A model generated the notes under the pieces. That model had not been told where the DNA came from. It saw only the letters and a program-made list of their open reading frames with translations, and made no database searches. The position numbers were made by a program, and so were the translations under genes. Source: Cliona cf. orientalis (lineage: Eukaryota > Porifera > Demospongiae > Clionaida > Clionaidae). From it: 64,000 nt of DNA. Location: positions 2,170,001 to 2,234,000 of the forward strand of contig OZ005704.1 in NCBI GenBank assembly GCA_963930775.1. Reading direction: 5' to 3'. This document shows positions 1-64,000 of this stretch, one piece after another (positions within the stretch are counted from its first letter, which is position 1; the number at the start of each line of letters is the position of its first letter).

Positions 1-29
1 TAGGGAATTCCTGAAAGTGGTTGCAACTG

Positions 30-95
30 TTATGGTTCCCATGGACAGTTCATGATTCCCGGCCAGTCAGTAACAAGATGCTCATCAAGTCCATT
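30..95 (-). pseudogene. Last exon of a broken aldo-keto reductase paralogue
   Basis: Read on the minus strand, a TTTCAG acceptor is followed by 22 codons reading [16 protein letters not shown], then CPWEP and a stop. This is nearly identical to the last exon of the intact minus-strand AKR gene (11942-12007) and alignable with the last exon of the plus-strand AKR (10930-10992). The rest of the gene should lie to the right. There the intron is interrupted at position 184 by an 8-kb transposon, and homology to the AKR intron resumes at 8221 without the penultimate exon. No other exons of this copy were found, so it is called a pseudogene remnant. Confidence 0.75.
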
Positions 96-489
96 CTGAA
101 ACAGTGGTATAGCGGAAGGAAAGAGTCGTCAATCAAAATTAATGTATTGCATGAAAGTTTGGAGATTAATTACTAGGTACCACCACTGTAAAAAACTGGC
201 AGTATAAGCTAGTATATGTATGGTAGTATATGTTTGTTATTCAGCTGTTATAAGTCCGCTTATATGTGATAGTGACATAAGCTTGTTTTAAGCTAGCTTA
301 TATGGTTAGAAGGATATAAGCTGGAGCCAATAACACTCTTATATTGTTAGAGGGTATAAGCTGGAGTCAATAACACTCTTATTTCAATCTCATATGGTAT
401 ATGCTTGCTATAAATATATGCTTATATCAAACCCTTGCTTACTATCAGTACCTGCCCCTCCCATTCCCTGCTGGTCTTAGCCCCTCCCT

Positions 490-1730
490 CTCTCTCCAGC
501 TGGGAGGGGGTGTATGGGGGGTGGATAGTGTCAAAAGTACAGTCACTGTTTTGGAGGAGGGTGACTTCACTGAGGAGGGGGGTGGTTTCAACTGGAGGGG
601 GTACTTTTGTATTGGAGGATACCAGTTTTTGTGTAGGAGTGCATTTTGATCTCGAGGAGGGGGTATAGCGCATCCGGAGTAGGGGGTCATACTTCGCTGG
701 GGAGGGGTGCATTTTGATCTCGAGGAGGGGGTCTACATCACCTGGAGTAGGGGGTGACACACTTTTGCTGGAGGATCAAGGAGGGGTGTGTTTTGATCTC
801 AAGGAGGGCTCTAGTTCATCTGAAGTAGGGGGTGATACTCTGGTTGGACGAGGATGCATTTGATATCGAGGGGCCGACTACTGAACGGAATATTGTGGGT
901 GTGGCACATTTTTACGCATGCGCAAATCCGTTAACATTATTTTAGTCTTCGCGCTGTGTGCTGGTACCATGACGGTGCGGAACGTGTGCTGGGAAGCAAG
1001 TCGCTTGGAAATGAGTTATTTTGGACTACTATAAATGTGTTGGTGGTGTCTCCTGTCGTACAAAGGTTCAATAATTGTATGTGCTACGAACAAATTATCA
1101 AATATCTGCGCTTCCTTGAATAAATGTAGCACCTTTGTACAAGAGACACCAGTACCCGGTAATACATCTACAGCAGTCCAGAACCACGCCACTAGCTTCC
1201 CAGCCTATAGCTAGCCACGTCCAAATTCAAAGCGTACAGGCCATGCCACGTGACGCGAAGATTTTATGCGCATGCGCGAAATGTGCCACACCCACATAAT
1301 CATCTATCGGCAACTGCTAGCTCCGTTCCATTGCTTCAAATATGCCCCTCCTCGAGATCAAAACGCACCCCTCCTCCAGCGAACTATGACCCCCTACTCC
1401 AGATGAACTAGACCCCTCCTCGCGATCAAAATGCACCCCTCCTCCAGCGAAGTATGACCCCTACTCCAGATGAGCTAGACCCCCTCCTCGAGATCAAAAC
1501 GCACCCCTCCTCCACAAATAGTGGTATCCTCCAACTGAAAAGCACCCCCTCCAGTTGAAACCACCCCCCTCCTCAGTGAAGTCACCCTCCTCCAAAACAG
1601 TGACTGTACTTTTGACACTATCCTCCAACTGAAAAGTACCCCCTCCAGTTGAAACCACCCCCCTCCTCAGTGAAGTCACCCTCCTCCAAAACAGTGACTG
1701 TACTTTTGACACTATCCACCCCCCATAGGG
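490..1730. repeat. Foldback block with GGAGGGG minisatellite arms
   Basis: The left arm (about 490-890) is built from imperfect G-rich units such as CTCGAGGAGGGGG. The right arm (about 1310-1730) is its inverted counterpart, including a copy of the run around TTTTGGAGGAGGGTGACTTC. Pairing continues inward: GTGTGGCACATTT near 899 pairs with AAATGTGCCACACCC near 1280, and GGTGTCTCCTG near 1045 pairs with a matching inverse near 1135-1150. Short reading frames here are products of the repeat. Confidence 0.8.
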
Positions 1731-2596
1731 GGTGGGGCTAGGTCATAATCATCGTGGAGCTATGACATCATTAAAACTCGACATTAATACCTTCACGAAG
1801 ATCTATCTTGCATTGACGCTACGAGTACTGTCGATGTCAGTCAGACTATCACAGAGAAGATATCTGATCACCGCCAGTGAGGCTCAGCTAATCACGCGGC
1901 TGCTCTGCCGAGTCAGGCTCGATCCCGCCCGAGTACATACCCCGAGTCACCCCATGTTTTGAGCTACGTCTACCAACCATTGTCATGATATCCCGGCCAT
2001 GCAGGCGTCAATGACGGTACGATCCAGCCCGATTCGCCGGAAAGCCGGCTGATTACATGCATTAATTAAGTGTTTTAGTATGCCATCTTATTGTGAATAG
2101 GTGTGCTCTTAATAGAAATATCCTCTGAGTACCTGTCCCTGCTTTGCAAGATGATCATTCTCTCCCTGGATATTGTCGAACAGATCATCTGAGACTCCGG
2201 TCTCCATGGTATGTAGAATTATATAGTATACCAGTATTTACTGTAGTGCACTCAGATGAGCCAATTAGGTAATGACAAGCCAGCGTACTTTTTTAATAAT
2301 CACTGTCTGAGATCATACGATCATTGGATAAATTTATGTGACTTGTTAACCGAGTCCCCCACTATCACCCTCCAGTGCTAACAAGATTTTAATAATGAGA
2401 GGCATTTTCTCCCAGATGAGTGTCACATATTCAGTGCCTAGCTATAGAGAAGTACGAATGGCAGTCTGAAAACACAAACACTCATTTATGCATCTTGAAA
2501 CATATAGAGCATATTATTATCATTTAATGGGGGGGGGGGGGTCCTCATTCATTCATTCATCCTGGTTTCAACCACTCTAATTCTACCAAAAGGCTT

Positions 2597-3225
2597 ACCA
2601 GCATGTAATCAGCCGTACACAGGTTCAAGACTTGTCCAAACCCGTTTCAGCCAACCACAGTGCTAGTTCTAAACATAAAAGCTTATTATTAGATTTAATT
2701 AACTAGTCAGACGTACCTATGGTTCAATCACCCTCTATATCAGTATGAAATCAAACACACACACAGTACCAGGAAATTACAGGCATATACCAGCATGTAA
2801 TCAGCCGTACACAGGTTCAAAGACTATTGTCCAAACCCGTTTCAGCCAACCACAGTGCTAGTGTTAAACATAAAAGCTTTAATATTAGATTTAATTAACT
2901 AGCCACGACGTACCTATGGTTCAATCACCCTCTATAATATCAGTATGAAATCAAACACACACAGGAAATTACAGGCGTATACCAGCATGTAATCAGCCGT
3001 ACACAGGTTCAAAGACTATCATAATGTCCAAACCCGTTTCAGCCAATTATACTGCTAGTTCGTTACCTATAATTCACATCCCTCACACACCTCACTTTAT
3101 ATGAATCAACCCTACGCTGCCCATACTGTACTAGGAAATATTATGATTACCAGCATGTAGTCAGCCATACACAGGTTCAAAGATTATTGTCCAAACCCGT
3201 TTCAGCCAACCACAGTGCTAGTAAT
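2597..3225. repeat. Tandem array, four units of about 170-192 bp
   Basis: The motif ACCAGCATGTAATCAGCCGT begins at 2597, 2789 and 2981, with a slightly diverged copy at 3149. Each is followed by CACAGGTTCAAAGACTATTGT and CCAAACCCGTTTCAGCCAAC. Spacing is 192, 192 and 168 bp. No coding potential is seen in the unit. Confidence 0.9.
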
Positions 3226-3229
3226 ACTA

Positions 3230-4250
3230 GGCACATTCATATTATGTAATAGCATTCCGTAAATAAATTCAAAATAAAGCACACCCTAGGATCTGTGTTG
3301 CACATAATTTGGTGTCTAGTTATGTGCGAGTCAGTATAAAAATAAAGAAGTACAACCCTAGGCCTCCACTTAAAATACTAAGTAAGGATGATGATGTTCT
3401 TTTTGCAGGACTCGACAGGATGCCTATGCATAGATGTCACTGGCGGATGATTGCACACCCCCCTCCTGACGTCGACCTCGGGTGCTATTTGGGGGTAATA
3501 TTTGGTGTAGCATTTTGCTGTTCCACGGACAAGCAATAGAGTCTGCTGTTGTCAACTGAACATGTTAACTTTGTTCTCTCTACCCTTACACAATGCATTG
3601 TGAATGTTCAGCACAACATTTTGTCATAACTAGCATAATTTTGCCGCTATCATCACTACTAATGCATGTAGCCAAGGAATATAATACATAACTCTGACAA
3701 TAAACTTCATGCTAGGAGAGAACTTTCATGAAGCGTACTTGGTTTGGTACACTTGCAAGTTTCCTGTGTAGGTGGGTGGGGCATAATAATTAACATTGGT
3801 ATACAACAAGCATGCTACACACATGATCATACAGCCACTGTATAGCTACACACTTGAAGCTCCCGAACTACTCATAATTATTATTATTGTGAAACTTGCT
3901 CAACTTCGTTCTCCTGTCTTTAGTAGTCCCTGCTTGATACTATTTCGCGCTCTCTTCTCACCGGACTCCTTTAGAGGCACCCATATCATCTGTCCTCGAG
4001 CATCATGAGCATGCATTGTCGGGTTGAGGATTCGCGGTCACAAGTTCGCGCCAAATTTTGCAGTCTTGTCACGGCGCGCGCTGCCATGCCGGCCGGCCAT
4101 TAACATACGTACGTGCAATACGACACGTGACTACATGGATTCAAATCCTTCTGACAAAGCTGACCAGGTCGGTGGCTGTTCTGGCCCTGAGTCTCTGTGA
4201 TCGACCATGACTGGTATCTCTCCGGCCGGTGTTTAGCGAGGAAACTACTG
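3230..4250. other. Unassigned stretch inside the 8-kb element
   Basis: AT-rich sequence with a 76-codon open frame (3309-3539, plus) that shows no recognisable domain, no compelling splice context and no paralogue in the window. I see no supportable gene. Confidence 0.4.
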
Positions 4251-4251
4251 T

Positions 4252-4738
4252 ATACGTAGCGTACAGTTTTATTTTCAACAGATTGGATTCCTGGTGCGTA
4301 TCTCAGAGATTTAAACACCGTGTGCCAGGCAAATCCTGTAAGTGGCTGATAACGTGAATACCAGACTGTCACTTGTTTATTTCTTGCTCAGGTATCTACA
4401 TATACGTAGCGTACAGTTTTATTTTCAACAGACTGGATTCCTGGTGTGTATCTCATGTGGGATCGTAAAGGTTTAAACACCGTGTGCCAGGCTAACCCTG
4501 TAAGTGGCTGATAACGTGAATACCAGACTGTCACTTGTTTATTTCTTGCTCAGGTATCTACATAATGTATGTAGCGTACAGTTTTATTTTCAACAGATTG
4601 GATTCCTGGTGCGTATCTCGTGTTGGATCGTAAAGATTTCAACACCGTGTGCCAGGCTAACCCTGTAAGTGGCTGATAACGTGACTACCAGGCTGTCACT
4701 CGTTTTTTTTCTTGCTATAGGTATCTACATATCATGTA
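4252..4738. repeat. Tandem array, three units of about 150-166 bp
   Basis: Units start at about 4252, 4401 and 4567 with the motif GTAGCGTACAGTTTTATTTT and run through GTGTGCCAGGC and CTGATAACGTGA to TTTCTTGC and GGTATCTACAT. The copies differ by small indels and substitutions. Confidence 0.9.
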
Positions 4739-5385
4739 GGCCCATCTGTATATATATTTGGCAGCAATGTGCAAGCCTGGTTCGAGGGTTTCACCTGTAG
4801 TATGATGTTAGTTGAAGGTAGGTCAATTTGGCCAGGGTATACCGTTGAACACCTGCTGTCACTATGATGATCATGTAAATATAGGCATGACATTGTGGCA
4901 ATCTGAATTGGTTTCAGTGTATAAAAGAAATCTGGAAAAAAAAACTCAGGTATATTTAAACAAGTATTATGATTGCTACTAGCATCATAATTTTACCAAT
5001 CTCTACATGTACTGTAGCTGGCGAGGACTTCGTAGCAATTGCAATGTTATTCAAGCCCTCTGGATTGACTCAGGTATATAAAGAATAATCATGTGTCTCA
5101 TAAATGACTATCTTTTCTTAATCAGGCTTGAAGTATAAACCTTGGATCGAGGCACTGCATCCAACACCAATCTTGGTCACTACAGGTAGATATTGCAACT
5201 AGTAACATATTGCATACAGACCTTCCATTCATACACTCTTTCTTTCTTACCCCACCATCCTCTCTCTATCTCGTTTCACTCTCGCTCATTCACCATTCTC
5301 TCCCTCTCTCTGTCTCTCTTTCTCTCTTTCTCTCTCCCTCTCTCTTTCCCTCTATCTCCCTCGTTTCACTCTCGCTTATTTCACC

Positions 5386-5390
<5 letters not shown>

Positions 5391-5456
<66 letters not shown>
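5391..5456. repeat. (CT)n microsatellite
   Basis: A pure CT dinucleotide run of about 33 repeats, preceded from 5220 by imperfect CTCTYT-rich sequence. The serine/leucine-rich frames across it are repeat translation. Confidence 0.97.
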
Positions 5457-5459
<3 letters not shown>

Positions 5460-5949
5460 GTCATTCTGCAGATCTGATGAGCAAATGCCATCTGGACATT
5501 CTTTAAACTGATTTGGTGTATTTTGGCCGTTTAACCATTTATGGCTATATGCTATATATATATACATGATTATTATATCATAGTGACGCCATTGATCAAG
5601 TGCGTATATATAGCGCTGGCAGTACAGCTCGCTAGTGCGGTTAATATACATTCCTCATGGCTAGCTCGCTAACCGCACGCGCATAGGATGCATTACGTAA
5701 TTGCATTTATGCGCGCGCGCGCAATCGACGCGTATAAGCTTTGGTATACATTTGGTATAGAGCGTTATTCGCCCTAGTATAAGACCGAATAAGTTGAATG
5801 TATATCACATGGATAAGCGCGCTTATACGGCCAAGGCTTAAGGTACCATTAAATTGCGTGGGCGTGAGGTGGGGGATATGACACCTAAACCACATCAAAG
5901 TCATTAGTGAGGTGCATGTTGTGTAACCACGCCCTTTTCATTGCACAGG

Positions 5950-6570
5950 TCTCAGGGGTGTGGCTGCTAGAGCCGGAAGTGTTCATTTAATATCCTCCAT
6001 GGACCGGAAGCCGAGCCGGAAGGGAGGGGCCAGGCCACGCCCAAAACAGCCCCACCCTGTTCCCCAAGGACCACCATTCTCAATCAAGTGCCTACTAACC
6101 ACCGGATGTCCACCGGAAGCCCACAATCAATCCCAATTAAAACGCACAGCTTCCTCAAGGCCAAAACACACACAAACACTTGGAGGCCGTTCTGCCTCAC
6201 CGCCCACGCAAGAGCTCACCTCATTTCCTGTGTGGGCGGAGTAACAACACGTCATCGCAACCACATCCGCTTCAAACCATCGTCAGCTTCCGTCCAGCCG
6301 TACAGGCCCCTCGATCGCACCGCCGTACAGTGCCTCATTAACAGACATGGCCTCACCTTTGACCTCCTGCCACGCCCCCAAAGCCTCCTCGCGGGGTTCA
6401 AAGGTCACCACCGCTTCCGGGACACGCCCACCTATCGCCGAGGCCAAGTCCCAGGCGCCGATGTCCAAGCACTGGCCCGTGAAGCCACGCCCAATCGGAA
6501 GCAATAAAACCTGCATTAACGCACACGCACACACTCCACACAGTGCCAGGAACACGCCCACATGCTTAAT
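5950..6570. other. GC-richer island with an unassigned minus-strand frame
   Basis: This block stands out from the AT-rich surroundings by repeated CACGCCC/GGGCGTGG words. On the minus strand it has a 92-codon frame (6561 to 6283) with a hydrophobic start (MGVFLALCGVCACALMQV) and a mixed-composition remainder ending in GPVRLDGS. A plus-strand frame overlaps the same bases (6088-6507). I recognise no family. It could be a captured fragment or chance. A poly-T run of about 24 bases follows at 6584. Confidence 0.25.
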
Positions 6571-6687
6571 TAGGCCTAATAAGCTTTTTTTTTTTTTTTT
6601 TTTTTTTCAAGGAGACCACACAACAAGCAGAAAAAAAATTGTCCGGAAACCATGATATAGTTGAGCTGGATGCTTAGTAGAGCCATA

Positions 6688-7292
6688 CAATGCAAGCAGG
6701 CAGCCTATACTCCAATTTTGGCCAAATTGGGTAAAGGTCGACACGTCTATGTGCGCGCGTAGCCCCGCCCCTCACGTAGCGCGTGGGCGGAAACATTGCA
6801 AATGCATGGCTTCCTATACAAACATATGGGGAAACTTCAAAGGGCCATAACTTTAATTGTAAGGTGTGAATCAAAATTTCCCGCCATCAAAATTCTAGTT
6901 TTGACCCATTCTGCGTGCCCATGTAAAAATTATCCCCCCAAGTGCTCCCAAACCCCCCATGAATTAGATTATTTAATTATTTAAATTTGCAATGCAAGCA
7001 GGCAGCCTATACTCCAATTTTGGCCAAATTGGGTAAAGGTCGACACGTCTATGTGCGCGCGTAGCCCCGCCCCTCACGTAGCGCGTGGGCGGAAACATTG
7101 CAAATGCATGGCTTCCTATACAAACATATGGGGAAACTTCAAAGGGCCATAACTTTAATTGTAAGGTGTGAATCAAAATTTCCCGCCATCAAAATTCTAG
7201 TTTTGACCCATTCTGCGTGCCCATGTAAAAATTATCCCCCCAAGTGCTCCCAAACCCCCCATGAATTAGATTATTTAATTATTTAATTATTT
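6688..7292. repeat. Two-copy tandem duplication, 302-bp unit
   Basis: The segments starting at 6688 and 6990 with CAATGCAAGCAGGCAGCC are virtually identical through CATGAATTAGATTATTTAAT. Exact periodicity of 302 bp and near-perfect identity suggest a recent duplication. Confidence 0.95.
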
Positions 7293-7303
7293 AAATGAAC
7301 CCT

Positions 7304-7517
7304 TGACCACATCCCCAGTGGCTGCATAGTTCTAATGGTGCATGTGGTAAAGGTCGTCAATACACACATCGATGCCGGGGCCTCAATCACAGAGATGGAG
7401 TCTAAGATCAACTTTCGACTTCGAGTTTCGATGCTTCAATCAAAGGAGATGAACTCGACAGCACAGTACAGCTTCCGAACTTCAGATCGGTCGTGGCATG
7501 ACGCGTGCTATAAATAG
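7304..7517. repeat. Dispersed repeat, copy 1
   Basis: About 200 bp running from the ACATCCCCAGT region through GGTAAAGGTCGTCAATAC and GAGATGGAGTCTAAGAT to CAGTACAGCTTCCGAACTTC. A diverged copy in the same orientation lies at 39850-40045. Its class is unknown. Confidence 0.8.
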
Positions 7518-8220
7518 CGCAAGGCTAGCTTTATTTATCCACAGGATTACGTCAGCCAAGAAAACGCGTGAAGTTCGGCCAGCATTACTTGTCGGAGAAA
7601 GTAGCACTCAGCTTTTAATGTATTCGCTGGGTATGTATGTAAGTTAATATACGATTCTGTGGATTTTCAGGTCTCAGAAGTGTTCTGTAAAGGCTCTGAA
7701 TTTTAGCGCTATGACGACATAGGTTACATCATAATTACATCATAATTACCTTATAACCGCAAAAAAGTAAATTTATACTGGGGATGTAATTTGCTTTTTT
7801 TTTCTACTTGTTGTGTAATGTAATAAGTCGTTGCGGTTAATAGTTAAGAAAGAATGCTTTGATCTTGCTTTGATGTGGGCAATTACCGGCGTTTTCTTCA
7901 GGGGCCACTTCCGGTTGCTAATTACACGCGCATAATCATCCCTGGCCGATTCTGGACACGCCCACCTTCGACCAAAAGCACTCGTATGGCCTCTTCGGCC
8001 ACGCCCCTTCACGATTCGCTAATTGAATTAGCCAATCCTGACGCTCACGCCCACGCACTTTAATGCTACCTTAAACGATATCCTTAAGCCCGAATACGCA
8101 CATATAAGCAACCGACCTACAGAGGTATAAGCCCAGCGGAAACCAGTCTTAATCTAATGATATAATACAGTTTTAAGCCAGTAATAAGGCTGCGTATACT
8201 CATCGTTTTTTACAGTGCAC

Positions 8221-8487
8221 AACCAATATAATATTATTATCAACCCCCAAATCAGAAGTAGGGGGCTATCCCAGAGCCTGCTGCTCACGTAAATCAAATT
8301 TTCTAAAAAGGAGAGCCGCAGTACTTAGACATACATTTGGGTGTACAATTTATGAAGAATACTAGGGGTACAGCTGCAGGGACAGAAAGAATGCATAACC
8401 TGACTTGTTGAATTGCATGGCCATAATTAAGCATAAGCTGCTATGCATTTGTGCTAGATTATTATAAATTCATGGCTAAGCTCTCAT
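8221..8487 (-). pseudogene. AKR intron remnant lacking the penultimate exon
   Basis: This segment aligns with the minus-strand AKR gene at about 12100-12270 and then directly with 12470-12550, joining at GGGTACAG and ACAGAAAGAATGCATAACC. The intervening 148-nt exon (12310-12457 in the intact gene) and its flanks are absent. Together with the exon at 30-95 it forms one decayed AKR copy, split by the 8-kb transposon. Confidence 0.7.
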
Positions 8488-8509
8488 CAGAGCAATGGTG
8501 TACTAGGGT

Positions 8510-8840
8510 CAGGGGCGTAGCTTAGTTGTTTCCTTGTTGCCCGGAAACCCCCCTGGCAGTCAGATTCAGTATTATCTTAGTATGATTTGGCTATCAGGAA
8601 ACCCCCCTTGGTTTACAAATTCACTGTGCAGACACTAAAATCTCCTAAAACTTAGCCTAGGTCTCCTCCTTTTGTGCTTTTCTCTACCAAAATCTCGAGA
8701 ATCTAGCAAGCTCTAGCTGAAAATGGCGATCGTTAATTAGAGGGCGTGGCCGAAAAGTGGGCGTGGTCGTTAAATTTTTCGCGCGCGCTTCGCGCGCAAC
8801 TGCTAGGAAACCCCCTCAGAAAATCCTGGCTACGCCCCTG
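8510..8840. mobile_element. 331-bp hAT-like MITE with 5-bp target duplication
   Basis: Inverted ends CAGGGGCGTAGC and GCTACGCCCCTG are flanked by the exact direct repeat AGGGT (8505-8509, 8841-8845). It belongs with three other small elements in the window that show 5-bp duplications. It ends about 110 bp upstream of the first AKR start codon, so it may form part of that promoter region. Confidence 0.85.
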
Positions 8841-8949
8841 AGGGTGTATTTGCAGATAACTTTCGAATACAGATATTCATATGGTGCAACTCTGCCACAA
8901 GATGCATGGGCGTTGCAAATTAGCCCCGCCCACTATCCTACCTCCTGGC

Positions 8950-10992
8950 ATGAATACACTAGTGCTCAAATTGGGGTGCTTGCTGAGTTGTATTCTGATC
9001 TGTTCAGTTGAGGGGGCAAGTTCCATCTTTAGCAGCAACAGTACAGGTGGGCCCGAAGCAGACGCGTACAGCTGGGAAGCAGTGGATTTTATGACCATGG
9101 CAGCTAGCATTGAGAGCAAGACCTCTACCTTCAAGCTTCTTGATGGCCACTCCATTCCTGTGTTTGGCCTGGGTGTCTATCTAGCCAAAGCTAACGGGGA
9201 GACTGAACAGGCAGTGCTGTGGGCGTTGAAACACGGCTACAGGCTGATTGACACAGCAGCAATTTACAAGTAAGTGGTTCATAAGGACTTCTCATCACAA
9301 GTTTGATAAACTGTCTCCTCCTTTTATTGCCTATGGGTGTACGTTAATAGGAATGAAGAGGAAGTAGGGTCAGCTTTAAAGAAGTGTGGGATTCCCAGAG
9401 AGGAGATTTATGTCACAACAAAGGTATGTTGAACTATAATCTCATGCCCAGCCCCCAATTTACACACCTGATTTCACTGGAAAGGGTGCGTAGTACCCTT
9501 GGAGGGTGATTACTAACTAATTTTCTTTCTCAGGTTTGGGACTCTGACCATGATAAAGAAAGCACCATCAAGGCCTTCCATGACAGCCTCAAGAAGTAAG
9601 CTATATTATTATACCAGTTATCTAAACGTGAATTGTTTACTTGTATGTATTAAACACTCAATCATGTCATATCCGATTGTAGACTAGGGCTGGAGTATGT
9701 TGACCTCTACCTGATGCACTCCCCTATGGGAGGGAAGACTCTAGAGACATGGGATGCCATGATCCAGCTGCAGGAACAAGGACTTATAAGGTAAGTCAGG
9801 AATATCATCCTGGGCAAAATAAAAGTAATGTATGGCTGTTTCGCTTAGCTCTTTGTATTATAGCCTCATTCCCAGGCCTGTCCCTATATGTATGTGGGGA
9901 TGCAGTGTGTGTGTGTGTGTGTGTGTGTGCATGTGTGTGTCTGCCTCTCTGTGCCTTATAACAAGCTATACCAGTAGGACACTTTTCGTTGTGAAAAGAG
10001 AGCGTCATTGGAACATGAATACAAGTGGTTATGGACTAATTGACAGCTGGATAGATCTCAGAGCAACCGTGTTATATAATTATTAATTTATTTTACTGTT
10101 AGGAGGTAATGCAAAGGTCATCATGGAGGTACACACATACACATACACATACACACATACCCTAACAGGTCTATCGGTGTGTCTAACTTCAACGTACACC
10201 ACTTGGAGCAGCTGAAGCTTGCTAGGCCCAACCATGTCCCTGTAGTCAACCAGATTGAGCTGTCCCCCTACCTGACCCGGGATGAGGTGGTCAAGTACTG
10301 CCAGCAGGAGGGCATCGTAGTAGAGGCTTACTCACCACTCACAAAGGGACAGAAGCTCAATGACCCTGTGCTCGTAAAGATAGCACAAAAGTAAGTTTGA
10401 GCTATGTCTATGAATGATTAAACACCCAAGTGGTAGAGTTAGCTTTCTGAAAAGATTTTTTGTTTTATATATTCCCCACATCTTTCACTCCAGATACAAC
10501 AAATCGACAGCTCAACTGTTGATCCGCTGGTGTCTTGAGCGTGGGTTTGTCTGCATCCCCAAGTCTGTCAAGGAACAGAGGATCATTGAGAATGGTGACG
10601 TCTTCAACTTTAAAATCTCAGATGAAGACATGCAAGTTTTGGTGAGTCGTGTATGGTGTACAATGTATAGAACATTCGTTGAGCCCTCCTTTCAAACCAG
10701 ACATGTACATGTAATGTACTGTACAACGTTAACTGAGTTACTGTGCCCTAGGCCTCCTGGCGCATACACATGTATACCAGTTAACGAAGCCTTCAGAACA
10801 GATTTTCGTAGATGTGTGGGAGTAGCTAGGGAGAGTTTACAAGCCTTGATGTTGCCACATAATTAAAAGAATTAGTCCCTAATGCTAGATTACCACTTCT
10901 TTTAAGTTATACACAAATATTTTTTGCAGAATGGAATGAACGAGAATCTGATCACCGGCTGGGACCCTCTCACTCACCCCTGGGAGCCTTGA
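8950..10992 (+). CDS. Aldo-keto reductase (plus-strand copy)
   Basis: Predicted NADPH-dependent aldo-keto reductase of the AKR superfamily, reducing aldehydes or ketones; the natural substrate is unknown. Seven exons: 8950-9269, 9351-9423, 9534-9595, 9683-9790, 10169-10390, 10494-10641 and 10930-10992. All have GT-AG borders and matching phases, giving 331 aa. The catalytic tetrad is visible: Asp and Tyr in LIDTAAIY, Lys in VTTKVW, His in YLMHSP. The cofactor-side motif [10 protein letters not shown] is also present. The chosen start adds a hydrophobic N-terminus ([19 protein letters not shown]) that looks like a signal peptide. An internal ATG at 9091 would give 284 aa, with Lys84 and His117 at the positions usual for the family, so a cytosolic form is equally possible. 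It is convergent with the related minus-strand gene. Confidence 0.9.
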
Positions 10993-11149
10993 ACTCTCAA
11001 ACAATTACATAATTTAGTGATTGGAAGTATAGTACATATGTTCATAATAATTGTATGCGTAGCAATTTTCAACTACATGTACATTTATATTAATTACTAT
11101 ACCATAGTGTCCTGGGTAAGCACCTGGTCCAATGTGCGCTTAAATATTA

Positions 11150-11341
11150 TACCGTAAATCACGAATATTTCGTGTCTAAAATATTTCATGTGATAATATT
11201 TCGCGTTAAATAATTTTCGGACGAACGACCCTGTACCGCATTATCGTTAATATTGCACATGTATTTTCATGCGTTTAATTTTCGCACAAGCCTGGCTGTC
11301 AGAAAATATTTTAACAACGAAATATTCGCGATTTACGGTAA
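11150..11341. mobile_element. 192-bp MITE, TACCGTAAATC family, copy 1
   Basis: Ends are inverted: TACCGTAAATCACGAATATT and AATATTCGCGATTTACGGTA. A second copy in the opposite orientation lies at 23469-23660 in an FBH1 intron. Confidence 0.88.
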
Positions 11342-11612
11342 CTTGCGATCTAGTTTGGTAAGTTTGGCCCGCATGGGTGTTTACCTGGGATCAAAAATTC
11401 CATACGTTTGTATAGAAGCTACTACAGTGGCCCCTTGAAATAATAATAATATTATTATGGTATATACATGGGCTCGGGACACTATAATAATATTATAATA
11501 ATTATAGTAAGCACCATTACAGTATCATAAAAATACAATGTCATTTACATGACATGTCATGTCATTTGTGTATTAATCACAAGAGAGCTAGTTAGGGAAT
11601 TCCTAAATATTA

Positions 11613-11749
11613 GTTAGACACTGTTTAGGAGGTTTCTATGTAATTTAGAAGACCAAAGGACTCTATATAGAATCCCGAGCGAAGCGAGGGTTCTATGAGA
11701 GCCCTGAGGTCTTCTAAATCACATAGAAACCGACTAAACAGTGTCTAAC
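11613..11749. repeat. 137-bp near-palindromic hairpin
   Basis: GTTAGACACTGTTTA and AGGTTTCTATG on the left pair with CATAGAAACC and TAAACAGTGTCTAAC on the right, giving arms of about 43 bp around a loop containing CCCGAGCGAAGCGAGGG. It sits downstream of the minus-strand AKR stop codon. A small foldback transposon is the likeliest identity. Confidence 0.8.
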
Positions 11750-11794
11750 AAGTTTAGATCATATAGTTTTGTATTGCTAAGAGCCAGAGGGCAA

Positions 11795-11858
11795 AACTTG
11801 TAGGTGACTATGAAAATCTTTTAGGTGACTATGAGAAGCTTGTAGGTGACTATGAGAT
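11795..11858. repeat. Short minisatellite, TAGGTGACTATGA units
   Basis: Three adjacent copies of TAGGTGACTATGA with GAAGCTTG-like spacers, period about 27 bp, between the hairpin and the last exon of the minus-strand AKR gene. Confidence 0.8.
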
Positions 11859-11941
11859 ATAGATACCTGTCAGTAGCCAATCAAATTGCAGTATTTGTTA
11901 CAGCTATGATCTAACAGTGGGCAGTGACCATATTGCAACTG

Positions 11942-14716
11942 TTATGGTTCCCACGGACAGTTCATGATCCCCGGCCAGTCAGTAACAAGATGCTCATCAA
12001 GACCATTCTGAAAAAGTGGTATAGCAGAAGGAAAGAGTTGTCAATCAAAATAATAATATTATATTGCATGAAAGTTTTGGAGATTAATTACTTGGTACCA
12101 CAACCAATAATTATTATCAATCCCCAAATCAAAAAGGGGGGGGGGGGGGGGGGGGGCTATCCCCTGCTACTCAAGTAATTGAAAATTTTTAAAAGGAGAG
12201 CCGCAGTATATACTTAGACGTACATTTGGGTGTACAACTTTTGAAGAATACTAGGGGTACAGGGATCGATGATAGCATATATACATTACCTTACTGTAGC
12301 ATGACGTACTAGTGTTTGTATGTCTTCTTCAGAGATTTCGAAGTCAAAAAGGTTGAAGTTTTCCTTGATTCTTGCTTCTTTTGATGACTTTGGGATGCAA
12401 ATGAACCCTCGCTGAAGACTCCACTTGATCATGACCTGTGCTGGTGACTTGCTATATCTGGAGAACAGAAAGAATGCATAACCTGACTTGTTGAACTGCA
12501 TGGCCATATTATGCATAAGCTGCTGTGCACTTGTGCTGTATTATAAATTCATAGCTAAGCTTCTTGCATCCATTCATCCAATGATATAAAAAAGGGGCGA
12601 GGTACATCGGTCAAGCTTTTATGGGTCTAAAACCACATAATGGGAATGGAATGCGTTGGGTAATCAATGAATGCTAGAGTTACATGCCCCACTCCTTGGG
12701 CAGAAAATTACCACTAACAATGGTGCTATGCATTTATGTACAGTATGGCGAAGAATTTTCGAGGGGTTCAATTTCACAACAGGAGATCATTATCATTTTT
12801 CTTAGTTTCAATTTTTGCTGATGTGCACAGTTGTATACCAACATGCATCATACATGTACAACTGTGCTTATTTTGTGGGTTTATATCATGGTTTGTCAAT
12901 TATTAGATTCTGCAAAAAGTGTGAAAATTAGACCCCTCAAAAATTCCCTGCTCTATGGTTTATAACTCACTTCTTAGCGATACTGACAAGGGTGGTATTC
13001 TTCATCCTGGTAGCTTTGGCTAGCGGGGAGTAAGCCATGATGGGGATACCCTCCTGTTCACTGTAGGCAACCAAATCGTCCCAGGCTAGGAACGGGTGGA
13101 TCTCTATCTGGTTCACTGAATTGCAAGGAGTGATAGTATGCAAGTAGATCAAAGCCGATAATATTGAACACACATTAATTTTAATATTGCATATGGAAAA
13201 ATGTTCTGGCGAAGCACGTATTCAATCATGGTTCCCGTTGAAAGTATATGACATGTTATAATGCTTGCACATAGCACTATTGCTGCATGGAACCAAATTG
13301 AATATGCGTTTCATCAGACTCCATTCCCGCATGCAACAAAGGGTCTGGGCATAAGACTAAGGGCTAGCTAATACATCTGATAGAAGTTCTCACCTGCTGG
13401 GATATGGTCTGGTCTTGCCTTCTTCAATTCTGATAAGTGTTTGACATTGAAGTTGGCCACACCTATTGATCTACATAATGAACACAATATTATGAATAGC
13501 AACACTGTCAGAGTAGGACAATCCACAATCAAAGACTGAAAAACACCTGAGGCATGAGTATGAGGCTATAAAATTATGATAGCCTACATACATGTACTAG
13601 CACAGGATTATAGCTCGGATTATACCGTACAGCTGAAAAGTTTCGCTTGACAAAAATTTTGCCTTTGTTACACCTCAGGCCTGATAGCTACAAGTGGGCT
13701 GCACAGTCAGGCTGAAATATTAATTTTGTATACCATAGCCTTGTGGCTCACATACTTGATTTTTCCCTGTTGCTTCAGTTCAATCATGGCGTCCCATGTC
13801 TCCAGTGTCTTACCACCAGAGGGAGAGTGCATCAGATAGAGATCAACGTACTCTAGTCCCAACCTGAACAGAAATAGTGAGAGGAACAGTGCGTCACTCG
13901 GTAGGTATTAGAATAAGGACCAACTTGCTCAAGCTTTCATTGAAGCATCTTATGGTGTTTGCGCTTCCATGGTCAGTGTTCCATAACTATTGGAAATAAT
14001 ATCATAGCTAGGAATGAAAAATAATTCATCCCCCCCCCAACCAAAAGAAAATGATTGCACAGGCCTTATGAATGGTTACAGAGTGTATGTGATTCAAGAG
14101 ATAAATTTCTATGGAGTTGGATCTGTATGTAGCCAAGGAGGTAGCGTGCATATGGTTGGGGGTGAGGGGAATTGATGACAGACCATCCGTTTCAAAGCTT
14201 ATGCTCAAGGTCACATGTAGGAATTATTATCTAAGAACACACCTTGGTGACAACAAATATCTTCTCCCTTGGGATGCCTGACTGCTGGATTGCCACTCCT
14301 ACCTCCTCTTCGTTGCTACAGCACAATAAACAAATTATCCACTAGTTATAAACTGCAGTAGACAGTCTATCACTGACTGAGCCTACAACAGACTACTATG
14401 ATCTATAAGATGATCTATAATTATACATATTAAATTTAATAATGTGGCCTTACTCATAAAGAGTTGCAGTGTCTATGAGCCTGTACCCACACTTCAGCGC
14501 ACAAGAGACATCCTTACCACTTCCAAGATATGTACCAAGTCCCAGCACTGGCATATTGTTGCCATCTTTTAGCGTCTTCTTAGGGACCAAGTCAGCCATG
14601 ATCAGTGAATGTGGCTGACGACCATTACCAAACGTCGCAGGCGTGGCTCGAGCCCCACCCACGTGCATGCCTCCTGCTGCGCTGCGTAAAAGGAAGCAGT
14701 TCATCGTGACAATCAT
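11942..14716 (-). CDS. Aldo-keto reductase (minus-strand copy)
   Basis: Predicted AKR-superfamily oxidoreductase. Eight exons, read right to left: 14454-14716, 14243-14315, 13925-13986, 13756-13863, 13394-13470, 12971-13115, 12310-12457 and 11942-12007. Total is 313 aa from the first ATG, or 274 aa from the ATG at 14599 ([13 protein letters not shown]), which better fits the usual family start. Exon lengths 73, 62, 108 and 148 equal those of the plus-strand paralogue, but its 222-nt exon is split here into 77 and 145 nt by an extra intron. Catalytic residues are present in [14 protein letters not shown] and YLMHSP. The third exon has a weak donor (GTTGGT). The final exon carries a short TAA-terminated tail ending CPWEP. 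The first ATG lies 31 bp from the divergent tectonin receptor start. Confidence 0.88.
12143..12157. repeat. Poly-G run
   Basis: A run of guanines inside the last intron of the minus-strand AKR gene, replacing a short GTAGGGGG in the related segment near 8260. Length may be unreliable in assembly. Confidence 0.7.
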
Positions 14717-14747
14717 TTTTCGATAGGTAAATTAATAACTATCAAAA
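14600..14747. promoter_or_regulatory. Putative shared promoter between divergent AKR and tectonin receptor genes
   Basis: The AKR gene starts at 14716 or 14599 on the minus strand and the receptor at 14748 on the plus strand, leaving 31 to 148 bp between start codons. No other space exists for separate promoters, so a bidirectional promoter is inferred. I see no clear TATA box. Confidence 0.4.
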
Positions 14748-17700
14748 ATGTACAAGTTACAGATACTGCTGTCATCAGTCCTTGCTTTATCAGTATCCAC
14801 TGTGGCACTTACTGGAAAATGGACAGAGATCCCTGGGCCAGCAAATGCAGCACTTGAGTCTATTACTGTCTCTACCAACTACCTGTGGGCTATTGATAAC
14901 AGGAATGGAGTGGGACTTACACGTGCAGATAATGTTGTCTACTGTCGACGTCCATGCAGTGATGCAGGGAGTTGGATAGATGCTGAGGGTCTGCTGGATC
15001 AAACAATCGATGCCAGTGAGACTGAAGTATGGGGTGTCAATGATCGTGGTCAAATTTACAAGCGACCAATTGATGCCAGTGGTGGATGGGTACAAATTTC
15101 AGGGGGACGTAATGCTGATTGCCGCGGAAAGTGCTTCTCTGATGCATCAGTGTCAAATAATGGATACATCTGGGCTATATCCAATGAGAATGAGACCTAT
15201 ATGCTATGCAGCCAAAATGGAATTACTCGTCGGTGTGCTAACAGTGATCGGCTTCTCATAGATGATGAGCTGTCCCTAGTACACATTGAAGCAGGTGATG
15301 AAGAAGTATGGGCTGTCGATGCTAACAATTGTATCTTCAAACGTTCAGTCAATGGCAGTGGAGAATGGAGCAGTGTTCCAGGAGAAATGAGATATATATC
15401 TGCATCAGGGACTGAACATATCTGGGGAATAGCTCCTAACGATAGTCTCTACGTGTGCGAAAAGCCATGCACAGGAGACTGGCGGTATGTTGGAGGATCA
15501 TTCAAGTTTAAACAGATTGATGGTGATAACAATTCTTCAGTAATTGGTGTGACTACTAACAATACCTTAATTGCTATGAGTTTGCAAGGAACAGGTAAGA
15601 ATTATAATTATGATCGACATTGTATATGTGCATAGCTACAATAGTAAAATTTTATGCATGATAATATATTAAATTTTTTATTATTCATGGTGTAATAATT
15701 ACTATTATTCCCAGCTGATCAGTTTCTGTTATAGCACATATTGGTGTAATAATCATAATAAGCAAGAATCTGCAAAGTAAATCCTTTTTATCCCCGCAAT
15801 CTGTATACTACCCCTGGCATATCTTATTTTATTATTCACGCTTTTCACTGCCAGAGTGAGATTTCAATCCACTGATGAGCTGATAATGGCTTCTATAATA
15901 TTATGATGTCACATCTGGTATTAATTAACACTGGACCAAAACTAAGATTTCCTACATGTCCTGCTTACTAAAACATGAAATTTTATCACATTTCCTACAC
16001 ATAATATCTGGTAGAGGATAGAGCAGAATTTCATGCAAGCACATGAAATGTGTAAAATGTACGTGCGCTATCCTACCTGCTTCCTACATGAAGGAAATCC
16101 AAATTTTCTTCTAGTGTAATAGTGTGCAGATTGGCCCGGGTGTTCTGGTCAGATTCAGTTAATTGTGAATCTGGCAGTCACAGCAATTGAGATAATCACA
16201 CCTATAGTAGTTACTATTATGAAGTTGGATATCGATGCATTATTAATAGGGTACCAAGATCTATAGCCGATTGTTGATCTATCTGTTAAGTTTGGAACAT
16301 TCATTTTCAAATTATTCCCCTAATATGGTAATATTACATCTGATTCAGTCTGAGAGTGTTCCATTAATGTTGTGTGTGATTTGTTGATATAAACTGGCTA
16401 TACATACATAGATTTTGTTACTGATTTTCCACTTGATGTGCAAATGATAAAGATTTTCTAAACCATTGCTAGTGGGGCTACACTAATCTTTGACAACTTA
16501 ATAACTCCTAGTATATATAAGCCAATGATATTAATATATGATGGCAACTGAAAAGTGACACCAAAAGTTGAAAAATTAATAATCAATGTGGATGCTATCA
16601 TGCATGACATTTCCAACTTTAACTTTGACACTATTGATTGTATTATTAACAATGAGTGCACCTCCGTGCAGTGCCCTGCCATGGTAGCTGTGTATATTAT
16701 AATTATAATATCATCATATACTACCATGCAGAATGTATGCATGCATACTGAAATATCACTAGCATTAAGGTTAATTTACTACCTGTCACTAACTTCATGC
16801 AGGTGTATCAGAGACTGAAAAAGCAACTGATACAACTACGATCATAATATTACCAACTTCGACACTACTAGCTTCTGCTTCAATCTTATCAAAAACACCT
16901 CTAGTGTCAGCTACAGGTATATAACAGCTAGCTACATGTACCCCAGTGTAGTACTTAGCTAAGCCGTGTTAATGTAACTCCATGCAGGTGCACCATCAAC
17001 AACTGTTACAGTCACAGTACATCAATCCAGTGAGACACCTGACTCAGTGAAAGGAAATACTTCACCAGGTGTCCTTATATAATATTATATATATAGGGTA
17101 GTGTACTAGTATCAGGATCCAATGAAATAATTATCATAATATTATAATAATATATTAGCTGATACAACTACTATCATAATATTACCAACTTTGACACTAC
17201 TGGCTTCTACTAGCTTTGCATCAATCTTATCAAAAACACCTCTAGTGTCAGCTACAGGTAACAGCTATACATGTATACCCCAGCGTAGTACTTATCTAAG
17301 CCTTAAGCTTGTTAATGTGTAACTCCATGCAGGTGCACCATCAACAACTATCACAGTCGAAGTGCATCAATCCAGTGAGACACCTGACTCAGTGAAAGAA
17401 AACACTTCACCAGGTGTCCTTATAAAGTAGTGTTCTATCAAGATTCAATGAAATAATTATCATAATAATATTATTATATTAGCCTCATCCCAGAAAAATA
17501 TGGGGATGATTGGGGACGAGACTAATAGTATAACATTATTCACCCTTGTTACTGTATAAGTCCGTACAGGTATACTGCCAACAACTGTCACAGTGTATCA
17601 ATCCAGTGAGACACCCGAATCAGTGAAAACAAGCACTTCACCAGGTGTCCTTATAGGGGTGGTGGCCGGCATGGTTGCCTTCTCAATAGCACTACTGCTG

Positions 17701-18280
17701 TTGGTGCCACTTTCCATAGCTGTAATTGCTGCTCTGTATGCGAGGAAGCTGAGGAAAGTTAGAGATAGACGCCGGGCAGTTGTGATCACGCAATATGGAC
17801 TGGCCATGGGGTCAACAGAGATGCTTCATGGCGAGAGAAACAGATGTGACAACACAGTGGTAAAAATTATTAATGATCGTGTAAAAGTTTCACTTTTGAG
17901 CAGCCGCAGCATGATGATATTACTATCATACTGGTAGATTAATATTAATCCTACTATATAATTATCTATTCATACAGCTTAATGATCCTGTGTATGCCAC
18001 TATTGAAGACACCTTCACCAAGCCATTGAGTCAACACAAACAGTTAGTACCCTCATCTTCCCATCCTGAACAAAAACCAGTTACAGCTACACGATATCGA
18101 TCTTGCACTGATTTCAGCTACCTCGATGACGACATTGATAAGAATATTGCGTATGCATCAATAGTCACAAGTTCTGAATTTGAAGTCAACCCAGCTTACA
18201 TCACATTCAGTGGGCCAGAGTTTGACTGTCCTACAAATGTACACAATATCATACAGAGAAGGCACAGCTGCCCACACTAG
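14748..18280 (+). CDS. Tectonin beta-propeller transmembrane receptor without kinase
   Basis: Predicted type I membrane protein of 604 aa. Exons: 14748-15594, 16803-16916, 16988-17068, 17159-17257, 17333-17413, 17570-17859 and 17978-18280. All stem introns are phase 1. Residues 1-22 form a signal peptide. Residues 23-282 hold six tectonin-like repeats, each starting with a W-[AG]-[IV] strand (WAID, WGVN, WAIS, WAVD, WGIA and a degenerate sixth VIGV), plus conserved Cys pairs. The stem is Thr/Ser-rich and is encoded by two near-identical exon pairs. A transmembrane helix lies at about 434-461, followed by KLRKVRDRRR. The tail (to 604) has Tyr motifs including DPVYATI and IAYASI, the latter matching the loose ITIM pattern. 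No kinase exons follow. Ligand and signalling are unknown. Confidence 0.88.
16803..17413 (+). repeat. Duplicated stem exon pair
   Basis: Exons 16803-16916 and 17159-17257 encode the same DTTTIIILPT...LVSAT segment. Exons 16988-17068 and 17333-17413 encode the same GAPSTT...SSETPDSVK segment. Intron sequence between them is also shared. All four exons are multiples of three in phase 1, so each can be skipped without breaking the frame. Confidence 0.9.
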
Positions 18281-19020
18281 AGACGTTTTCATTCAAGCAG
18301 CAGGCATGGCGGTACTGACTGAGGGACTTGCCCTGGAAAAGATTTAATAATGTAGTTAGCTAACCTAATTATTACTATGATCTCTGTAGCAATCAGTAAC
18401 TCAATCCGGCAGTGCGTAGACCTATTCATTAATGTGCATTCGGACTTTGTATTTAATAGTCTGGCATAGCTGACAGGCTCCGAGCTCAGGGTCGGCTATG
18501 CCAGACTATCCTTGTATTAATTGTAGCTTTCATAAAAATTATTAGAAACTAGAGCTATGTAGAGCACATCATGACCCCGCGCACTGCATCTGCAGTGCAT
18601 TTATCTGTACTGTGTATACACACGAGAGCTGTGGCAATCATGTAATACAAGTAGTGTCATGCGTGCGCTAATTGACGACCTTTACCTAGTACTACGACTG
18701 AGGACAAGGGGGTGCGGTTGATAGGCGTGGCCAAAAACGCAGTTTTGCGACACTCATGGATCTTACCAAACGATTCGAAGCATAATGGAGCAAGTTTTTC
18801 AATAATTTTGACAGCTTCATTTTGCTTACGAGTCGCTCAGCTCAGATGCCTAGATATCGAGATCTGGCGATTTTTGTGCTGACACTATGGACACAAGACA
18901 GAGCAGCTGTCGTTCGAGTTCCGAATAACGCGCACCATAAAGACGTGGCCGTGGTGAAAACAAATTCGCGCGGCTCACCTCTGTACTCTCTGCTAGTGCT
19001 GTCAAGAACCTGGATTGCTG
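18281..19020. other. Intergenic region with a small hairpin
   Basis: No gene is seen. TAGTCTGGCATAGCTGAC (18458-18475) pairs with GTCGGCTATGCCAGACTA (18491-18508), forming an 18-bp stem with a 15-base loop shortly after the tectonin receptor stop, possibly a foldback relic. The stretch 18660-18760 contains GACGACCTTTACC and GC-richer sequence upstream of FBH1. Confidence 0.6.
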
Positions 19021-22000
19021 ATGGATCCTGATGGCGAAGAACCAGCTCCGAAGAGACGTCGCTACGAGCAAAGCAGTACTCCTATCAGAGAGCTGGACCC
19101 TCTTCAACCCCCACACTGCATTGAACTTTCACCGCTGAAGGAGTCGGAGGGGGAAGGGAGAGAAAACGGACTTGACCATATCGTGGCTGTGGAAGAACCT
19201 ATTGGGCCGGCCCCCACCGTTGCTGAATCTGACACGGAACCAGCGCAAGGGCCAGGGCTAGATGATACAGTATTGCTTGATGATAATGACCAGGGTCCTG
19301 ATGATCTTGGCCTGTCTGATGAAGCCATGGGTGAATTTAGAAATTTAATATTGGGGTTATGAGGGCCACCTGATTTGTCCTTTTTTTTCTCTCCCCAGAA
19401 TCGTTCATAACTGAGGTAGAGGAAGAGCAGCAGTTGGGGGAGAGGCCACTACCACAGTGGGCGAAGCTTCCTAATGAGCTGTGGCAGCAGATATTCCAGC
19501 GGGTGCCGCTGTTGGACCTTGTTACATCAGGAAGAGGAGTCTGCCAGAGATGGAACCAGATCATTGCCGATGAAAAGGTGAGACTACTTAGAAAACTTAA
19601 GTGATATGCTATACCTCTTTTCTGACTTAGTTTCTTCACTGGAAGAAGACCTACTATCGGTTCAAGTGCTGGGATCCTGATACCCTCTCCGTGGTAGAAA
19701 CCATTCTCTATCCACCTGAATTCAGCTTGGCTGCACATCCGCAGCAGAATGGGCAGCTCTTTACTCATGGCGGCAGTCTCATTGACACCAACCCCAACTT
19801 CACATTGGTGTACCTGGCTAGGTATAATAATAATTATGTTGACATATTATGTGGAATTTTTCATTGGATGAAAATTCACCAAGCCCCTTGTATTGCATTA
19901 TTCTGCATGCTAATACTATTATTTGCAGGCTGTTTGCAGAACAATTCTCTAACTTTAGCGTTGACATGGAGGGTGTGCTGTCAATGATGTCCAAGCATCC
20001 TCAGTACAACTGTGTGTCCAAGATCAAGGAACAGATTCCGGTATACAAATAAAAAATTAATAATACACTCCTATAATAATTATTATAGGTTCTACTATAC
20101 AGGATCTAAATGTTCTGGCAAGGCTTCTCCTGCTGGTGACATGCTGCACCAGTGTCCACCAAGTCCTACTGCTGATGGAGCTGTTGCTCCGCCCAATGTC
20201 TGGTGGATTCAGCCAACCGGCCCTGGCCTACAATGAGATGAGTGAAATGTTCCACGCAATGGCTACTTTCTTTCTGTCTCACTGCAACAAAGGTACACTT
20301 CCTCCAAGGTAATTTCAGTTCCACAACGTATCCCTGCCTACTTGATAGAATCATAGCCTTTACCTCTCTAGATTACGTACGATAGCATACCTTCTCTTTC
20401 TCTCCCCCAGATTCCACTACAATGTTTTCTATTCCCTCGATGTGATTCACCGATCTTCCTTTGTCCCACCTCTCTGCCACCAGCCCCTCCTGTCCGATGA
20501 TCCACCCTCTGTCTCATCATTCAACTGCAGCAATGGCTGTTTCCCTACTTCCTCTCCTTCTTGTTCACTGCCATCTACTGATGTCAGCTTTAGCAGCAGT
20601 CAAGGCAGTCAGGTGGGTGAGGCGTCATCTCTCTCCAGGTATGGCCTCATCATGGTGTGTGCGTGGAGATTTTTTTTATCGAGGGTGGAGGGGGAGGGAA
20701 CACGTTACAAGTATAATTATAAATATTGTCCTCATAGCTCACAGTGTGGCACATTTTGTGAGTCTGGTGATGTTCTGTTAACTTCGGAGCAGGCCAGAGT
20801 GGTGACCTATCCCATTCAGAAGGGAGAGACGATAAAAGTCATTGCTTTTGCAGGTACATAATAGTGTTTCATACAGAGGGTGGGGAGTTCCCCCTCAAGC
20901 TCTTCTGACTCTACCATGTATACTTTGTATTAGCTAGTTTCCTGCCCCAATGGCATCAGGTTGTCCGTCTTGTATAATCTGTGATTCTGTATGAAACATT
21001 GATACCTAATAGAGGGTAACATTAAATTTGGCAAAATAGCTCTCCATTGGTATTGGCGAAGTTTATGTGCACGTACACGTGCATTAAATTCAATTGGCAA
21101 GTTTTTAATTTGGTGATCTATACTGAATTCGCCAAATTAAAAACCTCGCCAAAGAACTACATGTCATATAATCAGTGTGGACTCAACTGTCTAAAATGTA
21201 TTTTTTATAGGTACTGGTAAGACCACAACTCTGGTTCAATTTGCCAAGCGAAACAGACACCTGAGTATTGGCTATTGTGTCTACAACAGGTGATTTGTAA
21301 AGAAATAAAAATAGACTAGCTATAGTGAGATACTGTATAGCTGGAAATGAAGTTACAAATTTACATGCAGATCAGTTCGGAACCATGCTCATTCTGTTGT
21401 GTTCAAGGATATAAAGCATGTTAAATGTCGCACATTTCACTCCCTTGCTTGTAAATCTATTGGGTGAGTGTCAATATACATGTACTTCTTCAATATAATA
21501 TTAATTTTATTATTGATCTATAATATTATACACATTGTATGCACATGCAGCGTATCCTATACGGCTAAAACCACGCTACTGAACAAATTTCCTAACATGA
21601 CAACTTACAGTGTATCCAAGCTCATCGATATAGACAAAGTCCCCAGCATGACTGGTCTGAATAAGAAGCAGGGCCTGTATAGTTTTTCAAAATACATAAA
21701 AGGCACCCTGGAGAACTTCTGGGCCAGTGCTGACAGAGAGATCAAGAGTAAGCATATTCCGCGATTTCGTCACTCCAATCCTGTGAGGAGGATTACAGAT
21801 ACGCTCAATTATTTAGCAGAAGCTGAAGACACTGAGGTACATTTATTTTTATACTAGTATTGATACGTAGCTTAAAACTTAATTTGTAGTGTGAAGGGAA
21901 TGTTGTTGAACCAGTCGATGAAAATTGTGTGTGGAGAATTTTAGAAGAATCACGAAAGATCTGGAACAAGATGAAGAATCAGATGGATAAATCAGTCCTT

Positions 22001-25000
22001 ATGACTCATGATGGTATGAATTCTTAATCTCGTCTCTCCCTACGTGCGAGATTCATTCTTTGTCTTGCTGTGTACAATATGTGACTCGACAAAAAGACCA
22101 ACCATATTATTATACGCTGGATATTGATATGAGATACAGGCCTATTTAGTTGCCCAAGGTGATAATTATCATTTTTCACCTTTTGGCATGCATGGATTGA
22201 TAGAGGAATCATTAAAAACCTGCTTCATAGCTTCTAGAACACTATACTTGCCAAGTTATGACTTGAAGAAGTCGGCCGTGTAGCTAACATTGACCGTCCA
22301 TGATACGGAGCCATTGCCGTAGTTGCAGCTAGGCAATAAGCACGGCAGCTGCACACAAAAAATCTCCAGTAGTTTCTATGGACATGCACGCTTATCTTTT
22401 CGTTCTTCTCCTTTGAAACGCCGACTGCTGCTCTCTTTCCAATGTTTTGGCAGCCATTTAGTTTGTTGACTTAATGGGCATGGCCACGTATTTTGCATAA
22501 ACAGCGAGTATACGGACTTCCACGTGCAATGTACGTGGCAATATTTCACCGTGCTTGCTGTAATTTTTTTATTACGTGCGGTCCGGGTACATTTTGGCTC
22601 ATATTTCCATGACTACACGGGCTAAAGACTTCAAATTTGCAGGAGCAATAGTTCAAAGGTTTTAGTTGGTAATGGTAGCCTGAAGGTCACATATTCTACC
22701 ATCAGAGTAGCATAATTCAGCACCTCTAGTAATTTAATGACCTTTACTGAATGTCTGTATAGCTACAAAATTTCCTAACTTTGGGCAAAGATTATCATTA
22801 ACGTGCCTCTAAAACTTGGAGAGTATCATGAAGGTGCCTCTAAGATTTGGATGAGTCTATAGCTAGAGCATATTATTTTATGCACACTGTAAAAATTAAT
22901 CATTATAGAATAATCTGAACATGTGCACTATTCTTTTAGGTTATCTGAAGTTGTTCCAGCTGTCTGGTGTGAACTTTGCTGATTGTGCATATCGGCACTG
23001 GGATGTCGTGCTAATCGACGAAGCTCAGGATTTGTCTCCAGCCATCGTTGACTTGGTGAAGAAGGCAACCTCCTGTGCTAAAATCATTGTTGGCGATCCT
23101 CATCAGCAAATCTACAGCTTCCGAGGAGCAACAAATGCCATCCCAATGCTTGAAGCTGACCGCACCTTTTTTCTAACTAGAGTAAGTCTTCAAGGTGGCA
23201 GTCAAGATGAAAATTATCCATGGTGAATTTTCAGTCTTTCAGGTTTGGTCCAGAGATAGCCTACGTCAGTTCCGTTATCCTTAGGAGACTGAAACAAGTA
23301 AAAGAAAAGACTCTCGTTGGCACCACTGATACAGGTATATAGTATTATATGATAGCCTTCATTATTACGAAGGGCAGAGAACCGTCCATAGTTGGCCAGT
23401 CCATAAATTGATTTAACCTTGAAAATAAGTATTTTACAAGCTGTAGAAATTCATTATTGAAATTTTAGTACCGTAATTTGCGAATATTTCGTTGTTAAAA
23501 TATTTTCGGACAGCTTGGCTTGTGTGAAAATTAAACGCGCAAAAATACATACGCATTATTGATGATAATGTGGTACAGGGTCGTTTGTCCGAAAATTATT
23601 TAATGTGAAAAATTATTGCACGAAATATTTTAGACACGAAATATTCGCGATTTACGGTAACTTAGTACAATGTACAGTTGGTCCATTTTTTGAGCATTAT
23701 GGACAGTGTCGAGAGGTATAATAATATATGTGGCCTTCCATGACAAAACCAACCATATTGCGCCGACAACCGACTTTTAGTTAAGGTCACCATTACCAAG
23801 TACAACCTTTGAACTATTGCTCCTGCAAATTTGAAGTCTCTAGCCCTTGTAGTCATGGAGATATAAGCCAAAATGTACCCGGATCGCCCGTAATAAAAAT
23901 GTGCAGCAAGCACAATGAAACATTGCTACGTACGTTGCACGCGAAAGTCCGTATATTCGCCGTTTATGCAAAGTACGTGGCCACGCCCACTAAGTCAAAG
24001 AGCCAGATGGCGGCCAGAACGTTGGAAAGAAAGCAGCAGCCGGCGTTTTGATGGAAAAGAGCGAAAAGATAAGCGTGCCTATAGATCGTTAGTACACAAA
24101 ATCGAAGAAAGAAGTGTCTGGAGAGTTTTTTCTGTGCAGCTGCCGTGCTTGCCTACCTGCAACTATGGCAACGGCTCCGTATCATGGACGGTCAATGTTA
24201 GCTACACGGCCGACTTCTTCGAGCCATAACTCAGTAAATGTAGCGTTCTAGAAGCTACGAAGCAGATTTTTGTGTAGAGGAATGATTCCTCTATCGATCT
24301 ATGCCAAAAAGTGAAAAATGATAATTATCACCTTGGGCAACTAAATTGGCCTGTATCTCAGATTGATATCCAGCGCAATATGGTTGGTTTTGTCGTGGAC
24401 GGTCACATATATTATGCTGTGCTGGATAATGGTTTTCCATGTCCTGGTATACATAGATTGAGCTAGCATGTCATCACAACAATAATTATTAGTTGTTGCA
24501 CAGGGTGTGTATATGGAACTGGAGATTTCAGGCAAGTTGCTATTATTGCTCGAACCAACGCTGGTCTTTTTGAGGAGATGGCTAGAGTGATCAGGTCTCC
24601 TGGAGGGGAGAAGAAGAGACTGGGATTTGTAGGGGTAAGTTTTAAATCCTGTGCCCTGTGCTTATTCATTCTCGGTATTTCAGGAATTGGAGAACTATAA
24701 CTTGAATCATTTGGAAAGTGTCTATTTGCTATTCCAAGGCAATGTCACAGAGGCTAAGAAAAGAAAGCATTACAAACAGTTCACCAGCTTCCATGAGCTT
24801 CAGCAATATGCAGAGCACAGTTGTGATTTTCAACTTCAACGTGAGATTAGGGTACGTAATAAAACTTTAAGAGCTTTTCCAAACTTGAATTCATACTCTC
24901 TCTCACACGCATTTATTCGTCTCTTCATTTCTCTGCAGATATGCCAGCGCCACTCTGATGTCTTACACATTATTAAACAAATTCATAAACAGGCGGTAAA

Positions 25001-25828
25001 AGAGCTCTGCTTCGCTGATGTCATCTTTAGCACTGCTCATAAGAGCAAGGGTCTCGAATTCGATAACGTCCGGCTAGCTGATGACTTTCTGCCCAATTTT
25101 GACTTTACACGACATTCCCTGGGACTTTCATGTAAGTACCACTTTGTATAGCCAGAAAGTTTTGCCATTTGATGCTAGTAGCTGGCTCTGCATGATCCTC
25201 TATCTTGTCTCGGCTATCCATTACGTCTGTCACATTCTTAGTATGATTGTTTTACCATCACAGCCGCTCGTCTCCCTGATGATGACCGTAACCTACTTTA
25301 CGTTGCTGCAAGTAGGGCAAAATGTCAGCTCTGCCTCTCCCCTACCTGTATCAGTGTCCTCCAGACAGTACAAGTAAACAATAAATTAAAATTAATATCA
25401 ACAATAATTACACACTATAACTAATAGTATTATTATACTTTCATCCACAGGAATACTTTGTTTATCCGATGGTGGTTCAAGAAGCTGTATCAGCGGTAGG
25501 TCTTGCAAGATAATCATCAATGATATAGCTAATAATGATTCACCATTAAAGTATAATTATTTTTATAGTGGTTTATTGTTGCAGGCTGAGGATGAGTGTA
25601 TTATTTGTCACACTCCCTTTTCTGACAGTTGTCAACAGCCTCAACTCAAATTATTCCGTCCTGCCATTAGGCAGGTAAGTTGAACATAATAATTTTACTT
25701 TTGAATAGAATGTGATGGTGAATGATTATCTGCAGAGCACAGGTGTGTCGACCATTTGCCAAAGAGAAGGCTTCTTGTGCAAATATTGTGGCTTTCGCAC
25801 GCTCCCTTCTTTCAGTTTTACCTTTTAA
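19021..25828 (+). CDS. FBH1: F-box DNA helicase 1 (FBH1/FBXO18)
   Basis: Predicted 3'-5' UvrD-type helicase and SCF substrate adaptor that, in other eukaryotes, removes RAD51 filaments and acts at stalled forks. Twenty exons give 1031 aa, close to the human 1043: 19021-19330, 19399-19577, 19631-19821, 19929-20040, 20103-20308, 20411-20638, 20738-20853, 21211-21289, 21371-21463, 21551-21836, 21890-22013, 22940-23181, 23235-23334, 24504-24634, 24684-24851, 24939-25131, 25264-25373, 25451-25495, 25585-25674 and 25736-25828. The F-box lies in exon 2 (KLPNELWQQIF). Helicase motifs: Walker A AGTGKT (447-452), DEAQD (668-672), GDPHQQIYSFRG, ARTNAG, TAHKSKGLEF and YVAASRAK. The C-terminus has paired CxxC motifs (976-979, 1016-1019), as in vertebrate FBH1. 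All phases close and no defect is seen. Confidence 0.94.
22077..22696 (+). mobile_element. MITE-like element in FBH1 intron 11
   Basis: Bounded by inverted AATATGTGAC and GTCACATATT. Its sequence is the reverse complement of the element at 23724-24412. Shared marks include GATAATTATCATTTTTCAC, GGCCGTGTAGCTAACATTGA and CAAATTTGCAGGAGCAATAG. Short reading frames here are not part of FBH1. Confidence 0.85.
23469..23660. mobile_element. 192-bp MITE, TACCGTAAATC family, copy 2
   Basis: Inverted relative to the copy at 11150-11341, with ends TACCGTAATTTGCGAATATT and AATATTCGCGATTTACGGTA. It lies inside FBH1 intron 13. Confidence 0.88.
23724..24412 (-). mobile_element. MITE-like element in FBH1 intron 13, inverted copy
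   Basis: Ends read ATATATGTGGCC and GGTCACATATAT. It is about 690 bp and is the opposite-orientation partner of 22077-22696. The pair brackets exons 12 and 13. Confidence 0.85.
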
Positions 25829-26194
25829 CTTTCACTCTGTGTATCATTTCGCTGAGTCAGCACTTGCAAATGTTTTATCCCTGCATTCTCTATCATTTTT
25901 ACTCTTCAGTTTTGTATCGTGCATTGTACAGTTCATTGCTTCAATAATAATCACTGACCACTTAAATTTGCTAGTCTAATCCTCCCATCATCATCATGCC
26001 GTACTGACCTAGCTATCAGATTCTGGGTATGTTCACCTGTGAGAGAAATCCCATTTACTGAGGGGGCAAGCCTTTGCTCCTAAGTAGCAACTTCAATTAC
26101 TATGATGATTATCTGTAATAGCACATTGATGCCTTTAATCACGCCATCCTATGATCAAAATAGCATGCAGGTAAGGGCAACGACCTTTACCTAC
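25829..26194. other. Intergenic region after FBH1
   Basis: AT-rich sequence with no recognised gene. It ends in the TAC target duplication of the next transposon. Confidence 0.5.
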
Positions 26195-28677
26195 CACTGG
26201 GCAAAAATTGAACTATCCTATACGTCATGATGTGCATGATAGATGGAGGATAGACCAGCTGCTACTATCCCTCACCTGTCCACTACTGGCCACACCAACT
26301 ATCATTTTGCCTATCCTAGATACAGGATATTACAACTATCTTACGTGCGTCATACTGCATATCATGTTGTGGATAGTTGTGCTGTCATAAACCTAACACT
26401 TCTATCAGGATAGATCAACTTGCATAGTACTATCTTGTAGCTGATAGTTTCTGACAGAGATCTGCATTCATGATCAGCATGGTACACTGTTCTAAAGTTG
26501 ATACTCGCCGTTTCTATAACTGTGACAGGCTCACTGCATGGGAGAAAAGCTATCTTCCATGTCTTCGTAGCTCAAGCGCTAGCACTAGCACTGCGAAACC
26601 ATCAGGGGGCGCAGTTAAACCAAGGGGTTAAATCTACAGCTGATCGGTGAACTCTGTACCCCAAGATCTGGCGCCAAAAGTTGGAGTGTCTCTGAGAAGC
26701 TAAGAACATGCACTTACTTTAAGTGAAAGGACAGCATTCTGGGCGGATTCTCTGCGCCATATAAACGTCAACAGGAGGTAAGCTTATTTAATTTTGACAT
26801 AAAAATTAGGCCTATAGCTATAAAATCCCATATTAGCGTGCTGCAGGGTGAGCATTAAAAAGAAATACCTTTCTGAGGTCAATATTGTTGGTGTTCTATG
26901 TCCGTCGGTCAGATATATTGGGATTTGTGGGTGTACTTACGTCAGTCTGATATATTGGACTTTGTGGTGGTACGTTTGTCAGTCTGATATGTTGGGCTTT
27001 GTGAGCTTACCTCCATCAATCTGATATGTTGGACTTTGTGGTGGTACGTCTGTCAGTCTGATATGTTGGGCTTTGTGGGTATACTTCCGTCAGTCTGATA
27101 TGTTGGACTTTGTGGTGGTACGTTTGTCAGTCTGATATGTTGGGCTTTGTGGGGGTACGTCCGTCAGTCTGATATGTTGGGCTTTGTTGGGATTGCTGCC
27201 AATTTCATGATAATAACTTCTCGTGTTTGAATTCCGAACTGAGAACAGTAGCTATGGTACCGGAACAAGCTAAAATTGGCAGCATTCCTGTCAGTCTGAT
27301 ATGTTGGGCTTTGTGGGTATACTGCTGTCAGTCTGATATGTTGGACTTTGTGGTGGTACGTCTGTCAGTCTGATATGTTGGGCTTTGTGGTGGTACGTCC
27401 GTCAGTCTGATATGTTGGGCTTTGTGGGTAAACTTCCGTCAGTCTGATATATTGGACTTTGTGGTGGTACGTTTGTCAGTCTGATATGTTGGGCTTTGTG
27501 AGCTTACCTCCATCAATCTGATATGTTGGACTTTGTGGTGGTACGTCTGTCAGTCTGATATGTTGGGCTTTGTGGGTATACTTCCGTCAGTCTGATATGT
27601 TGGACTTTGTGGTGGTACGTTTGTCAGTCTGATATGTTGGGCTTTGTGGGGGTACGTCCGTCAGTCTGATATGTTGGGCTTTGTGGGTATACTTCTGTCA
27701 GTCTGATATGTTGGACTTTGTGGGGGTACGTCCGTCAGTCTGATATATTTGGCTTTGTGAGCTTACCTCCATCAATCTGATATGTTGGACTTTGTGGTGG
27801 TACGTCTGTCAGTCTGATATGTTGGGCTTTGTAGGGGTACGTCCGTCAGTCTGATATGTTGGACTTTGTGGGGGTACGTCCATCAGTCTGATAATATATT
27901 TGGCTTTGTGAGCTTACCTCCCTCAGTCTGATATGTTGGGCTTTGTGGGTGTACTTCTGTCAGTCTGATATGTTGGGCTTTCTTCCGTCGGCCCGATATG
28001 TTGGACTTTGTGGGAGTACATTTGGCAGTCTGATATGTTGGGCTTTGTACTTCCATCAATCTGGCTTTGGATGATTGTGTATTTCGATGGAGTGTGATTA
28101 TCATTACTGTTTGTAGGATCAGTGGGAAGGATTGGTCCAGAAAAAAGGAGATAAAGAAACAACAGATGCAGCGATACCTGCACTAGCGCTGGCTGTATCT
28201 TAAAAGCAGTATGGAGTTGATATGATGGTGTCAGATGAAGGAAGAACTCAAAGAATACCAATTTGTGGGGAAACGTTTGAGACACAAATTTACTATATTA
28301 TAATAATAATAATAATTATACTAGATTCCTTGATTGCTGTAAATTTGTTATGGAATGTTGCACTGATTATAATGATTTCTGTATAGTGGTGGGGTGACAT
28401 GGCGTGCATGGGATAGTTCATATGGTTGTAACATTCCCTGTATTGGATGACCGTAGGATATTTCATGCGCTCCAATATCTATCTGCTAGAGTACAGCTGT
28501 ATGACACATGATGTGCCCACTATCTGTCCGCTACCCGGCACTTAGCCCTATCCTGCGGTGGGCACATCAGCAGAAATTTGAACTGCCATGCGGTCTAGGA
28601 CATATCAAGACACATCCAATTTCCTATATCAATCCACCATCAATCCAATAGTTTGGGAGATGGATATTTGCCCAGTG
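26195..28677 (+). mobile_element. CACTGGGC-type CACTA-like element, copy 1 (2483 bp)
   Basis: The termini CACTGGGCAAA and TTTGCCCAGTG are inverted and flanked by the 3-bp repeat TAC (26192-26194, 28678-28680). The interior is dominated by a 37-bp minisatellite. It is inverted relative to the second copy at 35569-38287 and homologous over nearly its whole length. It ends 185 bp before the start codon of the next tectonin receptor copy. No transposase is seen. Confidence 0.9.
26893..28075 (+). repeat. 37-bp minisatellite in CACTA-like copy 1
   Basis: Units read approximately TCAGTCTGATATGTTGGGCT, then TTGTGGGTATACTTCCG, with about 30 imperfect copies. At roughly 27185-27290 a non-repeat spacer has inverted ends (GCTGCCAATTT and AAATTGGCAGC). 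The same arrangement recurs in the second copy. Confidence 0.95.
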
Positions 28678-29448
28678 TACATTCGCGCAACAGCGTTTGT
28701 AAAACACATGGTCGTGTCATGCGCAGTAGTATTCGATTTGGCGCGTCTCAGCCGGCCTCAGCATCAGATTCTACACGTGATCATGATTGACAATACCTCT
28801 ATAAATTGGACGCACTTATTCAAAATTAGCAGTTGTGTTGCTGTCATAATAATATTATTATTATGATGGCTATTGCTATGCCAAATTTCAACTTAATGCT
28901 GTTCATCATCCTGACTTGTACTAGTATCACCAGTTTAGTCTCACCCTTTTCAAATAACTGGATTCAAATCTCTAGTCAGATCCAAATTGAAGTTGCAAAT
29001 GGAGATAGTCAGTTGCAGACCTTCAACGTTACCGTGCAGGATGTCACAGTCTCTAATGGCTACTTCTGGGGCATCGATGACCGAGCAAGCAATAGACACC
29101 CTCCTGGTAACCTTGTCATGTGTGCACGACCCTGCACTGATGGAAATTGGATTGACGGTAACGGTGCTCTGGACCACATTGATGCTGACAGTAGAGACAT
29201 ATGGGGCACTAACCCTAATTTTTATCAGACTGGGTATCTTTATAGAAAACCAATCGATGCTAGTAACACAGTGGGCTTTACAAGGAATAGAAGTTTTTCA
29301 GGGTGTCGATGCTCATGTGATGTCACTGTCTCAAATAATGGCTATGTGTGGGTACTCTCTTGCGTAAATACAACAATGTTTAATGGTAGTGACTGGGTGA
29401 CTATTCCTCACAATAATCTGGTACAAATTGAAGCAGGTGATGAAGAAG

Positions 29449-32361
29449 CACTACTGGAAGCCAATTCTATGAAAAGTGTAATGAAAGTATGAGAAAATCA
29501 TATATGCTGAGTTCTTAGAGCTGGAATAGTCTTGGAAATTGGGGCCAGAGCCCAATTTTTTGGTGTGTAACTGTGAGAAATTATTTCACAGTGTTGGAAT
29601 AATATATTATCACTTGGAGTACATGTGATAAATGTTGGAAATCTTTTTCTAAGTAGTGTATAAAAAGTATAGTAATTTTTGATGTATTGTTAATATATTG
29701 GAAATTTTTCATATACAATTCTAAAGTATTGTAAAACATCGAAATAAATGTGCGATAGTTTTCCAACGTCTACAAATAGTATTGTAATCTACAGATTGTG
29801 TTTGAAAGGTGTGTTAATCTTTTTGTACAAAATTCCAAGGCTATGTAAAGTATCTGAATAAATTCATGATTTTCAGATGCATATGAATAATGTCAGATTT
29901 TAAGCTTATATTGGAATTAAACCCAGACTATCAGAAAAATATCTGATATTACTATGGTCACATGATATACATGTGACAAAAATTCAAAAAACCAAGTTCA
30001 AGCATGCAAGTTTGTATAGCTAATCTCGAAAGAAAGGACCAAAAGGATGGTGCTCATGATAACCTAATAATGACTTCTGGAAGTAAGTTTGGCATGCCTG
30101 CTTTTCAAGTTGCAGATCAAGTGATATCTAAAATTTGTGTCCCTGCAGCTGGCACCATGCTGGCACAGCCATACTGATGTTTACTCCATCTCTTCTGACT
30201 CAGCTCACTGGTTAATCAAAGGATTGCACCAGCCTTTTGGTAAGCAATTTAAGATAGCTAGTTACATACAAGCCAAAGAATATTTAATAGAGTATAAGCC
30301 ACACACCTATAAGATATTCTGATCCCCTAGCTACATGCATATCAAGGACACAAGGGCATCATTGAGGTATTACTGACAAAACACATTAGACACCTTTTAA
30401 GCCCTTGATATAGCTATTAAATATATTATTATAGCTGCTTGCCAACCATGAACCATGACCCACGACACTAAAATTAATATGCTGGAGTTTCTGATAGTGG
30501 CTATATTAATTTAAGGTTTGGTAGCACTCGTTGGTTCTCTAACTACCGTATTCACTCGAACAGACGCCTCTCTCGATTAGTCGCCGCATCTCCGGAAGTA
30601 TTGAACGAAAATTAATAGCTGCCGCTCTTGAATAGTAGCCGTACCACACCTACTATTTGAGAAATACATTAGCATTTAAACATGACTCACGACTCATTCT
30701 AAGTAACTAAATACTTAGCAGTCTTCTAGAACAAGCTGTAGCCTTCTACATCGGCAAAGGGGTCCGAATCAGTGGTGTCAATTGACCATTTCTCTATGGA
30801 TTGCCTCTCTGGCAGCTACTGGTATTAATAAACACCGCTCTCAAATAGAAGTCATCACTTTCGAATTAATACCACACAAACTTGGGTAACGAAATAAATA
30901 CTGTATAGCTCCAAATTTTTGTGGTTCAGAATTTTTGTGAAATTGCTGAAAATCCCAAGATTGAAAATTTTCGTGATAAAAATTTCGTGATCGCCAGATT
31001 TTTTCATGATTACCACCGCGCCACGGCATCGGTGCGGACAATTTACCTTGTCGCTCTGCCCACAATTGCACGTGGCTCAGCGTTAGGCTAGCATGCTAGT
31101 GTGGACGTGAAGAGAAAAAACTAGACAAGACTTATACTGGCCTCTCTTTCTGCCTTTAGCACCTTGTCTGTTTGGCCATTTCTTCAATGTGGTTGTTGGC
31201 AGATTCGATACAAGATGAAGGATGTTGTTTGGACAAAGATCCTTGCAGATTTGGTAGGTATCTTTTGCTCATTTTCTGAAAGTAAGCGTACAGAGTCTGT
31301 ACATCGTTAGCAGCGATTCACAGTTCAGGCGTTCATTAGCCGACTAGTATCGCATGCGTACACGTACGCACAATCGCGCTTGCAATGCACATGTGCACAC
31401 AGAACGTAGCCACACTCACAACGATACTAAATTTTCGCGAAGGAAATTTTCGTGATCAGAACTCAAATCACGAAATTCACGAAAATATTGTGCCATGAAA
31501 ATTTGGAGCTATACGGTAGGATCAAAAGTGAACACTGTATCTGGCTGTGTGCCATACACCCAGCCCAGATAGCCGGCCACTACATAAACCCCTTGGGCGT
31601 CTGAACATGTCATCAACCCACTGATGCCCTTATACCTTCTATGATAAGCACTCTTATCCCGACTATAGATTATTATTATGATTTAGTATATTCCCTCCCT
31701 GTCTTACATTTAGTAACTACAATAGTGTCGTCCTCTGCCCATCCTGGCGTGTTTTTCAACATGATGTCCCTGGTACAAGCTCAAGGCTACGCTAAAGCAT
31801 GATATAATAATATGCATTATTTTTTGTTGTATATACAGGTTCTACAATATCGTGATGACCCACGGTTCTAGAAGATGATATTGTGACTTATGTACTAATT
31901 GGTGTAAGCCTCAAGTACTAAAATTAATGTATTGTCGAAATTCTGTATTCATAATAATTACTACTCATCATCTAAGTTTGATTGTGTTCTGTTGTCATTA
32001 ATTTTTATCATTTTTTATCGTTGGTTTCACTCTTATTATTTTAATTATCATGTTGATTGGTTTTATTGATCAACTTTTCTAATATTATTATAATATTCAC
32101 AATTGAATAGTTTTACCATACTAAACCTACATTCAATATTATTCCAACACTATTTATGCTGACACTTTCCCACCTATAAGATTGGAATAGTGTGGGAAAT
32201 TCCAATACTTTTCCCAAACACTTTTGAGCAATTTCCCACAAAACGGGGTCAAATTCTCAGATACATTACCAGTACTTCTTTGATGATATGAAATGGATCA
32301 TACGCACACACACTTTCCTATATTCTTCACATCATTTTCCTATACCTACTTTCCAGTAGTG
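29449..32361. mobile_element. CACTACTGG-type CACTA element (2913 bp) in a receptor exon
   Basis: The inverted ends CACTACTGGAA and TTCCAGTAGTG are flanked by the 3-bp repeat AAG (29446-29448, 32362-32364). The uninterrupted reading GATGAAGAAGTATGGGCT is seen in the paralogues. Subterminal regions contain repeated TGGAATA/TGGAAAT words in both orientations. No transposase frame is present, and a second element sits inside at 30899-31518. Confidence 0.9.
30899..31518. mobile_element. Nested foldback element with TACTGTATAGCTCC ends
   Basis: The left end TACTGTATAGCTCCAAATTT pairs with the right end AAATTTGGAGCTATACGGTA. Subterminal sequence is rich in TTTTCGTGA words in both orientations. It is nested in the CACTA element at 29449-32361. 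Confidence 0.85.
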
Positions 32362-34457
32362 AAGTATGGGCTGTCAATAATCGCTATCACATCTTCAAAC
32401 GTCCAGTCAATGGCAGTGGAGAATGGAGCAGTGTTCCAGGAGAAATGAGATACATATCTGCATCAGGAAATGCGCATGTCTGGGGAATAGCTCCAAACAA
32501 CAGCCTCTACATGTGTGAAAAGCCATGCTCAGGAGACTGGCAGTATGTTGGAGGATCTTTCAAGCAGATTGATGGTGGTAACGACATCGTGATTGGTGTT
32601 ACTACTAACAATACCTTGATTGCTATGAGCTTGCAGAGAAGAGGTATACAAATTTTTGTGTGACAAAAATCAAAGAGTAAGGTTTAGAGATAATAATACT
32701 TCATATAAATGAAGTGAAGTACGTAAATCAAGTCCAAGCCTACTATGCTTTCCACCAAGTTTACCATAATAATTACTGTGATGCTTATTAAATTTTGTGA
32801 TGTGCATGATAACATCAGCAATAATAATGTAGTAGCTACTGAGCCTACAGCTACTGAGGACTAATTTTTGAAAGTGAATATTCTAAACTCACACTGCATG
32901 TGACGAGAGTAGATCAACAATCACCTAGCTATAGCTAAGCCATGATCAGCTAAATACTTTACCTCTGTATGTAAATTTTTTGGAGCTGTGACTCACAGCA
33001 TCACAACTGAATTGGTACTTTGATTCATCCAGATCTGAATACACACACAGCTGTAGAAATAAGCATATCACCAACAACACTTCTAGCGACAGGTATTACA
33101 CTGAAATTAAATCTGCTGATAGTGTAATTTGTGATAGCTAGTTATTAAATCCAGAGCTGTGACTCACAGCATCACAACTGAATTGGTACTTTGATTTACG
33201 TAGATCTGAATACACAAACAGCTGTAGAAATAAGCACAATACTTCTAGCAACAGGTATATATTGCACTAGCTGAAACTAAATCTGCCGATAGTGTAACTT
33301 TGAGGCTAATGTCAAAATTAACGCTCACCAGGTACAGCACCAACAACTCAACCGTCCAATGAAATAGCTGAATCGGTGAATGCAAACATTTCGGGGCCAG
33401 GTATCGTTATAGGGATGGTGGCTGGTGTGGTTGTGTTCTCTCTACTGTTGGTGTCATTTTCTGTTGCCATCCTTGCTGCTTTGTATGCAAGGAAGCTGAG
33501 GAAAGTTAGAGACAGACGCCGGGCAGTTGTGTTCACACAGTATGGGATTCATGGAATGCTGGAAGCTACAGAAATGCTAGAGGTTGGTGAGGGAATGAGA
33601 TTTGACAATCAAAATCAAATGGTAAAATCAAAACACAGAGATTTAGTCACATTAATATGCAGCTAGCTACACTGTATTAATATACCTGAGTGGATAGCTA
33701 TGTATTGTTGCAAAATGCGTCTACCGGGTATTATAAATTTAGAGGTATTGGTATGCATACAAGCATTGTAGGAATGTGATAGGCTGATGTTTTATATTAT
33801 GTCAATGATTCTATACCCTAAATGTAGGTTGATGATCCCGTGTATGACACTATTGATGATACTTTTACTGTGTCATTGGAACAAGACAAAAATTCAACGT
33901 CCCATCCTGGACGAAAACCACTTACAGCCGCACGATCTTGCACTGATTTCAACTACCTTGATGATGATGCCAGCACTGAAAAGAACATTGCGTATTATGC
34001 AGCAATGCATGAAACAGCCACAAGTTCTAAAATTGAAGTCAACTCAGCTTACATGGCGTTCAGTCCAGGATCTGTGTTTGTTCATTATACACTGTACGGC
34101 ACTCTCAATGTCATACAGAGAAGCCAGAGCTGCCCTACACTCTTTTATCAGTGATTGAGCTAAGGCCATTACTTCAAACTTGATACTGTGACTGAATATA
34201 GCTAGTCAATAGTGTTATAGCTAGTAGCATTAACAACACTAACGTAATCTTTCGATTGAGTTGTATCATAGATTCTGCACTCACACTTTTGTGAGATGGA
34301 TTATGGCCTGACACTCACATAAAGTATGATGCGCTATCATCCTATGTGCAAAATAATGTGTTTGTGAAAATCACTGGTACAGTGACAGATTGATAGTGAG
34401 GCCAGGCAAACTACATTAATCACAATGATGACATTGACTATTTCTAATGGTATGTAG

Positions 34458-34647
34458 GTATGCATTCATGTTCCAGTGCTGGAAGCTTGAGCTAGAGAAG
34501 CGGCCTTCATTCTCTAACCTAGTTAACTCCCTCTCACAGTCTATTGAGGCCATGGTTGGGTACATGGATATGTTTGCATTCAGTGGAAGAGAAAGTGACT
34601 CTGAACCAGTAGCTACAGACATCATAGCTAGATTAGGAACTCAGTGA
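34458..34647 (+). pseudogene. Orphan last kinase exon
   Basis: A TAG acceptor is followed by sequence nearly identical to the final kinase exon of the receptor kinase at 46997-52311 (its exon 52137-52311). It encodes [18 protein letters not shown] and a short C-tail, then TGA. It lies 300 bp after the stop of the kinase-less receptor at 28863-34154. No other kinase exons are found between them. This indicates that the upstream receptor descends from a full receptor kinase by loss of the kinase core. Confidence 0.85.
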
Positions 34648-34692
34648 TGTGATTTTGCTTATGCATAACTCAATATCTTGCAGTGTTTGTGT

Positions 34693-34876
<184 letters not shown>

Positions 34877-36234
34877 AGTCTGTATCATGCACTCCTGGCA
34901 AAACTGGACACAGGTGATCTGTGATGATGTACTTGACTGTGCACAAAAATTATACATGATCCCAGATGCAGGGTCAGTCCCACCCTCTTCAGCATAGTTC
35001 AATCCAAGCCTGGGTCAGCCCCACTCTTCTCTAGCAAAGTTCAAAGTTCCGCGGTTGCGCGCAGCGCACATTGCATCTCGATCATTCTATCATTCTCGTT
35101 TTGCATTTTCGATCTGCAAGTAAGAAAATGACAGCTTTATACAAGTTACTCCTTTCTATGCTGCTATCACTAGTCGTTACTCTACCAGTGTTAGCAGTTT
35201 CACCCCTTGGAAATTGGACAACGATCCCATCACCAGAGGGTAGATCAATGGAGGCCATCACTCTCTCCTCTAACTACCTGTGGAGCATTGATAACAGGAC
35301 TGGAGTGGGACTTACAAGTGCAGATAATAACGTTGTTTACTGTCGACGTCCATGCAGTGATGCAGGGAGTTGGATAGATGGTGTGGGTCAGCTGGATCAA
35401 ACAATCGATGTCAGTGAGACTGAAGTGTGGGGGGTCACTGAACGTGGTCAAGTTTACAAGCGACCAATTGATGGCAGTGGTGGATGGGTACAAATTTCAG
35501 GGGGACGTGATGCTGATTGCAGCGGAAAGTGCTTCTCTGAAACATCGGTGTCAAATAATGGATACATCCACTGGGCAAATATCCATCTCCCAAACTATTG
35601 GATTGATGGTGGATTGATATAGGAAATTGGATGTGTCTTGATATGTATGAGAATTCCATAGATATGTCCTAGACTGCATGGCAGTTCAAATTTCTGCTGA
35701 TGTGCCCACCGCAGGATAGGGCTAAGTGCCGGGTAGCGGACAGATAGTGGGCACATCATGTGTCATACAGCTGTACTCTAGCAGATAGATATTGGAGCAC
35801 ATGAAATATCCAACAGTCATCCAATACAGGGAATGTTACAACCACATGAACTATCCCATGCACACCACGTCACCCCACCATTATACAGAAATCATTATAA
35901 TCAGTGCAACATTCCATAACAAATTTACAGCAATCAAGGAATCTAGTATAATATTATTATTACTATTATTATATAGCAAACTTGTGTCTCGAAAGTTTTC
36001 TCCACAAATTGGTATTCTTTGAGTTCTTCCTTCATCTGACACCATCATATCAACTCCATACTGCTTTTAAGATACTGCCAGCGCTAGTGCAGGCATCGCT
36101 GCATTTTTTCACTTCTGTCGTTTCTTTCTCTTCTTTTTTCTGGACCAATCCTTCCCACCGATCCTACAAACAGTAATGATAATCACACTCCATCGAAATA
36201 CACAATCATCCAAAGCCAGATTGATGGAAGTACA

Positions 36235-37105
36235 AAGCCCAACATATCAGACTCCGAATGTACTCCCACAAAGCCCAACATATCAGACTGACAGACGTAC
36301 CCCCACAAAGCCCAACATATCAGACTGACGGAAGTATACCCACAAAGCCCAACATATCAGACTGACGGACGTACCGCCACAAAGCCCAACATATCAGACT
36401 GACGGAAGTATACCCACAAAGCCCAACATATCAGACTGACGGACGTACCACCACAAAGCCCAACATATCAGACTGACAAACGTACCACCACAGAGTCCAA
36501 CATATTAGACTGACGGAAGTGTACCCACAAAGCCCAACATATCAGACTGACGGACGTACCACCACAAAGCCCAACATATCAGACTGACGGAAGTATACCC
36601 ACAAAGCCCAACATATCAGACTGACGGACGTACCGCCACAAAGCCCAACATATCAGACTGACGGAAGTATACCCACAAAGCCCAAAATATCAGACTGACG
36701 GACGTACCACCACAAAGCCCAACATATCAGACTGACAAACGTACCACCACAGAGTCCAACATATTAGACTGACGGAAGTATACCCACAAAGCCCAACATA
36801 TCAGACTGACGGACGTACCACCACAAAGCCCAACATATCAGACTGACAAACGTACCACCACAGAGTCCAACATATCAGACTGACGGAAGTATACCCACAA
36901 AGCCCAACATATCAGACTGACAGGAATGCTGCCAATTTTAGCTTGTTCTGGTACCATAGCTTGTTCTCAGTTCAGAATTCAAACACTTGAAATTATTATC
37001 ATGAAATTGGCAGCAATCCCAACATATCAGACTGACGAACATACCCCCGCAAAGCCCAACATATTAGACTGACTAAGTACACCCACAAATCCCAATATAT
37101 CTGAC
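36235..37105 (-). repeat. 37-bp minisatellite in CACTA-like copy 2
   Basis: Imperfect units of CCCAACATATCAGACTGACG with ACGTACCACCACAAAG or AAGTATACCCACAAAG, about 20 copies, interrupted at about 36925-37020 by the same AAATTGGCAGC-ended spacer as copy 1. Confidence 0.95.
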
Positions 37106-37795
37106 TGACGGACATAGAACCCAAACAATATTGACCTCGGAAAGGTATTTTCTTTTTAATGCTCACCCTGCAGCACGCTAATATGGGATTTTATAGCTAT
37201 AGGACTAATTTTATACCAAAATTAAATAAGCTTACCTCCTGTTGACGTTTATATGGCGCAGAGAATCCGCCCAGAATGCTGTCCTTTCACTTAAAGCAAG
37301 TGCATGTTCTTAGCTTCTCAGAGACACATGGAAACACTCCAACTATATAGATCTTGGGGTACAGAGTTCACCGATCAGCTGTAGATTTAACCCCTTGGTT
37401 TAACTCCGCCCCCTGATGGCCTCGCAGTGCTAGCGCTAGCGCTGGAGCTGCCAATCGTGAGAAGACGTGGAAGATAGGTTTTCTCCCAGTGAGCCTGTGA
37501 TAGAAGCGGCGAGTATCAACTTTAGAACAGTGTACCATGCTGATCATGAATGCAGATCTCTGTCAGAAACTATCAGCTATAAGATCATAGTACTATATGT
37601 GCAAGTTGATCTATCCTGATAGAAATGTTGGGTTTATGACAGCACAACTATCCCGGCACAACATGATATGCAGTATAACGTACGTAAGATAGTTGTAATA
37701 TCCTGTATCTGGGATAGGCAAAATGATAGTTGGTGTGGCCAGTAGTGGACAGGTGAGGGATAGTCTATCCTCCATCTATCATGCACATCGTGACA

Positions 37796-38264
37796 TATAG
37801 ACGGGTTGCCTTAATGTGATTCATGACATGAAAGTTCAAGCCACATGAACATGCGGCCATGATTAGGAAAATCAATACCATCAAGGCTTGTTGCTATGGC
37901 AATGAATGTTTTTTAAGGTAATGCTATTGACCCATGTAATCATCACACCAACTTTGAGACTTGTCTGATCTATTGCTGATTTTATAAAAATCCTAGAAGT
38001 GAGCAATTTTCCCATATGTTTGTATTGCGGTAGGGCACAATGTGCCCTACCGCAATACAAACATATGGGAAAATTGCTCACTTCTAAGATTTTTATAAAA
38101 TCAGCAATAGATCAGACAAGTCTCAAACTTCAGTGTGATGATTACATGGGTCAATAGCATTATCTAAAAAAAAAATCATTGCCATAACGACATATCTTGA
38201 GGGTACTGATTTTTCTAATTTATGACCTTGCCATGCTAATCATATTAAGGCAACCCGTCTATAG
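37796..38264. mobile_element. Nested palindromic element, about 470 bp
   Basis: The termini ATAGACGGGTTGCCTTAAT and ATTAAGGCAACCCGTCTAT are inverted. The inner 130 bp on each side of about 38038 are almost perfect reverse complements, meeting at GGGCACA/TGTGCCC. The insertion is absent from CACTA-like copy 1. TA at the borders suggests a Tc1/mariner-like foldback, but the class is uncertain. Confidence 0.85.
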
Positions 38265-39849
38265 GATAGTTCACTTTTTGCCCAGTGATCTGGGCTATAT
38301 CTAGTGAGAATGAGACCTATATGTTATGCAGCCAAAATGGAATTACTCATCGATGTGCTAATAGTGATCAGCTTCTCATAGATGATGAGCTATCTCTGGT
38401 ACACATTGAAGCAGGTGATGAAGAAGTATGGGCTATCAATGCTAACAATCGTATCTTCAAACGTCCAGTTAATGGCAGTGGAGAATGGAGCAGTGTTCCA
38501 GGAGAAATGAGATACATATCTGCATCAGGGACTGCACTTGTCTGGGGAATAGCTCCTAATGATAGTCTCTATGTGTGCAAAAAGCCATGCACAGGAGACT
38601 GGCAGTGTGTTGGAGGATCTTTCAAGCAGATTGATGGTGGTAACGACATTGTGATTGGTATTACTACTAGCAATACCTTAATTGCTATGAGCTTGCAGGG
38701 ACTGAGAGGTATACGAATTTTTGGGTGACATAAAGCAAAGAGTAAGGTTTAGAGATATTATGCTTTGTAAATGAAGTGAAGTGCATAAATCAAGGCCAAG
38801 CCTACTGTGCATTCCACCAAGTTTACCATAATAATTACTGTGATGCTTATTAAATTTTGTGATCGATGTGCATGATAACATTGGCAAAGTAGTACTGAAC
38901 CTACATGCAGCTGCTGAGGAGTAATTTTTGAAAGTGAATATCCTAAACTCACACTGCATGTGATGAGAGGTAGATCAACAATCACCTGTAGCTAAGCCAT
39001 GATCAGCTCAATACTTTACCTCTGTATGTAAATTTGGAGCTGTGACTCACAGCATCACAACTGATCCAATTGTGGGCATGCACCTAGGACCCTTCTACCA
39101 CTACATAAAATGAGTTTGAAGTTGGAGCATAATATTATGTAAAATTAATCATGATGTAATGGTGCTACAGGGTTAAAATTTATACACATGGTGTGGAGTT
39201 GGGGTTTTTGGTGGCTTCCATAGCAACGGCATCTTTATTTAATTTGTGCGCAAAGGTACAAAGGTCAAAGTGAGCACATGGTCAGAAGATTGTAGTATCC
39301 CTAACAGTGCTCTTGAGATAAGATCTGGCATTTATGACCGAACTATAAGCTAGATATAATGTTAGCTGGTATAATAAGTCTATCTAAGTGCCTTTCCTTT
39401 CGTATTTTAGGTGTTTATCAGGCTGCCATCTGGCTCTGAGAGTGAGACTGATGAGGGTTTCCAAGGATATTACCAGTGCTGTACCTACAGTTATAACTAG
39501 AGCTCATTAGAGCCCAAAACCCTCGGCGCGTTGTATGGCACTTGACTCACAAGCAGGCAAGAATACAATATTAGGCAATCGGGATGCAATGATTTCCTAG
39601 GTTAGCTTGAGTAGTAACTATTGCATAATTATTATGTATTTAATATTCCTGCTTTAACATCTTGATGACGTTAAAGGGGCGTGGCAGCAATTGTGTAGAG
39701 TATGTTATCTAATATTTATTTTCATATTTAATAATAATATTATGGAGTGATAACGGAAAAGCCTTTAGTTCAAAACAGAAATTGTATATTTTGTGAGTGA
39801 TTCAATAATTATTATGCAATGATGATGAAAAGTGTGATAATAATTAAAC

Positions 39850-40045
39850 TTGACCCCATCCCCAGTAACTTGTAATGGTGGGTGTGGTAAAAGGTCGTCA
39901 ATATACACATTGATGCCGGCACCTCAATCGCAGAGATGGAGTCTAAGATTGACTCTCTACTTCGAGTTTTGATGCTTCAATCACAGGAGATGAACTCGAC
40001 AGCACAGTACAGCTTCTGAAGTTCAGATTGGTCGTGGTTATAAAT
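39850..40045. repeat. Dispersed repeat, copy 2
   Basis: Diverged copy of 7304-7517, sharing AGAGATGGAGTCTAAGAT, GAGATGAACTCGACAGCAC and AGTACAGCTTC. It sits immediately downstream of the Helitron-like coding remnant, so it may belong to that element's tail. Confidence 0.75.
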
Positions 40046-40373
40046 ATGATGATAATGCCTTGTATACATGACATTGTAGAGTATAATGATCTTGTTATGA
40101 GCATCAAGTAATAAAAATGATGGAAGAGTAGGATAATAGGTAACACAGACTCACTATTGGTGTCATCAGTATCACTATTGAGGTCATTTGTGTTGCATTG
40201 TTCTACTAAACCACCAAATAGGTCTTCATCATTGGATAAAGCTTGTTCTAGCCACTGTTCATTGATGTCAATGTCTGCATACAATGGGTTGTTTTGTTTT
40301 AGCCACCTTAGTGCACACAAGACTTTCTCAGGAGATATGTAGTCATACATATAATGTCCTCTGTATGCCAATT

Positions 40374-40857
40374 CAGGGCCGCCGGAACCGGTCAGGCTGG
40401 TCAGGCCAAAACCGGACCACTTTTTTCAACGCTTAGTTGGGTAATGGTCGTTTATTTTATTTATCGCATGGTAAAGATCGTCAGATAATAAATCGCGCAG
40501 TGCAATCAGCACATCAACTCATCTTTGTATATTTTGGTCCTAGTTCAACAGTCTTTAAAGCTTAATATAAGTGGAGAGATTGTTTAGATCATGAGGCTGC
40601 CTTCTGCTATCAAAAATTCTCCTTTTCACTGAATCTTAATTGGGATTTGGGCCATACAATGAAGTCTAAATAGCTATTGACCGGTGAATGTGGTCTCAAA
40701 AGCCATCAGAAGCAATTTCTGATGTTGTAAATTACAAAATTTTCCTGGGGGAGCATGCCCCCAGACCCCCCTAGTTTTGCGTGCTTACGCACGCATTTGC
40801 TCCACGTTCTGACTTAAAGCTGGCCGGACCACATGTAAATTGCTTCCTCCGGGCCTG
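40374..40857. mobile_element. 484-bp hAT-like MITE inside the Helitron frame
   Basis: Ends CAGGGCC and GGCCTG are flanked by the exact 5-bp repeat CAATT (40369-40373, 40858-40862). The interior shares the motif TTTTCCTGGGGGAGCATGCC, followed by CCCAGACCCCCCTAG, with the element at 56793-57260. Confidence 0.85.
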
Positions 40858-41363
40858 CAATTTACGCTTCAGCTTGAGTGGGATTAGTTCAGTCTCTGAA
40901 GGCAAACGGGGAAGTACAGTACAGATAGTATCTACCTTTGATGGAACATTCACTGCTGGGCCATGTATGCACCTTTGTTTGCCAGAGGGCAGGGCAACCA
41001 TTTTCATAAAGGGAACACGCAAACATATCAATCGTAGTTCAAGCATGTTCAAGCCAGACAGTTGATGAGGTATTGGACATAGCTGTAATCCATTAGCTTT
41101 GGCTTGCAATGGCATGTTACCCCTTTTCAATGCTGCATCGCATGTTTTACAGATCCACTGTTTACCATCTAAGCTAATGTAGTTATGTTGAGTACTAAAA
41201 ACTTGCTCCAATAATTCATTGCTAGCTTTGGTATACTTACTTCTAGTACAAAGAATAACTGTTTGCTTATACATGAGGCGGTGACAGCATGTGCACACAA
41301 ACTCTGGACCTAGTTTCACCTTGGACTGAAAATTGGTAATATATTTCTCTATGGGAACAAGTG

Positions 41364-41760
41364 CCCTTCTTTTGGCTTTGCATGCTCGGTCCTGCTTTCG
41401 TCTTAGTGCAGTTTCTACCACAGTCTCTGATTCCCTCTTTTTGGCTTTACATGCTCGATCCTGCTGTCGTCTTTGTGCAGTTTCTACCACTGTTTCCAAT
41501 TCTCTCCTTTTGGCTTTACATGCTCGATCGTGCTCTCGTCTTTGTGCAGTTTCTACCTCTGTTTCAGATTCTCTTGTTTTGGCTTTACATGCTCGATCCT
41601 GCTGTTGTCTTTGCGCAGTTTCTACCACTGTTTCAGATTCTCTTGTTCTAGCTTTACATGCTCGATCCTGCTCTCGTCTTTGTACAGTTTCTACCACTGT
41701 TTCCGATTCTCTCCTTTTGGCTTTACATGCTCGATCCTGCTCTTGTCTATACAAAGTTTC
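41364..41760 (-). repeat. Coding minisatellite of 69-72-bp units
   Basis: Tandem units encode the charged REQDRACKAK-type repeat of the Helitron-like protein. In DNA the unit contains GGCTTTACATGCTCGATCC on the plus strand. Opposite-strand frames over the same bases are shadows. Confidence 0.9.
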
Positions 41761-42516
41761 ATCACTGGTTTCCAAGGCTCGCTTTTGTGCTTTTCTAGTG
41801 CTATCTTTCACTAGCCTCAACCCAATTTCGTCTGCTGATTCTGTTGCTCTCTGTTGTTGCATTGCTATCCTCTTGCTTTTCCTAGTGGAATAAACTGGGG
41901 GCTTTGTCTTAAATGAATGACCACATACACATACAGATTTTCTAATCGCTACCCTGGCACTACACTTTGGACACTGCTTGATTGGAGGCATGATTTGGTT
42001 TTTCAACAGACACTGAAACAAAATCAATAGAAGTACATTAACGTATTAGCTAGCTGCAATACAGACAAAAAAACTTACATAAATTGTTGAACCGCGTGGT
42101 AGATAACCAAGTAGCTAAGTAGAGGACGCGTCGTCACCAGAAAGGCCTCTGAAAATTGCGAGCTCGATAACGACACACACTTCGCTAGGCGAACCGTAGG
42201 AATAATCGGCACTAAAGGTGGTCTCGATCTTGTCCCCATGCATCAAGGCAGACCCCGCCCTCGTAACCCTCGCGCATGCGTATAATTATTAGGTCTATGC
42301 CGTATATAGCGCTAGTTCTATTTATACGTAAAGTTAAGCTGGCCAGTCGGTGAGAGAAGTCAAGAAGCTTTAGAATCAGCAAACAACGCCAAAACTTGCG
42401 AATAAAGCGTTTTCGGTGAAATCCACACAAATCATGCGTTTGGAACGCCATAAGAAACCTTATAACACCGCAAATTGGACTCGCAAATGAGGTATGTAGC
42501 AGCTAGCGTGGTAACA

Positions 42517-42546
42517 GACAGACAGACAGACAGACAGACAGACCGA
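42517..42546. repeat. (GACA)n microsatellite
   Basis: About seven GACA units, next to AACCCTCGCGCATGCGC and GAGGGTTA, which together look like the hairpin end of a dispersed element also seen near 58190. Confidence 0.85.
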
Positions 42547-42599
42547 CCAACTACCGTAACCCTCGCGCATGCGCCGAGGGTTAATGACACTTGTATGCC

Positions 42600-43780
42600 C
42601 TAAAATCGGGTTAAGGTCCTTGGAGGACTAAATTTAGTCCCAATTTCATTCAGCGTAGATACTGGCATGTACATTAAATTTTATCATCATTTCGGCCATT
42701 TTAATGCATTAATTAATTTTTGTTGTGTATGATAGATAGATATTTTAATGTCATGCGTAGAATAATGCATCCAGTCAGGATTTGGCCTATGTGACAAAAA
42801 TACAATAAGTATGGTAACAAATAAGGAATGGATAACAGTAATAACTATGGTAGTGTAGAAACAAAGATAAAATTTTTACTACGACACAACAAGTATTCAA
42901 TATTGAGATGTATAAGATATAATTAGCAGAATGGAAGAGAAGAGAGGGGAAGAGGTTAAAGAGCACAGATAGGATATTGGGGAGGGGGCATTTTTTATTT
43001 ATATAATTTTGTGTAGCATTTTTGGAATGAATGTCAATCTTTTTTTTTTGAATTTTGGCCATATGGTATACATATAGTATACCCAGTTAGATGATTGTAT
43101 AGGGACAAGATCATAGCTGTTATAAAGTACTTCACTGATAGCAACAGTAAAACAAAGATAAAGAATTTAAAGGGGAGACACCATGAAAATTAACAGACGG
43201 TCAAACCATAAATTACTAAATCAGTATGAGAGAATCAGGGGACAATGCCTAAAATACTTATTGAATTTTATTCACATAGTTTTTGTTTGTGTGTTTTGAA
43301 CAACCTATAGCTAAATGGTGGCTCTGATTGTGTATGAGATGATAGCAGAAAAGCATTAAAATTAATTTGCATGTAGCTAATAGGCAAATTTTATGCCAGG
43401 AGGCAGTTATGGTGTGTGATTGGGACATAGTATTTGTTTAAGTTGCATGCGATGAGGCAGGAGCCTTAAGTTTGTCCATAAAAGGGTTTAACATTTGAAT
43501 GGAGGGTGGTTGGCATGATGGCATGACTAATATTAAAGGGGGGCTTGCATGACGCTGGCATGGGACATGAAGCAGCGGTCACCGTGGTGACGAAGACAAG
43601 TACAGAGTAGGGGCACATAAAAATACCATGTATAGCTACTTAAATTTAAGCGGGTTGGCCTCTCATATTTCTTTTTTTTGTGCTAACATTTATTCTTATT
43701 TCCTTTTGTTTAGCCCATGTGTGTGTATGGAGACGTCAGGTGAGGAATTTTTAGAAACAGTGAAAAATCTACTGCATTGG
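42600..43780. other. Unassigned AT-rich stretch in the nested block
   Basis: No supportable gene. Short frames on both strands have low complexity and no recognisable motif. Confidence 0.5.
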
Positions 43781-43783
43781 CTT

Positions 43784-44108
43784 CTACCTCAGCAAGTTAC
43801 ATCTTTCCCTGTACATTCCGTAAACTGAGTCACTCACAGCTGCATGGTTGGGAGGCACACAGCTCCAGAATAAGCACTGCCTTATCTTTATCCGATATAG
43901 TGATTCAAAGTTTCCATTTATATCTATCATAGCTGTAAGCAGTACTTGCCTGTGACCGTTGAGTACTGGGCACTTTAACAGGAAGTGGGGTTCATTTCCA
44001 GACTCTAATTGGCATAATTGGCATATTTTCCCCGATACTGGTGGTTTTGGGGATTTGTATCTACCTAGTTTAACTTTCAGAGGTAAACATCCGCACTGTA
44101 GCTGAGTG
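43784..44108 (-). pseudogene. Non-LTR retrotransposon (LINE) C-terminal fragment
   Basis: Minus-strand frame reads LQCGCLPLKVKLGRYKSP, then a CCHC-type knuckle ICQLCQLESGNEPHFLLKCP, ending at a TAG (43784-43786). This CxxC...HxxxxC arrangement near the end is typical of LINE polyproteins in invertebrates. No reverse transcriptase domain is present upstream. It is a short 5'-truncated or degraded copy. Confidence 0.65.
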
Positions 44109-45299
44109 AGTATTCTTCACTTACTTAGGACTACCAAGTTTAGTATATCCTTCTGCAGCTGGATACGGTTTGAATTTTCTGTAGACTGAATCTAAATCTG
44201 CCTCCTGTCTCACTGTCAGGAGATGAGCCAATGGAAGGATACATGAAGTGATAACACCACCATGGACAGGTTGTGCTAAGGCATCCCAAAGCTCATCTAT
44301 CGGTAGTAGGCCTCCAAAATCTTTGATGTCAACTAGCATAGCTATATGATTCCCTTATATAATAATACATCAAAGTTTCTATCAATTGTATGTATTCCCT
44401 TACTTGCTTGTTTATATGTCAAAGTTTCTGCCCCACAAAAAAAAAATCATATTTAATATAGTAAATGAATTATACCAAAAACCCAAGTTTGATTCCAGTG
44501 GCAGAAGGGTCCATTTCTACTCTGGGTACCCACAATTGATACTTTGATTCATCCAGATCTGAATGCACACTCAGCTGTAGAAATAAGTACAACACTTCTA
44601 GCGACAGGTATTGCACTGAAACCACTGTGTAACTTTCCATTGTCGTCATTACTGCTCTGTATGCGAGGAAGCTGAGGAAAGTTAGAGACAGACACCGGGC
44701 AATTGTGATCACACAGTATGGGATTCATGGAATGCTGGAAGCTACAGAAATGCTAGAGGTTGGTGAGGGAATGAGATTTGACAATCAAAATCCAATGGTA
44801 AAATTAATTTTATTCAAAACACAGAGATTAGTCACATTGATATGCAGCTAGCTACACTGTATTAATAATGCTGCATCTATTTAGAGGTATTGGTATGCGT
44901 ACAAGCATTGTAGAAATGTGATAGGCTGATGCTTTTATATTATATCAATGATCCTATACCCTAAATATAGGTTGATGATCCTGTGTATGACACTATTGAT
45001 GATACTTTTACTGTGCCATTGGAATAAGACAAAAAGTCACCGTCCCATCGCGGACGAAAACCACTTACAGTTGCACGATCTTGCACTGATTTCAACTACC
45101 TTGATGATGATGCCAGCACTGAAAAGAACATTGCGTATTATGCATCAACATAATATGAAACAGCCACAAGTTTTAAAATTGAAGTCAATTCAGCTTACAG
45201 TCCAGGATCTGTGTTTGTTCATTATACACTGTACGGCACTCTCAATGTCATACAGAGAAGCCAGAGCTGCCCTACACTCTTTTACAAGGGATTGAGCTA

Positions 45300-46996
45300 A
45301 GGCCATTACTTCAGACTTGATACTAGTACTGTGACTGAATTATAGCTAGCCAATAGTTATAGCTAGTAGCATTAACACTAGTGTAATCTTTCGATTGAGT
45401 CGTATCATAATAATATTATATAGATTCTGCACATGCATGACTTTTGTGAGACGGACTATGGCCTGATACTCACATAAAGTATGAAGCAATTGTATAGAAG
45501 TTGAACTTACTCCTGAAATGAGGACACGTACCTTCTTTAATCAGGACAGACACTAGCATCCATGATCCCAGCTACGTACGTACATGTGTACATGTATATA
45601 TTACGATGTTGAATTATGTATGTCAAAAATGGAGATAATCCTTTTAATTAGGGCACATTACAAGGTAATAACATGTAATTATGTATGTTGATTAATTACC
45701 CCGCGCGCATGCGCAAGGGGTAAAGTAATCGGTCGCGTCGTTGTCGTCGTTGTTGTTGTCGTTAGCACAAAAATCGCCATATCTCGAAATATAGGCGTCT
45801 AAGCGACTCGTAATCACAAATTATGAATCAATCGAATTCGGCGAAAAACTGGCTTCAGTATGCGTCAAATCGAGGGATACGGTCCACGAGCGTCACAAAT
45901 AGTGCCTTTTTATTGGCCACCGTAGCCACGCCTATCGACAGTGCCCATCAATGCATATTCACTGTCAATTGTGCTTTCTGCTCATGCGCATAACTAAGTG
46001 GCCAAGCGTGTGACTGGTAAAGATCGTCGATGTTCTAAATAATGCTCTATAGTGACTGCCCTATGGAACCAATCATAATGTAAGATAGCCATACTACTAT
46101 TATTACAACAAAATTTAATATAGATAGAAATTCATATATTCCTAGTCTAGGGTACGTCCGGGTGCAGAGAGCACTTTTTCAAGTGTCACCAGAACCCACA
46201 GTACAACTATAAAGCAGCATTTCCATTATTTCTCTGAAGTTCACAAAATTATAGCCATGCACCGAAAGTAAATCTAAAGATTGCGCAATGTGCGCGCGGG
46301 GTATGTGCTTTACAGAGCTCTAGTTTGGTGATGCACTAGATTATATTATTAGCTATAATATCCTATGGCTACAGCAACTGCAAAATAATGTGTTTGCGAA
46401 AATCACTGGTATAGTGATAGTAGGCTAATACTTCATGTAAGAGTCACAATTAACCAGGCAAACTACATTGTAGTACATCCTTGAATTCGGTACCAACGGG
46501 CGTGACAGGAACCTGGCCGGAACTTCCTGAAAGGGCGCTGAATATCATTTGCATCTTATTAAAATTCCTTCATACTTTATATAGCATGTATAATTAGATT
46601 ACATTCTTGAGATCAATGTAGTGTAGTTAGGAAGTTTGAAGGGGGGGGGGGGGGTCGTTCATTGAATTAGAGTTTAATATCCTGAGTGACAGTTCTGGTT
46701 CCATAGAGGCTGCAGTCACTCTCGACGTGGCTGCTACGTGAGTGGGCGTGGTCACGCGCACATAATGTTTGCAGTGCTGCACACTGGTAGGCTTACTTTC
46801 CAGCGTGCAACACTGCGTTATCAATCTCACGATATTATGTGGTAGATTTTCGAATGTCAATTCCTTGATTAACACCAAATGCAGCAATTTATGACGTCTC
46901 GCCAGCAAGCTGAGTCAGCCCCACCCTTCCCACTTTTCGGATGCGCATGCGCAGCAACCTCCTAAGCCCTCGCTTGTCATCAAAATAGAAAACAAA
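45300..46996. other. Intergenic region with a foldback element
   Basis: No gene is seen. Sequence at 46325-46470 resembles the region after the kinase-less receptor tail near 34330-34420, but the orphan kinase exon found there is absent here. An element with TACCCCGCGCGCAT and GCGCGCGGGGTA ends occupies 45697-46303. Confidence 0.6.
45697..46303. mobile_element. Foldback element with CCCCGCGCGCAT ends
   Basis: The left end TACCCCGCGCGCATGCGC is inverted relative to the right end TGTGCGCGCGGGGTA. The left end is itself palindromic (GCGCATGCGC) and is followed by GTTGTCGTCG-like simple sequence. Family unknown. Confidence 0.65.
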
Positions 46997-49900
46997 ATGA
47001 TAGCTTTGTACAAGTTACTTTTTATGCTGTTATCATTCGTCCTTGCTCTACCAGTGTTAGCAATTTCGCTCCTTGGAAATTGGACAATGATCCCATCACC
47101 AGAGGGGAGGTCAATGGAGGCCATCACTCTCTCCTCTAACTACCTGTGGGGCATTGATAACAGGACTGGAGCGGAATTTACAAGTGAAAATAATAATGTT
47201 GTCTATTGTCGATGTCCATGCTATGATGCAGGGAGTTGGATAGACGCTGAAGGTATGCTGGATCAAGCGATTGATGCTAATGAAACTGAAGTGTGGGGTG
47301 TTAATGACCGTGGCCAAATTTTTAAACGCCCAATTGATGGCAGTAGTAGCTGGGTACAAATTACAGGGGGAAAGAATGCTGATTGTCGTGGAAAATGCTT
47401 CTCCATTGTATCAGTGTCAAACAATGGCTATGTTTGGGCTACATCCGTAGAGAACGAGTCCTATATCTTATGTGGCAGCCAAATGGGAAGATCTTGTGGT
47501 AACAATGATCGGACTCTCATTGATGCCGAGCTATCTGTGGTACACATTGAAGCAGGTGATGAAGAAGTATGGGCTGTTGATGTTAACAATCGTATCTTCA
47601 AGCGTCCAGTTGATGGCAGTGGAGAATGGAGCAGTGTTCCAGGAGAAATGAGATACATATCTGCATCAGGAAATGCACATGTTTGGGGAATAGCTCCTAA
47701 TAACAGCCTCTATGTGTGTATGAAGCCCTGCACAGGAGACTGGCAGTACGTTGGAGGATCTTTCAAGGAAATTGAAGGAGCTACTAACTCTGTAATAGGC
47801 GTGGTCACTAATGGCTCCCTCCTTTTTATGTCCCTGGAACAGAATCTGATGGAAGGTAATTATTGTATAAAGTGTGATAATAATAATATTGTGTGTAGCT
47901 ATTAAATTTAATCAATACCTTAGATTGTATTTCAGAGGAGGTACCAAATCATTATTATTCCATGTGACTTTTTTGCAGACCAATGTGCATCATTGCATTG
48001 ACATGCATTGAATTAAGCCAAAAGATTGTAGATCCCAAAGAAGATCTAACTCAAATGTTACAGTTTTGATTGCTGATCACAGTCATACCATTTTATAGGG
48101 TGGAGGGATCACTCTAGAAAACCACCATAGTATTATGGGAATTGAAGTGATGACACAGCATTTTGTCTCAGCACATGTTCGTGGGCGAATCATTGAATTA
48201 TAATACTTTATGTATGAGCTAACTGTTGATGTTGTAAGGACTATGTGAATTCAGTATTTCCTCATCTTATATTGTATATCTAGTGCATTATAGCTACAAT
48301 CAAATTTCCATCTCAGTCTTAATACTCATGAGGTGCTCCTAATGTGGTAGTACTTTGTTCAGTTGATAGATCTATATATCGTTCAAGTCATTGTACATGT
48401 ATGCATCATTGTTCTTAATTACTACATGTAGAAGGCAGTTCTACCTATTGTCCAATGATAATCAATAATATTATATTATTGATATCATCTACTCTTTCAC
48501 CAGTTACTCAGGGAGAGCCTGTGGCAATGGCAACTCTGAGTACTAATGATATCATAGGAATTATAGCTGGCGTGATTATCCTTATCCTGCTGCTGTTACT
48601 AATGACTGGCATAGTGCTAACTATTATCAGGTGAAATGATAGAAATGTTACCCTGAGATAGGCCTGGGCCAAATATTCCTTTAAGTTTGCCCATTATTCA
48701 AATAATTATTCTTCACTTATCTACCCCATTACTAGATTCAAGTATTATTCTTTAAAGAAGCTGACAAAATGCAAATGAAACATGAATAATGTACATGTAC
48801 ATTTTGGCCAACAAGAGCTGGATTACATACAAATTTTCTCTTGTAAGTTCTGAGGCTAAAGGAACTTTTAGCACTCCCAAAAGTGATCGATGACTAGTTG
48901 TCTAAATTGTTTGCTCAAGTGCTTCCTCCATTAAAAAATTGACCACAGACTCATGTCACATGACACAAGTTTTCTATTTTAAGCATACATTGTGTATGGA
49001 CACTACTTCCTTGAGCAGTTGAAAAGTCTATTATTCAACTTCTTCAAGAAGCTGCCTATTATTCAAAACATTATTCACGAATATTTGGCCCAGGCTTACC
49101 CTGAGAGCAATAATATATAAGTGAATAGTAGATGTATGAGAGTGACTGTTGAGTGTGTGTGTATGCATAATATACATGTGTTATTGTGTCAACATAGATA
49201 CGTTTCTCATCGTAAGAGAATGAAGATGCCAAATCCGTAAGTGTGCATTATAAGGCCACTCCAAATTACTTTCCTACTACAGTGTAGTCCACTTAATTCA
49301 AATCCGCTTAAGATGAATTTTCGTCTAATTCAAATTCTTTCAGATTCCCTACATAGAGCTAATATATAAATTTGAATTGGTCTTTTCCCTTAATTAAAAA
49401 AATTACAGCCAGCTTTAACATACAAAAGACTAGTACACATATTTATATAAATATAGAACATAGATCACATGGGGATCACTACAATCCTCCTTGAGATGTG
49501 AAACTATTAAGTGTCTATTACCTAAATCACTCTCAGAACAATTCTAAAGCTTCATATGTGGCTGAATGCTCCACTAATAAGCATTACAGGGTCTCAATAC
49601 AGTGGTTTATATGGATCTCTGTAATTCAAATTTTCGTTTAATTCAAATATTTTTCATGGATTTTGAGATTCAATTTAAGTGGACTACACTGTACCGTCCT
49701 CTAACCAGGAGCATAATATTATTATTATAAGTCAGATTTCTTTTAATTGTTCCACTCGAGCTTCCTAGAGTTCAAGTTTCTCTGGCAGGCAGTCACAATA
49801 TCAAATAACAAGCTGGTAAAAATCTGCTCAGTGAAGACCGACATCTCTCAGATAAAAAACAGAACAGGGAGTAATATCAATCACAAATGCTAGCATTGAT

Positions 49901-52311
49901 AAGCAAGTACATCCATGATTCGTGGTTTGTAAACTATAGCTACTAAGTGAATAGTGGACAATTAGTAGTACTGTAGTTGAAAGAATGCGAGCGCGCCAAT
50001 AGGAAATGGGAAAATATTTTGGAGCGGCCCAACTATGTATGAGTATAGTGTGTGTGTGTGTGATGTGTCTTGAGCACATTTATGCAATGATTATCTTTAA
50101 TAATTAATATAATAGACATGTTTCTCGTGTTAAGAAGACGAAGATGCCAAATCTGTAAGTCATAATAATTATTCTTGAATATACAACATATTATGTTATG
50201 CATACCCACATGTACATAATATTATCTAATACACATTCTAGTAGTGATATTTCTCGTCGTAAAAAAATGAAGATGCCAAATTTGTAAGTCATATTCTGTT
50301 CCCTAAACGTTTAATGTTTGTTGGGTATAATAATAATTAGGGGCTTGTGTTGTGTGTTCATTCTATAGACATATCTCTCGTGGTAAGAAGGTGAAGACAT
50401 CAAATCCGTAAGTCAATATCAACGATAATGCTAATTAATAATTTTTTCCTTAATTTCAGTCACCAAGACGAACCAATTGGTAAGAGTATTCTTCTTAGAC
50501 TAGTGGCAGACTAACAAACACTTATGCTATAGTTATAGGAATTCCTAACCAACATATGATGACAGAGTTCACAGTTCAAAGTTCTTTTAAATTGAACCTG
50601 CCACCTCATCTGATCATCACTGCTTCCAGTGTAAAGCTGAAAGAAATCATTGGGCAAGGTATCATTATTATCGGTTTAATGATACAGTACAGCTGTACAA
50701 TAGCTAGTATGCATCAGCACCTATACACCTTTGAGTACGTATGGGAATCATAAATTTGTAGAGGACGCAATAATACTATTACCAACATATAATAATATTA
50801 TATCATCCACCACCCACTTCTCTCATGCTCTACTTTATCTGGATCCTAATACAATATTTTGTGCTATTACAGCATTTCCCAGTAGATATAGTGACTGCAT
50901 GGGAACACAAATTCACCCGGAATGGGCTGCATACTGGCAAGTATGGTATAGTCTAGATTCATTAATTTGGATGCTAACTCTGCAGATATCACTCTGTTCC
51001 ATAATAATAATTATTATACAGGCGAGTTTGGTATTGTTTATAAGGCTCACATTGTTAAGAATAAGGATGGTCAGATTGTCACAGAAATAATGGCTGTGAA
51101 AACACTCAAAGGTGAGCCAGATATAAATGCTGAGGATGCATAATAGGTTACTACCAGCTCACACACGTACAGGTTTCCATGATAGAAGGACCGTAAAAGA
51201 GCTATTAAAGGAATGCTCAAAAATGTACACACTTGATCATCCAAATGTGCTGACGTTAAGTGGTGTGTGCCTAGATGGGGGGACTGCCCCTTACATCATC
51301 ATGCCATTTATGGCAAATGGTAGTCTCTTGGCCTATCTGAAAAACAACAGGAGAACACTGGTAGTCTCTCAAGAAGCTGAAATTGATGATGAGGAAGTGA
51401 GTGAGTACTCTAATACTAAGGCTTCAAACTGTCACTCTGTGGATATTACTATTGCATACACTCACTTTGTAGATAGGCACTCTTCGTAAACGGCTGATGG
51501 ATATGTGCTTTCAAATTTCCAAGGGCATGGAGTATCTTGCAGCAATGAAAGTAGTGCACAGAGACTTAGCAGCAAGAAATTGCATGTAAGCAGCATGCAC
51601 TCCTGAGCATAATCATCAAATTATGAATACACACCTTTATTAAGTGAGGTTTTTACGTATAATATATAATATATTCAGGATTGACATTAATTTTGTCATT
51701 AAAGTTGCTGACTTTGGGCTCTCTGAGAGCACTGAAATGAAGGTACTTCCGTCAAGATAAAGATGTGGCAGTCAAATTGCCCCTCAAGTGGCTGGCCCCT
51801 GAATGCTTCGATGACTACATCTTCTCTGAGAAATCTGATGTGGTAAGTTAAATGTCAACAATTTAGGTGCATAATGATCCGACAATAATAATTATTCTAC
51901 CCCATTGCTTCAGTGGGCATATGGTGTGACTTGCTGGGAGATTTTCAGTGGAGGGAAAGCCCCTTATCCTGGTGTTGTTCCCACTAATCTCACAAGAATG
52001 CTATTGGAAGGACACCGCCTGGAGAAACCTATCAATGCTGCTTGTAATAACGAAATGTAAGTCATGGATCACTAACTAAGTATAATCATAATAATGTTGC
52101 ATTAATTTTTGATGGCATAATTATTAATTTTTATAGGTATACATTTATGCTCAAGTGCTGGAAGCTTGAGCCAGAGAAGCGGCCTTCATTCTCTAACCTG
52201 GTTAGCTCCCTCTCACAGTCTATTGAGGCCATGGCTGGGTACATGGACGTGTTTGCCTTCAGTGGAAGGGAAAGCGGCTCTGGACTAGTAGCCACAGACA
52301 TCATAACATAA
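46997..52311 (+). CDS. Tectonin receptor tyrosine kinase with one-base frameshift
   Basis: Signal peptide ([19 protein letters not shown]), six-bladed tectonin propeller (to about residue 286), one transmembrane helix, a basic juxtamembrane region and a tyrosine kinase. Exons: 46997-47855, 48504-48630, 49198-49236, 50116-50154, 50242-50283, 50369-50407, 50460-50479, 50539-50658, 51022-51111, 51173-51396, 51473-51585, 51679-51842, 51914-52056 and 52137-52311. Kinase motifs: [20 protein letters not shown] and DFG (in VADFGLSES), and LKWLAPE. In exon 51679-51842 one extra G at 51742-51743 shifts the frame and gives TAA at 51758-51760. Removing it predicts 730 aa with a complete kinase, so this is either a recent pseudogene, an allele or an assembly error. 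Confidence 0.82.
48661..49096. mobile_element. Foldback element in receptor kinase intron (GCCTGGGCC ends)
   Basis: GGCCTGGGCCAAATATTC and GAATATTTGGCCCAGGC are inverted ends about 435 bp apart. TTACCCTGAGA occurs just outside both ends, a probable target duplication with small end changes. Confidence 0.75.
49198..50407 (+). repeat. Array of four juxtamembrane micro-exons
   Basis: Exons of 39, 39, 42 and 39 nt (49198-49236, 50116-50154, 50242-50283, 50369-50407) each encode a version of [YH][VI]SRxKKxKMPN, all in phase 2-2. Adjacent intron ends are also alike (GTAAGT after CCAAAT). They place one to four basic modules between the membrane and the kinase. Confidence 0.85.
49278..49693. mobile_element. 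Tc1/mariner-like MITE with TACAGTGTAGTCC ends
   Basis: TACAGTGTAGTCCACTTAA on the left and TTAAGTGGACTACACTGTA on the right are inverted. Subterminal TAATTCAAAT words recur in both orientations. TA at the borders fits a TA target. It lies between the first and second juxtamembrane micro-exons. Confidence 0.85.
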
Positions 52312-52733
52312 ACTAAATTAGGAACTTTAGGAACTCAGTGATGTGATTTTACTTATGCTCAATATCTTGACCAATAGATGGCTTACTTGCTGTGTGTGTG
52401 TGTGTGTGCAGCGTGCATGTGTTCGTGGAATCTGTAAAGTTAAAATTGGGAGTACATAAAATTCCATACTAGATCTACATGATAGCATCATGCACACACT
52501 GTCCCTATTGGCTGCTTTAGGACAAAGCTGGATACAGTTGATCTGTGATGATTTACATGTGCACAAAATTATGATCCCAGATACAGGATCAGCCCCACCC
52601 TCTTTAGCACAGGCACTGCAAGCTGGGTCAGCCCCACCCTTCTTAGCAAAGTTCAAAGTTCCTTGGTTGCGCGCGGCGCTCCTGGTAACAATCATTCTCG
52701 TTTCGCGATTTCGATCTGCAAGTGTTAAAGAAA
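52312..52733. promoter_or_regulatory. Short spacer and likely promoter of the second receptor kinase
   Basis: Only 422 bp separate the stop of one receptor kinase from the next start. The spacer has two GGRTCAGCCCCACCCT copies (near 52588 and 52627). The same motif precedes the receptor starts at 35128 (GGTCAGTCCCACCCTC, GGTCAGCCCCACTCTT) and 46997 (GAGTCAGCCCCACCCTTCC). Confidence 0.5.
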
Positions 52734-55700
52734 ATGACAGCTTTATACAGGTTACTCCTTTTTATGCTGCTATCACTAGTCTTTGCTCTACCAGTGTTAG
52801 CAGTTTCACCCCTTGGAAACTGGACAACGATCCCATCACCAGAGGATAGGTTACTGGAGGCCATTACCGTCTCTGATGACTACCTGTGGGGCATTGATAA
52901 CAGGACTGGAATGGGACTTACAGTTGGAGATAATAACGTTGTCTACTGTCGACGTCCATGCAGTGATGCAGGGAGTTGGATGGACGCTGTGGGTCAGCTG
53001 GATCAGACAATCGATGCCAGTGAGACTGAAGTGTGGGGTGTCAATGACCGCGGTCAAGTTTACAAGCGACCAATTGATGGCAGTGGTGGATGGGTACAAA
53101 TTACAGGAAAAGGTAATGATGACTGCGTCGGAAAGTGCTTCTCTGATGCATCAGTGTCAAGTAATGGATACATTTGGGCTCTATCTAATGAGACTGAGAC
53201 CTATAGGTTATGCAGCCGAACTGGAGTAGATCCTTTCTGTGGTAACAATGATCAGCTTTATATTGATAACGAGCCATCTCTGGTACACATTGAAGCAGGT
53301 GATGAAGAAGTATGGGCTGTTGATGCTAACCTTCGCATCTTCAAACGTCCAGTTGACGGCAGTGGAAAATGGAGCAGTGTTCCAGGAGAAATGAGATACA
53401 TATCTGCATCAGGGACTCATGTCTGGGGAATAGCTCCGAATGATAGTCTCTATGTGTGTATGAAGCCATGCAATGGATGCTGGCAGTATATTGGAGGGTC
53501 GTTTGAGCAGGTTGATGGGGGAGAAAATTCCGTGTTTGGTGTGACCACTAATGGCTGTATCCTTACTGTCGAAGGTAAGAAGGTTAATCCATTGAATCAA
53601 CCAATGATCTAGGATTGATAGCCATGTAGTCCAATTCAGGTTACCATAATTATTCATTATTAATAATTGTTACTGATATCGGATTTTTAGAGTGAATGCA
53701 TGAACCAGCTAGCCAAACACATAACGATTGTGATGAATCCGGCATTTCTGTAATCAGTATTTAAATGAAGACAATTGTGCATGCTGCTCATAATCATAAC
53801 CATACATTATTAGGCTACATAATTATTTTACTCATAATGTGCTTATTTTGGTAGTACCATTGTTTCAGTTGGAAGACCACCAGCCACATATATACTCACC
53901 TTTAGCCTTATGTGACACCTTATTATGCATCCATGGTTTAATTATCAGTCAGATTGATTCAAAGATTACCATTAGCAGCTAGGGTAACCATTAATTGTTG
54001 AGATCACAATGATATAATGCTAACAATAATCAAATTTTTTAAAAAATTTATTTCAGATATCAATTGTAGCCTTTCCATCCCTGATGAGTGCTCCCCCGTG
54101 CCAACCACACCTGAACCTACAAGAGAGTCTGCCGTGACAGGATCCACTGATACTATTACAATCTCTTTAGCTAGTGTGATTTCTCTTATCTTACTGCTAT
54201 TGGTGATGAGTGGAATAACGGTAGCCATAGTCACAGTGCTTAGGAAACGCCGTATAAAAGAGGCTACTCGAGTGAAGTACATTTCAGGTGAAGGTGGGTA
54301 TCTGGAAGCAGAAGATGGCTCAAGAGTTGATGGCGGATTTGATAATCGAGTAGTAAGTTTCAATTTTGGTCTATAATTGTCATTGAATGTTTCCTATGAT
54401 ATATTCAATTTTATTTCAGTACTCCAACCGCAGTAGTAGTGATCCAGAGTATGACTCGGTCGATTCTGCCGAAAACAAAGAAGTGGGGAGTTCCCCACAG
54501 TCAGAGAGGAGATCGGACGACTTTAGGAATCGTATGGTGTGTATTAGTGATTAATGAAATTTCCTGTATGTGTGATTAGTGATATACATAAAAATTCTGC
54601 ATGCTAATTAAGTTTCGTTATCTGACAAATTCATTCTTGTGCTTACTATAACAGGATTCAGTCCCAAATACATATGCATACTCTGTGGAGCACAGTACCG
54701 CTTTAAGGCCTCAAGCTACACTTAGCAAGGATCAGATTGAGATGCAATTGGCCACCAATGATGATAATGACAACTATGAAGTGGATGGCTATGTTGATGA
54801 TAAGTACTGTGAGCCTGGAGAGACTTTCGGTGACGAATATGACTACGCAGACGAGAAGGAATTCTGGGAGCCAGCGTCTCAAGAGAAAGAGTTGAAGATG
54901 CAGGTGGAAAAACTGACAGAGATACCAGTCATCGAAAGAGATGCACTGCAGTGAGTCCTTCAGCATTCATTGATACAAGTGTGTGTACATTTATAGCTGC
55001 ATGCATGTATGTGTGTGGTTTATAAAATACAATAGCAAAGCCTTTTGTGACACTACTGTTATTGTCACTGGGTGCTAACTGTGCAATTAACACTCATGTG
55101 ATGGTGACCACACAAATGTGGTTTACATTTGAACAATGCTTACGTCCTGTACAAGTATACATGTAGTATCATGCACTATCATGGTAAAAGGTATACGCTA
55201 CCATGATTATTTCAGCTATCAGTAAGTTACCGGTACTTCAATTAGCTATAATAGCCATACAGATTAATTTTCTGAGGCTATTTACAGCTTTCAGTGACTA
55301 ATACCTATACATAGACGCTCAAACAATATTAATTTAAAGTCCAATATTATATAGCTAGTAGACATGCATCATTGACGCTTCTTCACATGATAAAGAACTA
55401 TAATCCCCAATCAGGACTCATGAAGAGCTTGGCAGTGGACAGTTTGGTATAGTCTACAGAGGTGTGTGGCAGCAAACAGCTGACTCAGAGAAGGACTCAG
55501 ACGTGGAGGTGGCGGTGAAGACAATGGAGGAAGGAGCCGGTGAGGAAGAGAGGGTCAAGTTCCTACAGGAGGCAGCCATCATGGGACAGTTCAGGAATCA
55601 TCCAAACATTGTCAAAATATTAGGAATTATTCTTGATGCCCCAGTAAGTAATAATACTGGCGCCGGCCTCGATCTGGTGGATATTTAGAGGAGACCAATA

Positions 55701-57613
55701 ATTTTTTGATTAATGTATGCATGTATGTACCACCTGGTGCATGATTTTAGGCAATGAAAGTGTAAGTTACATTTGAAATTTTACTTCTTTTACAGTACAA
55801 GATTGTGACAGAGCTGATGCATAGAGGTGACCTTCACCATTATCTTGTGACACTAAAACCAGAGTAAGATCACTAGCTTACCATTTCAAAAATTGCAATG
55901 ATAATAAACTTTTTTGCAGCCCTGATCAACCTGTTGCTACTGATCATGAACTGGGCCCCACATTGTTGAGCTACACACGTCAGATTGCACTCGGTCTGAT
56001 GTACCTTTCCTTCAAGAAATTTGTCCATCGAGACATAGCAGCGAGGAACATACTGGTCAATGACGAGGGGATATGCAAGGTAAAGTGGAATATTATTGAC
56101 ATGCATATGCACACATGGCCAAAATACATTAATTCACAACAACAATCCTATTTAATATCATCTTATGTACACACTGTGAAAGGTAGTCACCCACATACAT
56201 GCATGTGCATGTGATAATTTCATGGCTATTTTTGTTTTGTACGTAGATTGCTGATTTTGGTTTATCTCGAGATCTATTGGATGAAAACTACTACGTTTCT
56301 CATGGAGGCAAAGTTCCTGTGAAATGGACAGCCCCTGAAGCCATAAACTATCGAAAATACTCGATGGCCAGTGATGTGTGGAGCTATGGCTGCTTGCTCT
56401 TTGAGATCTGGTCCCTGGGAGTGAAACCTTTCCACGATGTCTCCAATAAAGAAGTGAGAGGAATGCATCAATACCTTATAGGCCCTACCTGTGATTACAT
56501 ACCTTGATATGCTGGCATAGGTCTAGATTATGAGTAACTGAAACATTAAGATATTATTATTAATTCAATTTTGATAACACATAATACAGGCTGTTAGAAA
56601 AATTGACTCTGGCTACCGGCTCCCTCCTCCTCCTGGATGCCCTAAGGCCGTCTATCAGATCATGATTAAGTGCTGGTGAGTCCCTCTGTACTGTAACTAA
56701 GTGAGTGATTACCATAAGATTAATATCATGACTGTGTGCCATTATTATAATATTATGTGTGTGAGAGTGCATATGCATGACATTGTCCATATCACTGGCG
56801 TAAGAACCAGGGGGGCTGGGGGGGGGGGGCAATTGCCCCCCCAGTCATAAGATTGTGGGGACAGAACCCCTCTGATTTTTAGACTGCTGTACAAGCCAGG
56901 GGGTGGGGCTCACCCTCTGAGGTTTGCACTTTTCTTTTTCATCTGTTGCCACAATCAGGGTTGAGTTATTCATGATTGTGGTGTATCTTAGCCCCACGGT
57001 GTGTAGATATCAATAATTGTCACATGTGAACACAGATCAGTATAGTCACTACTGATCTGTGTTCACATGTGACAAGCTAAGAGTCCAGAATGTCCTCAAA
57101 AATGCACTAGAAAAGCTCTCAGAAGGTCTAAAACTCCAAAATTTTCCTGGGGGAGCATGCCCCCAGACCCCCCTAGCTTTTGCGCGCTACGCACGCGTAA
57201 AGCAAGTCTTCGCCTGCTTACTTTCAGCCCCCTGCTCAAAAACATCTTCCTACGCCACTGCATATGACAATGTGTATGTGTGTGCCTATTATATAAAATG
57301 CATCAATTGACTCCATACTCTAACTGCAAATCCATTAAGCGATGAGAAGACACCAGCAGTGCCCATGCACAAAAATTATCATGTCTATGGCATAACTCTC
57401 ACTCATGTGTATACGTACAGGCACCCAACTACTGCATCAAGGCCATCTCCAAGTGACATTGTAACTAGACTCTCCCAGCCTGACTTCCAGATCCTCAAGT
57501 GGTCTCAAAAGGACCTTGATGCCACTAGTGAGAGGGCAAGGACCCTGGGGGCTCCTCTGGCTGAAGGACATGCACTCTACAAGGGACTGCAGCAAACATA
57601 TAACAAAAATTAG
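52734..57613 (+). CDS. Tectonin receptor tyrosine kinase, intact
   Basis: Predicted 830-aa type I receptor kinase. Exons: 52734-53574, 54057-54352, 54420-54536, 54655-54950, 55415-55643, 55796-55863, 55920-56079, 56247-56453, 56590-56675 and 57421-57613; every phase closes. Signal peptide 1-23; six tectonin-like blades with W-[AG]-[IV] strands up to about 275; transmembrane helix about 314-341 followed by RKRR; an acidic, tyrosine-rich juxtamembrane region to 516 (EYDSVDS, DEYDYADEKEFWEP). Kinase: GSGQFG (523-528), Lys552 in VAVK, HRDIAARN (652-659), DFG (672-674), paired Tyr684-Tyr685 in the activation loop, PVKWTAPE. All catalytic residues are present. The first exon is closely related to its neighbour's, but the membrane and kinase parts are much more diverged. 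Confidence 0.92.
56793..57260. mobile_element. 468-bp hAT-like MITE in the last intron of the receptor kinase
   Basis: Imperfect inverted ends CACTGGCGTAAGAA and TTCCTACGCCACTG are flanked by exact CATAT (56788-56792, 57261-57265). The interior contains CACTACTGATCTGTGTTCACA-type palindromic sequence and the GGGGGAGCATGCCCCC hairpin shared with 40374-40857. Confidence 0.82.
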
Positions 57614-59241
57614 TTAGTGCTTAGGCGGCTATTATATTACAGACTGTACTGTTACTTAAAGTGTCATAAGTAATCATTTCTACATTAATTGTATAGTATT
57701 GTATAATGATCCTGCCTCTACCATGATGGCTGCCTTCATTAATCACACCAGCTAGCTTGATCTTCAGACAAACAGTATCAGTGCCCACAAATTTAATATA
57801 GCAGGGAATGGGCTCTGTTAATGTCTCTGGAGTGTATAACCACGGAGGGTACAGCCACTGCTTGATAAGTGCCACCTACATGTATAATATTATTATAGCT
57901 TTGTGTTTCTCTTACATAGTACCAGTTTGAGCCTGGACACAGCTGCTATAATATTTATAGAGTAGTAACTCTTGATCTACTACATGAGTACTAGTTTATG
58001 TAGTTGAAAGATAAACAGTGCATGGGAATGGATGGAAGCTAATTTAGTGTATAAATATGCCCACTGTACTGTAACTAAGTGAGTGATTAGCATAATATTA
58101 ATATTATGTGCCATAATTATTATACATGCTAGACGAAGTGTGTCCATGTGTGTGAGTATGAATATGCATATTCATAATATTTAACCCTCGCCACAAAGCG
58201 TAGGCGGAGGGGTTACTGCAATCGTTTGGCGATTTTTGTCTGTCCATCCGTCCGTCCGTCCGATCCGCGCTCCTTTCATAATGTTCAGGCCCGTAGCCAG
58301 ACTTTTTAAAAGGGGGTGCACATGTGTATGGGTTTAGTGACTACTATAATAATTATGCACGTATTGGTCACAACTGCTTATTGATTGAGGTGTAATGTTA
58401 TTAAGTGTGGTTTTGTCAAGCTGATAGAGAGGATAGCATGCAGCCTCGGTCTATTGCTCATGCAATTAAGAACTTCTATGAAATGACATGCAATTATTAG
58501 GCTGAAAAAAGGGGGGTGCACGTGCACCCCCCTGCACCCCCCCTGCCTACGGGCCTGATGTTTCTGAATAATATGTTTCCTGGCCATAATTTCATGCATG
58601 GGATTATCATTATGGTTCGTCTTCATGCTATCATTTATATAATCGTCCAAGCGATCAATCATAATAATAGAAGGTGTTGCTGACAAAGATAGCTCAGTAT
58701 GGAATGATGGATACCTATCATTGATACAACAACTGTATGTATGCATACTTCATCTAATCCTGCGTAATTTTATTATAATTACAGACAGCTGCAAAGTCTT
58801 AGTGATAAGCTTCACAGTGATTATAAGTTAATATTATAGCAATTATAACTAGTATTTTGCCTCAATCATTATTGTCACATCCCAAGCTAGAGAGGCTCGG
58901 ATAACATGTATATACCCCATTCCTACCAGAATATTCAATTGGCATAACAACATGACAGAGTGTGTGATGCTTTGGTATAGACAAACATGCATATGGTTTA
59001 ACTTTAGTGTAACTCATAATAATTCCCAATGTTGTTCACTGAGCCGGTGGTGATATGAATCATTTATAAATAAGATATGCCCAAAAGCATATCAATAACA
59101 CACTCAATTGCATACAACAATACTTGTAGCTATAAGCACACATAGTGAAATACAGCAGTTATGAGTATATAGTATAATATTATTATTATTATGGTTAGTT
59201 TTAGCCAGGCACATGCAATTGAGTCCTGACTGCATGATGAG
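57614..59241. other. Region between receptor kinase and minus-strand Ig/FN3 receptor
   Basis: No gene is seen. It contains a MITE (58286-58557), a hairpin-ended repeat start near 58183 (TAACCCTCGCC...GGAGGGGTTA) followed by TCCGTCCG units, and from 58915 a block that recurs near 63575 beside the next paralogue. Confidence 0.6.
58286..58557. mobile_element. 272-bp hAT-like MITE with 5-bp target duplication
   Basis: Perfect inverted ends CAGGCCCGTAG and CTACGGGCCTG are flanked by ATGTT (58281-58285, 58558-58562). The inner ends GGGGGTGCAC and GTGCACCCCC extend the pairing. Confidence 0.9.
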
Positions 59242-61368
59242 CTAGATGGTGCAATAATAAGCACCCTCAGCCTCTCCTGAATCACTGCATGGTGTTGCAC
59301 ATCTGCAATCTTTCCGAGTAGCGTAAGCTACATTCTTCACATTAGGTACCTCATCTATGTTTGAAAGGTCAACATCTAGTTCCTCATATAATACCGATTT
59401 ATGTATTGCTGGAAGTGGTATTTTCACTATTTGGACTTTCATGAGCTGTACCTGAACCTTCTTATATGCCCGAGCTAAGAGCACAATGATTACAACTAGA
59501 GTAATGAGAATACCAGAACTGATCAAAGTCACAAATGTTAGGGAAAGTCCAATTGCAAGTGGAACAGCACAGTTGCAAGATGCTTGAGAGGGAATTAGAA
59601 TGTATAATTATATATAATATTATAGTATTATATACCTTGAGTAATGTTAACATGACCAGGAGTGAAAATGCCTTCCACTATGGCAATATTATGTGTACTG
59701 TTACTTGCCGTTACAGTGAAACAGTATTGTACAGATGATGACAGTTGTAGAGGAAGGCCTATCCTCACCATATCTGATGTGCCATGGCTGGTTTGAGAAT
59801 AGCTGGAGCAGTTTTCTTCTTTAGGCCCATAATCAATTCTACAAAGCCTTTTATTGCTACCACGAGTATTTTGAGTCCGGAATTTGAAGTTGCACACAAT
59901 ACTGTTGGTTACCGTATCAAATACCACGCTTATAAATGTGTTTGACTGATCTGCATGTATGTAACATTATCATAAAAATAACATAATTAATAATAATAGC
60001 ATCCAAACGTACCTTGCACTGTATTTGGATAAGATGCTGGACCACCGCCAAGAATATTAGCTGCTGATATTGAAACATTAACGCCAAATGCAGAATTACA
60101 GGGTGACCCTTCATAGGTAAATGAATGCTGACAAACTCGATCCACGCAGGAGGAAGCTGGGACTATAGCTGACCCACAACTAACACCAGATAAAGAGTTA
60201 TTGTAGGAAAGGGTGTATGAGAGGGAAGAACCATCAATCTCATCAGAGATAGCAAATGAAGACTGCAATCATCGCATTAAATTTTAAAAGATTACAGCTA
60301 TCAATATGTGATTTTACTTACCACAGCATTAAATTGTACCACAAAACCTATAACATTTCCTGTTAAATGTGAATAACGATAGACGATTGTATCCACAAAG
60401 GGAGGCTCTGGAACTGAAATGAATTGTAGCTCTGCATAATTTCTCTATAGCTACTATACATGAGCCTAGTCTATTAATTTTGCATTATACCTTTCAGTAA
60501 GATTTCAACAGGGTTGCTCCTGTTACCAATGCTACCATCCCCACAAAATACAGTTTGAAGAACAAATAAGCATGTCGCTGCTTGTGTACTCACACTGTAA
60601 TCAGAACACGCTGCAGTATCATGATGAGTTCTGCTTGGACAGTCACCACAGTTCTGTGCAGTAATGTCGTAGTGGAAAGCTGAGCACTCTTGAGAAACAA
60701 GATTCCAAACAAATATTAGCTGGTTTGGATTTGCACTAATCAAGTGGATGCCAATAGGTGGAGGATAGGCTATTAGAAAAAAATATCTGACAGTTAATAT
60801 ACCCCTGGATTAATCTTAACCCTTACATTTCTTAGTGGCCCCAATAGACATTGATCCAACTTCAACTGCACGTGTACCATCGTCATATGCACAAACAACC
60901 GTTCTATTGATCAAGGCATTACTGAAGGAAATATTCATCTGTGAAGTGTAGCAGTCGCTTTCAACTCTAAGACTACGTATGATTATCTCTCCACCATTAC
61001 AAACAATTGGTTGAGTAGTTCCTGCTATAAAGTCTCTATGGCGCAAGAAAACTGGCACTGATTCAGAACACGAATGGATAGTATTCCCTTTCCATTGAGT
61101 CGAACCACCAGCAATTCCAACCACTGTGCATTCAAAGATCAAGTTGTTTCCAGGACAGGCACAATCATTTGTCAAGGAAAGCCCGCTTCTGCATGTGCAC
61201 CCTGTAAAGTCAAGATACATTAGAGTATAATAAATTGACATGATGGGATTATTCACCTTAATGCTGTGATGGTGTTGGCAGCAAAATTCAAACAAGAAAT
61301 TCAAATTCCTTACCATGATTTAATATAGAAATAAAAATGAGCACATGGAAACAAGTTATCTTCAACAT
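59242..61368 (-). CDS. Ig-like/fibronectin-type transmembrane receptor with short tyrosine tail
   Basis: Seven exons, read right to left: 61314-61368, 60827-61201, 60491-60769, 60322-60413, 60013-60262, 59636-59950 and 59242-59582. All phases close, giving 568 aa. Exon 1 is a signal peptide (MLKITCFHVLIFISILN). Exon 2 has an Ig-like pattern (CPGNNLIFECTVVG...W...VVCAYDDG). Exon 3 begins PPPIGIHLISANPNQLIFVW, a fibronectin III-like strand pattern. Later exons include a second such region (exons 4-5) and a Cys-containing domain. The last exon encodes a transmembrane helix and a tail of about 70 aa with VLYEEL (ITIM-like), NVAYAT and a final EGAYYCTI. No kinase is present. Domain calls are by eye; ligand unknown. 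Confidence 0.85.
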
Positions 61369-61875
61369 TATTGGAAATTAGTGGCATGCATGCACGCTAG
61401 CTTTCGCTTTTGTGTACTGTCAAAACTACCATGCATCTCCAGGCGATCGAGGCACGTCACCACTATTATTATTCTGCGCATGCGCGATGACAGATGAGCC
61501 CCTCCCATAAGGTTATAGCAGCCCATTACGCCCCCCGTATTTGCTTTAAGATCGGTGAAGATGTCAAGAATACTCCAAGTATAATTTCGGTCGTACTATT
61601 TATACTTCCAATACTGTCAACAAAAGGTTGATACATTATTAATGTCACGTGAATGGTATCTTCTGTAGGCCACGAATATGTACTAATTGTTAAAGTTTCT
61701 CTTCTTGCAATTGGTTGCATGCTTTGTACTAGCATTATGCTAATTCATGTGACCCCTGCTTTGCAGAAATTGTATAAATATAAAAGAATAAAATATACTC
61801 CATTATAAAATATTAATAGCTAATAATTAGCTAATTACCTCAGACTATACACATTATCAGTGACTATAGTGCCAA
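61369..61875. promoter_or_regulatory. Upstream region of the Ig/FN3 receptor
   Basis: About 500 bp between the receptor start and the relic on the plus strand, including a GC-richer patch with TGCGCATGCGCGATGAC near 61475. It probably contains the receptor promoter, but no specific site is recognised. Confidence 0.35.
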
Positions 61876-62070
61876 TGCATCTGCCAGGGTTACAATGTCA
61901 CGTTTGAATGTAGCATCGTGGAACCAGGGAGCACAGTGTGGAGAGGAATTGTTTAATCAGTATTCTGAAGGTACGGTTGGAACTTGCAACAATGGAGTGA
62001 TTGTGGAATCAAGAGGCCTGCAGAACTTAAAATTAATCATAATATCGGGTGTTTGTCTAGAGCAAGGGAA
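61876..62070 (+). pseudogene. Ig-like exon relic, opposite orientation
   Basis: Reads CICQGYNVTFECSIVEPG, then STVWRGIV, and a stop at 61954-61956. It aligns with CACPGNNLIFECTVVG...STQWKG of the minus-strand receptor. A different frame then gives TCNNGVIVESRGL, matching VCNGGEIIIRSLRVES. The frame change and stop mark it as a broken paralogue fragment. Confidence 0.6.
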
Positions 62071-62574
62071 TAGGTTTTAGATCGCTTGTCCAAAGTCCTT
62101 GTGGAAAAGTTAATGTCATTTGATATTAACATTTTACCCTTTCTTAACTTCACAGCATTTCAGCATAGATTCAATACCGGCTGAAACTCTGATTCTGCTC
62201 CATTTAGCCTACACACTCGGTATCTATTCACTTGTATTCTACAGTGCTAGCTAGCTATGTCTTCATGGATTCATTGCATATCTGTGCTTTTTCAACAGTT
62301 TCTTGCTTGCCTATAGCTGACGTGTACACTTTTAGCTATCCGTAGTGCTTGACACAGCTGTCACTAAAATGCAAAATTTGACACTACTGGAGGCATGATA
62401 GCTATTGTCTAGACTTATTCAACCCGGAGGCAAAAATGCATAATCATAATTATAACTAAAGCTAATAAAAGTCTACTGCTCATGGATAAAGTAAGTCGTA
62501 GTTACTATAATAATATAATTATACAATCTATATAACATTTAATTTTTAGCTATGAATACCTATACTCCATGCAG

Positions 62575-62710
62575 AAATCAGGAGAGATTTTTACAGGCCC
62601 TGGTGTACTTAAGATGGTTGGATCACCGGGTCAGAAAATTAAATGGCCAACACTAAATCGATGGAGAGTGTTTGTACAAAGTACCCATGGCACTGGGCTT
62701 ATCCATGAAG
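62575..62710 (+). other. Possible isolated exon of unknown family
   Basis: A CATGCAG acceptor precedes 136 open nucleotides (KSGEIFTGPGVLKMVG and onward to STHGTGLIHE), ending at a GTATAG donor in phase 1, the phase used by receptor stem exons here. I do not recognise the domain. It may belong to the relic receptor that includes the flanking Ig-like and tectonin fragments. Confidence 0.3.
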
Positions 62711-62850
62711 GTATAGCATTCTACTGTATGAGGTAATGCTATATCTAATCAATCATCTATAGCTATAATATTATATATTAAACTACAATAATCTATGCAT
62801 GCCTGTAGAATCTTGGATCTGGCAGTGACACTATAATGACCTAGAAACAG

Positions 62851-62912
62851 TGGAAATAACATGGTGATCGGGGTAACTACTGATAATACCTTAATTATAG
62901 CAGCTATTACAT
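62851..62912 (+). pseudogene. Tectonin last-blade fragment
   Basis: AGTGGAAATAACATGGTGAT and onward reads SGNNMVIGVTTDNTLII, matching the final blade GGNDIVIGVTTNNTLIAMS of the tectonin receptors. No upstream blades remain. Confidence 0.65.
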
Positions 62913-62919
62913 CAGTTGT

Positions 62920-63925
62920 CAATAAAAGTAATTGCCTGTAACTGTGTCTATGAAACTTATTTTGTGTCAAAATAATGATAGCTAGTCAATGTGACCTGCA
63001 AACAACAATGTAACCTACTAATTTCATTTTTAATGTGAAAAATTGTGCAAATTTTGATGCAATGTGACCTCCAAACTTGAATGTAACCTGCAAACATAAG
63101 CTTTGAATGCAGCATTTTGGGCAATTTACCTGGTAAAGGGTCATTGAAAATCTCAGTATGACTAGTACTTATAGTGCTATTATACAGTCACCGTGACAGT
63201 GTGTGCCAGTAGTTTGTAGACAGTATTCAGGCTTAAGCTTCCTACAATGTCATAACATTTTATTCTTTCAGTACTACAGCATATAACACTGAAAAGCTTT
63301 AATTGGATTAGGGCCTATAGCTCACAAGTTGGTATTTAATTTGTAGTCAGTCAGAATGTCAGCGTACAATGTCATCCATGAATATCGTATCAGATTAATA
63401 CTATATCACTTGACAAGTGTGTTGTATAAGTAATAATCAAATTGATCTAGCTTACACCTTAACCATCATCATGTATGTGCATACAGAGAGTGATCTTTTG
63501 CCAAACAGTTAAGGCACAGAGATTGTTCATTTGACCGTTATTATGTCATGTACCATGTCCCAAGGGAGGATAGCTTGTACCCCATTCCTACCAGAATATT
63601 CAATTGGCATAACAACATGACAGCGAGTGAGATACTTTGGTATAAACAAACATGGTTTAGTGTAACTTACAATTCCCAATGTTGTTCACTGAGCCGGTGG
63701 TGATACGAATCATTTACAAATGAGATATGCACAAAAGCATATCAATAACACATTCAATTGCACACAACTATTACAATACTTGTATAAAGCACATACACAC
63801 ATAATATATAATTGTTATTAGTGTTAAATGCAGCAGTTATGTAACAAACCTTTGGTATAGTTGCTATTATATATAGTTAGTTCAAGGGTCAGGCACGACT
63901 AAGCCCTAACTGCATGATGAGCTCA
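62920..63925. other. Intergenic region, partly duplicated from 58915-59240
   Basis: From about 63575 the sequence parallels 58915-59240 (TACCCCATTCCTACCAGAAT, CACTGAGCCGGTGGTGATA). This shows that the duplicated unit included the 3' flank of the Ig/FN3 receptor. No gene is seen in 62920-63575. Confidence 0.65.
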
Positions 63926-64000
63926 CTAGATGGTGCAATAATAAGCACCCTCAGCCTCTCCTGAATCACTGCACGGTGTTGCACATCTGCTACGGTGAAA
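63926..64000 (-). CDS. 3' end of a tandem paralogue of the Ig/FN3 receptor (partial)
   Basis: Minus-strand frame ends CATPCSDSGEAEGAYYCTI, then a stop, matching the C-terminus of the 59242-61368 receptor almost exactly. The gene continues beyond the window. The matching 3' flank supports a recent tandem duplication. Confidence 0.8.
   Translation of the reverse strand, partial: FHRSRCATPCSDSGEAEGAYYCTI

Follow-up and report, generated by a model that had tools for sequence, protein, structure and literature searches.

Genes A and B, two neighbouring loci in the 64,000-nucleotide stretch analysed here (the window, C16:2170001-2234000), are quite probably single-pass sponge receptor tyrosine kinases made by exon shuffling, in which a tectonin propeller exon would have been placed before membrane-cytoplasm modules that differ between the two genes. 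This reading is drawn from the sequence of a genome of 216.8 Mb in 149 contigs. The propeller fold, the order of the domains, the splice phases, the two different kinases and the existence of a kinase-less sister gene were shown in silico, and together they describe a real and apparently undescribed receptor kinase architecture.

Gene B encodes a predicted receptor tyrosine kinase with a tectonin ectodomain

We modelled gene B at positions 52734-57613 as 10 exons, with GT-AG borders in all nine introns (Table 1). The frame stays open across the propeller, the transmembrane region and the kinase for 831 codons including the stop, which corresponds to a product of 830 amino acids. The hydropathy profile of this product peaked at residue 7 (2.68, signal) and residue 321 (2.88, membrane), the next value being 1.33, and the juxtamembrane region contains 11 tyrosines between residues 355 and 482. 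The earlier note had placed a propeller and a kinase on this 830-residue prediction, and a Pfam search indeed found both Tectonin (PF19193, 1.7e-20) and PK_Tyr_Ser-Thr (PF07714, 6.2e-87) on the same protein, far over the cut-off in each case. Every kinase motif that we sought was present (GSGQFG, VAVK, FLQEA, HRDIAARN, DFG, KWTAPE and DVWSYG), including the catalytic residues and the HRDxAARN loop of tyrosine kinases, in agreement with the claim that one of the two genes is intact with all its catalytic residues. As spliced in silico, a single chain carries a signal peptide, an ectodomain, one transmembrane helix and a kinase, which is the layout of a receptor tyrosine kinase. Overall, a tectonin fold behind a signal peptide was shown in silico to lie in frame with a complete tyrosine kinase, and gene B, judged from its predicted protein, likely encodes a working kinase receptor.

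Table 1. Positions of the propeller genes and of the inserted elements in the window.
Feature	Position	Strand	Content
TecR1	14748..18280	+	Intact propeller 14748-15594; four Ser/Thr-rich stalk exons between 16803 and 17413; TM exon 17570-17859; tail 17978-18280
TecR2	28863..34154	+	Propeller halves 28863-29447 and 32361-32651, split by mobile element; TM region ~33355-33609; tail 33831-34154
Presumed CACTA-like DNA element in TecR2 propeller	29449..32361	.	2913 bp; 11-bp terminal inverted repeats; 3-bp target duplication
TecR3	35128..45273	+	Propeller halves 35128-35577 and 38288-38698, split by mobile element; decayed TM/tail 44633-45273
Presumed CACTA-like DNA element in TecR3 propeller	35569..38287	.	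2719 bp; 11-bp terminal inverted repeats; 3-bp target duplication
Gene A exon 1	46997..47855	+	Signal peptide and tectonin propeller; phase 1 end
Gene A transmembrane exon	48504..48630	+	
Gene A four similar 39-nt exons	49198..50407 (at 49198, 50116, 50245, 50369)	+	Phase 2 at both ends; basic juxtamembrane repeats just inside the membrane
Gene A juxtamembrane and kinase exons	50460..52311	+	Frame break in activation segment near 51740
Gene B exon 1	52734..53574	+	Start, signal peptide, six-bladed tectonin propeller; phase 1 end
Gene B exon 2	54057..54352	+	Stalk, transmembrane helix (residues ~321-339), basic stretch
Gene B exons 3-4	54420-54536, 54655-54950	+	Tyrosine-rich juxtamembrane region
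Gene B exons 5-10	55415-55643, 55796-55863, 55920-56079, 56247-56453, 56590-56675, 57421-57613	+	Complete tyrosine kinase and C-terminal tail; stop 57611-57613

The neighbouring gene A was modelled with 12 exons and GT-AG borders in all 11 introns, in the order propeller, membrane helix, four 39-nt exons and kinase exons. Its frame is open for 596 codons, through HRDLAARN and DFG, and stops a few codons past the frame break, which leaves the remaining kinase out of frame as assembled; the later kinase exons are still recognisable beyond this point. Gene A therefore looks damaged as assembled, and an assembly error may be the cause instead. The coordinates and content reported earlier for two genes with a propeller, a membrane helix and a tyrosine kinase proved right, with gene B intact and gene A damaged.

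The ectodomain is a six-bladed tectonin propeller

With a cut-off of 30 bits for PF19193, we obtained scores of 73.9 for gene B, 72.7 for the gene A ectodomain and 111.7 for TecR1, and the N-terminal half of the TecR2 propeller taken alone stayed under the cut-off (26.2 bits). A scan of two ectodomains against NCBIfam gave no match. The structure model of the ectodomain contained 23 strands of at least three residues, which we grouped into six blades of about four strands each in a closed propeller. Compared with PDB sequences at E < 0.001, the ectodomain matched two tectonins, at 4e-13 and 4.1e-5 with the single sequence and at 6.8e-29 and 2e-13 with a profile, and tectonins also led the fold comparison of the model, so that a chance resemblance can be discounted. 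The top matches by both sequence and fold were Laccaria bicolor tectonin 2 (PDB 5fsb/5fsc) and carp fish-egg lectin (4ruq/4rus), which share the six-bladed tectonin propeller but are soluble lectins without a membrane or kinase part, unlike genes A and B. The structure prediction proposed as a check thus returned a tectonin-type six-bladed propeller and not an unrelated one.

The pair belongs to a larger cluster of propeller genes

The two tandem genes of the earlier note are a real pair, but they form part of a larger cluster. When the genome was searched with the gene-B ectodomain, we obtained nine matches on C16 between 2184748 and 2240433, corresponding to six propeller genes; the genome search with PF19193 added loci on C1, C4, C6, C8 and C10 and at 0.41 Mb of C16. 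The window contains five of the six cluster genes (TecR1, TecR2, TecR3, A and B), all on the same strand and in part separated by other sequence.

Near the pair, and missed by the earlier note, the same kind of propeller stands on a kinase-less tail. The tail of TecR1 lacks a kinase and carries tyrosine motifs, including one IxYxxI. Its four stalk exons are all of phase 1, and all 16 exon combinations stay open, giving a reading frame of 479-604 codons. A genome search with the TecR1 transmembrane and tail region gave six matches, all of them in the C16 cluster. Behind the kinase-less TecR2, the last exon of kinase A recurs as an isolated copy (34459-34629, 81% identical), which hints at a swap or loss of kinase and tail modules at this place. 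The elements that split the TecR2 and TecR3 propellers, which we take to belong to the CACTA class, differ from each other and landed independently in the propeller exons of neighbouring copies.

Downstream of the window lies a second kinase-B gene body (L041 3475-5253; 67511-69250 on the window scale), whose kinase exons are up to 95% identical to those of gene B; no propeller or juxtamembrane exons were found ahead of it. The sixth propeller, also past the window, is damaged and is followed by a membrane exon and a tail (L041 8276-8900) with the tyrosine motifs YYIEI and YYEVA, possibly a fourth tail type. Two similar receptor-like genes on the minus strand (window 59242-61319 and L041 1209-3308) are convergent with gene B and have a membrane stretch and tyrosine-motif tails; their extracellular repeats, judged by eye, are Ig/FN3-like. 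Elsewhere in the genome, at C17:2316562-2324877, a single open frame of 2925 amino acids carries ten tyrosine-kinase matches in a row.

The cluster may be declining, since damage is apparent in three of the five propeller genes that the window contains. It is very improbable, in our opinion, that all of its members are decaying copies without function, as the frame break in gene A, the splitting of TecR2 and TecR3 and the two in-frame stops in the TecR3 tail might be taken to indicate: gene B (830 residues) and TecR1 keep open frames, the catalytic motifs sought in gene B are conserved and the ectodomain dN/dS values remain below 0.45. These values (A-B 0.38, A-TecR1 0.26, B-TecR1 0.43) refer to ectodomain pairs, the comparisons of C-terminal halves having been left out on account of the uneven trimming of the copies.

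Proposed exon shuffling and probable exchange of the kinase-B ectodomain

Sequence identity between A and B is 73% for the propellers (264 residues) and 36% for the kinases (163 residues up to DFG). All three uninterrupted copies of the window (A, B and TecR1) have a propeller exon with a phase-1 end, and each is followed by an in-phase transmembrane exon, either directly or past stalk exons. Exon shuffling would have set this phase-1-ending propeller exon before membrane-plus-cytoplasm modules of different sources. The join of propeller and kinase in A and B is read from splice phases and paralogues, and we considered whether the two parts could be separate neighbouring genes, a soluble or membrane-anchored tectonin beside a kinase, joined only by the splice model. 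Soluble tectonin genes do exist in this genome, on C10, and the downstream kinase-B copy has no propeller ahead of it. However, the two C10 genes examined both stop at the propeller end, whereas the propeller exons of A, B and TecR1 pass the end of the fold without a stop and have a phase-1 donor instead; the frame in A and B continues through the transmembrane region into the kinase exons, and the signal and membrane peaks of the gene-B product are its only strong hydropathy peaks. Separate genes are therefore improbable.

We also searched the genome with kinase B and obtained at least 192 exon-wise matches, other tyrosine kinases included, with close matches (60-80% identity) on C15, C5 and C7. 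The relative on C15 (L076) has an ectodomain unlike tectonin. Compared by phmmer (E up to 0.01) with 141 fetched proteins, this ectodomain matched 10 of them, from Halichondria (P0111, P0091 and P0093 among them) and Ephydatia (P0138 among them). On the basis of this one paralogue and its matches, kinase B most likely exchanged a former, L076-type ectodomain for the tectonin propeller.

Relatives among sponge kinases and novelty of the architecture

Among the matches listed, the nearest single-kinase relatives of gene B came from Amphimedon, Halichondria, Dysidea, Geodia and Ephydatia, with Oscarella lower, which points to a sponge as the source of the genome. Of 7217 kinase relatives, 120 were listed, and for the best member of each sponge in this list, identity to kinase B over 97-100% of the kinase was 57% in Amphimedon (P0035), 55% in Geodia (P0036) and Halichondria (P0045), 54% in Dysidea (P0040) and 52% in Ephydatia (P0022). 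Some non-sponge proteins with several kinase domains reached higher total scores, at 36-38% identity. Sponge receptor kinases such as Amphimedon LOC100638128, Halichondria LOC135341873 and Ephydatia Em0008g879a have kinase domains like kinase B (55-57% identical) and, where examined, the same order of membrane stretch, tyrosine-rich juxtamembrane region and kinase; their ectodomains are made of unnamed domains, Sushi or EGF, in contrast to the tectonin of gene B. Fixed flanking motifs were rejected as a mark of the kinase-B family, the C-terminal motif occurring in 25, the pre-kinase motif in 14, the FLQEA-type motif in 46 and all three together in one of the 120 relatives; gene B itself matches the C-terminal pattern only when this is relaxed.

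The earlier note knew of no described receptor kinase family with a tectonin ectodomain, and this held among the open-licence PMC papers listed, whose titles and abstract openings revealed no such receptor, and in two protein searches. PF19193 was absent from the precomputed domains of the 120 listed of 7217 kinase relatives. The propeller profile matched a single one of the 141 fetched proteins, the non-kinase P0005 of JGI origin, and no member of the list of 120 kinase relatives; among 1273 candidates, the ectodomain search gave one relative, which is not a kinase. The order tectonin, transmembrane helix and kinase was thus not found among the 120 listed kinase relatives or the 1273 ectodomain candidates, these searches having reached relatives that share exact words and lie within a length range, so that absence elsewhere weighs little. 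Shuffling of ectodomains across holozoan tyrosine kinases is described in PMC8662651. The principle is therefore already known, and what is new is the tectonin ectodomain and the cluster with a shared propeller.

Candidate ligands and the sugar site

The L. bicolor tectonin 2 has a preference for O-methylated carbohydrates, and recognition of O-methylated glycans is reported for tectonins of fungi and animals (PMC5238581); the tectonin domains of a human protein bind LPS (PMC2707011). We took the contact residues of one Lb-Tec2 site (Asn, Tyr, the Trp of the next blade and Ser) from a figure legend (PMC6359319), mapped them by sequence alignment and scored the first three. The full set was found in one of six blades in gene B, none of six in gene A and one of six in TecR1. 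Among the soluble paralogues, one had the full set in four of six blades, with Trp for Tyr in a fifth, and the other in none, the pattern matching one blade without the Asn; this second soluble gene (0/6 blades) argues against a clean contrast between soluble and receptor propellers. Gene A, gene B and TecR1 agree in their letters at the Asn place in those four blades that the pattern matched in every one of the three.

The earlier suggestion of a microbe-sensing receptor is weakened in its stated form, since no receptor propeller retains all three tectonin 2 contact residues in more than one of its six blades, and a microbial ligand is in our view possible rather than probable. Animal propeller receptors such as MET and ROS1 bind proteins, and there is nearly an even chance that these are real receptors whose propeller recognises a protein or matrix glycan of the sponge itself, in adhesion, allorecognition or development, and not microbes. 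Besides this precedent, the incomplete contact sets and the letters shared at the Asn place, which could reflect a single reshaping of the site, would favour such a self-ligand, whereas the tectonins studied bind O-methylated glycans (PMC5238581) or LPS (PMC2707011), and decaying tandem copies with one ectodomain on different tails would recall immune receptor clusters.

Proposed mode of action and comparison with known receptors

On the reading of A and B as receptor kinases, the propeller would lie outside the cell and bind a multivalent ligand. As in other receptor kinases, binding would cluster the receptors and lead to trans-phosphorylation, which would extend to the tyrosine-rich juxtamembrane region, and SH2 proteins would dock. 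The kinase-less sisters with the same kind of propeller might compete for, or modulate, the same signal.

Many sponge receptor kinases have no known ligand, and the tectonin ectodomain points to a class of ligands that is accessible to tests with purified protein. The cluster is a clear case of one sensing module on different signalling tails. It is relevant to the origin of the ectodomains of animal receptor kinases, and to the question of whether lectin recognition was coupled directly to tyrosine phosphorylation in early animals.

A propeller ectodomain together with a tyrosine kinase is also found in MET/RON and ROS1, but their propellers are of the Sema or YWTD type; in gene B, Pfam gave no match up to E = 1 to Sema, PSI or IPT, nor to YWTD propellers or FN3 repeats. 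The sensor of mycobacterial PknD is an NHL-type propeller on a bacterial Ser/Thr kinase, and this domain (1rwi) was 13% identical to our ectodomain model. Vertebrate paired receptors comprise activating and ITIM-bearing members that share an ectodomain. We tentatively suggest that the cluster may be a sponge "paired receptor" locus, in which a lectin-derived propeller was tandem-duplicated and spliced in phase 1 onto three or more types of signalling tail, namely kinase A, kinase B and one with tyrosine motifs but no kinase. It would provide activating and restraining receptors for one class of ligand, arisen in an early animal lineage independently of the Ig and C-type-lectin paired receptors. 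Tandem genes, one kind of ectodomain and different tails are common to both systems, and one tail of the cluster has an IxYxxI motif; the ectodomain is tectonin in the sponge, in contrast to Ig or C-type lectin in vertebrates, and the activating arm would be a built-in kinase.
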